Positions 1 to 64,000 of a stretch of DNA of 64,000 bases are shown here, piece after piece (within the stretch, counting starts at the first letter, position 1; the number at the start of each line of letters is the position of its first letter). Position numbers and translations under genes: made by a program. Under the pieces are notes generated by a model. The model saw only the letters and a program-made list of their open reading frames with translations, did not search any database and was not told the origin of the DNA. This DNA is from Ypsolopha sequella (taxonomy: Eukaryota; Arthropoda; Insecta; Lepidoptera; Ypsolophidae): assembly GCA_934047225.1 (NCBI GenBank), contig OW203989.1, positions 13,677,977-13,741,976 on the forward strand, written 5' to 3'.

Positions 1-283
1 ATGAAATCGTCACGAGACATGCCAAATAACGTCGTAATTTTTATGAGATATCGAAAAAAGTTTTTTTTTTCTACTGTTTTTAGCTTTTTAAACTCAATTC
101 ATTTTCATAAAAATCTTAATGTTAGAGACGGGAGTATAAAAATTATATTCGATCCAGGAACTGAGGACAATCAGTTTAATATAACATTGTGTCGGGAAAG
201 ATAAGTAAGCCTTTATCCATCCTAAAGAAAAGAGGCTGTGATCTGTTTTGCTTTTTCATAGTTGGCGCTAAGCGGAGTTCGGT

Positions 284-589
284 CTTCGACCAAAATAAAA
301 TGAATGGACGGGCCTTGTCTTTACAGTTTGCTCACTCATAACGAGTCTAAGCAATTGGATATATACTATACTTCAATACCTAATTGTAAGTCTTTATTTT
401 GCTTTTTGCACTTTGGAAATGCACAAGAAGGCATTTTTTCATCAGTTATTTGGATGGCATGTAATAATAAGCGTACTTGTCACTCTTCTAACAAAGACCG
501 ACTGAGATGAAGTGAGAGCCGGCGCTCACTTTACAAACTTCAAAAATCTTTACGCTGTGGCCCGTCCATTTATTTTATTTTGGTCGAAG
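284..589. mobile_element. MITE with 8-bp target duplication
   Basis: Terminal inverted repeats of about 30 bp begin CTTCGACCAAAATAAAATG on the left and read back as the same motif on the right, with one mismatch (attcat versus atttat). The 8 bases AGTTCGGT occur directly before (276-283) and after (590-597) the element. An 8-bp duplication fits hAT, P or Merlin-type DNA transposons. At 306 bp with no transposase it must be non-autonomous. The short open frames inside it are not credible genes. Confidence 0.8.
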
Positions 590-597
590 AGTTCGGT

Positions 598-1389
598 AGC
601 CGAGGTACTACAAAATACATAGTGTAAAATAAAATAAAATATATTATCAGTATTTTATTATATATTTTTATATTATTTTATCTCTTTCAACTCTCGACGG
701 CGCTAATTAAATGTATTGTGCACTTGTTTCCAGATTTCGTTTAATTCGTACACGGCTTGAACTTGTTCCAGGAAACTGAAAAAGCTTCAGGATTTAATTC
801 AAAGAATTCCTCTTTGCGATTAATTTAACTCGGTATACCGCGAAGGTCGGTAAAACGAGTGCTTATACGATTTTAAGAAATAAATCTACTAATAAGGGCC
901 TCTTATCCCTGACATAATAAACATAAACTGGCTTTTCTAAAAATCAGACTTGCCAAAGTGAGTTTGCCCTCTTTCGCGAGTAGGAAATGGCACAAGATTT
1001 TACAATAAACTTCCAAAGGTCCTTACTTTGTCAGAGAATAAAGTTTAAATTGTTTAAGCAGGGCATACTGAAAACGGCATATTATTAAATAAATTAATAT
1101 TTGGACGATGGTGAAGCATGGTGTTATAGTGATAGTGATATTTGTCATGATAGTAGTTTATATATTTTTTTGCTCCTATACTGCCTTTACTAGGATTTGT
1201 ATTTGAACTAGTCCAGTGTGAATGGGAGCGGAATTTTGAATGTTTTCTTTTTCTTCTTTTTTATGATTTGGAATAAAAAGATCATTGCACCTTGTTCCTG
1301 GTCGCTGGCCGGGTCTCCGGTATGGGTTCGGGCGGTTGATTAGATTTCACCTTATATAATTGTAGATTTTACCTATCATTTGAATCGTA
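598..1389. other. Unassigned AT-rich stretch
   Basis: No gene, RNA or bounded repeat recognised. There are runs of AAAAT around 628-650 and a slightly GC-richer patch near 1290-1345. It is probably decayed intergenic or repeat sequence. Confidence 0.4.
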
Positions 1390-1656
1390 TATACAACGTG
1401 TAACAGAAAGGTGTAACCATATGTGAAGAGCTTATTCAGTCAATGGTATAGAATATCTTTTAATATGGAGCCAAACCTGAAATCTCAAAAAAAAAATCTG
1501 CCCTTCCATACATTTCGGCCAAGCATTGCATTTCTCTATGAAACAGTAAATTTTTTTTTCGAGATACATCTTTTGTTTCATAGTAAAAGTTGTTCTATAC
1601 CATTGACTGAATAAGCTCATCAAATATGGTTACACCTTTCTGTTACACGTTGTATA
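1390..1656. mobile_element. Foldback MITE, TA-flanked
   Basis: The first about 60 bases (TATACAACGTGTAACAG..., then ...AGCTTATTCAGTCAATGG) return as reverse complement at the end. The outermost TA on each side would be the target duplication, as for Tc1/mariner-type elements. The two facing open frames of 63 codons are mirror products of the inverted repeat. A truncated second copy lies at 9336-9509. Confidence 0.75.
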
Positions 1657-2470
1657 TTGCTACATAAATTAAATAAACCTTTAATTTAGTTTATGTATAT
1701 TCATTATTTTATTACATATATTTTATAAGATTACATTTGACTCGTAAAAAGTATATTATGTGTACATACTTTACAAAATAAACTATACGAATTTGACATT
1801 GAGCACCTCATTTTACATCGAGTAGAACTGAACTCTATGACGTTTTATTATTGTTTAAAATAGCGCGCTCTAAGCCGTGGCTGTTACGTGGCTGTTACGA
1901 CAACTGAAACATCGCGCGCTTTCAAAAAGCACGATTATCACGCAAAAATCGTTTTTACTGTGTAATTTTCAAGAATGTGTCCGTAAAAGTACTAACTAAA
2001 TTATCTTTTCTATTTTCTGCAATTTTCATATAATTTAGCAATATAAATATTATATATTTTTTTTTCGTGCGGGTAAAGAATTTCATGGTTTAAAATTAAT
2101 AAGAAAAGAGACAAAATCGGGATAAGCCCCCATTATGAAGTGCTTAAAGCTTTTCACAGAAAATGCAAGTTTATTAAAAAGCGGTTGCTTTCGCGTTAAA
2201 TAGCTTACCACGTACTCGTAGTTCAAAAGTTCCTAGACAGCGTCAGCCTTTTCCTCCACAGGCCACAGTATAGCCACTTCTGTATCTACATCATCTCTTT
2301 TATGCTAAGTGCTACACACTTACGAGAAGGGTCGTCTATGAGATTTCTGACAAACAGCAGCAACCCCAGCAGGGTTGTGTCGAAAAATTGATAACCCATT
2401 TAAGAAGAACATTTGTATTTGTCAGACTGCAACTTCAAAAATCGATTCATTGTACAGATGTTAATCGCAC
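1657..2470. other. Unassigned intergenic stretch
   Basis: No gene recognised. A GC-rich island near 1858-1925 contains paired GCGCGC motifs, and the rest is AT-rich. No bounded repeat seen. Confidence 0.4.
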
Positions 2471-2868
2471 GACTTAAGGGGGAACGATTTGTATCATCTA
2501 CGAAACGCACAAATTAAGATGGTTATTCTTATTTTTGAATTACAGATATTAAAGAATTGTGATATATGGCATTTCGCAAACATAGTTTAATGGCAATTGG
2601 GCTTTTCCGGCAAAATTTTGTTATTTTATGCTTTACGTTGCAAATGTATGGGCGCAAATACTTAAAAGCGTGTTTTAAGTTTGTGTGCCCATGCATTTAC
2701 AACGTAATGCATGAAATAATAAAATTTTGCTGGTAAAGCCTAACTGACACTAAACTATGTTTGCAAAATGCCATAAATCACATTTCTTTAATATCTGTAA
2801 TTCAAAAATAAGAAGAACCATCTTAAGTTGTGCGTTTCGTAGAGGATACGACTCGTTTCCCCTTAAGT
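2471..2868. mobile_element. Long foldback element
   Basis: Two arms of about 185 bp are inverted copies of each other. They share GACTTAAGGGG at the ends, and inside them GAATTACAGATATTAAAG and GCAAAATTTTGTTATTTT. No coding capacity. A snap-back MITE; the superfamily is undecided because no convincing target duplication was seen. Confidence 0.75.
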
Positions 2869-2966
2869 CCGTTTGGCTATGGTTGTAGTTTTTCTAGTGT
2901 CTGTAACCTCGGAAGCGTTACAAAACGCACAATACATACAAAAGGCACTTATCTGTACACGTCACT

Positions 2967-3377
2967 ACTGGGTCAATCAACTTTTTTACCCACACGCTTA
3001 TTCTTTTAAATAAGCAAGTTTAACGCGTACCTTTTTTGCTAAATATAATAATATTAGATAAACAGATCATTGAATATCTTTCGCATCAAGTAATATTTCA
3101 TAATTATCGTAAATTTCAGCAAAACTAGGTGGTAACTCAGTTGACAGCGCCGTTTTTTCATAGTAACTCGGGGACAAACTCGTCCCCTGAGTTACCATAA
3201 ATTTGTTAAGAATTACAGATAATTCTTAATTTTTTTTTATTTAGAAATGTTACGGTTTATTTTAGTTAGCGAATTAAACCATTTTCGGAAAGAAAAGAGT
3301 GATATTGTAGATTTTGTGGTTGAATACTGGCAAAGACTCAAAAAGTAGTGTGGGTAAAAAAATTGATTGACCCACTG
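2967..3377. mobile_element. MITE with ~30-bp inverted repeats
   Basis: The left end CTGGGTCAATCAAC followed by TTTTTTACCCACAC is mirrored at 3349-3377. A second small palindrome around 3129-3197 (GGTAACTCA, then TGAGTTACC) lies inside. Non-coding, about 410 bp. Confidence 0.7.
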
Positions 3378-3449
3378 CAACTAATTTGGCGTTATTTCTT
3401 AAATTAAACCTGAAGATACATATCTTAAAATCTCATATACTATACATAC

Positions 3450-3545
3450 ATATATATATATATATACTCACGCCTGTAACTACAGAATTCCATCTGCTAC
3501 GATCCTGATGCACCTCTTTCGCCTCTTCCACATCCATCAATCTAC
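3450..3545 (+). repeat. Lepidopteran 'ACTCACGCCTGT' repeat
   Basis: An (AT)n run leads into ACTCACGCCTGTAACTACAG, then CCATCTGCTACGATCC and a CACCTCTTTCGCCTCTTCCAC tail. Related segments lie at 13195-13321 (reverse), 32336-32402 and 50046-50100. The pattern is very common in moth and butterfly genomes and is probably a transposon end. Confidence 0.65.
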
Positions 3546-3600
3546 TCATACAGCTCTTCTATTCCGGGTACTTTTGACATTGCCTCTACAATATATTATT

Positions 3601-3620
3601 CAATTCAATTCAATTCAATT
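3601..3620. repeat. CAATT microsatellite
   Basis: Four tandem CAATT units followed by TATTAGC, resembling the 3' tail of a LINE or other retroposon. Confidence 0.6.
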
Positions 3621-3840
3621 TATTAGCTGCAATTAATTACATGCCATCACATTATGTGTTATAATATGATAACAATAATAATTATGAGTTCCAATGTAAT
3701 TCTACCTACAGGGTGTAGTATCAATATTAATTAACGTTACATGCATATTTTAAATATATAAAATAACTTAAAAAACAACAAATTACAATTTAATATTTAC
3801 CAATGTTACGAAATATTAATTAATTAAATACATTATATAT

Positions 3841-4178
3841 ATCGTCACGACATGAATCCCCGAAGGGGTGTCAGAAGTGTTCCGAGTGTGAACTGTTAAA
3901 TGCAAGTCACACCAGTCAAGTCAATGCGGTACACCCACTTTTCATCGCCGTTTATTACGTTCCAACCAACGTGATGAGTGGTCAACCCTTGTCGCCGTTC
4001 TTCGGGCACAAATACACGGTTTTTAGGGCATGCAGGTTTCCTTACGATGTTTTCCGTTCAGCAAGTGGTAAGTAGCAACAAACACTATATAAATTCCGAA
4101 AAACTCATTGTGCATGCCCAGACTGGGGTTCGAACCTGAATCTCAAAATTGTGAGGGCGTTATACCCCTGAGCTATTC
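3841..4178 (-). mobile_element. tRNA-derived SINE, copy 1
   Basis: Read on the minus strand, a tRNA-like head (box A TAGCTCAGGGGTATAACG, box B GGTTCGAACCCC) leads into a unique body and ends with ATTCATGTCGTGACGAT plus an (AT)n tail. The same body and tail occur at 18571-18710, 31979-32300, 57146-57418 and, in plus orientation, 6190-6390. The tRNA head plus conserved tail defines a SINE transcribed by RNA polymerase III and mobilised by a LINE. Confidence 0.8.
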
Positions 4179-4270
4179 TTTCTTTATTGTACACAGATAG
4201 TAAAAAACATGTACAGAGGCGAGCTTATCTCTGAAAAGAGATTTCTTCCAGCAAACCTTAGTGGGAGAGG
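4178..4270. repeat. Interspersed 'TTTATTGTACAC' repeat
   Basis: TTCTTTATTGTACAC, then ATGTACA...GAGCTTATCTCT and TTTCTTCCAGCAAACC also occur at 31755-31866. It resembles a LINE 3' end read in reverse. The 78-codon minus-strand open frame covering it is not convincing. Confidence 0.6.
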
Positions 4271-4442
4271 ACACTTTATAATAATAAAAATAAGTAATCA
4301 TACATACGTGTACTACAAATAAACTCATAAAATATTTGAATAAATAACAGAATATTAACGTACAAATAAAATAATATATCAATTTAAATATATTGGACGA
4401 TGTATACATGTCTACTATTAGATTTATACTACTATATTAGAT

Positions 4443-4703
4443 ATATAAGGTTATATAATATTAGTTGGCGAAACTCAAAACATAGGTAGTACTAGTCTAT
4501 ATGAACAACTGTTTGTATGGGAGCTAAGCGAATTTGTTTTCACCTTTCCATACTAGACCAGCCAGCTGATCGGGGCATTTTGTATGGGAGGAAGAGAAAA
4601 AAAGTTGCGAATTTCGCGTAGCTCCCATACAAACAGTTGTTCATGTAGACTAGTACTACACATGTTTTGAGTTTCGCCAACTAATATTATTTGACCTTAT
4701 ATA
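4443..4703. mobile_element. Foldback MITE
   Basis: Arms of about 95 bp are inverted copies, with outer ends TATATAAGGT and the inner shared blocks ATATTAGTTGGCGAAACTC and AACAACTGTTTGTATGGG. The centre is short. Non-coding and well preserved. Confidence 0.8.
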
Positions 4704-5269
4704 AGCTGCTATGAGCAATATTGAGTAGACGTATTTCATAGCAAAATGTACAGTAAATAGCTCAAACTCATAAAATTCTTTGAGGTCTTAAGGGGAGATC
4801 TTTAACAAAGACCTTTTTAGTTCATAATTTTTGTTATCAATTTTAACTGGCTCTTAAATACAATCAAGGTCGTGCAACTCAAGGAGTCCATACATCCTTT
4901 ATTACCTTCGTGCCATACTTTGTATTTATCACGACGACGGTATTTCAAGTGCATGACTGTCATAGTTTCCTACAGTAACCATATCTAACATTAACACGTT
5001 GCTTCATGAACATGCTTCGTCGGTAAAGCATATGTCAAGAAGACAGTCCCGCAAGGAAGGATCTACATCCATTTCTACAAGCGCCAACTGGCGCGCTCCC
5101 ATGTAGACTGAAGGGACCCAATGTTGTGATTCTAAACATCGACGTGGTTGTTCGCCAGCTGTTAGTAGAGTATTCAAGTCGAAAGCGAAAGGTAGTGGTC
5201 CTCAAGTGTCGATTATGTGACGATCATCGACAAGATGCTCGGCACAAATTGAAACCACTTACTTGAGAG
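4704..5269. other. Unassigned, somewhat GC-richer stretch
   Basis: No gene recognised. From about 4900 to 5250 the composition is richer in GC than the surroundings, but all frames are interrupted. It could be the decayed body of a transposon whose 3' part is the next repeat. Confidence 0.35.
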
Positions 5270-5680
5270 GATGGCATACCCTAGCACCTTTTTTTATTAC
5301 CCGTCCAGCACAATAAGTCTAATAGCAAAGACCTTATTTGCTTTTCATAGAGGCGATTATATTATGTTGGCTCTTTGGCCTTTGTTCTTGGACGCGTAAT
5401 ACTAGTGATCAAATTGGTGTGATTTTAGCTAATACTGAAATATTTTGTAGGGAAAAAATATTGGATTTAGGTAACATCCCTTCATATTTCTATTGGCTAT
5501 TTTATAAAAAAAAAAACAAGTTGATCTCTTAACCGCATCTTTGAAACGAAAGTTTGAAAACCAAAAAAAGAGGATGGAAAACATTTTGTTTTGACAAAAG
5601 TATAAATCTTAAAACATTGTTTATAGATGGAATCCCTTGATAAAAGATCGATAAATCAAATATATTTTCTTCAATATGAA
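5270..5680 (+). repeat. ~410-bp unknown repeat, copy 1
   Basis: It begins near GGATGGCATACCCTAGCA and continues through TTACCCGTCCAGCACAATAAG and TTGGACGCGTAATACTA to ATTTTCTTCAATATGAA. Copies lie at 6535-6955, 33313-33722 and, reversed, 59037-59378. Short open frames recur in the copies but are cut differently, so it is unlikely to code now. Family not recognised. Confidence 0.75.
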
Positions 5681-5689
5681 TTGGTTGGG

Positions 5690-5979
5690 TTGGTTCCGTA
5701 AGAACCATTATCCATAAAAACGGCAAAAAAAATCACGTTTTTTTGTATGGGAGCCCCTTTAAATATTTATTTTATTCTGTTTTTTAGTATTTGTTGTTAT
5801 AGCGGCAACAGAAATACATCATCTGTGAAAATTTCAACTGTCTAACTATCACGGTTCATGAGATACAGCCTGGTGACAGACGGACAGACGGACGGTACAG
5901 ACAGACGGACAGCGGAGTCTTAGTAATAGGGTCCCGTTGGTACGGAACCCTAATAGGGTCCCGTTGGTACGGAACCCTA
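5690..5979 (+). repeat. LINE-like 3' tail ending GGAACCCTAA
   Basis: Contains GTTCATGAGATACAGCCTGG, a run of ACAGACGGACAG units, and a final AATAGGGTCCCGTTGGTACGG block present twice in tandem. This tail is widespread in Lepidoptera. The duplicated last 27 bases are a local oddity. Confidence 0.65.
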
Positions 5980-6189
5980 AAAAGATAATTATAAGAAAAT
6001 TTTGAAACTATCGATGCTTCTGGGCTCTATTAATGGAAGCCAATAGACGGTTTTATGCTCGAACTACTATGTTAATAGCGTTTATTTTGGCAACAAAAAC
6101 ATAGCTTCTTGATCGACCAAAGAGTTACAAATATTCCATTTCAAAATTACGAATTACAAATAGAGTTTATAATAGTCTCATATTTATAC

Positions 6190-6390
6190 ACGCAGCAGTA
6201 GCTCAGTTGGTATGACGCTGGAGTCTTCATCTTAAACCCTGGGTTTAAATCTTGTCGACTGAGAAAGAGATTTTAAGTGTTCTTACCACTTGTTGAACGT
6301 AAAAATCGTCGATAAAAAAGGGTGTCACGAGTTTACACTTGGGAGCACCATTGACAGCCCTTCGTGGGTTTATGTCGTTATGATAATTAT
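6190..6390 (+). mobile_element. tRNA-derived SINE, copy 2
   Basis: The only plus-strand copy of the SINE family. The head is CAGTAGCTCAGTTGGTATGACG with box-B remnant GGGTTTAAATC, and the tail is TTCGTGGGTTTATGTCGTTATGAT, the counterpart of the reverse-oriented copies. The body is shorter than copies 1 and 4. Confidence 0.7.
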
Positions 6391-6534
6391 AAATGTTTTT
6401 TTGGTTTTTATTCAAACACGACACGCCATATCAAATATTGAGAATTGGATGAAAACTTGATATGTACATACGAGATTATTATTGACTTTGAGAGTACCTT
6501 TTATTCACATTCTAGCTTTTAAGTGTATTAAGAC

Positions 6535-6955
6535 GATGGCATACCCTAGCAACTTTTTTTATTACCCGTCCAGCACAATAAGTCTTATGGCAAAGACTTT
6601 ATTTGCTTTTCATAGAGGCGATTATATGTTGGCTCTTTGGACTCTTTTTCTTGGACGCGTAATATTAGTGATCACGCAGCGAAACAACAAATTGGTGTGT
6701 TTTTAGCTAATACTGAAATATTTTGTAGGGAAAAAATATTGGATTTAGGTAACATCCCTTCATATTCCTATTGTCTATTTTATAAAAAAAATCAAGTTGA
6801 TCTCTTAACCGCGTTTTTGAAGCGAACGTTTGATAAGCAACAAAAAGAGGGTGGAAAACATTTTTTTTTTGACAAAAGTATAATTCTTAATACATTGTTT
6901 ACAGGTGGAATCCCTAGATAAAATATCGATAAATCAAATATATTTTCTTCAATAT
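6535..6955 (+). repeat. ~410-bp unknown repeat, copy 2
   Basis: A close relative of 5270-5680. The 94-codon open frame at 6637-6921 (starting MDSFSWTRNISD) is the longest open version among the copies. It is frameshifted or stopped in the others, so it is a weak coding candidate. Confidence 0.75.
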
Positions 6956-7079
6956 GAAGAGAGACCTAGTTTCTTCCAATGAACCCTTGAAAACCTGGTG
7001 TTGTTGATGTTCTAGCGTCAAGGGTTCGGTCAAAGTAAACAAAAGTAAACCATTATAGTGAATTCTGCATGTATATATA

Positions 7080-7830
7080 TCTTGGTTATTATTATTGACT
7101 GTACCTGTACAGTATACATGCCAACTGTTTCACCAAAACTATTTCGACATTTTTAAGAAGAGTATTTTTATAGGACAACACAACACAACACAACGTGGTG
7201 TTAGTGTCGGCAGTGGCGTGCACAGAACTTTTTGCTGGAAAAGCAAACAATTGGTCAAGAACAACAATAAAAAAAATATGAAAAAATGTATATATCACTT
7301 TGAAAAAAAAAAATATTGTATGGTGCCAGGGTAGACAATGGTGTCGATTCGGCGCAATACAACTGACAAGACTAACCTTATTTTGAGCGTCCCATCTTTG
7401 TCTTTTCGATACAGAAAGAAAAGGACAGAACACTTAAATTAAGTTTAGTCCTGTCAATTAAGTCAAGTTGTGTTGCGCCGAATCGGTGTTAGTGTCTACC
7501 CTAGAGTGAAAATTTCCAATACAAACTTTTTTTTTTCAAAGTGATATTAAAAAATGTTTATATTTTTTTTATTGTTATTCTTGACCAATTGCTTGCTTTT
7601 CCAGCAAAAAGTTCTGTGCACGCCTCTGAGTGTCGGTTTGATACCGACGCTGAACGCCTCAACGGAATCGTCGAAAACGAGACTGACCTTAAAATGCTGA
7701 AATTATATCGGTGAAACAGTTAACATGTAGTTAACAATAATAATACTTGAGTGTTTACAACTGAACCTTTAATAATGATTTAGTATGTCAGCATGATTTA
7801 GTATGTCAGCTGACGCGAGTTTTGCTATTA
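7080..7830. mobile_element. Inverted-repeat element split by a hAT MITE
   Basis: Outer segments ACATGCCAACTGTTTCACC (about 7117) and GGTGAAACAGTTAACATGT (about 7711) are inverted copies. The right flank continues to TTTAGTATGTCAGCTGACGCG and AGTTTTGC. The same pieces occur at 31566-31750 in compact form. The middle is interrupted by the hAT-type MITE at 7211-7628. Confidence 0.6.
7211..7628. mobile_element. hAT-type foldback MITE with 8-bp TSD
   Basis: The ends are CAGTGGCGTGCACAGAAC on the left and its near-complement on the right (GTTCTGTGCACGCCTCTG). AGTGTCGG is duplicated at 7203-7210 and 7629-7636. CAG-type termini with 8-bp duplications are hallmarks of hAT transposons. The arms are about 200 bp, the element is 418 bp, and no transposase is present. 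Open frames of 79 and 113 codons here are by-products of the inverted repeat. Confidence 0.85.
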
Positions 7831-8107
7831 ATTTTCTACTTACTTGTATACATGTGTCTATATAGAAAATTGTACTAGGACTGCAGGAAAAATAAGAAGT
7901 ATGATTGAAGATCTCACTTTTTTAACATTTGTTCAAATTAAATGTTCAACTTCAAAGGAAGTATGATTTCAAGCAGATCAAATAGGTCTTAAGTACCCGG
8001 ACATTATGTAAAACATTTATCAAAATGTTTTTACAGCATTCTTTGTTGATAATAATTACAGTTAATTGGTATATAATAACCGGTAAAGCTGTATTACATG
8101 AGATTTA

Positions 8108-8372
8108 TTAAATATGATACTATTACAACCTGATACTATTACATTCCGATACTATTACAATCTGATACTATTACAATCTCATACTATTACAATCTGATAC
8201 TATTACAATCTGATACTTTTACAATCTGATACTATTACAATCTCATACTATTACAATCTGATACTATTACAATATCATACTATTACAATCTGATACTATT
8301 ACAACCTAATACTATTACAATCTGATACTATTTCAAACTGATACTATTACAATCTGATACAATAATACAATA
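8108..8372 (+). repeat. 16-bp minisatellite
   Basis: About sixteen head-to-tail copies of a unit close to TGATACTATTACAATC, with point changes between units. A plain tandem array with no unique spacers, hence not CRISPR-like. Confidence 0.9.
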
Positions 8373-9335
8373 TGCTATTACCCTCAAAGTCTCTAACTTT
8401 AAATGTTAAATGATATGTTCTTTCTGTTTCAGGTAAGAAAAATGCTGAAAAAGAAGGCTCGAAGTTTTTCCAAAAAATCTGTACGTAAGGTTATTACCAA
8501 ATAATTTTTGCCCGCAAGAAAAAACAGCGGGTTGTGGCCAAAAATTTGAGTTTTTATAAAATATACAAGCAATGAATTTATGTTTCGATAAATATGTAAA
8601 TTTCTAAAGGGGGATACTAAATTAATGCTTAATTTCCCCGGTCTGTTTCGCATAAATTGGGAAAATATATTCCTCAAACCGGTCTGGGAAAAGCATTGGA
8701 GCTTGTGTTCCATGAAAACTTTGTACAAACTGAGGAATTTAAACTTTCCACAATATAATAATAGGGAGTGCCAAACCCGTTTACAATATTGATGAATATT
8801 TACTCACCACTTAGTCGTCGTTCTAAGACGACGAGGTGTTTATAAAATTAAGGAGCTACATATTTTTTTTGGAATTTTAATTTTCGTACAACTGCGGCCC
8901 CAAAAAAAAAATTGTCTGGAATGGAAATATAAACACTCGAGTGTATTTAAAAAAAATCTAATTCTAATCCGTTGGCGGCGTAAGGCATTAGAATGGAGAC
9001 CACGTACAGCAAAGCGCAGCGTAGGCCGCTCTCGTGCCCGCTGGCTGGACTGACGATCTGAAGGACGTTGCGGGTGGCGGCTGGATGAGGATGACTGAGG
9101 ACCGAAAAAAGTGGCGTAATATTAGGGATGGATGGATGGATGGATGGATATAATTTATTTGAAAGACGTTCGAATTTCAAAATTTCTCAACACATTTTTT
9201 ACGAGCTAAATTGAACTATCGTGTCTCATTAATAATTGGATCTGCGTCGGAAACTTTTTCGCGCGATGATTTTTTACGATTTCAAATGTCAACTAAAGCC
9301 GGATGAATCGTATAAGAGACGAAATATCAACGACA
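8373..9335. other. Unassigned intergenic stretch
   Basis: No gene recognised. Open frames at 8429-8728 and 8947-9180 on the minus strand lack recognisable motifs. It holds a GGAT microsatellite at about 9127-9151. Confidence 0.4.
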
Positions 9336-9509
9336 AAAAAATCTGCCCTTCCATACATTTCGGCCGAGCGGCATCAAATTTTTCTAAACAGAAATTTTTC
9401 ATGAAATAGTTTTTTTTTTTCGGGATACAGGGTTTGTTAAAGTTGTTCTTTGTATTGACTGAATAAGCTCTTCAAATATGGTTACAACTTTCTGTTACAC
9501 GTTGTATAG
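9336..9509. mobile_element. Truncated copy of the 1390-1656 MITE
   Basis: Shares ATCTGCCCTTCCATACATTT, the T-run, ATTGACTGAATAAGCTC and the end TTCTGTTACACGTTGTAT with 1390-1656. The left terminal arm is missing. Confidence 0.7.
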
Positions 9510-9589
9510 CCTAATGTTTCGTTATGCACTGATTTAGATTTAAATTTTCAAGATAAAAATGTTTTTATGTTGACTGGAAGAAATTTCTT

Positions 9590-9690
9590 ATAGGAATAAA
9601 TTCGCCCTTGCCTTCTATCTGTTCTTTGTATGTATCTTGTCTTCTTATTTGTGTGTAATAAAGTATTCATTCATTCATTCATTCATCTAC
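9590..9690 (+). repeat. LINE 3' end with ATTC tail
   Basis: TTCGCCCTTGCCTTCTATC...TTGTGTGTAATAAAGT leads into ATTC repeats. An AATAAA-like signal followed by a short simple-repeat tail is typical of a non-LTR retrotransposon 3' end. Confidence 0.6.
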
Positions 9691-10255
9691 TCATTCATTA
9701 TTTTGTTCATATTGATGGTATCAATAAATATTTTCATTTTCATTTTCACTTTCATGTTTCCCTTATCGACTTCAGCATTATTTTTTTTATATTTTGAGTT
9801 TGAATGTGACTACTACCTAACATTTCCTCGGCAGAATACGTCTGTAGGTGATTTCAATGTATTGCATGGCACATTTTTTCATTTGGCAATGGCAGAGTAG
9901 ATTTTGAGATTGTGTCCATATTGCGTCCATCACGCACGGAGAACAAGACTAGTAACGGATCCACAAGAGGTTCATATAATGTTATCGGGCTATCATCAGT
10001 AATCGATCAATGCTATATAATTTATACTTTAGATCAATCAATCATTCACTCTATCAAGATTAGTTTTCACATCTGCTCTGTTCCCGTTTTTAAAGTGGAG
10101 AAACGGTGGTCGTCTTTGTTGGGACTAATGAATGAGCTATTGCTTGAGAGAGCGTGTATCCCCAATGTGTTGGAGGTGTTTCGAGAGTTAACTGAACATT
10201 CAAACATTTGAACACACATTTTGTATTGACGATCATTTCATCCCGAACTCCTATA
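9691..10255. other. Unassigned stretch with short open frames
   Basis: Two open frames (ending near 9900 and 10211) have no recognisable domain. The second, about 9912-10211, is 99 codons but is untypical in composition and has no neighbours to support it. Probably not a gene. Confidence 0.3.
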
Positions 10256-10259
10256 GTTA

Positions 10260-10495
10260 CCACACTTCGGGCACAAAATAACCACTTACAGAAGGTTCAC
10301 TCCGCATAACTAGCGAAAACAGGCGCACTCACACATAGATGCGGCGACGTACGACGATCTCGGTCGAAGTCGGTCGAATGCCAAATACGAAATTCTGCCG
10401 AGATCACCATACGTACGCGTTTATGCATGTGTGCGTCTGTTTTCGCTTGTTGTATGGAGTCGGCCTTCTGGTAGTATCTATTTTGTGCTTCGGGT
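10260..10495. mobile_element. MITE with ~100-bp inverted arms
   Basis: CGGGCACAAAATA...GCGAAAACAGGCGCACTCACAC and the reverse complement GTGTGCGTCTGTTTTCGC...TTTTGTGCTTCGGG face each other around a GC-richer centre (CCGAGATC palindrome). Non-coding. Confidence 0.7.
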
Positions 10496-10638
10496 ACGGT
10501 TAATGCTTTTCAGGTGAAGGCTTACCCCAATCCTGTTTACCTGTTTCGTTAAATATTTTGGTAGTATGTTATTCATCTGAAACCTGTATAATCTGGTTTT
10601 CTATAGAATGCCTAAAACTAACAGGCAATATACTGGGT

Positions 10639-10780
10639 GTTAAGGCGATACGTAAATGTTTTAGCATCCCTTTTACTCCATATGCGAAAAAACCCTTAGT
10701 GTGTGAGGGACGGATTCGAGTAAGAGAAGCCAAAAGTAGGTTTTTTATTAATATAAAATGTACGCAAGTTGCTATCAAAA
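10639..10780 (+). repeat. Partial copy of the 'TTAAGGCGATAC' element
   Basis: Starts TTAAGGCGATACGTAAATG and matches, in reverse, the right part of the element at 20256-20641 through ACTCCATATGCGAAAAAACC and TATTAATATAAAATGTACG. Only one terminus is present here. Confidence 0.6.
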
Positions 10781-11161
10781 TTTCGTTTAACTAGGTCCTA
10801 GATACTGTTAAAATCCATCTAATAAAATATAATTGCAGTTCATATATCATTCCAAATTGCCAAACCAGGAGAAATGGTGTCAAAAAAGGCCTCATTTCAA
10901 TCAATATTTTTATCGAGCCAAATTTCTCCAATCACGTTTCTGTTTAACTAATCCCTACAAAAAGATTCTAAAAATAATATACTATTTTATCAACATAATA
11001 CCTTCTTTACAGAAAAAGATATGCAAGTCCTAAAAGTGTCGTTTTTTTTCGTAGCGCCTTAAGATGAAGTTGCGGAAGCCGAAAACTGGCGATAGTACTC
11101 GCCCAGACGAACAAATTTTACTATGGAGCCAACAGTCAAAAAAATCAGCTGTTCCCAGTGA

Positions 11162-11194
<33 letters not shown>

Positions 11195-11196
<2 letters not shown>

Positions 11197-11467
11197 TACA
11201 AGGCGACTTTTTGATTATCGTCCAAATTCATACTGGAGGCTTGATAGCTGATCAGTATCTTGGATTAGTAACAATTTTTGTGAAATTCGTAATATGAAAT
11301 TTCGGCTTCCCACAGAAATTCAGTTCCAGTCCCAGGTGAATCACCTGGGACTGGAACTGAAATTTCATTTTACGAATTTCACCAAAATTGTTATTGATCC
11401 ATGATACTGATCACTTACCAAGCCACCAGTATGAATTAGGACGATGATCAAAAAGTCACCTTGTATA
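11195..11467. mobile_element. Palindromic MITE
   Basis: Left and right halves are inverted copies about the palindrome CCAGGTGAATCACCTGG (11332-11348). The ends are TACAAGGCGACTTTTTGAT and ATCAAAAAGTCACCTTGTA. The left arm has an extra block of about 19 bases. A diverged relative spans 17612-18072. Confidence 0.8.
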
Positions 11468-11682
11468 TTTTAATATTAAATATTTTTACGTTTCCTTAAT
11501 TTTATTATTTGCATAGTTTTATTGTTGGCTGTTCCATAGAAAAGTTACATAGCTACCCAACCAAAATATTCGAAATAAGAGATTTTCTTTCTCGCTTTCT
11601 CAATTTTTTTTTCACGGAATGTAGTTTGTAGTTCGTATGTATGTGTACAGACAGCAAAGGAGGTAAGTAACCAGTGGGTCTA

Positions 11683-11833
11683 CCGCGTAATTCTCATTTT
11701 CATCAACATCAACTTGAGATTGAAATTTGACGTGCGTGCGACGACGCCCGCCTAACATGCCATCTCTTTTGCACGCGTTGAATTTCGCATGCATTTGCTT
11801 GAAGTTGATACAAATGAGAATTACGCGGTAGAG
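11683..11833. mobile_element. Small nested MITE
   Basis: TCTACCGCGTAATTCTCATTT at the left is mirrored by AAATGAGAATTACGCGGTAGA at the right. It sits inside the left arm of the 11058-12893 foldback and is absent from the right arm, so it arrived later. Confidence 0.7.
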
Positions 11834-12023
11834 CCACAGGTCCAGCGCAAACACTTTGCTCCCAAGACCCACAGGTGAGCGATAGATGAGATGTGAAATA
11901 CTTGGTCTATACAAACACATATATACATCGAAATCGTAGGCATTATAAAACTTTCTTCTTGCCTACAGTAAGAACTAACTATAAACAAAATTTGTTTTAA
12001 AAAACACTTGTACTTATCCACAG

Positions 12024-12359
12024 ATATGTATGTATGCATGTATGGATCCAATATTTAATAAGGGACTCAAAAGCATAGATAGGCATGCATGTCTTCTATT
12101 ATACTGCATCTATGTTCAAAAGAGAAGGCGTCAATACAATTTTTTAAAGGTAACAAACAATAGGCTCAAAAACTGAAAACAACTGTAACATATTGTGTAC
12201 TCTAATTATTATTAGAGTGCATTACAAACTTGAAAACAATCAGAAACAAATTAAAAAGCTCAAATACTTTGAAAAAAATCGTCGGGCCAGAATATTGTGT
12301 ACTTCTGTAAATTTGATATTTTATAGTTATATTGTTATTTTTTACTAATTAATTCTGTT
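12024..12359 (+). repeat. Direct duplication, copy A
   Basis: About 336 bases read as identical to 13322-13657, from ATATGTATGTATGCATG to TAATTAATTCTGTT. The copies are 1298 bases apart in the same orientation. It includes an ATTATTAGAGTGCATTACAA block also found at 14390-14610. The absence of visible differences implies a recent event or gene conversion. Confidence 0.8.
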
Positions 12360-13194
12360 TTTAAAACAATGTTTTATAAACTCCCCCAAGTGCCAACAAT
12401 CACTAGCATCTACTATAAACAAAATTCTTATATTTGGCGAACCTGAAAAGCTTTTAATTGTTTATCTCAAAATGTTAATGTTATGGACTTATTCCATAGC
12501 AGTATCACTTCGGTGAGTCGTCTTCTTACTAGCCCATTCTTTGAATAAAAGCTATTTCTTGTGTAATTAACCTCCTTTTAATCTGTTTATAACTTGTCAT
12601 GGTTTGATTAAGTATTATTTAGTCTAAGTCTATCTGCGGAAACTTTAAATGACTAGCTAGAGTTAATTTAAGTTTTTTACTATTGTTATTAAAACAGTCG
12701 CTAGTTTTCCAAAATAAGTAATAAATAAATAAATATACACTATTTATTAAATATTTTTACATCATCAATCACTCACCTGTGGGTTTTAGGATCAAAGTGT
12801 TTGCGCTGGGCCAGTGGACCTGGTTACTTATCTCTTTTGCTGTCTGTACTATCGCCAGTTTTCGGCTTCCGCTACTTCATCTTAACACCATGTATAATAG
12901 TATATTTCGTACAAAATGACGCTCTTCCTTATCTGAGGAAGGAAGCTAGTTTCGACGTGCGCCATTTTGTACTCGGTACGAACGATACTTTTTCTACTAG
13001 GTACCTGAAAGTCCGAAAGTATTCAAAAATAACAAAATAAGCAGGGATAAGTAATTTTGCCTAATAAAATATTAAAATATTAAATAAAAATTTAAAATAA
13101 AATTATTAAAAGTAAAATGAAAATCCAAAACTTCGCATATATTCGCAAAAAATCACAAAATCAATAATGTGCATTCAATAATGTAAATTAATAC

Positions 13195-13321
13195 CCGAAA
13201 TAGACGAGCTTGTACGAATAGATTGATGGATGTGGAAGAGGCGAAAGAGGTGTGTATGGATCGTAGCTGACGGAAATCTGTAGTCTCTGCCTACCCTTCT
13301 GGGAAAGTGGCGTGAGTGAGT
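13195..13321 (-). repeat. 'ACTCACGCCTGT' repeat, reverse copy
   Basis: Contains GATTGATGGATGTGGAAGAGG, GATCGTAGC and GGCGTGAGTGAGTATATG, the reverse complement of the 3450-3545 repeat. Duplication copy B starts exactly at its ATGT microsatellite end. Confidence 0.65.
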
Positions 13322-13657
13322 ATATGTATGTATGCATGTATGGATCCAATATTTAATAAGGGACTCAAAAGCATAGATAGGCATGCATGTCTTCTATTAT
13401 ACTGCATCTATGTTCAAAAGAGAAGGCGTCAATACAATTTTTTAAAGGTAACAAACAATAGGCTCAAAAACTGAAAACAACTGTAACATATTGTGTACTC
13501 TAATTATTATTAGAGTGCATTACAAACTTGAAAACAATCAGAAACAAATTAAAAAGCTCAAATACTTTGAAAAAAATCGTCGGGCCAGAATATTGTGTAC
13601 TTCTGTAAATTTGATATTTTATAGTTATATTGTTATTTTTTACTAATTAATTCTGTT
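13322..13657 (+). repeat. Direct duplication, copy B
   Basis: The second copy of 12024-12359. Flanks differ completely beyond both ends, and no target duplication is evident. The shared start in an ATGT run suggests microsatellite-mediated duplication rather than transposition, but this is inference. Confidence 0.8.
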
Positions 13658-14389
13658 AGTGCTCCAATTTGAGAGACCTTACTCAGTTTCAGTTGCTTAT
13701 TTAATTTACGATCATAATATCAAAGGATACAAAACATTTCGAGCAAAAGCCAACTTTAAATAACAGGGTCGTGCCCAGTTAATTGACTTCGGCGGGGTCT
13801 AAATGTATCTTCCCGGAACGACTGATTACATGTTGTACCTTTTCCGAACCAAATACACGTGTTGAAGATAAACTACTTCGAAATTGGAATGGAACGTTTT
13901 AGGGTTGACATGTTCATTAATACTTTGGCAGTACGTGTCACTTCCTAAGTGCTGGTGTCGGTCGTTATAACCGGAATCAAAAGACCTTGGTAATAGAAAT
14001 GGTGACCAAAAGTATACCAAGAACACACTATCTCCGTCTATATTTGCACATGGAAATACAGATAGCATCAAAAATTCATCAAAGATTAAAAACAATAGCA
14101 GTCATTGTGTATATTGGTGTATATTGATTAATCGCTCAAATCCTTTGATCAACAATATACATTGTTGATCAAAGCTCAAATCCCATACTTTGACGTAAAT
14201 ATATCATGTGTGCTGTGCTGTGAGGTGGTCTATGCTGAGAGTACAGCCAAAGCGGGCAGACATTTTGAACCCCAAGGTCTTTTGAATCAGGTTATACTAC
14301 CTACTTGTTATGATACATGTACCTATGTTAGATATACATGAAGGTGAAATTATGAAGATTGCACCTAAAAAGGAAATATCTTATGGTTC

Positions 14390-14610
14390 TAATTTATTAT
14401 TAGAGTGCATTACAATCTTGAAATCAATTAGAAATAAATTTAAAAGCACAAATATTTTGAATAAGTTCCTCCGGCCAGGAGTTGAACCTGTGACCTCCTG
14501 CTTACATGACAGGTAGGCTACCAACTGCGCCACCGAGGTTCGTATGTGGGACGACGAATTTGTTTCTGATTGATTTCAATTTTGTAATGCACTCTAATAA
14601 TAGTTAGAGT
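14390..14610. mobile_element. Inverted repeat enclosing a tRNA-like core
   Basis: The arms ATTATTAGAGTGCATTACAA (left) and TTGTAATGCACTCTAATAAT (right) surround a minus-strand tRNA-like sequence at about 14470-14545. Box A is TGGCGCAGTTGGTAG and box B CAGGTTCAACTCCTG. An intact anticodon stem can be drawn, but the D stem mispairs and U33 is lacking, so it is not a working tRNA gene. Confidence 0.6.
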
Positions 14611-14876
14611 ATTTAAAGCGATGGATTTCGCAATAAAAACATATATCTTATGGGTGTAAATTGACAGGTATCTTTAGATGAAACCACACAATATACTGAT
14701 CATACTGAACAACTTTACAAAAGACACATATCTTCGAAAATGGAAAAATATTTTTACGTTTCCTTAATTTTTATTATTTGCATGGTTTTATTCTTTTTGG
14801 GAAAGTAGTTCAACATGATCAGTAGATTATGTGGTTTATTTATACCTGTCTATAAACAAATATCGTTTATTTAATT

Positions 14877-15509
14877 ACTTTTTCACCTCACTAGCTCGAA
14901 AAACGTCCCTTTGTTGCTTAAAATCAGTGAGTAACGGTCAATTTTGCTCACTCAGTGAAGAAAAGTGTTTTGAATTAAGAACCTGTGAATTGACATTTCG
15001 TATTTCATTGGCTCAAGAAACGTTCAACAACTCTATAATTAACTGCTTAAGGGGAAAAAGGGATAACAAAAATCAGCATGGTGGCTATCTCTTTCACTCT
15101 ATAAGGATTCCATACACATTGGGAGGCTATACACAGCCCTGCAGCTTGTCATGTCGGATACTATAGAGAAGGTGAACTTTTCGTAATTATGTGTATATAA
15201 GCCTCCCAGCGTGTATGGTATCTGTACGATGGACTCCGTAAAAACGAATCAACTTCTAGCAGAAGCGGATAGAGTAAAACGCCCTCGTGATATTTGTGTT
15301 GATTTGCGTTTTTGATCGGTTTATCAATGATTTTCCGATTTTTGACAGCTTTTGGGATTCAATTAATATTCCTTACATTTCTTTTTATTTGCAATATTTT
15401 TATCTGGTGTATTGTTTGAAGAAAAAAATCATTGAATTCTTATAAGTTCGTTCGAAAATATAGTGTCTTTACAACTCGTATTTTCTCGCTAATGCGGTGA
15501 AAAGTTGTA
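14877..15509. mobile_element. Probable degenerate TIR element
   Basis: CTTTTTCACCTCACTAGCTCG near the left is mirrored loosely by TTTTCTCGCTAATGCGGTGAAAAG at the right. Inside, 15105-15225 is a second hairpin (CCATACACATTGGGAGGCT against AGCCTCCCAGCGTGTATGG). The 111-codon open frame at 14831-15166 spans the left end and is probably fortuitous. Confidence 0.45.
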
Positions 15510-17399
15510 TGTATCACATGAGAGTAAATTTATTTTGTTTCTTGTTGAATCTCTCACTCGCTACGAATCTTGATTCAATTATAAACCCTTCGCTTGCACA
15601 GGATTCAAACTCGGCACTCGCAGCAAAAAAACTTTGCTCTCTTGTTACACAAATAACTATCAAAGGTGCTTTTCTGTCTAGGGTTTCCAGCGCAGTTTAA
15701 GGTATCTCTGAAAATATATATTTTATTATGCAGCAATTAAGGACATGTTATTAGAAACCTCTCTGTGATGTTGCGAACATGTTTTTTGTGTGATATTTTG
15801 TCATCTTTTATCGAAATTTATAAAATGGGGTTCTCAATTTGACTCGTATTTTTGTTCATTTTAAAAAAAATATTTTTTATAAACCATTTTCGATTATCGA
15901 ATAAGTTGTAATCTTTCCATGAGTTGAAATTAACAAGAATAAAAAATGTGACATCAAAGTAATGTTGACGAATTATAATCAATAAAAATGTTTGTAATGA
16001 ACTACACTGACTAAAGAAGAAGTATAGATATAACTTTAAATCATCAAAACTCTTTTATTTTTGTACATTTGAAGTAATATCTATATCTATACTATATCTA
16101 AAAAGCGTATTTATTAAAGTAAAGAAAAAGTAGGTATTCTAAACCTTAAATTGTGACGGTCAAATGTCTCAAATGATTTTTCGAATGATCACTTTTGAAC
16201 AATATTCTTCTTCTGAATTTCGATGAAATCGATTAGTAATATATAAATAATATAAATGTAATGTTTTAGTTTATTTTTAAGGATATTTTTCTTTTAATTT
16301 TAATTTTAATGTTATTCAAGTTAATTGTTTCAATAAATATGATGAAATATAAATACTTAACAATGATGTATGTATAATTATAATATGAAATACAAATGTA
16401 ATTGCTGCACTCTGGCAGGGTAACATGATCAAAATGTCACCATTGTCCTACATCTGTGTAATTTACATGTTATAAATAATTATGAAATATTAAGTAATTT
16501 CTTAAGGAATCCTCAAAAAAAATAGTAACTCCTTTTGAAAGCAACATTTTTTGAAGATAGGTAGATGATAATAATAGGTCTTTACATATGAAATTGCCGA
16601 AATTTTCTTACAGATTCTTGACTTCACAGTTCCTGTAATTCAATAGCTATTTCCATTATTCGTTTTTGTTTGTAAGTTGATTTCAAGGTTTTCCATCTAC
16701 GCATTAAATTTTGTCTTTATTGTCGTTTTGATAACCAAAACTAAAATTTCAAAAACAGTTCCTCCTAAATGCCATCCATTTCCATGATAAAATTCGTAAT
16801 CATTTTTTACAGCTGCCACTTTTTAAAAATTAAATTAATGTTGCTGTTAGCATAATGTTGTTTCATTCATACACAAAAGAAATTACATAATTTTGATTTG
16901 TCATTCCTAAAAAAAATGCAAAAATGTTAGTACTGAAAATTGAGTTTCCTATAAATTCTCTATAGAAAACGGCAATTTCATATGTAAATACGTAATATGA
17001 ACCACCTAGTTTTTGTTTGTACCTAGGTCCGTGAAATGTTAAACTGTCTTTGTATTTTTGTAACACAAAAATAGATACTACAAGTATGGAAAACTACCAG
17101 AATAAACCTTTTAACAGGAAGTCATGTTCAACGTACACTCCATTTTTATTTTTGCATGCAGTTATGTTTTCAAACGATTTGATACACAAATAAAATCATG
17201 ACGCGTGCAAACAAAACGGAACAAACAATAAAATTTAATCCCCTCCCTGTGTCCAGCAAATGGAGACTTTGTATACCAAATATTTACATGAATGCTTAAT
17301 AGAATAAAATTCTCTGCGCAATAAAAGTTTGCCAAATGTACGCGGTTCACCATGAACTGGTTTCGTCGATTGTATTTGCATGAAAAGGTGCTTTACGCA
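15510..17399. other. Long AT-rich stretch without recognisable features
   Basis: No gene, RNA or bounded element recognised. A small inverted repeat built on TATAGATATA motifs occurs near 16020-16100. Everything else is AT-rich with short interrupted frames. It may contain decayed transposons too old to see by eye. Confidence 0.4.
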
Positions 17400-17590
17400 A
17401 CATTTTCAGTATTTTTATAGAACTCCCATACAAACTTTCATCCCCGATTTTACCACCATAGAGGTTGATTTTCGCGAAATCCTTTCTTAATGGGTTTCTA
17501 TGTCTCAAAAGGAACTTACTGTTCAAATTTAATGTTCCTAGGTCCAGCCGTTTGGTCTAGGAGTTGGTAAATCAGTCAATCAGTCATTTT
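17400..17590 (+). repeat. LINE-like 3' fragment
   Basis: ACTCCCATACAAACTTTCATCC, GAGGTTGATTTTCGCGAAATCC, CTAGGTCCAGCCGTTTGG and repeated CAATCAGTC units follow the order of a non-LTR retrotransposon 3' region common in Lepidoptera. No reverse transcriptase is present. Confidence 0.55.
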
Positions 17591-17611
17591 ATACCCTGAC
17601 TGATTGTTTGG

Positions 17612-18072
17612 TATAAGGTGCCTTTTGTTTATGCAGCCAAATTCATACTTGAAACTCAGTAAGTGGTCAGGACCAAGGTTCAATTACCCTTTTTGCGAAA
17701 AACTTACACTTCATATACTAATTGACACGGGAGTTGTTCGTAAATTAGTATAGGGGCACAAACTTCATTTTGAATTATGTAAAAAAGGTCATTAAACCTT
17801 CGTCCTTCGTCCGAGTCTCCAGGTCACCCTATATACAAGTGACTTCTCTTTATAAGGGCAAATTCGGATTCACTCGGGGATTTCCGAAATATATTTCGAC
17901 CAACTTGTGGTCGTCGTCAGTCGAATAAGTAAAATAGATATTTATATATTGTAATCTATATAAATTAATAAAAAACAAAAATTGTCATTAATCCATGATA
18001 CTGATCACTTACTAAGCCAAAGTGTATACCGAAGTATGATTTTAGACGACGTTCAAAAAATCACCTTGTATA
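17612..18072. mobile_element. Diverged copy of the 11195-11467 element
   Basis: The left end TATAAGGTGCCTTTTGTT with CCAAATTCATACTTGAAACTC and the right end CATGATACTGATCACTTAC...AAAATCACCTTGTATA match the two arms of the palindromic MITE. The centre is longer and different (about 460 bp total). Confidence 0.6.
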
Positions 18073-18570
18073 CATATATGGCGGACAAACAAACGGACAA
18101 TGCAACTAAACCAAAATGGTTAACGTTTCCTGAAGGCATCCTAAAACCAGACGCACTGGATGAAACGCACAAAGCGAAACGCTGATGGTATGCAGAATTG
18201 CTGAAAGCCTTATTACGGTGGCTTCTGACCGAACCATCCGGCGCAAAATTACATCAAATGAAAACCTATCTACGCCGGATCGGAAAGCTGTTCAATTTCG
18301 ATCTAAAATGTTATTTGCGTACTAAACGTTTGTGATTTCGGAATCTGCCTGCGATCAACCACCGGTAGTTATTCAACGAGGCAATCGACCGCATGGCGGC
18401 GTTCCGAGAGAAATCCATCCATATTTATTTGTCGAGACCCCGGGGCATGTTTCCAAACACTTTTCCGACTCGATAGCTAATGTCGCTGGGCCAAAGTAGC
18501 ATTCGGAATTATGAATTTGCCAAAGTCGATTTGTACTTGTATCATATAATCACTACTATAAATAAAATAC
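18073..18570. other. GC-richer unassigned stretch
   Basis: From about 18180 to 18500 composition is near even and looks formerly coding, but stops occur in all frames and no motif was recognised. It may be a decayed transposon or retrocopy. Confidence 0.35.
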
Positions 18571-18735
18571 ATCGTCATGACATGAATTGCCGAGGGGGTG
18601 TCAGAGGTGTTTCCGAGAATGGACTGTGAAATGCAAAGTCACAGTCCCCACTCGGTACACACGCGTTTCAAAGACGATTATTACGTCCCAAGTGTTTTGA
18701 GTGAGAATTAGTTTTTTGGAATTTATATGCATTTA
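18571..18735 (-). mobile_element. tRNA-derived SINE, copy 3 (partial)
   Basis: ATCGTCATGACATGAATTG through GACGATTATTACGTCCCAA matches the tail and body of the family. The tRNA head is missing. The last piece (TTTTTTGGAATTTATATGCAT) matches the family in the opposite orientation, so the copy is internally rearranged. Confidence 0.7.
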
Positions 18736-18847
18736 TGTATTACGTTTTAACAGCGATCGTGGAACTATCACAACATTGTGTGAAAAAAAAATGCATGACG
18801 GAAAATTAACAAATATATATTTTTTGTTGTCATTTATTACTTTTATC

Positions 18848-19014
18848 CCCGTAGCATAGTGTTTATAGAGTGCGATGCTACTTAGTTGAATCACAAGTGC
18901 GAGGAGGGTGACACGATGTTTTTGAGATTAAACAGTACGTCACGCTCCTTGAATTTGTGATTCAACTAGCGGCGACGACGTCGCGCGAGATTAAACACTT
19001 TGCTACGGCGGGCC
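18848..19014. mobile_element. Hairpin MITE
   Basis: CGTAGCATAGTGTTTA...TAGTTGAATCACAA on the left is mirrored by TTGTGATTCAACTAG...AAACACTTTGCTACG on the right. About 167 bp, GC-richer near the right arm (GACGACGTCGCGCGA). Confidence 0.65.
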
Positions 19015-19536
19015 CTGGGCGTTGTAAGTTTTTAGCATGATCTATTGCTCTTTTATCCAATAGTGGCATAAACAATAATATGACACCTAATTTCAATTTA
19101 AAGACATCAGAAGTACGATAACGTTTGTGTCCGATCAGATTTTCCCAACAGGTCGTGTGGTATTTGATTTAAAACAAACCTCTGTTCACGGAATTCCAAA
19201 TGCTACTTAGACCCAACGCCGTACAAAATCAAGGCGTAGAGTAGTTGATAAGCATGCAGCCCTGACAGCCCCACGACTCGTGGAAGAGGGCACAAATTAC
19301 TGGCGACCCTCACGCTACTGCAATTTCGCGATGCAAATCACCGGTTTTACTTCAGCCGATGGCAAGACGTTCGAAATTGCGAGTCGACAAGTGCATTAGG
19401 AGCCTCGTCTTCACATCGGTTTCTTTAATGTATGAAAGTGAAATTATTGAAAGTGCATTCTTCCCCTACCATTTTGTTGAAAACGATTCTCGGGATCTCT
19501 GTAAATAATGAATACGTTACAATCAGCTTGCATTAA
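19015..19536. other. Unassigned stretch
   Basis: No gene recognised. Moderately GC-rich from 19200 to 19430 with interrupted frames. Confidence 0.35.
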
Positions 19537-20055
19537 ATTTAATTACGTACTTTTTCTTTTTAGACATTATTCTTGCACTAAGCGATGACATTTCACCAAA
19601 CAAATCCACTATTCACGTACTTTATTTTTTTACTTTTCTTAACAACCATCTTGAAGAAAACAGACTGTTTGTTAACTACACAGTTTCACTATGATTTTTT
19701 ACTGTTAACACAACACCCAACCGGTTTCGAATATGAATTAATTTCCACGGGCTTTCACTCTGTAAACCACATTATTTGTTAAAGCACGTAGTTTGCATTT
19801 TTAAAACCTAAAAAGCCCGTGAAAACTCAAAACCGGGGTGTGTGTGTAGTGTTATTAACGTAAAAAAAACTACGTAAAAGAGTGTTTTCTTCAAGATGCT
19901 TTTCAAGTTTGATCAAGTGCCGATAATTGCAAGTATAAATCTAAACAAGTTAGATCTGCTAATCGGGGTAGATTTTACAGAAACGTGAATTGAAATCGCC
20001 GATAATGTCCTTTTCGATTTTTAAGGCCTAAAAAAAGTACATAATTTAATTTAAA
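19537..20055. mobile_element. TIR element with inner hairpin
   Basis: Outer AATTACGTACTTTTTCTTTTT (left) is loosely mirrored by AAAAAAAGTACATAATTTAA (right). Inner CATCTTGAAGAAAACA and TGTTTTCTTCAAGATG are exact inverted copies, and CGGGCTTTCAC pairs with GTGAAA-type sequence near 19815. Non-coding. Confidence 0.55.
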
Positions 20056-20255
20056 ACTGATCAATATAGAAAGTCCCAAACGGGAGCCGTGAAATCCTAT
20101 TTACTTCTGAAGAAACTGTACTATTACAATGAAACTAGTCAGGTGATATCAGACTAACATATCGGGAGTAGCCGTTTTATGAATCTAAACCATGAATCTT
20201 CTAGTAATAAGATATTAAAAGAAATAAGTACAAGTTATGTGTCTCTTGCAATAAC

Positions 20256-20641
20256 ATTAAGGCGATACCAAAAAAAAGGGGTTTTTTCGAATCCATTTAC
20301 TCCACTATAACGTCATCTGTGTATTTAATGTTTGGGTAAATGTTTATTGAGAATTTGATTAAGATTCTCACTGAAGGAAAAAGCGATCCGAAAAGACCTC
20401 TAAATTGTTTTATTTTTTCCTGTAATTCTGAAATCCTAACTAATTTCATTGTGAAATTGCATTCAAAATGTGTGTAAAGTCTCCTTGAAAATCTTTTTGA
20501 CAAAATAGCGTAGTACATTTTATATTAATAAAAAATCGACTTTTTGCTACTTTTCCACGAATCCGTCCCACTCGCACTGAGGGTTTTTTTGCATATGGAG
20601 TAACAGGGACGCTAAAACTTTTACGTATCGCCTTAATGCTA
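20256..20641. mobile_element. MITE with TTAAGGCGATAC termini
   Basis: Left CATTAAGGCGATAC and right GTATCGCCTTAATG are inverted. Both are followed by related inner sequence (TTCGAATCCATTTACTCC against GGAGTAACAGGG). The partial copy at 10639-10780 matches the right half reversed. Confidence 0.7.
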
Positions 20642-20834
20642 AGTTCCAGACATTCAGCGTAGGTGCTGAACGGAATGAGAATGAAACATAGTCGAAGTTC
20701 TTGATGCAAATTAAGTGCAATAAATAACGACTTTATGAAGTTTAATTAACTGATGCAATGCATTCTTCATGTCAGCCGGCAGCTTTCAGTTAATATTTAT
20801 AAGGTCGTAAACTTATAATATAGGATAACAATTT

Positions 20835-21220
20835 TTTCAATGCAAGTGCTCGTAAAGGCCCACTTTTTATGCATCAAAACCGAACAGAAAGTCGATTATT
20901 TTACCCTAGGGCTTTATTATTATTATTATTTTTTATTTATTTACAATGGTTGGCTAACCTGCAGCCTTTCCTTTGTACCATAAATGTTTTACTTTTTTTT
21001 TTTCCACTGTTTAACGGCTCTGGATACAGTGCTTTTGAGCCAATCATAATTTAAAGTTCACAAGATTATACTTTGTTTTATTTCCTCACACTATGCATTG
21101 AAAAACGTAGTATGATACACGGGCGTAAGAGCAATAAATTACTCGGTTACGTTTAAAACACTCGCTACGCTCGTGTTTTAAATCGTCCTTTTTCACCCTT
21201 GTAGCATAAACTACTATTAT
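20835..21220 (+). repeat. ~390-bp unknown repeat, copy 1
   Basis: Runs from TTTTTTCAATGCAAGTGCTCG through CTGTTTAACGGCTCTGGATAC and GATACACGGGCGTAAGAGC to CTTGTAGCATAAACTACTA. Copies lie at 34848-35208 (reverse) and 59855-60255 (forward). The family was not recognised. No coding capacity is shared across copies. Confidence 0.75.
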
Positions 21221-21755
21221 GAACGTCTAGAAAAATGCGCGTCTAATTAGTGCAGATAATCGAACGAAAATTTTAGTTTTTTTTTGTAATGTGTAACAAG
21301 TAAAATGATGTATGTGACGTATGACTTCATTGAAAAAAATCTGATCTAAATTACGATAGATATGTGAATCTGTTTTCCTTGTTTTTGCAAGATTACAGTT
21401 CGAAAATGTTTTATCGCGATAAATCTATATAGTGACAGTTTCTGGAGTTTTTATTTCTTTATATGGCATGTCCTATTTATCATGCGTACTAAACACTTTG
21501 TAAAACGACATATTACCTACTCACTGGAATAGTTGTGGGGCTTAAGTGCCTGTTAGCATTTACAGAATCAGCTAGATCCCCTGATATGCGTTGGTGACTT
21601 TCAAGTCAGTACACTTAGAGTTCAAATTCGTTTGTCCATCGATAAGGTAAGTAGCAGGAGGAACGCCCTGGTTATATGTCAAGGGCAAGCCAAGTTGATG
21701 TTTTCTTTGTTTATTTATTAAAAATTTTATAAAATTTTATTGAGTCACTAAAGCC
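21221..21755. other. Unassigned stretch
   Basis: No gene or bounded repeat recognised. Confidence 0.4.
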
Positions 21756-21910
21756 GCTTCTGAAGGCTTTAATTTTAGTTTAAGTGCTGTCAAAACTTCA
21801 AATTTTCCAAAGTAATCAAGCTTCTGTTTCAAACACTTAAAGACTATTTTGAAATGAAGAAAATTTAGTTTTGACAGCACTAAAAGCCTTCAGAATCTAC
21901 TTTAAGGAGA
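21756..21910. mobile_element. Short foldback MITE
   Basis: GCTTCTGAAGGCTTTAATTTTAG with AGTGCTGTCAAAACTTCAAA is mirrored by TTTAGTTTTGACAGCACT and AAAAGCCTTCAGAATC. The centre is about 70 bases. Confidence 0.7.
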
Positions 21911-22737
21911 ATGCATCCGCCAACGACCTTGATTCGACATGTGTCGGTACAAATATCGACAAAAACTATATTGAATATTATATATTCATAACATATCATT
22001 CTATAGTAAATTTTTTTTAGTTTTATTATTCACAACAAAATAGTGTACATTAATATTAAGTATTAAATGGATCACAAAAACCCCTCAGGGTTTATCCATG
22101 ATCCACGAGATCACTCTTATCTACAAAAATTTACAACTTATTAACTTATCATATCGCTGCGTTTCCCGATAGCACAGAATAGGAGAAAATAATACTTTTC
22201 AGTAGGGCGCGATAAAGGAAAAAAAATGAAACTTAAATTTTGTAGAAGTAAAAATTTTCAATAATCTGGTGAAAAAATCCTTAAAATCACTTCAGGTCGG
22301 AAGTAGTCAGAAAATTTTTACGAAAATTATATGAAACTTTCGATAACTTTCAATTTTTTTTTGTCAAAAATGACAACAACAAAAAATATGTTAAACTTAA
22401 AATTTATTTTTGACTCCATCATGCGTATCATCCATTATCGTCCAAATTGCAGTTGGAGTATTAATATACTGTTGCAGCAGGACAGAACTTTTTGAACTGT
22501 TACGAACATCGTTTATAATTATTTCGATGGTTACGAACGTCTATACTATAGCAAGCAATAAATATGTAATATTATGTACATAAGCTGTGCAAATAATGTA
22601 TGTGCAAATAATGCTTGAATTTTATTACTTACTGTAGAAATATCATCTAACCACATATTATGTAAGCTCAGAAATATAGTAATAAGTTATTACTAATAAC
22701 ATGATAGTCTGAAATAATAATGTGGTACTTAAACCAC
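21911..22737. other. Unassigned AT-rich stretch
   Basis: No gene recognised. A small hairpin is built on ATGGATCA...TGATCCA near 22067-22110. Otherwise AT-rich and interrupted. Confidence 0.4.
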
Positions 22738-22752
22738 CACTGGTGACGTTAT

Positions 22753-23001
22753 ATGTCTGTGAGACCGGGAAGTTCGAAAAAATCTAATAATTTTTTTCAC
22801 CGTTCATCGAATTACATTGCGATTTCGAGTAGCTGCTTTATTCTACGTCCCTTACCGTTCTCTTGCCATAAATGTAAAAAATATGTATGCCTTGAGCACG
22901 TAGTACCTACTTGCTCGAGTTGTTTGGCTGTTGAAGACGAGATTTTTTTTTTTTTTGGTACTAGTATTACCATTTATGTTTCTTTCCATTTATGTTTCTA
23001 A
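22753..23001 (+). pseudogene. Possible piggyBac-like transposase C-terminal remnant
   Basis: In this 82-codon frame, bases 22864-22923 encode a C-x2-C-x4-C-x2-H-x4-C-x2-C cluster (CHKCKKYVCLEH, then a CxxC pair). This resembles the C-terminal cysteine-rich zinc domain of piggyBac-type transposases, which helps bind transposon ends. The DDE catalytic domain is not visible upstream and there are no TTAA-flanked termini, so only a fragment remains. The match is by pattern memory; another zinc-ribbon protein cannot be excluded. Confidence 0.4.
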
Positions 23002-23964
23002 TGTCATGAGACTGACTAAGGCTGATTTCATCGTTAAATATTTAAGACTGTTGCGACATCTATTAGTTCAAAAAATGTTGTTAAAACACCTTATAATTTT
23101 AATGCATCCAAAGATATTGTCTAATGTTAATACAAGAGATTTGATTTATGAAATACCTATGTTTTGTTGACAAAAAAATATCTAATTTTATAACCTTTCC
23201 AATGAAAAGAAGCATGAACAGTAAATTATAGAAAAACTCGTAGTCAAAACCCCGCGGTGCTTGAGACCGGAGTCACCAACTGTGTAAGTCAAATACACGT
23301 CACCAGTGCCGGGTTAAATAGCAGATAACGAAATAATGTGATTGCGTAATTCCAAAGCACCTTAACATCGCGCAGGTGCTTGCGTTTCAATTACATACCG
23401 TAACATAAATTCTGATTTACAAATCGACAAATATAATTAAATCAAAACAACCATACATCTCTAACCAATTGAAGTAATACCTGAGGCTTGCAATTGCATT
23501 AGCATACCAGTCTAACTGCAAGTATGTGATGCAAAACTGGCTATTTCGTTTCAAAATTTTCGTTGTTACTCTTACGATAAGTCAGTTCTCAATTAGTAGC
23601 CATTCTTTTTTAGATAAAAAATGGCGTTGACAATTTAACTAGGGGATTTAGTAAACATTTTTGTTTCTTAACAAAAAACAAAAAAACAGATACGGTACAG
23701 GTAGCGGCACGGTTTATGAGGTCTGACCTTGACTGCGCTAGTAATTTTTTCTTTATCGCACTTAGTCATTTTGTGGGCCAATGAACACATGCACTAGTGT
23801 GCCACTTTCGCCGAGCGGACAAAAATCGTACCGCGACCTGTTAGCATCATAAAATTCACAGAACACAAACCACGGACTCGACATATTTTCCAGTCACAAA
23901 AATTGGAATTTAGAATCTTAAAAAAAATTGTACATGCCTAGAATTAAATAAAACTTGGATAATT
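23002..23964. other. Unassigned stretch
   Basis: No gene recognised. GC-richer patches near 23250-23400 and 23700-23830 lack open frames. Confidence 0.4.
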
Positions 23965-24090
23965 AATGATTTAAATAAAACGGCTCACCTCCATATATAT
24001 TAGGATCGAGATAGGTGACCAGATTCAGCAGAGACTGCCTTCTTTTGGGCGAGTGAAGACGTTACGCGACGACGCGACGTAACGCCCATA
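23965..24090. repeat. Repeat shared with 62688-62800
   Basis: AAAACGGCTCACCTC...CCAGATTCAGCAGA.GACTGCCTTC...ACGTAACGCC is the reverse complement of the block at 62688-62800. A mid-frequency interspersed repeat of unknown class. Confidence 0.6.
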
Positions 24091-24124
24091 GATAGGTAAA
24101 CAGGGCGTCCCAAGGCTATACCAC

Positions 24125-24490
24125 ATGGAGGGAAAGTATCTTAAATATTGTAGATGGAATATTATTTTAATTTCAAAAACAATTTAAACTGCATTCATAG
24201 ATTTTTTAAATAGTTACATGGTTGAACCGGGAATCGAACCCGTTACATGAGAAAAATAATTACCCTGTAGCTTTTTCATACCGATCAAAACGCTTCATCA
24301 TAAGGATTATTTTTTGCAAAATAACATAGTGTCAGAAATAAAAGGAAGACCATGAATCTTAACATTTTTAATACAACATTAATCAATTTTTCTCGTGTTG
24401 CGGGTTCAATTCCCGGTTCAACCATGTAACTATTTAAAAATCTATGAATGCAGTTTAAATTGTTTTTGTTAAAATCTTGTACACGCCTGT
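24125..24490. mobile_element. Foldback with tRNA-like B boxes in both arms
   Basis: Left AACAATTTAAACTGCATTC...CATGGTTGAACCGGGAATCG and right CGGGTTCAATTCCCGGTTC...GAATGCAGTTTAAATTG are inverted copies of about 75 bp. Both arms contain a GGTTCRA-type box B. The left flank (ATGGAGGGAAAGTATCTTAAA) resembles the ends of the 28870-29890 foldback, suggesting a common family. Confidence 0.65.
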
Positions 24491-24859
24491 TGTCTACTAC
24501 CACTGTAAATACCACAGTAAATACTACAGTAAATACGGTTCTGTTTTTGAATTATCCCTAAAAAGATAGTCCATTACCTAAAGGACTAGACTGCCAAATG
24601 GGATTTAAGAGAGCAAATAGCATTACACGATAAAAGTAAAAGTAGAACTATCGTATATCGTATAAACACTAATTTCAGCACTAGATCGGCACAAGTACGT
24701 AGGCTTTCAACGATTTATGTTTGTTAGCTAAAAGTAGATATTTAGGAAAAACAAATCAAGATGAAAACTAATCGCTGGGAATACTAATAATACTTTATAA
24801 CTATACTTCAACCAACATATTTTTATTTTATCAGGCACATTTTTTGCCTGATCACGAGT
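24491..24859. other. Unassigned stretch
   Basis: No gene or bounded repeat recognised between the two elements. Confidence 0.4.
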
Positions 24860-24867
24860 GTAATAAG

Positions 24868-25721
24868 TAGAGATGAAACGGATAGTGATTTGGCCGGATA
24901 CCGGATACCGGATATCCGGCGAGGCACTAGGCCGGATAGCCGGATATCCGGCGGCCGGATATCCGGCTCAAGATATGCGTTTCGCACTTATGGAGCAAGT
25001 CTAAATATTACGCACCAAGGTGCGTGCGGGTGCAAGTGGGCGAGATTATTCGTGCATTTTTTAAATGAAGATCATTTCTAAATGATCGTATCACAATCAT
25101 ACAAATGCTGGTTTGCAAACGCGAAACAATTTCCGATCCTAACGAAATTTGTAAATATGTATCTTTTGTCTCCTTGGAGTGGTGTATTGTATACTGTATA
25201 TAAATGGACAGGTATCTTTAAATGAAACTGCGTAATATACTGTTCATACTGAACAAATTTTCCAAAGTAACATATTAAAAAAACAAAATTGAACCTGCCC
25301 GCCCAGTGCCCTTTCAAAATTTAAAGTAGGTTTTCATAATGAGTATTTTTTTCTTTGGATGATTTCAGTATGACCATGTGTTTTAATTAAAAGATACATG
25401 TTGAGTTACATTCGGCATATTGTGAGAGCAAAAGAAGCTGGTGTAATGTATGAAGAAAAGCATAAACGTTTATTCCCAACAATTGATGTAAAGCTTGTCT
25501 TTATCTACCATAGCTCAATTCTTATTCACTTTATGTATTAGAATTTAGATTATTCAATCATTGATACAACTATTTTGTGATTTAAACGACTTTTTGTATG
25601 TTGAGTTAAGTATCCGGTATCCGGCCGGATACTGACTACTATCCGGCCGGATACCGGATACCAAAAATATGGCCGGATAGGCCGGATACCGGATAGTAAC
25701 CGGATATCCGTTTCATCTCTA
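24868..25721. mobile_element. Non-autonomous hAT element with CCGGATA arrays
   Basis: The termini TAGAGATGAAACGGATA are inverted and GTAATAAG is duplicated at 24860-24867 and 25722-25729, an 8-bp target duplication as for hAT transposons. About 100 bases inside each end are packed with GCCGGATA/TATCCGG units in both orientations, the sort of subterminal repeats that hAT transposases bind. The 650-bp centre is AT-rich and has no transposase. Confidence 0.85.
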
Positions 25722-25729
25722 GTAATAAG

Positions 25730-26990
25730 AGTGAAAAGTGAGACTGCAGAGCTTTCTTTATACAATATAAATGATTAAATATAAATATAATATAATATAA
25801 TAAAATATAAATATAATAAACAAAATAAAATACCGGCAAATAAATACAATACAATAAAATTAAAATTAGGCGTACTGAAATTGAATAAAATAATACGCTA
25901 AAGAAGATTAACCAGTAAAATAAAGTACAAAAGCAAAAGATTAAAATAATATACATATTGAATTCAATATATAAACAAACGTAACCTGATATAACAAAGA
26001 TATTACGTTTTTTATTTTATTGAAACAAAATAAAACATTGAAAATATATCTATAGAATAAAAACTTACCTAAAACAAAAAAACGCAACACTAACCTACCA
26101 AAAAAAATTTAGGCATATATAATATTATCGGATATACCGCGATACTAAAAAGGCTGTATCTCATAGAAAAACGACCATATTTTTCAGCGAATCCTCCGTT
26201 CTCCAGAGTTTGCAACCGCGTGTAAGCCGCGGCCCTAAAAAAACAATTCTGTTACGAAATCCCGTAAACCTCACGTCTTAGGATAACGTTATCCAAAAGG
26301 ACTACCAAATACGTGATATACTTTGCAGGACCCGTTTCCTTGAAGTACAGATTAAGCGAGTGAAGATTTATGTTACGTTTATCAAATTCGCAGGTGTGTG
26401 TATTGGGTAAGTATTTTGTTCTAGTTATAGAAAACTAAGTATAGAGAACAGTGGGCACTCAATTTGCGGTTCGGCAAATTGTAAAATGCCCGCTGTTTTC
26501 TAAAAAGCTGATATCGAAAGTCTCACCAAAAAGTGAAAAATGGGTGCAACGACGAGCAGAGCGTGTTAGTTTTACATGTAAATACATATATTGGGAGCCG
26601 AGCGAAGCGGAGTGAGGCGACCCTCAATGGTTCTAACAGAATTTCTCTATTCCGAGATAAATCATAAAATGCCGAATTCTATTATATGACGAAGATTTGT
26701 CAAATTGCAAAACAGAGGGCGTTTAAAAACTGAAGACGCCGTTTGTAAAGTGCATAATTTTACTATTTGCCTGCGACATATACATCTATCTATACTATTA
26801 AACGACCAATATATTTCTATTACTTTTTGTAATCGGTTTCTAGAAAACGGCTCCAAAAGATTTTCATAATATTTTCAGTCTAAGGATTTTTAGAATCGAT
26901 CTAGTTAGGTCTTGTCTCTATGAAAAGTCGTTTTCTGCGACATTTCACGGGCGAATAATTTATAAAAAAATTAAAAGTTTCGCATTAGTT
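25730..26990. other. AT-rich stretch with ATAT simple sequence and one hairpin
   Basis: Bases 25765-25830 are degenerate ATAAT repeats. At 26449-26503 an inverted repeat AGAACAGTGGGCA/TGCCCGCTGTTTTCT encloses a second small palindrome. No gene recognised; the minus-strand 105-codon frame near 25639-25956 is hydrophobic, AT-driven sequence overlapping the hAT element end. Confidence 0.45.
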
Positions 26991-27062
26991 AGTAGCTCAG
27001 TTGGTAGAGCGTCTGCCTGGCGCGCAAGGGTCCCTGGTTCGAACCACGCTGGAGTAAAAGCT
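26991..27062 (+). ncRNA. tRNA-like SINE head
   Basis: TAGTAGCTCAGTTGGTAGAGCG (box A) and CTGGTTCGAACCACG (box B) have correct tRNA spacing, and an anticodon loop that would read GGC. The acceptor stem does not pair and the T stem mispairs at three positions. It is therefore a tRNA-derived retroposon head or pseudo-tRNA, not a tRNA gene. Confidence 0.6.
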
Positions 27063-27383
27063 TTTTTCTTTTTTCTCGTTTCCTTTATGACCCCGAAGAC
27101 TTGTACGTTTTTCGTATGCTTACGTATGTATTTGATCCTAAAGTATTTTGATCGAGCGGAGCTCGGTCGTAGTATACTTATACTAATAAGACCAAAAACT
27201 CTTGTTATTATGTTATAATAACATTGTATATAATTGTTGTATGGATTTTTTTTCCTAAAATGAATAGAGAATAAAATGAAATTTACTTTTGGCTTTTTCA
27301 AATTTGAAATTTGGCTTGTGATATTGCTCCCAATGTTTTTCCAAAAATAAAATAACTTTTGGAAAGCTATCTAAACTCTAAAG

Positions 27384-27602
27384 CAAGGGTCTTCAATCCG
27401 CGGCCCTCAGGCCGCATGTGGCCCGCCGGGACCTTTTTTTCGGCCCTCAGAGGCTAAGGAAATTTGTATCTATTCTATAAGACATTTTTAATTCACTTGT
27501 TTGGTTTTAAATTATTGTTGAGGTGGTATGTTTACGTGCGGCCCTTTGACAGACCTGGAATAGATTATTGGCCCTCCAGCTAAAAGAGGTTGAAGACCCC
27601 TG
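27384..27602. mobile_element. Short hAT-type MITE with 8-bp TSD
   Basis: Left CAAGGGTCTTCAA and right TTGAAGACCCCTG are inverted, with CTCTAAAG duplicated at 27376-27383 and 27603-27610. Inner GGCCCTC/GCGGCCC motifs are typical of a hAT MITE group widespread in animals. 219 bp, non-coding. Confidence 0.85.
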
Positions 27603-27674
27603 CTCTAAAGTATACATCGTGTAATTGTGACATGCTGAGAAAATTAAACCTAACCACTTACATGAACTGAACGT

Positions 27675-27741
27675 ACGCGCAAGTATTGCTCTGAATGGTT
27701 GATTGAAGATTGAAGATGTATCGGAGCAATACTTGCGCGTG
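27675..27741. repeat. Perfect short hairpin
   Basis: ACGCGCAAGTATTGCTC and its exact complement GAGCAATACTTGCGCGT flank a loop of about 30 bases. Could be a MITE relic or an expressed small hairpin. Confidence 0.6.
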
Positions 27742-27779
27742 GTTACGAACACATCCAATACTGTTTGATAACGATAGCA

Positions 27780-27980
27780 GAGTAAATATATTTATATAGT
27801 AGTGAATCTTAGCTAAATGCTCTAATTTAAAATCACGCACACAAATGCGTGCTATACACGCCGTCTAAGCGAAGTTCGGGGGAGTCTCCATACAAATTTC
27901 GGCGCGGCGCGGCGGAGAGCACTAGCGTTTCCACTAAGATTCAGTACTCTATATATATTTACTATATATATTTACTTGTG
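27780..27980. mobile_element. MITE with GC-rich centre
   Basis: GAGTAAATATATTTATATAG and GTGAATCTTAGCTAAATGC on the left are mirrored near 27930-27980. The centre is CpG-rich (GGCGCGGCGCGGCGG at 27901-27915). Confidence 0.6.
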
Positions 27981-28394
27981 CGATAGTTTGATGGTAGAGA
28001 CTACAAAAATCCGTTAACATTTTATTTTTCAAAATAGGTTTTTACGTATCAATAGGTTTTTAATCGACAAAATGAAAACGTTCCGCATTAAAACGTTTTA
28101 AAATCCAGACATTTGGGTTTCACATTTGCCAGAATCGCCGTCCGTTCTCCGCAGCACGCAGCATCACACGCCTTTGGCTGAGCTGCTGAATATTAATGGG
28201 GTGATATTTGTTTTAGTGCGGAATGACGCGGGAACCCTGCCAAATGCAAGCCGAAGCAGCTCGTAAACTGAGCCCCGGAAGTTATGGGGGCATTATTGAT
28301 TTCAACTCATAGACGTGCCTTAAGAGTTCAGGCTTAGAGTGGTTTGGAAGGCAACGAAATATTTTTTAGGCACAATCGAGGGATATGAACTTTA
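27981..28394. other. Unassigned stretch
   Basis: No gene recognised. The segment 28120-28330 is GC-richer but interrupted in every frame. Confidence 0.4.
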
Positions 28395-28620
28395 TTATAA
28401 TACTAGCCTTTTGCCCGCGACACCGCCCGCATTTATGCAACTCTGCCCCGATTTTGGCTTGGGCGTTATTTTATTAACACCCCTTATAACCTATAAGTTG
28501 ACTAGGATCACTACGACGATAATAAAGAAAACCGCATCCAAATCCGTTCTGTGATTGCAGATATGTGCGCGAACAAACAGACAGACAGACAAAAAAGTAT
28601 TCTAAAAATAGCTGGTTTGT
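28395..28620 (+). repeat. 'ATACTAGCCTTTTGCCCGCG' insect repeat
   Basis: Begins AATACTAGCCTTTTGCCCGCG and ends CCAAATCCGTTCTGTGAT...GCGCGAACAAACAGACAGACAG. This start and CAGA-rich end mark a very common insect non-LTR retroposon fragment. Confidence 0.65.
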
Positions 28621-28869
28621 GTTATATTACTCTTTTTTAGTCACTCCTTTATATTTTTATTACTTTTCTTCAATGTACAGACATACTGGGTTCTACTATT
28701 TAATTATAATATATATTAATTATAATATGAATTGAATGAATTTGCCCGCTGCTCCGACATGTAAGTATAATATATATATAATGTATGATTTGTAAGATTA
28801 AACTCGTACAATATCTTATATCGTATATAATAAATTAATTAAATAAGTCAACTTTTAGAGTTATTTTAC

Positions 28870-29890
28870 GAACAGACGTATACAGGTTGGAAAAAATGAA
28901 AGGGCCCTGGAGGGGAACTACCTTAAATCCTTTAGTTAGCTCATTTTACTGAAAGGAAACATTTCTTTATTTTTTAAAAGAAACAAAACTGCATTCAAAG
29001 ATCTTCTAAAATTTGCTTGTCTCACCCGGGAACTGAACCAACAAAAAATTTAAAAAATAAACCCTCGCTATTTTATTATACGAATCGGTAGGATTATTGT
29101 TCAGGATAAAATTTGTCTACTAAACTAAAGTCTTACACTCATCTGTTGTACGAGATACCCATGAATTTGAATATTTATTACAAGTTCTTTATTAACAATA
29201 CCTAGTACTGTTCACTTGTAAAGTAATAATTATACGCCATTATTACACAATGACAGCACGGAATGAAAGCAAAACAAAACAAAATTTGAATTTCGAACGA
29301 AATTTATGGTTCGACATCAAATTTGTTGCTCCGCGTTGCAAAAAAAATACGTTCCTTGGTTAAAGTCAGTACTTTTTCGTTTTTTCGTCAGTACGCCTAG
29401 TGCAAGAAGTAATTGTGCTCTGCATACATTTATTATTACTATTTAACGATTTTCTTATTGAAGTCTTCAACAAGGTACATAATATAAATAACATTAGCAA
29501 GCTTGTACTTCATACGATGTCTTTGGATGTAAGAGAGATAAGAAAATTACAATTGAACAGTACTAGGTATTGTTAACAAAGAACTTGTAATAAATATTTA
29601 ATTTCATGAGTATCTCGTACAACAGATGAGTGTAAGACCAAATGTTTATTAAACAAATTTTATTCTGAACAATAATCCTACCGATTCGTATGATAAAATA
29701 GCGAGGGTTTATTTTTTTTATTTTTAGTTGGTTCATTTCCCGGGTGAGACAAGCGAATTTCAGAATATCTTTGAATGCAGATTTGTTTCTTTTAAAAAAT
29801 AAAGGAATGTTTCCTTTCAGTAAAATGAGCTAACTAAAGGATTTAAGGTAGTTTCCCTCCAGGGCCCTTAAATTTTTTTCCACCCTATAT
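28870..29890. mobile_element. Large 1-kb foldback element
   Basis: Two arms of about 340 bp are inverted copies, from the ends (AGGTTGGAAAAAA.., AGGGCCCTGGAGG) to the inner GTTCTTTATTAACAATACC and CTAGTACTGTTCA. A loop of about 330 bases separates them. Several indels show age. No coding capacity. The outer GGGTGGAAAAAAATTTAAGGG-type end suggests a MITE family shared with 24125-24490. Confidence 0.8.
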
Positions 29891-30285
29891 ATCTAAGCTT
29901 TTTTCTTTAATTTTCCATATAATCTAATATTTCTCCTAAAAGACCTATCTGTAAGTAGGTGTACCTAGGCTTGTAATTTCAACGGTAGACTCTAGACGAT
30001 TTTCTCAGAACGACTGCAGATAAAATCCGTAATCACAATTAGTCCCTTTCTAAACTACCACATCAGCCAGCCTCTCTTCGTTATTGATATTGCTAAGCTA
30101 ATTGTTCATAGTAATCTCGTAAGTTAATCTGAGTTCCAACATTTCTAGAAAAATCCAAATTTATCAGAGTACGAAAACATTGCGCATTTTACAAACGAGA
30201 AATGCGTTGTCTACCTTCTAGACTTGAATTTGTACAATGGGCGGTTTTCTGGCTGTTTTTTTTTTTAGTTCTTAGCTTTGCCCCA
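29891..30285. other. Unassigned stretch
   Basis: No gene or bounded repeat recognised. Confidence 0.4.
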
Positions 30286-30775
30286 GATAGCGCTGTCCAT
30301 GTCATCAAAATGTGTTTCGTAGCAATCAATGTCAAAGTGGTTTTTCGTTTGTTTGGAATTGGTGCAAATTTTGTCTTTGATTATGTTGCTAAATAATATG
30401 ACAGTGCCATTTAAGAATCTTATTAAACACTAAATTTGACATAAGGAAAAACGCCCATTTACATCATCAAAGAAGGTGGTTGTTAAAAAGGGACGAATGA
30501 CGTCTTGCACAGTTTCGGAACGTTGACGAGATAGGGACGCAGAGTATAGAGGGATACAGGCAGCTGACTATTTGCCTTTTGAGATGAATGAGCGTTTTCC
30601 TTGTGTCAAATAAAGTGGTAAATAAGATTCCTAGATGGCACTGTCATACTTTTGCGATAGAGTCAAAGACGAAAATTGCACAAATTCAAAACTTAAAACT
30701 TTTTGTTTTGACATAGTTTGCTACGAAACATAGTTTGTCTACAGTGAAATGCACAACGCCATCTAGAGGAATATT
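30286..30775. mobile_element. Foldback MITE, ~490 bp
   Basis: AGATAGCGCTGTCCATGTC...TTTCGTAGCAA on the left is mirrored by TTGCTACGAAACA...GCACAACGCCATCTAG on the right, and a second inner pair (ATGACAGTGCCATTTAAGAATC) also matches. Arms are about 180 bp, around 75-80 percent alike by eye. Confidence 0.75.
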
Positions 30776-31565
30776 ATGAACTATGAAAAAGAAATACGAG
30801 AAAAACGCTCATTGTATTTGTTCAAGACTGCAATGCCATAGATAATGACATGATACGAGTATATCGACAACAATATCGCAGTACTAGGATAGTGTAACAA
30901 AAGCATCCAGATCAGATTAATTGGCTCGCCCTAATAGCTACAGAATATTCAATACAATGCGAGACAATAAGATTCAATATTTAATTGTTACGATTTTAAC
31001 TATAGTCTGGGTAATAAAATGAAAGATTATTTTCCTTTTGTTAATTAAAAAACAGTTTCAAAAAACTTTACTTCATATTTAGAAATATACACACCATAAT
31101 TCATACTTACTGAACTGATAATATAATCATGGACTCTATGATATAATGAACCCAGTACCTTAATTACATAAACGAAAATAATATATTGATTTAAACAGGT
31201 TACCCAATGATTTATAAGGAAATCATAGGCAGTCATGAGGGACTGCCAGCAGAAATGAAAACTTTATTGTCAAAATATCATGACGCGAATATCGCTTAAC
31301 GCGCCTAAAGAAGTTTCCACTTCCAAAAAATGGTTCATGTCAGGAACTAGCGTACGTCAGTAACTAATCAAATTCACAATTCACCAAATGAGAGTGGTTG
31401 ACAAGATTGTTATCTAGTGTGAACTACCACCTGCTAATAACACCAGTTACTCAACTTAATGAAATGAGTCACGATACTATTGGTCGTTTCACCATTGGGA
31501 GAACCTAGCTAGAACTGACGATATGGAGCGCTTTGGTAAACATTCATTCTATTACCTATAATATT
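30776..31565. other. Unassigned stretch
   Basis: No gene recognised; no bounded repeats seen. Confidence 0.4.
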
Positions 31566-31596
31566 TTTAAAACTCGCGTGAGCTGACATACTAAAT

Positions 31597-31750
31597 TATT
31601 ATTACATACGGCTTGAATACTCACGTGTGATTGTTGTTGACTATATGCCAACCGTTTCACCGATACAATTTCGGCATTATCAAAGTGAAACGGTTGGCAT
31701 ATAGTCAACAACAATCACACGTGAGTGTTCAAGCCGTATCTAATAATAAT
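31597..31750. mobile_element. Near-perfect hairpin MITE
   Basis: Arms of about 65 bases, from AATTATTATTA through ACGGCTTGAATACTCACGTG to GCCAACCGTTTCAC, are almost perfectly complementary around a 24-base loop. The upstream sequence TCGCGTGAGCTGACATACTAA also matches the right flank of the 7080-7830 element, so this is a compact family member. Confidence 0.8.
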
Positions 31751-31754
31751 TCAT

Positions 31755-31866
31755 TCTATTCTTTATTCTTTATTGTACACAAAAGCACGAACATAAACAG
31801 TTATAGTAAAAGGCATGTACATACGGGTGAGCTTATCTCTAATACGATATTTCTTACAGCAAACCA
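31755..31866. repeat. Interspersed 'TTTATTGTACAC' repeat, copy 2
   Basis: Matches 4178-4270 through TTCTTTATTGTACACA, ATGTACATACGGGTGAGCTT and TTTCTTACAGCAAACC. Confidence 0.65.
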
Positions 31867-31978
31867 TTGATGAAACAATAAAAATTTAAATAAGATTAAT
31901 CAATCATACACTGCACAAAAATAAAGTTTGCCTACTAAGATAAACCTAAATATATATTTTTATTATATATATATTTAT

Positions 31979-32300
31979 ATCGTCACGACATGAATCCCCG
32001 AGGGGGTGTCAGAGGTGATCCGAGTGTGAACTGTGAAATTCAAGTCACAGTCCACACTCGGTACACCCGCGTTCCGCCGACGATTATTATGTCCCGACGT
32101 GATGAGTGGTGAGCTTTTTTTTAGCACTAGCTTTTTAGGACATTTTCCTTCCTTTCCTTCACCGTTCAGCAAGTGGTAAGTAAGATCAAATACTATGCAC
32201 ATAAATTCCGAAAAACTCATTGGTGCATGCCCGATCGGGGATTGAACCTGGATCTCAAGATTGAGAGGCCAGCGTTCTACCCCTGAGCTACCGCCGCTGC
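31979..32300 (-). mobile_element. tRNA-derived SINE, copy 4 (most complete)
   Basis: Read on the minus strand: head GGCGGTAGCTCAGGGGTAG with box B CCAGGTTCAATCCCC, body with two CACTCGG/CCGAGTG motifs, and tail ATTCATGTCGTGACGAT followed by an (AT)n run at 31960-31980. Both termini are readable, making this the reference copy. Confidence 0.85.
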
Positions 32301-32335
32301 TTTTATATTAATAAGCCATAATTATATTTTACATA

Positions 32336-32402
32336 CATACATATACTCACGCCTGTCTCCCAGAAGGGTAAGCAGAGACTACAGATTTCCATCTGCTACG
32401 AT
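32336..32402 (+). repeat. 'ACTCACGCCTGT' repeat, copy
   Basis: ACATACATATACTCACGCCTG, TCTCCCAGAAGGGTAAGCAGAG and CCATCTGCTACGAT. Truncated by the tandem array that follows. Confidence 0.7.
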
Positions 32403-32625
32403 TTTTTTCAGAAATAATAATCAGAAAGTATTAATCTAAAAAAGGTGCGACTTACCAAATTTTACTCAGAAAGTAATAGTCGAAAAAGATGCGGCTTACC
32501 AAAATTTTACTCAGAAATAATAATCAGAAAGTAATAATCGAAAAAAGATGCGGCTTACCAAAATGTTACTCAGAAATAACAATCAGAAAGTAATAATCGA
32601 AAAAGATGCAGCTCCACCAAAATGT
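32403..32625 (+). repeat. Tandem array of ~58-70-bp units
   Basis: About four units of the form TCAGAAATAATAATCAGAAAG...AAAAGATGCGGCTTACCAAA, with deletions in the second. The last unit diverges (GATGCAGCTCCACC). Confidence 0.8.
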
Positions 32626-33312
32626 TGTCATGTAAAAAGAGTGTGTGTCTAGTTATTCACTTACTCATTCAAGCTAAGTGATATTTTAGTTAACTTAAAC
32701 TTTACATGCGAGGATCGTGCAACTTTTAAAAGTGCTGGATAGTACTTAGTTTTTTAAAGTTATGTTAAGTAAGATGAAGCTTTGGAAAGCTTTAAGTGAA
32801 GTTAAGGAAGTTTATATAAGTATTAGATTTTAAATTACTTCAAGCCTTTTTAATATTGTTGTAAAGTTACAGATAAGTTTGTTTACTCCTTATCAAGCAC
32901 TAAATAACTTTAGTTGATTGACCAAATTTTGAGCCAAATGTGAATAAGATTTGTAACCATTTTCCAAATGTGTGAATGCAGCTTCAGATTAAAGAAGAAA
33001 TATTTAGGCAATATTGTATGTGACAGATATGGTACTTAAAACGGTTACGATTACATAAAATTAGCAATATCTCGATTTGTTTGCTGAAATACCAACATGT
33101 CACTGATATTTATTCATAACCATATTTATTGACGAACTCCTTGGTTAACCAAAAATCAGATTCCTTGAATGTGTATTAGCCAAGACCCCAAGCTGACGAT
33201 TTTGGGCGATTTACATATTGTTTGTAGACTGTTCGGCTGCCGCTTTTTGTTGGACCACTTAGTGTGGTTCTACCATAAGTTTTACAATCGGCTACTTCAA
33301 GTATCATTTAAG
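32626..33312. other. Unassigned stretch
   Basis: No gene recognised. The open frame beginning near 33169 runs into the repeat that follows and is not credible. Confidence 0.4.
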
Positions 33313-33722
33313 AGGATGTCCTACCCTAGCAAATTTTTTCATTACCCGTCCACCACAATAAGTCTAATGGCAAATACCTTATTTGTTTTTGATCGAGGCG
33401 ATTATATGTTGGCTCATTGGCCTCTTTTTCTTGGACGCGTAATACTAATGATGACGCAGCAAAACAACAAATTGGTGCGTTTTTAGCTAATACTGAAATA
33501 TTTTGTAGGGGAAAAAATATTGGATTTATGTAGAATCCCTTCATATTTCTATTGCCTATTTTATGTAAAAAATCAAGTCGATCTCCTAACCGCGTTCTTG
33601 AAACAAACGTTTGAAAACCAAAAAAAGAGGATGGAAAACATTTTTTTATAAATTTAAATACATTGTTTATAAGTAGAATCCCTAGATCAATAAATCAAAT
33701 ATGTTTTTTTAATACAAGGAGA
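33313..33722 (+). repeat. ~410-bp unknown repeat, copy 3
   Basis: Same order of blocks as 5270-5680 (CCTACCCTAGCAAATTTTT, TTACCCGTCC, GGACGCGTAATACTA, GTAGGG, GGATTTATGTAGAATCCC). Ends near AATACAAGGAGAG. Confidence 0.75.
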
Positions 33723-33871
33723 GTCCAAATTTCCAAAGTCTGGCTTTGTTCAAGCTCTGGCTATACTCAAGTACAGTCTTAACTAAGTTGGTACAGCTAT
33801 TTTATTTACACCATTTTTATTTTCCATATTTCTCTCCTTTTATTTTCATCATCCAGCTTCTTGCACTGTTG

Positions 33872-34018
33872 ATGATGTCTAAACCCGCGCAGGCGCAGTC
33901 AATGTTGGCTTCGTTCCGCTACAATCTCTTTGATAAACTCGAACGTGGCAACTTTGCTGGTTTGTTTGCAAACTTGCACTTAAGTGAACGCGGCCTAATT
34001 GAATTGTACGGAATTTAA
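33872..34018 (+). CDS. Small open frame of unknown meaning
   Basis: The last 48 codons of a longer open frame, from the ATG at 33872, have balanced base use and a protein-like composition (start MMSKPAQAQSML, then an acidic/basic mix), unlike the AT-driven frames around. No family recognised. It could be a decayed exon, as no splice sites or partner exons were identified. Confidence 0.2.
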   Translation: MMSKPAQAQSMLASFRYNLFDKLERGNFAGLFANLHLSERGLIELYGI

Positions 34019-34239
34019 GTTGCTCAGTAACTTGGATTTGGAGCACGGATTTTCTTCGTTGCGTTGTCTGAGTGTTTCCCGATTGGATGTTTAATTTCAC
34101 ATATTGTTTCTTACGTTTTTGTTCTTTCGCCATATGACATGATAGAATATGTAATAATAGAAAAATTATAATTTTCGGATTGGAATAACTTAGTGAATAT
34201 ATTTTTCTTACCAGTTAATGGCTTTTATTTAAAAAGATC

Positions 34240-34290
34240 CCGGCAGCGAGAGGTCCCGGGTTCGAATCCCGGTTCAGAGCTCCTCACATC
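34240..34290 (+). repeat. tRNA-like 3' half
   Basis: GAGAGGTCCCGGGTTCGAATCC followed by CGGTTCAGAGC is a perfect T-arm with box B, but no D-arm is seen upstream. A SINE or pseudo-tRNA fragment. Confidence 0.55.
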
Positions 34291-34847
34291 CAGATTTACT
34301 TTTCTTTCTGCGTTTCTTTACTGCAATGATATAATGTTAATTTAAAAAGGTAATTTATTTTATATAAACAATCATAAAATACAATTTAACGCTTTATTTC
34401 GACCTCTTCAATAGAGTCATCATCAGACTAATAAAAAATATAATACATGACATAATATAAAACAAAGCTTATCGCAGATTTTTGTGAATAAAAGTAAAAA
34501 TACAAATTTAGTTATTTAGGTGTACATTGTTGAAGAATATTTATGAAGCTAAAAAAAGCCCGAAATTTAAGAAAAATACCCAGTTAGTTAGTAAAAGAAG
34601 AGAAGAAGACGAGTAATTTCAAAATTTAATTTCTTTGCGGCTTACGTACAAAATTTGGAGTAAAGCCTTAAATTACCGGTCGTATTTCCGTGAATACTCA
34701 ATTTACTTAGAAAAGGGAGACCGCAAGAGTCTTCCGCTTGCAAACGTGAAATGACACTTAGCAAAACGAGCCGGCCTTTTTTGGGGTTCCGTAGTCGAAA
34801 GGTTCTGTGGATCTGTGGAATATCAAATGATAAACACAGAGATATAA
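34291..34847. other. Unassigned stretch
   Basis: No gene recognised. Confidence 0.4.
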
Positions 34848-35208
34848 TAGTAGTTTATGCTACTAGGGCGAAAAGGAATAAATTACATATTAAAGGAATA
34901 TATTAACCGAGTAATTTATTGCTCTTACGCCCGTGTATCATACTACGTTTTTCAATGCATAGTGTGAGGAAATAAAACAAATATAATCTTGTGAACTTTA
35001 AATTATGATTGGCTCAAAAGGACTGTATCCAGAGCCGTTAAACAGTGGAAAAAAAGTATTACATTTATGGTACATAGGAAAGGCTGCAGGTTAGCCAGCC
35101 ATTGTAAATAAATAAAAAAAAAGAATAAAAATAAAGCCCTAGGGCAAAATAATCGACTTTCTGTTCGGTTTTGATCCATAAAAAGTGGGCACTTGCATTG
35201 AAAAAATG
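34848..35208 (-). repeat. ~390-bp unknown repeat, copy 2
   Basis: Reverse-oriented relative of 20835-21220, sharing GTATCATACTACGTTTTTCAA, ATCCAGAGCCGTTAAACAG and AAAGTGGGCACTTGCATTG. Confidence 0.75.
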
Positions 35209-35576
35209 TATATTTACTAGATTGTACTTTGGGTAATCATTAGAGACTCAATGAATCTGCGATGCCTCTGTCCGGTATCACAATTATGCCCTTAAAGACA
35301 GTAGCATTTGTGCTGTGTACACCAGATCCACATCCTGCAGCAGGCAACTCATTGAAGAGGAGATAAAAGACTGCCACCGCCGCCCTCATCCTTGCAAGCA
35401 ACCACCACCGTCGTGTCGGTGCCTATTTGCTCGCTCCAGAAACAGCTGCCCACGCCCGCCCCCGCCGCTTCCGCTGCACCCGCTTCACTCTTGCTGAAAG
35501 TGAACACTGACAAAGATTTGTGAATATATTACGTACCTACCATTTTTGTTAAAGAAATAAAAAAAAATTTTTTTTC
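35209..35576. other. GC-rich, proline/arginine-coding patch, unassigned
   Basis: Bases 35310-35500 are CCG-rich and hold an open frame of 60 codons rich in proline, arginine and cysteine. No domain recognised. The sharp GC change suggests foreign repeat or old coding sequence. Confidence 0.3.
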
Positions 35577-35843
35577 ATGTTAATAATTTGCAATATTCCG
35601 GTAAACACTCTTACCACGCTATTCAAAAAGCAGGCTCAAGCACCGCCCGCCTTCCCGCATAAAACATGCACAAGCAAAGCAAGCAAGAAAAGCAAAAGCA
35701 TTTTCTTGCCTGTTATTCAAGATTGCTTTATTTTGTGCTCCTACTGCTTGCTTTGCTTGTGCATGTTTTATGCGGGTCGCCGGGCGGTGCTTGAGTCTGC
35801 ATTTTGAATGGCATGGTAAGAGTAATATTGCAAATTATTAATA
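35577..35843. mobile_element. Foldback element
   Basis: ATGTTAATAATTTGCAATATT, CTCTTACCACGC and GCACCGCCCGCC...GCATAAAACATGCACAAGC on the left are mirrored through GCTTGTGCATGTTTTATGCGG...GCGGTGCTTGAG to GCAAATTATTAATAT. Arms about 115 bp, well matched. Confidence 0.8.
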
Positions 35844-36229
35844 TATCCACAAAATCATAATGGACTTCCGCAAAGTAACGCCTTGTTCAATATATTCAAT
35901 GAATGATGGCTTTGCTCTCGTCGAGAACAAGAAGCGTCTACTTCAGAATGCAAAATGCGTGGCACCGTCCACGCCCCTGCAGCTTCATCCGATCTTAAGG
36001 CTGCAGGGCTCAAAGTACAGATATACTTCTCCAGAGTGCACAGAAGATGTATGCAGCTCGTACTAGGGTATACGTGATTGTGCAGATCGTCGAGCTCAAG
36101 TTTGAAAGGCGAAAAAACTTTTTGTATTTAAAATTCTTGTATCAGAGCAGCTTATATTAAGTTTTCATCAGTGGCTTCTAGTGTGAGGGTATCGTATATC
36201 GACATTTTAGCGGAGCGATTACAAAAAAA
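35844..36229. other. Unassigned stretch
   Basis: A 68-codon open frame (35860-36066) has no recognised motif. CTGCAG palindromes at 35977-36005. No gene supported. Confidence 0.3.
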
Positions 36230-36352
36230 TTCTACAACCCGGCCGAGTTAACTTGCTACCCCGCTTTCCTTGTCCTTGCTGCGATCGTTCACACTACAGG
36301 ATATATTTATCTCTCGCTCCCCAGGTGCCAAGTTAACTCGGCCGGGTTGTAA
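36230..36352. mobile_element. Short MITE
   Basis: TACAACCCGGCCGAGTTAAC and GTTAACTCGGCCGGGTTGTA are exact inverted termini. The centre is GC-richer than the flanks. 123 bp, very small for a MITE. Confidence 0.75.
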
Positions 36353-36547
36353 CAACAGGCTAGAAATGTTGTATAATGATATAAATCGACGGTGGAAAGC
36401 TAAAATGTGTTATGCGAAACTTTATTAATTTTACAGGAGACCGGTTTAAAAATTGAAATTTTCGATAATAAACCGTTAAGATTTCCATGTTTGACGTGTT
36501 CCGTGTTTAAATGCAGTTTTGAAGGTCATTTTTATTACTTAGGTTAA

Positions 36548-36850
36548 AGTCCAGTGAAATGTTTGTATGGAGGTTGAATTAAATGGACACTGGGTGAAAA
36601 TTGAGATTATATCAGTTATATGTATAACTGATAAATTGAAATTCACAAGAATCTCTGATATATATTTGACAAAAGTGTACTAGCTTATTTAGTCCACGGA
36701 TAAGCACACTATTGGTGAGATCAGAGTCTAATTATTTTGGTATTACATAAAAATACATACGCATTTCCGGGGGATGTGGTCATATATGACGATACTATTA
36801 TCTTTAATTCAACCTCAACTCTTCCATTTAATGAAATTTTACTGGACTAT
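36548..36850. mobile_element. MITE with degenerate inverted ends
   Basis: AGTCCAGTGAAAT...GGAGGTTGAATTAAA is mirrored by TTTAATTCAACCTC...ATTTTACTGGACT. The inner region has a short palindrome ATATCAGTTATATGTATAACTGATA split by two bases. Confidence 0.6.
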
Positions 36851-38239
36851 TATGTATATAAAATACATATACTATTATAATTATAAACTACCCTATACTG
36901 AGCTGCTTTAAACCCAATTTGAATTACTTATTACTTTTTTACTAGATCATAATAATAATAATAAATAATGGTCGATGTAGTAAATTGCAAGATGAGTTTC
37001 CTATCAACATCACTATTATTCGGAAGTAACAATAAACAAGTGAACCAACAGAACGCTCATTGCGCAATTTCAAATCACACTTCTCTGCTTCTACTTAACT
37101 GATAAAAAGAAAACGTTTTGGAGCTTCATTGCGGAGTTTAAATGTGTAGAGGACGCAGATACTCAAGCTTATTTACTGAGACTACTTTAGGAGAATTGGA
37201 ATAATTTTCAAGACGAGGTGAAGACACTTTTGATGACACAAGTTTCTGAAGTGTAATTTGGGGTTTGGCTAGACTAGAAGGACATCTGACCATCTTATTC
37301 TAGAGGTAGAAAGTTTTGTTGAAGGCTACATGGAACAAGAAATTTGTGGTTTGGCCTTTAAACTTGTTAATTTATTTTTTATCACTTTACTTATTAGAAA
37401 AAATCTTTGGTCACAATTTTATATACTCGTATCTCAAATAAAAGCAAAACAACAGATATCAATTATCAAAAAGAATAACACTTTCCAACTTCTTCACACT
37501 CATAAAGTAACACAAATGCTACTTCATAAAAACAATCAAACGCCAACAGCAGGCAAAAAACCCCCTCCCACTACAGTGCAATGCAACGATGTCTAGACCA
37601 GCGTACGTTTTGTACTCGTGCGTAGTTAAAAATACGCTCTATTATCTCGAGTGTGGAGGGTCTTTTAATTAAAAGTCAACGCGTTGGCCGTCCCTTACTT
37701 GGACGATACAGGCGTTTTTATAATATACACATGTTATACAGTTTATACCAAGTAGTTTATTAAAAATAATTGAACTTGTGAACCTATTTTTAGGCTTTGA
37801 TACAATATTCGTTGGTGATTTTAATTTTTGGAGATGAAAATTATCACTCGTTATTTAAAATTTTGTATAAAAAGGCGTTGTTATTATGTAACTATAAAAG
37901 GCTAACATCACACGCGTTCGTATAATCTTCTCATATTTCATAGGGACTAAAGTAAAGCTTCCAATGAAACAGGGTATTCTCGGCGTATCTCTTTGATTTA
38001 TGAACTATTTAAGTACCCTTTAAAACTATGAAAGAAAGTCAATTTCCTGTTTTAAGGGAGGTTTTCGACAAATGAACAAAAAATGCTGTAATACTCAGGA
38101 AATGGGAGAAAATTTCATTTAGAGCGTGAAAAGGTTTCCTTGTGTCTTTCCTTTTGTTTATTATTTTCAGGGACAATATGATACAATAAATGGTACGGAG
38201 ATAAGGGAAAACAAAAGGTTATTTGCACCAATATTACGT
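36851..38239. other. Unassigned stretch left of the giant element
   Basis: No gene recognised. The 88-codon open frame at 37330-37596 lacks motifs. This is the left flank of the LTR-element insertion site. Confidence 0.4.
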
Positions 38240-38243
38240 GTAG
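38240..38243. other. Target-site duplication, left (GTAG)
   Basis: GTAG immediately precedes TGTACTAAAC at the left end of the element and recurs at 55412-55415 after the right end. Four bases fits Ty3/gypsy-type or retroviral integration. Confidence 0.75.
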
Positions 38244-39448
38244 TGTACTAAACCCTCTTGTAATCCCTATTACTGCTCACACTGAACTCCATCGACCCGA
38301 ATAACAACCCACTTACAACCTACATAGTTTAACGTTTGGTGCTTAATAGAAATGATTTTAACAGATATATGGCCAAAGTGTGATCGTCAGATTAGAACCT
38401 TACGTAGCGCCTTAAGTAGTAACCCAAATTATTTAAAAGTGATTCAGAGATGTTGATAGCAAACAAACCCCTATTAAAAGTCCCATGCTGTTGTAAATTA
38501 TTAGTTATCTTTCACGTGCTAAGTAAATTGGACATAAAATAATTAAAACCAAATTCGTAGATTTAGATAGTAAAATCAGAGAATATAAAGTATTGGTAAT
38601 AATGTTCAGATTAGAAATTTCACTGTTTGTCAGTTAAGCCAATATATGAAAGTCATAGAGATAACACTTTGTAAACAAATCTAGATGTAAAATTCATTAA
38701 TGTTACAAATAATAAAAGGTGAATAAAATCTCTGTTGCAATTCTGCGCCAGTCAGCCTCTTAAGAGGCTATATGAATTTACTATATTAGACTATACCCGC
38801 TACTTTAGACGATACATCACATACAAATTTTGTTTGATTATGTTATGAATAAAATGCATTATTATTATTTTTTTTAATAACCACTACCAATAATTGGGGA
38901 TGGATGAGGTGAGGTATTTCTGAGTTTGAAATTTAATAATTTATTGATGATCAAAGCTGAATAGTATTCTAACAGCTAACCTTTATGTATGTTGTAGAAC
39001 TTATTACTCGATAGATACTTCTATACGAAAATTACTTATTTAGCTGGTAATCTTCGAATAAGTCCATAGGACAGTGAGTAAAATTCTCACATCTGTGATT
39101 ATCTGGTCAATAAAATAGAGACTCAAAGAAAGCCATATTGGCAACTTCTCAGAAGTACCTTCCCTTGGATGTGGAATACCCCCGTGACTTTTTTTAGTGT
39201 ATACTTTTTTTTTTTGAATTCTAAATTTAAGATTTATTTATTTATTTTTAATTTTACGCGCCTATGTTGGTTCCCTGACTACACAGCTCTGGTAAAGAAC
39301 CAACAAGAAATCCAGAGCGTCCCTACCATCATAGTAACCAAAACTACAAATGACACAAATAATCCAACAGAATGATTTCAGATTTCCAACTTATGGCTAT
39401 CTTGTGTTTCTGTACCAAATATATTTTATTTGTTCTTATGTCATTGGT

Positions 39449-40385
39449 AAGCTAAACTACCCCATTTCAGTGTATAGTTAGCTCGTGGCTGTATTTTGCC
39501 TGACAAAAGAACAAGTAACATCTATACAAATACACCAAATGTTACTAATTATATACTTGAGTAACAAACATTGAAATCACTCGTGTTGCACCACGTCCCA
39601 CTCAAAGATTCAGTCTCTTTAACAGATCTACTCAAATAGTGACTGACAGTTAAAATTAATTTCTTAGATACTGCTGGTAATACTCAACTTAAAGTTGCTA
39701 TGTCAATTTGACAAAACTATCTAGTAAAAAACTTAGACTTTCATATTCAGCGTACAGTCATTCTGTTTACTATTCAATAGAGAATTTCTATCAAGTCAAA
39801 ATTGCAAGTTGTTTCAGTAATAAACTTCTCTAATACAATCGTCTTTGTTGTATTTAATGCAAGTCAGATATGTACAAATTTCTACCAGGTTGGAATTTTA
39901 CCCATTTTCTAAAAATCTCCAAGTTTCAGTAAGGTTTTTACATAATAAGTCTCAAATATATTAAAACTTTTGAATACAATAAATTAGGCTTTCAACCCTC
40001 ATTTCATGTAGGAAAGTTTACTTTAAAAATCATTGATTTTCTAGTAATATGAAACTACTGTGACTTTCATCCTTAACAGTATTGCAGTTATTTATGTAGT
40101 CAATTTTATAACTACACTCAGTAGAATAATTTCAATATATTTTTAAAGAGAAATCTGCTCTAGGTAATGTAGTATTAAAAATACTAATAGAACTTTGTTT
40201 TTATTCTAAAGATGTATTCATTTAATTCCATTGACGAAGAACAACTTTTACTACCCCATATTTGGTGTATAGTATCAGTTAAGGCTTTTATTTTGCCAGA
40301 CAAGGGAAAGCATTTATGCAAACAAATACATCATGTTATGTACTTCAAGTTTATTGAACATTTATAAGAATTGAAATTATTCTCT
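39449..40385 (+). repeat. Diverged repeat pair inside the LTR
   Basis: About 120 bases at 39449-39570 (ACTACCCCATTTCAGTGTATA, TTTTGCCTGACAA, ATACAAATACACC) are recognisably related to 40248-40385 (ACTACCCCATATTTGGTGTAT, TTTTGCCAGACAA, AAACAAATACATC). An old duplication roughly 800 bases apart. The same pair occurs in the right LTR at +12568 to +12569. Confidence 0.5.
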
Positions 40386-40735
40386 TGAATAAAGATTTCC
40401 CGAACTATTTTCACGGTAATTAGTTTATTAGTTACTTACTCAATTGAGTAATAAAAGAAAATCCGAAACATTCTATATTTCATCTAGGTTCTACTCTGTA
40501 TCAATGCAGTCATTTCGACAAGGGAGTAAGTAAGTAAATACTGACTAAAAGGTTCGTCAGTCTGCTATACTCTATTTTGGATTCTTATATACCAAACTAT
40601 TTATTAGGCATATTTTGTGCCAAACTCAAGTCTCTTTATTTCTTGAAAGAAATACCTAAGTAAATACAATATTTTAAGAGATAATTAAGTGATGAAACTT
40701 ATGTTTCCTATCATTTCATATTTATTGCCAATATT

Positions 40736-40975
40736 AAAGCCCTATGCCCTAGCATTCAAAACTAGTGTTCTGTGGGCATATAAAACCCTCTTAGATAAAC
40801 AATGAAACTATTTCAGTATCAAAGCCCTATGCCCTTACATTCAAAATTGGACTTATAAAGCCCTCTCAAATAAACAATGAAACTATTTCAATATCAAAGC
40901 CCTATGTCCTTACATTCAAAATTGGACTTATAAAGCCCTCTCAGATAAGTAAACAATGAAACTATTTGTCAAACA
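40736..40975 (+). repeat. Three tandem ~77-85-bp repeats in the LTR
   Basis: Three successive units start AAAGCCCTATGYCCTWRCATT and contain AAACAATGAAACTATTT. The first unit is more diverged and longer. Present identically in the right LTR near 53305-53544. Confidence 0.8.
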
Positions 40976-41473
40976 AACTAGTCAACAACAACCTATTCCT
41001 GAACCACTAACTCTAATTTTCAGAGGTCCCTATCTACTTGAAAACTTGTAACCTATCATAATTGAATTTATTGACCTATTTTCCCTGAACAATGAAGAAA
41101 GTTACCTGAAACCTCCCACTATGCATAATTTCTAAAAAAACCTATTAATGTCCTAACAATAGACTTGAATTTTTGGAATTTACCTACCTAACATTTGGCC
41201 CTAAAATCAAATGTTCCTAGGCTTTTAAATGTGTGAATTTTCAAAGCTAGAGGTCCGTCACCTCACATTTACAATTAAACGTGTGTGTGGTTGTATATTG
41301 TGCTAGCAAACACCATACAACCCCTCAACTAATCGACAGAAAGAAGTGAGGCAAGTTGAAACCTCTCTGTGTGCCTAACACCCTAAAACTTTGCCCTACT
41401 CAGACAGGGGGTGATACAGTAGGTAAAAAGGACGTCACCCCGCTGGCTGGGATAGCCTATATGATCATGTGTA

Positions 41474-41513
41474 TATATAAATATATAGATATGAGACCAT
41501 GACCAGCTCAGTC
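41474..41513 (+). promoter_or_regulatory. Plus-strand TATA plus initiator in LTR
   Basis: TATATAA at 41474-41480 lies 30-36 bases upstream of the A in TCAGTC (41508-41513), a match to the insect initiator. The transcript would run antisense to the inferred element. The same motif sits at 54043-54082 in the right LTR. A sequence-based prediction only. Confidence 0.45.
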
Positions 41514-41515
41514 AG

Positions 41516-41659
41516 ATGACAAAGGACAGAACAAATCGCAGCCTCTTCACGGCTCGGACGCTTTGCCATAAACATCGCCTTTCATGGAGGATGTGTTTCC
41601 AGTATGTAAAACTGGCGCAAGGCCATCCCAGACGCTTGCTTCCCTCCAGAGGAGGTTAA
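41516..41659 (+). CDS. 47-codon basic open frame just after predicted start site
   Basis: The first ATG after the plus-strand initiator opens a 47-residue frame rich in arginine and lysine (MTKDRTNRSLF...). Repeated at 54085-54228 because the LTRs are identical. No family recognised. It could be an upstream ORF of an antisense transcript or chance; the GC-richer local composition mildly favours function. Confidence 0.2.
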   Translation: MTKDRTNRSLFTARTLCHKHRLSWRMCFQYVKLAQGHPRRLLPSRGG

Positions 41660-42205
41660 AACTAGACTCTGTCGTTCACACCAGTAGGTGACCCGAGCCT
41701 TAATCCAGTGCGACTTCCGCTCTGTAAGATCCCTGCCTGACTCTTCAAGATTTCCCAGCGACTAGCCCTATGCCACTACCCTGGTACATCTTCCCGTTTC
41801 CACGTCCGGCATTACTAAGAAGAGACCATACTCCCTTCCCTCCCCATCAACCCCTGAATCGACCTATGCACTATTACATTATTTAGGTACGTACTTTAAT
41901 TTCGGAACTTGAAAAGACGATTATCGAACCCTTTACATAACGCGGAATCTAGCTCGTTCGCTCGTTCACCCTACACGAATTCAAACGCGTGTGTCAATCG
42001 CCGAGTCGGAAAAGTCAAAAACTATTGACCATAACCGAATCTATTTACGAAAAAAGGGCATTCCGCCACCTAAAAGCTAACGCGACGCGAAATGGTCCCG
42101 AGACCTAACGAACAGATAGATTGACACATTCCGTATTTTAATCGCAAATTCCGAAAACAAAATCACTATTAAAACAAACAAAAACTTCCCCAAATAAACT
42201 CAAAA

Positions 42206-42406
42206 ATGAACTACACCTTTAAAACTTCTTGCAGCACTTCCACTGACGACGGTGTAAAAATGAATGCCCCCCACCCTACATTTCCACCCATTTATATACT
42301 AAGTGTGATATTAACGTTATCAGTGCTATCGGCGTCAACGGTGCTAACGGTGTTATGTGCGCTTTCGTGCAGAATGAACAAAAGTGAGACAACCAAACAA
42401 GAGTAA
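42206..42406 (+). CDS. 66-codon open frame with one membrane segment
   Basis: Starts in good insect context (CAAAAATGA). The predicted peptide has a polar N-terminus with an N-glycosylation-type NYT at residues 2-4, a hydrophobic segment at about residues 29-55 (IYILSVILTLSVL...), and a basic tail (RMNK), suggesting N-out, C-in. It is antisense to the inferred element and overlaps the minus-strand promoter, so it may be chance. The copy at 54775-54975 is identical. Confidence 0.25.
   Translation: MNYTFKTSCSTSTDDGVKMNAPHPTFPPIYILSVILTLSVLSASTVLTVLCALSCRMNKSETTKQE
42261..42298 (-). promoter_or_regulatory. Minus-strand TATA plus initiator in LTR
   Basis: On the minus strand TATAAA (42296-42291) is followed 31 bases on by GCATTC (42267-42262, A at 42265), close to the TCAKTY initiator. 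This direction agrees with the primer site and purine tract. The equivalent in the right LTR is 54830-54867, giving a U3 of about 580 bases and an unusually long R-U5 of about 4 kb. Confidence 0.45.
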
Positions 42407-42845
42407 TAGAGATGGCAACATAACAACAAAACATGGCAACAGCATATACTCGGCGTAAGCAGGACAGGACAAAAATATACAAGTAAGAGTGAAAGAGATA
42501 GACACATGGTGACAAGCCTAAGGCGTCATCTAGTCTACGTGGCAACAACTTGGCAGTTGCGTGACAACAACAGCTAATTTAGGGTTCACGCATAATTGGA
42601 AACCATAATGTTTGAAATTGAAAGTTTATTCTTAATTCCTTCCATATTGGACCGATTGTTTGGGCCGGTGGTTGAGTTTACTGTATTTATCATTTAAAAT
42701 CAGTTATTCTACGCGATCGATTTCAATTTGCTTTATTTATTTCAACGTGATTTATTTGATTACATACAACAATCTTCCTGCCCATTATCATAACATTTAT
42801 TTGTGAATTGAGACGTGAACAGATGAGGTACGATCTGTCACAGCG

Positions 42846-42853
42846 CTTTCCCC
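42846..42853 (-). other. Polypurine-tract candidate
   Basis: The minus strand reads TTTTGGGGAAAGCGC directly before the LTR start TGTGAC. The run GGGGAAAG is three bases from the LTR boundary, where the plus-strand DNA primer of an LTR retrotransposon is expected. It is short, and the CGC spacer is atypical. Confidence 0.5.
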
Positions 42854-42947
42854 AAAATTTACGCAGATTAGCAAGCCTTAAACGAAGGAAATTTTCTCTT
42901 CCATCATTCACAAATACACGATAACAATGTTCACTCTGATATTAATT

Positions 42948-43675
42948 TATTATCACCTTTCTCCCAGACCGTTCACGTGTGGTGTGTGTTTATACCTAGT
43001 AGTTAATCAAAACTTAACCGATTGAGACTCCAAACCATTGCTTAATTGTTCACGAATAATCTGTCCGTCAAACAAGGAGATCTGAAATTCCCAGAGAGAT
43101 CGTTTGTGAGACGACCTTGTCCTAGTGACACCGCAAAGATTTTCTAGACAAATTCTATTTTTTTCAATTTAAGTAGACACGCTTTGCGCCTCTTTCATAA
43201 ACCAAGATCACTTTAATAGCTATCCATCCAGATACCCAAATGAGCAATTGTTCAGCTCGGAATCTCTCCCAGCATTAAATTCTAACCAACTATTCGGAGA
43301 ATGTATAGTGTTGCCGAAGATAGCATTAGCTGCGTGTAGAGTTAAACCTTTAAGTATCACAGTATATACTGTCCTTTAGTCTTTAAGACTCTAACCTAAC
43401 ACCAATTCAACTTAAAAGTTTATGTGTAGTATAGAGTCTCCAGGATATGATGACAATAAATTTAAGTCCACACCTTCGAACTGTTGTCTTGTTAGGGCCC
43501 TTTTTGTTGTCAACGTCATAGTCATATGTCAAAGTCGTTTCATTCCATTCCTTCCACCGACACACTCTGACTTCCTCATCCGCTCTTACAATTTCCCTAA
43601 CAAGCCACCAGCCCTACAAATATGAACCTATTTAATTTTAATTACCTCCATTTAACATGACTATCTTTTGAATAC
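42948..43675 (+). repeat. Interior duplication, unit A
   Basis: About 0.7 kb related to unit B at 44398-45130, sharing CTCCCAGA, GTGTGGTGT, TCAAACAAGGAGA, GAGATCACTTTAATAGCT, TTCGGAGAATGTATAG and TCTCCAGGATA in the same order, with many substitutions and indels. The pattern of change shows no coding constraint. Confidence 0.75.
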
Positions 43676-43765
43676 CACCATTACCTTTTAATACCTCCTT
43701 AACCTTTTTAATACCACCTTTACCTTTTTAACAACACCTTTATATACCTTTTAAAACTAACTTAA

Positions 43766-44380
43766 AATATAACTTATTTTAAATTTACTCAAAGCCCTTT
43801 TAAACGCCAAAATGCAAGCATTCGCTGATTGTCAACTACGCTTACACTCATGAGTGCATATCTACACAAAGCTAATTACGCAGAGTGCTAGACACGTAAA
43901 GTGTCATATACGCCAATTGTCAACATTGGCAAATATGCCCATTCACAATTACATAAAGAATAAAAAATAAAATATAACTTATTTTAAATGTACGCAAAGT
44001 CGTTTTAAACGCCAAAATGCAAGCATTCGCTGATTTTCAACTACGTTTACACTCATGAGTGCATATCTACACAAAGTTAATTACGCAGAGTGCTAGACAC
44101 GTAAAGTGTCATATACGCCAATTGTCAACATTGGCAAATATGCCCATTCACAATTACATAAACAATAAAAAATAAAATATAACTTATTTTAAATGTACGC
44201 AAAGTCCTTTTAAACGCCAAAATGCAAGCATTCGCTGATTTTCAACTACGCTTATATTCATGAGTGCATATCTACACAAAGTTAATTACGCAGAGTGCTA
44301 GACACATAAAGTGTCATATACGACAATTGTCAACATTGGCAAATATGCCCATTCACAATTGCATAAAAAATAACCATATC
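43766..44380 (+). repeat. Three 205-bp tandem repeats
   Basis: Units begin at about 43766, 43971 and 44176 with AATATAACTTATTTTAAAT and contain CAAGCATTCGCTGATT, CTCATGAGTGCATATC and CCAATTGTCAACATTGGCAAA. They are more alike than units A and B, which flank them, so they arose later. Confidence 0.85.
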
Positions 44381-44397
44381 TAAATAAATTCGGTATT

Positions 44398-45130
44398 TAT
44401 TATCATGTTCCTCCCAGAATGAATATGTGTGGTGTAATTTTTATACCAAACGGTTAATCAAAAATTAAATCAGTTGAAATTCTAATCTATAGGTTTATTA
44501 ACTACAGATAAATATCCATCAAACAAGGAGAACTCAATCCTTCAAAGAAGTTAGTTGTGAATTAACTCTACCCTAGTGGTAACACAACAACCTTCTAGCC
44601 AAATTCTATTTTTTCAATTTGAACAATAGATGTGCCTTTGTGTCTCTTTCTTGAATCGAGATCACTTTAATAGCTCTCAAGATAAGTACCCAAATAACTA
44701 ATTCCCCAGTCTAGAATCTCTTCCAATGTTAAATTCTAATCAACCATTCGGAGAATGTATAGTTGCCGAGAAAATATGCATCAGCTGCGTGTGTAGTGAA
44801 ACTATTTAGAATCGCAGTTTATACTGCTGATTAGTCAAGATGACTCTAACCTAACTCCTTTTCAACTAAATAGTTTGTTGTGTAGTGTAATGTCTCCAGG
44901 ATAACACGACAATAAACATGAGTCCACATTCCTGAAACTGTTGTCTCGCTAGAGCCCTTTTCTTTGCCAAAGACAAAGTTAATTGTCATGGTTGTATCTT
45001 TCTATCTCTTCCACCAACAACATACTTCCTTCCTCATTCTCTCTAACACTTTCTCTAACGAAGCACCAGCTCAACAAATATGGACAAATCTAAATGATTT
45101 AAGTACCTCTTATTTAAAATATTATCTTTT
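44398..45130 (+). repeat. Interior duplication, unit B
   Basis: Diverged partner of unit A, about 1450 bases away, in the same orientation. Together with the 205-bp array it accounts for about 2.2 kb of the interior. Confidence 0.75.
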
Positions 45131-46277
45131 AATACCTCTTAAGCTAATACCTTTTGAGCTAACTTATAAACTTACTTATAACATAACTAACTACCACTAA
45201 TTAAAATAAAACCCAAATTAATTTCTATAATTTAATATATTTTTTTTTTATTTCAATAAGACAACGAGAAATTGGAATAAACTGCTTTTAATAAACTTCC
45301 GAATATTTTTACATTTCATTTCTTAATAAATTAATTTATTAAAATACGATCTTGTACTTTTTTATTTTTATTTAATTTACTATCAATTGACAAAGCATTT
45401 ACACAGTCAACATATTAAAATTTCATAAATTTTTAATTTTCTTCTCTACTTCCCCCCAATCTTAAATTTTCTCTTCTCTACTTTCCCCCAATCTTACTTC
45501 CCTTTGTACTTAATAAGTAAGTTCTTCCTCATCTACCTGTAAAATATAAAACTTCATCAGTGGCGTACTGTCTACTTCCTTTTCCATTTGTCCTTAAATA
45601 TTTCATTAAATAAAACAAGACTTTTTTGTAATTAAATAGATTTTATTTAATTCCTTAAAGTAAAATTCTAACTACCACTGAAAGTCATTAACAGTTTTTT
45701 TTTTCCATTTAATTATCAAATTCTGTCTAATTTTTAATGACCGAAGGTATTATTTCCCTGCAAGTAAACAAAAATAGTAAATACTATAATTAATATTGAC
45801 AACCCTACAAATTATAACCAGAAGATGCTAAATTATTTAAGATATTTTTAAGTTATTCTAGTTTTTACTAACAGTAGTAATAATTGCTTTAAAATATCAT
45901 TCTAATGAATTCAGTAGGTATCGTCAGGGAACCTCACTTTCATAGACTAAACCTTTAAATTTCGCAACCGATTACTTCAAGCTATATAAACTAAAGTGTA
46001 GGTTGTTCAGTTGTACTTCGTTCACAAGATATATATAATTTAATTTGGGCCATCAGCTTCATAAAAGTATACTAGCACATAGGCACTAGTTGCATGTACA
46101 GCCCAAATCTAGTAAATAAATGCTGACGTCACGCACGCGTCCTGTGCGAAATCAAATGTAAAATAAAGGCTATCATACCAAACATAAATATTATATTTTT
46201 AATACAACATCTACATAAATAAAACAACCTATACGAATAAGAAGATAGTATAAAAACACAAAAAATGAATTCGGATT
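45131..46277. other. Interior AT-rich stretch
   Basis: No gene recognised. T- and C-rich on the plus strand, with runs such as CTTCTCTACTTCCCCCCAATC near 45440-45500 repeated twice. Open frames are short and hydrophobic by composition. Confidence 0.4.
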
Positions 46278-46362
46278 ACGTTAGCGTCACTAGAGATTCG
46301 AACTTCCGGTTTCCTACTTCCTAGGTGACCATTCAACCACTCGGCCACAGAGACATTTGATT
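46278..46362 (-). ncRNA. tRNA-like sequence inside the giant element
   Basis: The minus strand carries CTGTGGCCGAGTGGTTGAATG (box A) and AGTTCGAATCTCTAG (box B) with an intervening GGTCACCTAGGAAGTAGG. It resembles a leucine/serine-type tRNA head. Pairing is imperfect, so a SINE head or pseudo-tRNA is likelier than a gene. Confidence 0.55.
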
Positions 46363-48600
46363 ATTGGTGTGAAAATAACATACAGTATCCACCGGTCAGA
46401 TTAAAACACTACCTAATTTACTTATATTTCTTTTTGTTCTCTAAAAATTAAATGTTAAGCTAGCCATTATTTATAAGATATTTATCTACTTTAACTTTAA
46501 GAAAAACTTCTAGATCAATAGATTTTTGCATTTATCAAAGTACAACAAAGATATTTTTTTGTACAACTCAGTTCTCGATCTAACCCTTCAACACATAAGT
46601 TGCGATCCTCGTGAGTTCGCCATCCAGATCTTTAATCAATATAAATTGTTCTTCACTGTCTACATATATTAAAGATACTAATTACGCAACCCTGAAATAC
46701 CCTGAAGTTATCGTCCAAGACTATAACCAAACCAACACGCAATCTATAACCTTTTCTACAGTACTATTAACACGTCGATCCCTTGTCGTACTACTAATTT
46801 ACTCCTCTCTCTTGTATGTAAGAAAAGTTTACTTCCCCTTAATAAAATAAAGTTTTGACGGTATTATTTATTTTCTATTCGAAACAACGTACTTACATAT
46901 CTCACCTAACAATATACTTTTTCTCTCAATTTTATCAGAAATCATTATTTTGGACCATCAATAAATCAGCAAAACCTCTTAATTTTATATTACTCTTTTT
47001 ATACTACATCCTCACTTCGGTAGGCACCCAAATTTTCTACTAATAACTTATTCCCATTTTAAATTTACACTTACAGATTCTTATTTGATTTATCAACACT
47101 TGTTACTTTTCATACTGGACCCACTAATAGAAAGTGACACTATACATACAGAACCCTGATTCTATTACCCATTACCAATTCATTCATCATTCCATATCTA
47201 TTATTTGTAAAATCCAAAGTCTAAACATTATAGGTAGGTATTTACTTTGTGTATGATGACAATATCAATAGTACATTAATTAAATTTAAATATATATATA
47301 TATTTTAACTACTTTACTATATTTAACCTTTCCCCATTCTCAACTAACTAAAATAAATACTATTTTCCATAATTGTTTCTTTGGTACTAACATAATATTA
47401 ATTGTTACTCCTTCTCAAAACATGATATGAAAACCTACGCAACTTACACCTGCTCAAACTCTAATATATACAATACACTCATACAGTACATACTACAAAT
47501 ACCGCCTTAGACAACACCCCCATATTTACTTTGAGAATAACCAAAAAGAAAACAATTATTTAAATAAAACAGCTTTAGTTTATTTACCCCTGTAACCAAT
47601 CGTCGGAACCCATGCATCTACTTATGTTTTCACAAAGGATCCCCAAAACTGCCTAATGAAGAAGGTGGTCTATGCTTACAAAGCAAGACAATACATCTAA
47701 ACCTCGCGCACGGATCCCTGCCGATGCGAATCGATAATTAACCATAAAACATAAAAATACAATAAATAGACATATCACACATTAATATATTTATTACGTA
47801 CAATAAATTTCCAATTATTTTTAGATAACCGTCGTCTATATTTTACACGTCTATATATTTGTAACTCACTCATCAACATTTGCACTAGGTACCTACTGAA
47901 CGAAATTCCATGTGGTTCTTTCTCGTCATGATTTTTCCAGAATTCTAAATAAATATAAGATAATATATTTAGTGAAAATAAACAAACTCCAACAATAATA
48001 AAATTCTCTTGTTATATTGAAATTCGACATTTGACGGTCACCCCCCTACTGTCTCCCGGCATCAAATTTTCCTAAACATTGAAGTAAAGTAAATATACTT
48101 GAATATTATGTAATTTATTTCAACGCAAATGAAACCGTAAATAAAGCCAGAAGTTTAAAATACAAACTGTTTGGCAAGTACCAAATCTCGAAATGACTTT
48201 ACTTGCAAAGCTAACATAAATCTCTAGTAATAAGAACAAATAATATAATCATTTGATAAAAGGAATTTGGAACATTTTTAACTCGTCATGAAACATAATG
48301 TATTAACGCCATCTATAAATTTATTCCGGTACCAACTACCTAACTTCTTGTTACGCTTGTTCGTCAATAAGTGTCCCAATTTTGACGACCCAAAAAGTTC
48401 CTAGTTTATGCACTAGATGGTACATACTGCTAATATTTTAATAGAAAATAAACAACTGTAGATACCTAAGTATTTAATAATAACTCAACTCCATACTACA
48501 ACCATCGACATAAAGAAGAAATATATACTACACTTATTTCATTCTTATATCGCCAACCGAATATCGAAATTGTTGCTAGATCAAAACACCGGCGGCGAAA
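46363..48600. other. Interior AT-rich, C-over-G stretch
   Basis: No gene recognised on either strand; open frames stay under 80 codons. In lines 47041 and 47461 C outnumbers G by 11 to 2 and 19 to 3, showing the strand skew. Confidence 0.45.
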
Positions 48601-48649
48601 GACAGAGATAAAGCGACGAGTTTTGACGGTAGCGCAAACGAGACAAGCG

Positions 48650-48711
48650 TATAAAGCAGGACGGTTGTATTAACTAGGTTTTGCAGGATCACACACATGA
48701 ACGGGTAAGTA
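48650..48711 (+). promoter_or_regulatory. Candidate promoter and first exon with splice donor
   Basis: TATAAAG at 48650-48656 follows a CpG-richer block (48580-48650). Downstream, ATG at 48697 is followed by a strong splice donor ACGG|GTAAGTA at 48705. Acceptor-like sites follow at 49272, 49731 and 50419. Strand is opposite to the inferred element. Weak evidence overall. Confidence 0.3.
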
Positions 48712-49272
48712 CTATATCTTCTTATTTTGTGTTTCTATCTAAGAACTAGGAATATGACAAACAATTTTACAGAAACCCATGTGACACATCAACACAGCGA
48801 ACAATGTTACAAAGTTTTACCTACACACTGTTTCAACTTACTTCGGTAATTTTCTACTTTCCCCATTCCTTTTAAGCATTACGATACTCTTGGTACGCTC
48901 ACTAGCCACTACTTTAAACGCTATCTGTCTAAACAATCAAACATTTTGAAATTAATATAAAGTTGGTGTACACAATCATTAACTCTCTCATAATTTAAAT
49001 TTAACTGACATAAGTGCAAATTGAATTAATTTATTTATTTGTTTTTGTTAATTATACAATAAACCTTTTTTATCCATAATAAATCCAGCTTTTAAATAAT
49101 TTCTACCCACGTCCAAACGCAAACCCAGCGTTCAATGATCATTGTCATCAAAACGGAACAGACCCTGTGGTTACATCCATCAATATACTCTATGGTTACA
49201 TTCTACATTTCGGTTTAGCTCTTTATATATATGAACAGCTTTCCTATAGCTAGCGCTTTAAAAATCTTGCAG

Positions 49273-50505
49273 ATGGCTAAAGTGATGCTAAGTTGCTAAC
49301 TGTGACAAACTCTACATACCAAACAAAACAAATTCAAACTGAAGCTGACAGACGCCATTTGCTCAGTGACGGACGCTTTCTTTATTTAAAATTAAATTCC
49401 ACGACGGACCTACCGCTAAAGAAGCTACCTACACTTATAAGTGCTTATAAGACACCGAAAATGATCCATGAGCATATCTACTGTAACTCGGACGCAAAAT
49501 TATCTCAAAAGAAAGGTATGTGAACTTTTACAAACGTAAACATTTCCAGTAAGATTCTACTTCGAAATTATTAGATTTCCACTTAATTATTACACGAAAA
49601 CGAAGCTTTTCATGCGATAGTCGTTGTTTCCAAGAGCCAACAAGCATTAAAATTCTTGAATTATGTTTGTACAAATACAAACTTTCATCACCATAAACAA
49701 ACATTTCATAAACCTTTTCATTTCCTTACAGATGTCGGTCACACTGTCGATAAAAGGGCAAGACACCGGATTTGCCTTATGGAGTTCTCTACAACATAAC
49801 TTCTGAAGAATTGTACAAAGTTGTAGCACTACCTACATCCTGAATGGACATGGATGGACAGAATCTCCCCATAGTTCCGTGTAAAAGTTATATGTTACCA
49901 TCTACCGTACGTCTAACAGGCTTCACGCATACAAGGTACCTATATACATCTACTTACTTTCAAAGTTAAATCCAATTCATCAATCATTAGGTTGCCGTTT
50001 AATTATACTAAAGTCCCAAAGCCTCTAACCTCTGTAGTTCTATACATTACATACATACACTCATGCCTGTCTCTCAGAGGGTAGGCCTTTCATACATCAG
50101 TTGCTCATTAATGAAAATTGTAGATATGCAATTTTTACTAACTTGACTGTGTTGGCAGAATAACTTTCTCTTTAATTTTATAGCCGCATAGTTTATATCA
50201 CAACCGCTAATGGACCTACTTCATCCCTACTTGTCAATCTTTGTATTTGAATACTTGACTCCATAAACAAAGCAAAATACAATACATAACCTTTGTCAAA
50301 ATATTGTTGGCCCTTAATACTGGTACGTTCATTGAAAGACCCTGAATTGAAAATTTAGCCCGCTGTACTAAAAAGCTAAAGATAAAGTATTATAATAATT
50401 GACTCATTTTATTTTCCAGATTTTGGATCCGTTATTGATGTCCCTAAATCTTCAACCAAGACGGAGACTGTACATCAGTACTGGAGTACTTCCCCTGACA
50501 CCTAA
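49273..50505 (+). other. Putative spliced exons in the interior
   Basis: Possible exons are 49273-49515 (acceptor CTTGCAG, donor AAAG|GTATGTG), from 49732 (acceptor TTTCCTTACAG) and from 50420 (acceptor TTTATTTTCCAG). The frame through the first exon continues 23 codons into the second. The exon at 50420 has a 27-codon open frame ending at 50505. No complete reading frame joins all parts, so a non-coding transcript or a decayed captured gene is equally possible. Confidence 0.2.
50046..50100 (+). repeat. 'ACTCATGCCTGT' repeat inside the giant element
   Basis: ACATACATACACTCATGCCTG and TCTCTCAGAGGGTAGGC match the lepidopteran repeat at 32336-32402. The interior has therefore itself accepted genomic repeats. 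Confidence 0.6.
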
Positions 50506-50788
50506 GACAAGTGACGCAGTCAATGGAACCATCAGAAGTTAACTTTCCTATCAAAGAAGCTAATGTTTACCTTGATCATTGTTGACATATTTACATTGTC
50601 TTCCTCCACGGGACTAAATTTACAATATACTGTTTACCTCTTATAAATACAAATATTTATCTATCGTAACACTCTAAATCACTTCTCCTATTTACACGAA
50701 CAGCAAATTGTACCCAAAACTGGGTGACATTACTGTATCAAACCATTTCTATAAACACCAAATCACTTGAAATAAGCCCAAAATACCT

Positions 50789-50808
50789 ATACTGGTCACG
50801 GCTACCCA
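50789..50808 (-). other. tRNA-His-like primer binding site
   Basis: Three bases from the right LTR, the minus strand reads TGGGTAGCCGTGACCAGTAT. As I recall the insect tRNA-His 3' end, its complement is TGGTGCCGTGACCAGGAT. The block GCCGTGACCAG matches over 11 bases and both start TGG, with two extra bases between. The position and the TGG are what an LTR retrotransposon needs to prime minus-strand DNA; the two-base insertion is a weakness. Confidence 0.55.
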
Positions 50809-53800
50809 TATTGTACTAAACCCTCTTGTAATCCCTATTACTGCTCACACTGAACTCCATCGACCCGAATAACAACCCACTTACAACCTACATAGTTTAA
50901 CGTTTGGTGCTTAATAGAAATGATTTTAACAGATATATGGCCAAAGTGTGATCGTCAGATTAGAACCTTACGTAGCGCCTTAAGTAGTAACCCAAATTAT
51001 TTAAAAGTGATTCAGAGATGTTGATAGCAAACAAACCCCTATTAAAAGTCCCATGCTGTTGTAAATTATTAGTTATCTTTCACGTGCTAAGTAAATTGGA
51101 CATAAAATAATTAAAACCAAATTCGTAGATTTAGATAGTAAAATCAGAGAATATAAAGTATTGGTAATAATGTTCAGATTAGAAATTTCACTGTTTGTCA
51201 GTTAAGCCAATATATGAAAGTCATAGAGATAACACTTTGTAAACAAATCTAGATGTAAAATTCATTAATGTTACAAATAATAAAAGGTGAATAAAATCTC
51301 TGTTGCAATTCTGCGCCAGTCAGCCTCTTAAGAGGCTATATGAATTTACTATATTAGACTATACCCGCTACTTTAGACGATACATCACATACAAATTTTG
51401 TTTGATTATGTTATGAATAAAATGCATTATTATTATTTTTTTTAATAACCACTACCAATAATTGGGGATGGATGAGGTGAGGTATTTCTGAGTTTGAAAT
51501 TTAATAATTTATTGATGATCAAAGCTGAATAGTATTCTAACAGCTAACCTTTATGTATGTTGTAGAACTTATTACTCGATAGATACTTCTATACGAAAAT
51601 TACTTATTTAGCTGGTAATCTTCGAATAAGTCCATAGGACAGTGAGTAAAATTCTCACATCTGTGATTATCTGGTCAATAAAATAGAGACTCAAAGAAAG
51701 CCATATTGGCAACTTCTCAGAAGTACCTTCCCTTGGATGTGGAATACCCCCGTGACTTTTTTTAGTGTATACTTTTTTTTTTTGAATTCTAAATTTAAGA
51801 TTTATTTATTTATTTTTAATTTTACGCGCCTATGTTGGTTCCCTGACTACACAGCTCTGGTAAAGAACCAACAAGAAATCCAGAGCGTCCCTACCATCAT
51901 AGTAACCAAAACTACAAATGACACAAATAATCCAACAGAATGATTTCAGATTTCCAACTTATGGCTATCTTGTGTTTCTGTACCAAATATATTTTATTTG
52001 TTCTTATGTCATTGGTAAGCTAAACTACCCCATTTCAGTGTATAGTTAGCTCGTGGCTGTATTTTGCCTGACAAAAGAACAAGTAACATCTATACAAATA
52101 CACCAAATGTTACTAATTATATACTTGAGTAACAAACATTGAAATCACTCGTGTTGCACCACGTCCCACTCAAAGATTCAGTCTCTTTAACAGATCTACT
52201 CAAATAGTGACTGACAGTTAAAATTAATTTCTTAGATACTGCTGGTAATACTCAACTTAAAGTTGCTATGTCAATTTGACAAAACTATCTAGTAAAAAAC
52301 TTAGACTTTCATATTCAGCGTACAGTCATTCTGTTTACTATTCAATAGAGAATTTCTATCAAGTCAAAATTGCAAGTTGTTTCAGTAATAAACTTCTCTA
52401 ATACAATCGTCTTTGTTGTATTTAATGCAAGTCAGATATGTACAAATTTCTACCAGGTTGGAATTTTACCCATTTTCTAAAAATCTCCAAGTTTCAGTAA
52501 GGTTTTTACATAATAAGTCTCAAATATATTAAAACTTTTGAATACAATAAATTAGGCTTTCAACCCTCATTTCATGTAGGAAAGTTTACTTTAAAAATCA
52601 TTGATTTTCTAGTAATATGAAACTACTGTGACTTTCATCCTTAACAGTATTGCAGTTATTTATGTAGTCAATTTTATAACTACACTCAGTAGAATAATTT
52701 CAATATATTTTTTAAAGAGAAATCTGCTCTAGGTAATGTAGTATTAAAAATACTAATAGAACTTTGTTTTTATTCTAAAGATGTATTCATTTAATTCCAT
52801 TGACGAAGAACAACTTTTACTACCCCATATTTGGTGTATAGTATCAGTTAAGGCTTTTATTTTGCCAGACAAGGGAAAGCATTTATGCAAACAAATACAT
52901 CATGTTATGTACTTCAAGTTTATTGAACATTTATAAGAATTGAAATTATTCTCTTGAATAAAGATTTCCCGAACTATTTTCACGGTAATTAGTTTATTAG
53001 TTACTTACTCAATTGAGTAATAAAAGAAAATCCGAAACATTCTATATTTCATCTAGGTTCTACTCTGTATCAATGCAGTCATTTCGACAAGGGAGTAAGT
53101 AAGTAAATACTGACTAAAAGGTTCGTCAGTCTGCTATACTCTATTTTGGATTCTTATATACCAAACTATTTATTAGGCATATTTTGTGCCAAACTCAAGT
53201 CTCTTTATTTCTTGAAAGAAATACCTAAGTAAATACAATATTTTAAGAGATAATTAAGTGATGAAACTTATGTTTCCTATCATTTCATATTTATTGCCAA
53301 TATTAAAGCCCTATGCCCTAGCATTCAAAACTAGTGTTCTGTGGGCATATAAAACCCTCTTAGATAAACAATGAAACTATTTCAGTATCAAAGCCCTATG
53401 CCCTTACATTCAAAATTGGACTTATAAAGCCCTCTCAAATAAACAATGAAACTATTTCAATATCAAAGCCCTATGTCCTTACATTCAAAATTGGACTTAT
53501 AAAGCCCTCTCAGATAAGTAAACAATGAAACTATTTGTCAAACAAACTAGTCAACAACAACCTATTCCTGAACCACTAACTCTAATTTTCAGAGGTCCCT
53601 ATCTACTTGAAAACTTGTAACCTATCATAATTGAATTTATTGACCTATTTTCCCTGAACAATGAAGAAAGTTACCTGAAACCTCCCACTATGCATAATTT
53701 CTAAAAAAACCTATTAATGTCCTAACAATAGACTTGAATTTTTGGAATTTACCTACCTAACATTTGGCCCTAAAATCAAATGTTCCTAGGCTTTTAAATG

Positions 53801-54042
53801 TGTGAATTTTCAAAGCTAGAGGTCCGTCACCTCACATTTACAATTAAACGTGTGTGTGGTTGTATATTGTGCTAGCAAACACCATACAACCCCTCAACTA
53901 ATCGACAGAAAGAAGTGAGGCAAGTTGAAACCTCTCTGTGTGCCTAACACCCTAAAACTTTGCCCTACTCAGACAGGGGGTGATACAGTAGGTAAAAAGG
54001 ACGTCACCCCGCTGGCTGGGATAGCCTATATGATCATGTGTA

Positions 54043-54082
54043 TATATAAATATATAGATATGAGACCATGACCAGCTCAGTC
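54043..54082 (+). promoter_or_regulatory. Plus-strand TATA plus initiator, right LTR copy
   Basis: Duplicate of 41474-41513. From here a plus-strand transcript would leave the element into the right flank at 55412. Confidence 0.4.
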
Positions 54083-54829
54083 AGATGACAAAGGACAGAA
54101 CAAATCGCAGCCTCTTCACGGCTCGGACGCTTTGCCATAAACATCGCCTTTCATGGAGGATGTGTTTCCAGTATGTAAAACTGGCGCAAGGCCATCCCAG
54201 ACGCTTGCTTCCCTCCAGAGGAGGTTAAAACTAGACTCTGTCGTTCACACCAGTAGGTGACCCGAGCCTTAATCCAGTGCGACTTCCGCTCTGTAAGATC
54301 CCTGCCTGACTCTTCAAGATTTCCCAGCGACTAGCCCTATGCCACTACCCTGGTACATCTTCCCGTTTCCACGTCCGGCATTACTAAGAAGAGACCATAC
54401 TCCCTTCCCTCCCCATCAACCCCTGAATCGACCTATGCACTATTACATTATTTAGGTACGTACTTTAATTTCGGAACTTGAAAAGACGATTATCGAACCC
54501 TTTACATAACGCGGAATCTAGCTCGTTCGCTCGTTCACCCTACACGAATTCAAACGCGTGTGTCAATCGCCGAGTCGGAAAAGTCAAAAACTATTGACCA
54601 TAACCGAATCTATTTACGAAAAAAGGGCATTCCGCCACCTAAAAGCTAACGCGACGCGAAATGGTCCCGAGACCTAACGAACAGATAGATTGACACATTC
54701 CGTATTTTAATCGCAAATTCCGAAAACAAAATCACTATTAAAACAAACAAAAACTTCCCCAAATAAACTCAAAAATGAACTACACCTTTAAAACTTCTTG
54801 CAGCACTTCCACTGACGACGGTGTAAAAA

Positions 54830-54867
54830 TGAATGCCCCCCACCCTACATTTCCACCCATTTATATA
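54830..54867 (-). promoter_or_regulatory. Minus-strand TATA plus initiator, right LTR copy
   Basis: Duplicate of 42261-42298. It is correctly placed to start full-length element RNA near 54834 reading toward the primer site at 50808. Confidence 0.45.
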
Positions 54868-55411
54868 CTAAGTGTGATATTAACGTTATCAGTGCTATCG
54901 GCGTCAACGGTGCTAACGGTGTTATGTGCGCTTTCGTGCAGAATGAACAAAAGTGAGACAACCAAACAAGAGTAATAGAGATGGCAACATAACAACAAAA
55001 CATGGCAACAGCATATACTCGGCGTAAGCAGGACAGGACAAAAATATACAAGTAAGAGTGAAAGAGATAGACACATGGTGACAAGCCTAAGGCGTCATCT
55101 AGTCTACGTGGCAACAACTTGGCAGTTGCGTGACAACAACAGCTAATTTAGGGTTCACGCATAATTGGAAACCATAATGTTTGAAATTGAAAGTTTATTC
55201 TTAATTCCTTCCATATTGGACCGATTGTTTGGGCCGGTGGTTGAGTTTACTGTATTTATCATTTAAAATCAGTTATTCTACGCGATCGATTTCAATTTGC
55301 TTTATTTATTTCAACGTGATTTATTTGATTACATACAACAATCTTCCTGCCCATTATCATAACATTTATTTGTGAATTGAGACGTGAACAGATGAGGTAC
55401 GATCTGTCACA

Positions 55412-55415
55412 GTAG
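55412..55415. other. Target-site duplication, right (GTAG)
   Basis: GTAG directly follows ...CTGTCACA and equals 38240-38243. The first G is also shared with the next interior base of the left LTR, so the boundary could be read one base longer, but TGT...ACA symmetry supports this call. Confidence 0.75.
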
Positions 55416-57145
55416 GCACATTTGCTTCAGAACTGATATTTATTTTAAAATATATTTTAATGAAGAGTGTACAACAGCTCATGATGTATAATTTAACATT
55501 ATTCTATTGAGACCTTTTTATTTATTCCCTTATACTCTTAATGTTTTGACATATCTTTTTAGTTCGACTATGTATGACATGGCTTTTTGAAGATATTGTA
55601 TATTATAATGCTAGATAAATTACACTTAATCTTTTATGGACTATACACACACTGCTATTTTTAATTAAACAAAAAGTATTTTTTTTATATCAGAAAAAAA
55701 TGTCTATCATTTATGACATTTTGTTTTATATACAAGTACACACTTTACATATTTTCATCACTTAAAAGTTGTGTATAAGTTCATTTCGAAATTATACAAA
55801 CTTAAAATACTAGAACTTTTTCACTAACTCACGCTACACTCCAAACGTCATTAACATCATTCATTGCAGTTCGTACTCCAACATTTTTAGAAGAAACTTC
55901 TCCAAATAACTTCATATTGATTGCTTCCGAAGTAGATTAATATGGAAAGAAGTGGAAAAGTTTTATTTAGGTGGAGTTCGAGCCGATCCCGCCGCGACGT
56001 CACGCCGTTACGGGAAAACTGAATATATTAGTGTACGTATTACAAATGAAACTTATGCTATATAAAATGATAGAGAAGTGAGAAAGTGTTGTTGCTCCAA
56101 ATACAAATACAAATACAAAAATATTTATTTAAGACACATGGGTTAACACATATAACTTAAATTTTAGTGGCTCCCAGACTAGACGATGGATAGTCTGTTT
56201 TGTGGGTGCAAATAAACAGCGATATTTTATAAAATTGTGAAATAAACCTGGGGTAATATTATTTTACGTCAGCGCTTTTTGGTATGGGGCACAGTTCCGA
56301 ATTCACAAAAAAGCAAGCTTTGAGCAAAAATAAATAATTCTCTTTTTAAGAGAAACGACCAGTGTCGGCAAAAAAAATATTGGCCTGTATATGATCTGGT
56401 AAGCAATTTGATTAGCATGTTTAAACTTAACCAGCGCAATAACACCGTTTGTACGGCTTCAATCCAGTTTGATTAAAATATCATAATTACATCAAGTGTT
56501 AAAGCAGTATTACATACTCAAACAAATTATAGCTCTCGATTCCACTTTATGCAAAAAAATGCACAAAATAATTCGTTTTTACGAATTGTTAAACTGAATT
56601 ACGCAGTTTGGCAATGTGTTTTAAATTATCTTATTTATTCTCTTGTATCGTATTTCATGTTTCACATTGTAATTATTCTTTATTGAGTATAAAATTATAT
56701 ATTAAAAATAGGAAAATAAAGATTTTCATGTTGAAAAGGTCCAAAACATATGCAACTTACAAAAATCTAATTTTAATTTCTCTTCAATGTCTTAAAATGA
56801 AAGATTCGGGTCCGTTGTAACACAATTCCTCATCATCAACTATACTTTTAAATGTAATTCAACCAGATCTGTGATTTTAAACTAATGCACGACCCCTGTT
56901 TATCTATGTAGTGGCATTAGTTAGGGCGCAACCCAATAACGCTGGCGGTCCGACAAATTGCTATCCGGCGGAATATATTAGGGTCGGAAAGACCGGCCTG
57001 TCCAGTAATCGTTACTACTTGTTTATGGACGTTTTAAATCTAACTGATTCTGATTATAGAACTTTATGTGGATTTTTTTGGTATAAAAGATATGAGATAA
57101 CAGTTAAGTGTATTTCTTAAAGGCTTGAAGTAAAAACAAACACTT
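55416..57145. other. Right flank, unassigned with a LINE-like fragment
   Basis: Bases 56095-56230 carry ATACAA units and GACACATGGGTTAACAC, resembling a reversed LINE 3' end. The 69-codon frame at 56911-57120 has somewhat protein-like composition but no recognised motif. No gene supported. Confidence 0.35.
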
Positions 57146-57418
57146 TATGGATCCCGAAAAGGTGTCAGAGGTGTTTTGCAAGTGTGAACCGTGCCCCGAG
57201 CAGTGACAAATCCTACGTTCGAACGTGATAAGATAAGAAGTGAGCCTGATACCTGTACTTCGGACACAAATACATGGTTTTTAAGGAAAGTAACAAATAC
57301 AGCTACAATGCATATAAATTGAGAAAAAATCATCGGTGCTTACTCAGACCAGAATTCGAAACCGGGTCTCAAGATTGAGACTACAGCATCCCCTTACCGA
57401 CTAAGCTAGTGCCGCGCT
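57146..57418 (-). mobile_element. tRNA-derived SINE, copy 5 (diverged)
   Basis: Minus-strand head GGCACTAGCTTAGTCGGTAAG with box B CGGTTTCGAATTCTGG, and a body containing AACCATGTATTTGTGTCCG. The tail is cut at GGTGTCAGAGG/GGATCC. More substituted than copy 4. Confidence 0.7.
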
Positions 57419-57688
57419 TACCTATCGACGCTTTAAAGACGTGTTAAATCACATTATAAAGTTTTGTTTGCACTTTGAATTCAAATTTACCAAATACCAA
57501 CAAAGCAATAAAAAAAGCGTTGAATAAAATCCATCAGTTTGAGGTGTTTCGGTGGAGTTAGTCGGCTTAATTGTTTCCGTGTTTGGAACGTTTTGAGCAT
57601 TCACTACTGACAATTGGCATAGGTATTGTGGAATGAAGTGAGAATTTTCAGTCTATTGTTAATTTAAGAATTGAAGGAAGGTATTTAT
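57419..57688. other. Unassigned stretch
   Basis: No gene or bounded repeat recognised. Confidence 0.4.
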
Positions 57689-57888
57689 AATGAACAGAAA
57701 ATCACTTGTACTATCCCACAAATTTATTTAGTACTTCCTGACCGGTTTCGCCTTTATGACATTATCGAAGGAATTCATATAAGATCTTAATTACACATAT
57801 TAATTCCTTTGATAATGCCATAAAGGCAAAACCGGTCAGGAAGTACTAAATAAATTTGTGGGATAGTACAAGTGATTTTCTGTTCATT
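57689..57888. mobile_element. Near-perfect 200-bp hairpin
   Basis: AATGAACAGAAAATCACTTG, TACTATCCCACAAATTTATT and TAGTACTTCCTGACCGGTTT on the left are exactly mirrored on the right. Arms are about 90 bases with a handful of mismatches near the centre, and the loop is about 25 bases. A young snap-back MITE or a locus producing long hairpin RNA. Confidence 0.85.
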
Positions 57889-59036
57889 ATGTATTGCAAG
57901 TTCTACCAAGTGCCAAAAATCAATAGTGTGAACATTCTGAAGGTATTAAAGTTTTGTGTAAAAATACCAATTTATCTCAGATCATCCATATGAATTAACC
58001 ATTAAATTAATTTAATTGTTTGGATTATTTAGTATTGAAATTACCTGTATTAAAAAATAAATACAAATTATTAGGTATAATGTTTTACGGTTTGGTAGTC
58101 AAATCACTAAACAGAAGATGTAAGTTGAAATTGCCATCTTCTTCATATTTCATCAAATGTTTCAGTAACTTTTTTCACTACACTTTCCCACTGCGCGTTA
58201 CCTTCGTCCTTGTATTAGGTATGTAGTTTGGTAATACGCGGCCGATGTTGCAGTGTAACGTGAATCTCGCGTTCCCGTCCAAATATGGATGAATGCCATA
58301 CATATTTAGGCCGTTATGTTTGACATGCGCATTGACATATTTGCCATTAATTTTCCGTAATGATATGTATTTGAAATTACGTTGTGGTCTAGCTTCATTT
58401 TAATAGTTTAACAGAAATAGCGATTAAATAGTTAGGTTAGTTTAGTAAGTATTTTGTAAATTTGCGTGGGAATACCTAAACTGCGTATAATTTGAGTTAA
58501 TAATATGACTACATTAAACTATAGGCCTTTTGTAAAACGGTACATCTTTGAGTCTTGCGCTTGTTGTTATTGAATCAGAAGAACAATTTTGGAGAGAACG
58601 AATTTGACGCTCCGCACTAATTAAAAGTTGTCCAAGTTTACACATAATTTATGTCCACCATTCCGAGTGTACTCCATCCCTTGTTAAATTGTAGGTCCAC
58701 TCTGAACAAACATATTACAGAAAGTTTACTTTGTTGGGGTAAATTAGTAACCTATTACAGCGATATGGACTGTAATTTAGAGGAAAGGTACGTGTATAGT
58801 TTTGGTCCTTTTGTCTTGTTGATTTGGGTATACCTTTCTCAGTAGCTTAAACATTTAATTATTTACTTTACTCAGGAATTAAGGTTGGACCTGACCCTAG
58901 AACATGAACAAAAGTCTGGCTTTTGAAGGTTCTTTGGAAGAAATGAGGACTCTCTTTGAATTGAAAATAAAATATGATCTGTTGATCTCTTATTAAGTCA
59001 ATGTACTTATATGCAATGTCTTACTTGAGTCTGTCT
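57889..59036. other. Unassigned stretch
   Basis: No gene recognised. Open frames at 58020-58226 and 58651-58845 lack motifs. The patch 58240-58340 is GC-richer and contains a short ATATTT-centred inverted repeat. Confidence 0.4.
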
Positions 59037-59378
59037 CAACTCAATGTATTGTCTACTTTTGTCAAAAAAAAAAAAATTATTCCCAACCAATTTTTTTTTG
59101 TTTTTAAACGTTCCACAGAAGAAAGTGGTTAAGGGATCAACTTGTTTTTTTTTTCCATAAAATAGGTAAAAGAAATGTGATGTCAATCTACGTAAATTCA
59201 ATATTTTTTGCCCAAAAAATATTTCAGTATTAGCTAAAAAGCCTCCAATTTGTTGTTTTGCTGCGTAATTATTAATATTATCCGTTGAAGACTAATATGC
59301 CAATAAGCCAACATATAATCGCCTCTATCAAAAGCTGATAAAATCTTTGCCATTGGACTTTTTGTGCTGTACTCTTAA
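59037..59378 (-). repeat. ~410-bp unknown repeat, copy 4 (reverse)
   Basis: Reverse-oriented relative of 5270-5680 sharing TTTTGTCAAAA, ATATTTCAGTATTAGCTAAAA, ATATAATCGCCTCTATCAAAA and ATTGGACTT. Confidence 0.7.
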
Positions 59379-59854
59379 CCCTCCTGAATTATTTTTATCG
59401 CTAAAACAACAGTAAAACTAATATAGTAGTTTTAAATCAAAACTAAAATTTCAAGTAAATAAAATAGGTCGACACTATTTAAACTAAATTATAGCATTAG
59501 ATCGAAGTCGACGTGATTTAAGTTTTATTAAAGGTGCTGTTACGTAAAATAATAATAATATTTTTTTATTCAAGAAAATGAGCCTTTGTTACAAAATTAG
59601 GCTACAATAAACTATGAGTAAAAATTTACTTCAGGCAAATCAAACTGACAAGTTGCCAAACTAAACTGTGTCTGTACTTATTCCAACTGCAATATTAGGC
59701 CGGTTTTTGAAGGCCTACTTCTCCTATACGAAAGGTCCAAATACGAAAAATTTATTTTTGTGTAAATTTTTTTACTATTGCTACTTTTGTCAAAAAATAA
59801 TCGTTAGTAATCGAAAGTCTCCTATGAATTACGCAAACATTCTCTAACTTCTTT
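59379..59854. other. Unassigned, with a LINE-like fragment
   Basis: 59548-59620 (AATAATAATA, TTTTTTTATTCAAGAAAATGA) resembles a reversed LINE 3' end. Otherwise nothing recognised. Confidence 0.4.
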
Positions 59855-60255
59855 TTCAATGCAAGTGCTCGTAAAGGCCCACTTTTTATGCATCAAAACT
59901 GAACAGAAATTCGATTATTTTGCCCTAGGGCTTTATTATTATTTTATACCTTTCCTGTGTACCATAAATGTAATATATTTTTTTCACTGTTTAACGGCTC
60001 TGGATACAGTCCTTTTGAGCCAATCATTAACTTGCAAAATTGTAAAAATGTAACTTTCAACTTTAATAATTAAATTTTTTTCTTTGATTATATTTGTTTT
60101 ATTTCCTCACATTTATGCATTGAAAAACGTACTATGATACACGGGCGTAAGATCAATAAAATACTCGGTTACGTTTAAAACACTCGCTACGCACGTGTTT
60201 AAATCGTCCTCGTAGTTTATTCCTTGTCGCCCTTGTAGCATAAACTACTATAATT
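59855..60255 (+). repeat. ~390-bp unknown repeat, copy 3
   Basis: Same block order as 20835-21220 (TTTTTCAATGCAAGTGCTCG, CCCTAGGGCTTTATTATTATT, TTTAACGGCTCTGGATACAG, CACGGGCGTAAGA, TTGTAGCATAAACTACTA), with its own indels. Confidence 0.75.
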
Positions 60256-61199
60256 TATAGATTTATAAAATCGTAGTTCAATTTTTTTTTCGTGAAAAGT
60301 TTTCTTTATCCCATAGAGGAAAACAATTGTAATGTTTTATCCTATATTACGCGAAGAGTTACAAAAAATATTATTAATTGTTAGATAACCTTATAAAAAA
60401 CAATAAATACTGATATGGAAAATAAGTATCAAGACTATAATTTAATAATTAAGGCATTAGTTCAAACACTATAAATTATCACGGACGAAGAAACTTTTTA
60501 GGTTAAGCGACCTCCCAAGGGTGTAATAAGCTAAACTATGTAAGCAAGGATTAGTTCCAGATTCACAGTTGTTTGTAAATCTAGAGCTACTTTCACCACT
60601 TAAAGGGCTGCACTATGCTAAAATTCGGTCCCGCTCTAACGCGTTTGTTTTTTAACTCTCTATCCTGCTCTAATCAGATGCCGCGCACGCAAAACTTAAG
60701 TTATTTTGAAATCGTGGCTCCATTAGGACATACAGAAATAAATTAGTAAGGCTTTTTTGTAGATAAAAATGAGATCTTTTATTGTGTGAAAGATTCATTT
60801 CAAACGCATATTCCGTGTCCGAGCGAATTGAATGTACAGATTGAAATTAGGTACCTACAGATATATATTTATTTGAGTAAAGATATAAAATTTCAATAAT
60901 CTTTAAAGGCTTAATTCGTCAGAAAAACATGATTAAGTACATATATATTTACCAAAATTTTCTAATAGCTAGTTTGGCCTACAAATCGAGCTAAATAAAC
61001 GCAATTTTACCAAATCCACGCTTATTTAAGCCTTAACGTAGCAAGATAGAAAAAACACTTCCATTTATAGCACATAAGAAATTACAGAGTCCGTGCACAC
61101 GATGCGGATGTTTTCCTGTCAAGAATCAGTCATGTTATTGATAAACTTCTTAAAACTTGATCCTTGAGATCATCGTTTGTACATTATCGTGGGTGATAA
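60256..61199. other. Unassigned stretch
   Basis: No gene or bounded element recognised. Confidence 0.4.
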
Positions 61200-61440
61200 A
61201 GACAAAAGAAAGAAAGAAACACATTTATTACAGCAAAAGCCTTACAAATACAGTTTACACTTAATATAACTTACTTACACTTACAAATACATAGTTACAA
61301 TTAGAAATTATAATAAGTTCACGTTGCGTCTGTTCCTGTAAAAGGCGTCTGTTGCTGACTCAGCGATGTGCTGAAGGTGTGAGTCCTCAGCGCTGATTTT
61401 CAGTCAGTACCTACTGGTGACTCAAGAGTGTACCAGGTGC
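61200..61440 (-). repeat. LINE 3' end, reverse, with GAAA tail
   Basis: AAAGAAAGAAAGAAACACATT followed by TATTACAGCAAAAGCC and CTTACACTTACAAATAC has the form of a non-LTR retrotransposon 3' end with a simple-repeat tail, read on the minus strand. Confidence 0.55.
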
Positions 61441-62388
61441 ACTAGATAAAGGACTGGAAAAAAAATCCCTTCGTGTTCATTGTTAATAATATTAGTAGTA
61501 CACGTAATCTGATAGTACACTTGATAAGTCAAGACGTTCTTAAATAAACCTTTTAACCCGTTTTAACCCAGCCATAATCTAGACGATCTATTGTTCAAAT
61601 CGTTTTTTGCAATAGTGAGAACATAACAGATTAAAAAGATAGTTCCCGCAAAACTTTTAATGTTCCTAATTTGAAGAAGCTAGCAATACTACAAGAAAAA
61701 AAAAACTGCCAGTAATATAATGCACACTCTTACCATAACAGAATCTTTTAGTCTTTCCAATATTGAGAAAAAAAAACCAATGAAAGCTCTAACAGTTTTC
61801 ATTTCGAAGTTTAGATATGATTTGTGGATAAACTTTGTTAAACTCTGAAACGAACAGATTATTCATATTTTTTTTTGATAATGTTGTTGCTGAAGAAAAC
61901 TAACGCAATTTTTTATGGAAACCGGCTATATACGAATACGAACTCAGTGAACTAAAAGGGGTACCGCACTTTTTCACCTGACGCTAGATAGAAAAGGGCA
62001 CGACTGACCGTTCCATCAGCATCACTTTCGTTCAATAAATCTGTACGCAGCTTTAGAGTACAGCTTCCTTGCAAATTTCAAACTACGAACTGCAAAAATC
62101 TACGGTATTTTTCCACGATCGTACAGTTGAAAGAATCCTTAGCGAAGTGAAGAGAAATAAATTAGATCTCTTGACGATGCTACTCGTACAAAATGCTTTG
62201 TTAGATTAAGGGCATGACTAGAGATTTTAATTTTATTGGTATCGAGTATCAAGATCGGTTATTTAATTCGTCTAGTCACTGCTTAAAATAAATAGGATAG
62301 CCCTATTTAAAATAAATACATTTTATTATTTTTCATCTTGATTATTTAGATCTTTCATAAGATTATAATTATACTGTAAAGAGTAGGT
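61441..62388. other. Unassigned stretch
   Basis: No gene or bounded element recognised. Confidence 0.4.
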
Positions 62389-62491
62389 AGAGTGGAGATC
62401 ACATCAAGATATACACATTGGACTTTGTACCAATCTTAAGTCCTTCACTATACGGGCTAGTGTAGTACTGCAAGTGTGATCTCCACTGTAC
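62389..62491. repeat. Short hairpin
   Basis: AGAGTGGAGATCACAT and GTGTGATCTCCACTGT pair, and the inner TTGGACTTTG/TTAAGTCC adds a second stem. About 100 bases in total. Confidence 0.55.
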
Positions 62492-62687
62492 ATAAAAACA
62501 CATAAGGGGTGACGCTATAAGCATCCTTTCTATGCATTTCAAGTTGTAAAGTAGGAAAAGACTGACAGTTATTACATTTCTTTCCTATGTGTGTACATGA
62601 GATGACAGTGATTTAACATTGTTTTACTTCACTTTAGTGATGTGTTTTTCTAAGATTTACTACAAGATATATTTTATAGAATTAAAT

Positions 62688-62800
62688 GAAAGTGAGGCGT
62701 AACGTAATCGCCCAGATGAAGGCAGTCTAAATCTGCTGAAACTGGTCGGCTTTCCCGATCATAACACGTATTGAGGTGAGCCGTTTTTATATAAATCAAG
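62688..62800. repeat. Repeat shared with 23965-24090 (reverse)
   Basis: GAGGCGTAACGTAATCGCCC, GAAGGCAGTCTAAATCTGCTG and GAGGTGAGCCGTTTT match the earlier copy in opposite orientation. Confidence 0.6.
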
Positions 62801-62849
62801 ATATATTTTGTTATATAACGTTCTTATTTGAACTTAAGGCTGTTCCTAA

Positions 62850-63292
62850 TAATGGGGCGTCCAAAACGTGACGTGATGCAGATTTAGCTGAATGTTGACT
62901 TAGGGGGCTAGTAATATCTTAGTGACATTATTGTTCACCTTATCCCTCCCTCAGTGTCACGTGACTTTTATCATAAGACATTTAAAAGGCTAAAAAATTA
63001 ATCAATTGATGTTTTTTTCTCTTTATGTTTTCAAATAGCAGGGTTAATTTAAGCAATATAAAAATATTTAAATAATATAACATCATGGAGTCGAAATCAC
63101 CGCGTGACCAGCTGGTCATTTTTTGGCAAAAAAATTTTTTTGGAAATAAAAGAATCCAGTGTTGCCAGAAAGACATTTGTTGACACTTTTAGTATAGACT
63201 GCGCCATCTATTAAGTCGTTCGGTACTACTTTTTTTAAATTTGTCTTTGAAAACCCCTGATTAGCGTCACGTGGACGCCCCCTTATTGCATA
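62850..63292. mobile_element. TIR element with GGGCGTCC ends
   Basis: AATGGGGCGTCCAAAACGTGACG at the left is mirrored by TAGCGTCACGTGGACGCCCCC at the right. The centre (about 390 bp) holds TGTCACGTGACTTTT and no transposase. A non-autonomous DNA element; no clear target duplication. Confidence 0.65.
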
Positions 63293-63303
63293 CTTGCAAT
63301 GAA

Positions 63304-63825
63304 TTAACTGTCAGAATCTGCGAAAATTGTTGCAATATGTCTAAATATTTCTTGCAGTGAGAGTACATATCGAAACGCATGAGAGTGCCACAGCGAAACC
63401 CGAATCATCACCGAAACCGCAATGAGAGTAGGGCTTTTAGCGGAATTAAACATGGACATCGAAGCCCACAGCGGCCGCGTTGGGCGGACGATTGCACGAT
63501 TGTTTCCACCATACATCTGTGGTGAGCAAAAAGTTGTTAAGAGAAAATCATTAATTCTAAAAAGGGTTCTGTAATCAAAAAGCTTTTTAAAACGAGATTT
63601 TTGTGCTGCTTTTAGGAAAAACGTAGATATTCTCTCCTCGTCGCATACAAGCGTCAATAATTCGGTGTAGTAGGTTAACAAAAGGCAGCAGGTCCCAAAC
63701 GCAGAATTTTTCATTTCAAGCATTTCAAGAGTCTGAAAGTCTAGATTTTTTAACGTTTGTGCAACAGTTTTGTAGAGATTTTTATTTGATGTCGCCATCT
63801 TCTTTCTTTGAACGTGCATATTCAT
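63304..63825 (-). CDS. 173-codon open frame, product unknown
   Basis: The longest open frame in the window. The second methionine (ATG at 63798, context AAGATGGCG) is a better start than the first and would give 164 residues (MATSNKNLYKTVAQTLKNL...). The N-terminal 40 residues look helical, and a leucine-rich stretch around residues 46-62 (CCLLLTYYTELLTLVC) follows. The rest is mixed charged and aromatic. No signal peptide, catalytic motif or known domain was recognised. Base composition is more balanced than the flanks. No splice partners were identified, so it may be an intact small gene, an exon, or part of a transposon or retrocopy. Confidence 0.4.
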   Translation of the reverse strand: MNMHVQRKKMATSNKNLYKTVAQTLKNLDFQTLEMLEMKNSAFGTCCLLLTYYTELLTLVCDEERISTFFLKAAQKSRFKKLFDYRTLFRINDFLLTTFCSPQMYGGNNRAIVRPTRPLWASMSMFNSAKSPTLIAVSVMIRVSLWHSHAFRYVLSLQEIFRHIATIFADSDS

Positions 63826-64000
63826 TTTGAGAGTGCTTTTTCTGTAACATTTTTACTAATATTGTAAAAAGAAGTAAAATAAAACTAGGGCCTTTAGCAT
63901 TTGGTACGTAAAACCCTAATAGCTTTTAAGTAATTTGTAAAACAGAACTGTGACTGCAATGTGGAATTGCTTTTTTAAACCCAACTACCTACTGTTTTAG
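63826..64000. other. Upstream flank of the 173-codon frame
   Basis: AT-rich. No confident TATA or initiator on the minus strand was identified before the window ends. Confidence 0.4.

What the first reader, a model, noticed from the sequence alone, without database searches (positions are those of the whole stretch)
38244..55411. Very young 17-kb LTR element with 4.6-kb LTRs and no coding capacity
Seen: two direct repeats of about 4.6 kb differing by one T, TGT...ACA ends, GTAG duplicated at both borders, and no gag/pol/env frame on either strand. Known: LTR elements with no proteins but long interiors (LARDs, described from plants) move in trans; LTRs are identical at insertion. Inference: a recently active, trans-mobilised giant element in an insect, possibly an undescribed family. 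LTRs above 4 kb with a non-coding interior are very unusual for insects.
Basis: partly seen in the sequence, partly recalled or inferred. Interest (0 to 1): 0.92.

Follow-up and report, generated by a model that had tools for sequence, protein, structure and literature searches.

The report
Giant non-coding retroelement with helper found
A moth- or butterfly-like genome carries dozens of young 17-kb mobile elements that encode no protein, and the same genome holds a rare 24-kb protein-coding relative that most likely supplies the machinery to move them, an arrangement known mainly from plants.

Summary
Window 38244-55411 is a complete LTR element: 4599/4600-bp LTRs differing by one indel, GTAG on both sides, no coding frame beyond chance. 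It is read on the MINUS strand (tRNA-His-like primer site 50792-50808; purine tract within 42843-42862). I paired 57 element interiors; 50 of 57 are 6.5-9.5 kb, and 35 of 57 were seen to hold the non-coding-specific segment. I read borders of 17 copies; in 15 both ends were readable and all 15 have matching 4-bp flanks, three of them solo LTRs. A coding partner exists: 4 of 144 RT places carry an identical RT in an open 1178-aa Ty3/gypsy pol; one element is 23,878 bp with GCAC on both sides. It shares LTR, primer site, about 2.2 kb of leader and 2.2 kb of 3' region with the window element. The window copy belongs to a recombinant lineage: leader like the coding copy (8 differences in 900), 3' part like non-coding copy C10 (48 shared sites to 1). 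LARD-like elements were named in insects before; mosquito cases lack master copies. New here: size, partner and exchange record. Trans-mobilisation is inferred, not shown.

The parts
38240..38243 (.). target-site duplication GTAG (left)
38244..42842 (-). 3' LTR (in the sense of the element), 4599 bp
   Evidence: purine tract directly adjacent
40779..40967 (.). 75-bp tandem repeats inside the LTR (second copy 53348-53536)
42843..42862 (-). purine-tract region, sense GTAAATTTTGGGGAAAGCGC, directly before the 3' LTR; TTTTGGGGAAAGCGC identical in 13 of 13 interiors read
42843..45423 (-). 3' part of the interior shared with the coding partner (88-100% in 250-bp tiles)
43763..44373 (.). three 205-bp tandem repeats (93-96%)
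45424..46954 (-). segment specific to the non-coding type, standing where the partner has about 8.8 kb with gag and pol; a 1341-bp probe (45560-46900) gives 40 rows at 93-100% (38 full or nearly full length; 40 of 143 candidates scored), 35 of them inside paired family interiors
46955..48592 (-). diverged leader, about 67-82% to the partner where alignable
48593..50811 (-). 5' leader shared with the partner (87-99% in 250-bp tiles; first three tiles 99%)
50792..50808 (-). primer-binding site, sense TGGGTAGCCGTGACCAG: the complement of the tRNA-His(GTG) 3' end with two extra bases
50812..55411 (-). 5' LTR (in the sense of the element), 4600 bp
55412..55415 (.). target-site duplication GTAG (right)

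Best explanation
This is a very recent insertion of a multi-copy, non-coding LTR retrotransposon (LARD-like) in a lepidopteran-type genome. Its RNA, read from the window's minus strand, keeps only the cis parts: LTRs, primer site, leader, 3' region and purine tract. It is most likely packaged, reverse-transcribed (tRNA-His primer) and integrated by Gag-Pol of a rare 23.9-kb Ty3/gypsy relative in the same genome, with which it shares descent and from which it differs by lacking the gag-pol block. SHOWN: structure, duplications, copies, partner, shared cis parts, mosaic sequence. INFERRED: trans-mobilisation, co-packaging, tRNA-His as primer, lepidopteran host.
For: Family: 36 LTR matches and 51 interior matches in the own assembly; 64 purine-tract/LTR junctions, 54 window-like primer-site junctions and 16 exact tRNA-His sites (5 of these 16 pair with the family), 57 paired interiors, 50 of 57 at 6.5-9.5 kb. 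Insertion signature: 17 copies examined, 15 with both borders, all 15 with identical 4-bp flanks (12 full, 3 solo LTR). Youth: 0-2 substitutions between LTRs in each of 9 copies. Partner: 4 of 144 RT rows are 100% identical with a 1178-aa open pol; G-patch, RVT_1, RNase H, H2C2 and rve above Pfam cut-offs, aspartyl protease below its cut-off (E 0.00047); C19:23393116-23416993 is 23,878 bp with GCAC/GCAC and LTR pieces identical over 1001 and 214 nt. Exchange: over the first 900 nt 37 sites join window to coding C3 and 4 to non-coding C10; in the last 2.7 kb 1 against 48; other copies with the non-coding segment also carry the coding-type leader, e.g. C1:25.7 with 3 differences in 900.
Against: No expression, particle or mobilisation data. 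The coding-type leader occurs in many copies, so the exchange need not have happened in this copy, and its direction is unresolved; from 900 to 1500 nt the window differs from both comparators more often than it sides with either (28 sites against 5 and 8). 52 of 57 primer sites carry two extra bases against tRNA-His, which repeated priming would be expected to correct; the exact form goes with ATT instead of ATA before it, so it may come from a sister family and not from the tRNA. Part of the partner's leader is only 67-82% like the window's. Near the other end of the LTR coding and window copies are only about 96% identical. The host order is inferred.
Confidence: 0.83

Rival explanations
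1. The non-coding family is moved by a different helper, for instance the sister family with an exact tRNA-His primer site, and the coding partner found here only recombines with it.
For: A sister locus (L075) shares LTR end (89%) and leader (84-86%) and has the exact tRNA-His site; 11 of the 16 exact-site loci did not pair with this family's purine tract, one of the 11 was read; related pol frames at 81-89% identity exist.
Against: The identified partner shares 98.8% of the last 1.1 kb, 99% of the first 750 nt of leader and 998 of the first 1001 LTR bases with the window copy, much closer than the one sister locus read.
Confidence: 0.15
2. Copies spread by segmental duplication or gene conversion, not by retrotransposition.
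For: At least three tandem arrays share LTRs (C6:22.1 Mb, C6:11.5 Mb, C20:1.0 Mb).
Against: 15 of 15 copies with both borders readable (17 examined) have matching 4-bp flanks and differing outer flanks.
Confidence: 0.02
3. The interior hides a gene that standard tests miss (spliced or very diverged).
For: Strong strand asymmetry (sense GC skew +0.27) runs through the interior; 8 of 9 copies checked share 92- and 93-aa frames; a weak sub-cut-off Pfam hit to Sterol-sensing in an LTR frame.
Against: Frame lengths are at the chance level; no Pfam match at cut-off in 6 of 23 frames scanned; no gag/pol remnant; the partner's untranslated ends have the same skew.
Confidence: 0.05
4. Assembly artefact: a duplicated contig end.
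For: Near-identical repeats are what a false duplication would look like.
Against: Same architecture at dozens of places, with different flanks at the 15 places read.
Confidence: 0.01

Closest known systems
LARD (large retrotransposon derivatives) of barley and relatives
   Same: LTRs of about 4.4 kb, non-coding interior, no protein (sizes as quoted in PMC3532108, passage seen; PBS and PPT recalled)
   Different: Interior 8.0 kb instead of about 3.5 kb; insect-type host; a partner sharing LTRs is identified here
Non-coding LTR elements of Culex quinquefasciatus (38 families, PMC3286476, passages seen)
   Same: Insect, LTRs, PBS, duplications, no coding sequence
   Different: In the table rows that I saw the LTRs are 208-315 bp; the authors found no master copy; the Culex elements carry long tandem repeats
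Ogre (plants) and Burro (planarians) giant Ty3/gypsy elements (PMC6431247, passages seen)
   Same: Giant Ty3/gypsy element; Ogre with LTRs of 1.9-6.5 kb and total 16-25 kb resembles the coding partner
   Different: The partner has gag and pol in about 4.7 kb; no further sense frame of 80 aa or more was listed in the interior read, only an antisense MADF fragment and other antisense frames
TRIM / Helenus / Ajax small non-autonomous LTR elements (PMC10886601, passages seen)
   Same: Non-coding LTR elements that depend on autonomous counterparts; the paper names tRNA-His for one bivalve gypsy
   Different: TRIMs are under 1 kb; no giant LTR or interior
Lepidopteran Ty3/gypsy pols (Plutella xylostella 76%, Parnassius mnemosyne 71-72%)
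   Same: Closest named relatives of the pol; the Plutella protein and many unnamed ones list a G-patch domain, the Parnassius rows do not
   Different: Their LTRs and untranslated regions were not examined

Membership tests
LTR retrotransposon | two LTRs with TG...CA ends and short target-site duplication | tested here: met
   15 of 15 with both borders readable (17 examined)
LTR retrotransposon | PBS next to 5' LTR and PPT next to 3' LTR | tested here: met
   13 of 13 interiors read at each end; the PBS is an imperfect tRNA-His complement in 12 of 13
LARD | no coding capacity between the LTRs | tested here: met
LARD | long LTRs (about 4.4 kb) and long interior conserved among copies | tested here: met
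   LTR 4.6 kb; larger interior matches 94-98%, with 87-88% in a 0.9-kb stretch
LARD | interior of about 3.5 kb, grass host | tested here: not met
   interior 7969 bp; the named relatives of the partner's pol are insect. Hence 'LARD-like', not a member of the barley family
LARD | mobilised in trans by an autonomous partner | tested here: inconclusive
   partner and exchange found; movement itself not testable here
Ty3/gypsy (partner) | pol order PR-RT-RNaseH-IN | tested here: met
   (protease below curated cut-off, the rest above)
Ty3/gypsy (partner) | gag frame upstream of pol | tested here: inconclusive
   a 400-aa open frame (247 + 1 + 152) precedes pol in another frame and overlaps it by 43 nt, but no Pfam gag or zinc-knuckle match
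Errantivirus / endogenous retrovirus | env frame after pol | tested here: not met
   no sense frame of 80 aa or more after pol in L064 (one copy)

The most novel reading that the evidence does not exclude
A two-component giant system in an insect: a rare 24-kb gypsy helper and a non-coding 17-kb parasite that outnumbers it about tenfold (38 loci with the full non-coding segment against 4 coding ones), both very young, kept compatible by repeated RNA recombination with the helper at both ends while its middle drifted. The several kilobases of non-coding RNA would then be functional cis-acting cargo (packaging or dimer sites), not debris.
Probability: 0.4. Interest if true: 0.68.

Novelty: new variant of a known kind. 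Interest (0 to 1): 0.57.

Why it matters
Non-coding LTR families in insects have been reported without a master copy (PMC3286476). Here the non-coding and coding forms sit in one genome, both very young, with a readable record of exchange. That makes it directly testable which cis sequences a non-coding RNA needs to borrow another element's machinery, and how such parasites affect their helper. It also puts a 24-kb gypsy element with about 4.7 kb of coding sequence in an insect-type genome.

Tried and rejected
Rejected: assembly duplication; plus-strand reading of the element (PBS and PPT fit the minus strand); copia or BEL class for the partner (Pfam order, with class rules recalled). The exact tRNA-His site in copy C12:22.2 Mb looked at first like proof of tRNA templating, but a linked ATA to ATT change and a sister locus with the same site make recombination an equal explanation, so it is not counted as proof. 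I first took the window copy itself for the recombinant; a recount shows the coding-type leader in other copies too, so the claim is now about its lineage, and confidence went from 0.85 to 0.83. The 336-bp perfect repeats at 12024/13322 looked like a second small LTR element; they lack TG...CA ends and the unit is found nowhere else among the 40 of 6410 candidates scored, so I take them as a local duplication. A donor for the non-coding-specific segment was not found: of 40 rows (40 of 143 candidates scored) 35 lie in paired interiors, 3 beside unpaired junctions of the family and 2 partial ones (C59, C54) in unknown surroundings.

Led nowhere: paper searches for giant LTR elements (0 papers) and for butterfly non-autonomous gag-pol elements (0 papers). 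The statement that I met no insect case with an identified partner at this size rests on the listings, in an open-licence library only.
Full report
OBSERVATION. The LTRs are 38244-42842 and 50812-55411, with no substitution over 4599 aligned bases and one extra T at 52708. GTAG flanks both ends. The interior is 7969 bp. Its longest open stretch (92 aa) is at the chance level: 136 of 200 Markov sequences reach it. Six of 23 stop-to-stop frames of 60 aa or more were scanned and none reaches a Pfam cut-off. Five gag/pol pieces of the later-found partner leave no trace in the element (best E 0.41).

STRAND. On the minus strand the 5' LTR is followed by ATA and TGGGTAGCCGTGACCAG, and the 3' LTR is preceded by TTTTGGGGAAAGCGC, a normal primer site and purine tract. 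The genome's tRNA-His(GTG) gene ends in CCTGGTCACGGCA; with CCA its complement begins TGGTGCCGTGACCAGG. The window's site is this sequence as far as CCAG with two extra bases (G and A around the T). Of 13 interiors read, 12 have the site with the two extra bases and 1 (C12:22.2 Mb) has the exact complement over 15 bases. In the whole assembly 54 window-like sites (up to 2 mismatches) and 16 exact sites (which also lists 6 rows with 3 mismatches) were found; 5 of the 16 pair with this family's purine tract. One of the other 11 was read (L075) and is a sister (LTR end 89%, leader 84-86%); the other 10 were not read.

FAMILY. The own assembly (866.8 Mb, 151 contigs) gives 36 LTR matches (32 of 796 candidates scored) and 51 interior matches (20 of 326 scored). 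Pairing primer-site and purine-tract junctions gives 52 + 5 = 57 interiors; 50 of 57 measure 6.5-9.5 kb and 7 are 11-16.6 kb. The non-coding-specific segment was seen in 35 of the 57. Of the 7 long ones, 4 (C15, C27:11.5, C12:19.4, C10:25.1) hold that segment and so are non-coding copies with extra DNA, 2 are coding and 1 (C16) is unresolved. I read borders of 17 copies: in 15 both ends were present and all 15 show the same 4 bases on both sides, including three solo LTRs (C18:6.45, C21:11.22, C20:24.43 Mb); in 2 (C13, C17) the second border was not in the stretch fetched. The LTR start motif occurs 330 times with up to 2 mismatches (first 100 places listed), against about 120 needed for the pairs, so up to about 200 may be solo or broken LTRs or those of close sisters; only three were checked.

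AGE. Within-copy LTR differences are 0, 0, 2, 1, 1, 0, 1, 0 and 1 substitutions in nine copies (two compared over a shortened 3' LTR), against 0.04-1.3% between copies. All nine came from the best-scoring matches to the window LTR, so they are biased towards young ones. With a recalled lepidopteran rate of about 3e-9 per site and generation, zero in 4.6 kb means roughly under 100,000 generations.

PARTNER. Two interiors of 14.6 kb stood out (C3:22.8 and C19:23.4 Mb). The C3 one was read in two pieces. It shares its first 2.3 kb (91-96%) and last 2.2 kb (96-99%) with the window interior, and between them carries a 400-aa open frame in the place of gag and an overlapping 1178-aa pol frame. Pfam finds G-patch, reverse transcriptase, RNase H and integrase above cut-off and aspartyl protease below it; the gag-like frame has no match. 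No sense frame of 80 aa or more follows pol. The same reverse transcriptase, 100% identical with a 1178-aa open frame, lies at 4 of 144 scored places (3219 candidates): C3, C19 and two in a tandem array on C20. The C19 element is 23,878 bp with 4621-bp LTRs and GCAC on both sides; its LTRs are identical over the 1001 and 214 bases compared. The C3 copy has its 5' LTR start 1.8 kb further out than expected, so its 5' LTR holds extra DNA, and its duplication was not tested. The closest named pol relatives are from Plutella (76%) and Parnassius (71-72%); Heliothis, Helicoverpa and Tribolium follow (120 of 829 rows listed; unnamed proteins reach 79%). The host is therefore taken as lepidopteran, which also fits some 30 large contigs; this is inference.

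RELATION. Tiled identity shows the window leader 99% like the C3 coding copy for the first 750 nt, 87-98% to about 2.2 kb, then 70-82% or no match. The next 1.5 kb has no match to the partner, which there has about 8.8 kb with gag and pol; then 88-100% to the purine tract. The LTR is 99.7% like the coding copy's in its first 1001 bases but only about 96% in its last 1 kb. At informative sites among window, coding C3 and non-coding C10, the window sides with coding C3 by 37 to 4 in the first 900 nt, by 5 to 8 from 900 to 1500 nt (where 28 sites set it apart from both), and with C10 by 48 to 1 in the last 2.7 kb. Over 900 nt of leader the window differs from coding C3 at 8 sites and from C10 at 41 of 881. 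Other copies show the same coding-type leader; C1:25.7 Mb, which holds the non-coding segment, differs from coding C3 at 3 of 900. So leaders have passed between coding and non-coding types, but the event may precede this copy, and its direction is open. The second coding group (C20), of which 357 nt were compared, is close to neither leader in particular (11, 11 and 8 differences). Template switching between two RNAs in one particle is the ordinary way for such exchange (recalled), and is the best evidence here that the two types share particles. The middle of the non-coding type has diverged to about 70-80% from the partner, so the type is older than its present copies.

COMPOSITION. The sense strand has GC skew +0.13 in the LTR, +0.27 in the window interior, and +0.25 to +0.29 in the partner's leader, gag-pol and 3' region; 39 overlapping 8-kb stretches of the window outside the element (the two flanks set end to end) lie between -0.03 and +0.02. 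Its cause is unknown.

MECHANISM. Most likely: transcription from the LTR on the minus strand, packaging by Gag of the coding relative through signals in the shared leader, tRNA-His-primed reverse transcription, and integration with a 4-bp stagger. Structure and relatives are shown; each biochemical step is inferred. Recombination between the long LTRs would yield the solo LTRs and the tandem arrays.

COMPARISON. It works like a LARD (about 4.4-kb LTRs, about 3.5-kb interior; sizes from PMC3532108, passage) but has an interior twice as long and an insect-type host. The label LARD has been used for insect repeats by annotation pipelines: honey bee 3.10% of the genome (PMC4028053, passages), yellow stem borer 8.84% (PMC10923946, passages), whitefly (PMC9143410, passages). 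Culex has 38 non-coding LTR families without a master copy (PMC3286476, passages). A named partner of this size was not met in those passages or in the search listings named under Tried and rejected. Giant gypsy elements are known as Ogre and Burro (PMC6431247, passages).

VERDICT. A real, young, multi-copy, non-coding LTR element with its probable helper found: a new variant of a known kind.

Noticed in passing
G000 C6:22106348-22136061, C6:11500721-11526285, C20 around 1002613-1030038: Tandem arrays LTR-interior-LTR-interior-LTR with equal periods (12,558; 12,768; about 21,108 bp), the last one of coding copies; expected counterpart of solo LTRs from recombination between LTRs.
   Followed up: partly
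L063 (C3:22818802-22826200), minus strand, frame at about 5173-5421: Antisense MADF-domain fragment (Pfam E 2.5e-5) in the long leader of the coding partner, upstream of gag.
   Followed up: no
L064:416-1315: G-patch domain between the gag-like frame and protease of the partner's pol, also listed for the Plutella relative and many unnamed ones.
   Followed up: no
L075 (C4:21419450-21419850): Sister locus with exact tRNA-His primer site, LTR end 89% and leader 84-86% like this family; pol relatives at 81-89% identity exist elsewhere in the genome.
   Followed up: partly
window 38244-55411: Strong strand asymmetry (sense G over C, up to 0.44 in a 1-kb step) over the element and the partner, with none of that size in the flanks.
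   Followed up: partly
window 12412-12735: A SINE-like repeat of about 325 bp present in at least 39 other loci at 94-98% (40 of 6410 candidates scored), inside a region flanked by two perfect 336-bp direct repeats (12024-12359, 13322-13657) with no LTR signature.
   Followed up: yes
window 2471-2869, 7211-7628, 1389-1657, 4442-4703, 35607-35823, 57687-57890, 31594-31751: Self-complementary palindromic stretches of about 160-440 bp (77-91%), like foldback or MITE elements.
   Followed up: no
window 14467-14539: Borderline tRNA-Thr (30 bits against a cut-off of 29), possibly SINE-derived.
   Followed up: no
window 8106-8360: 16-bp minisatellite, 16 copies.
   Followed up: no
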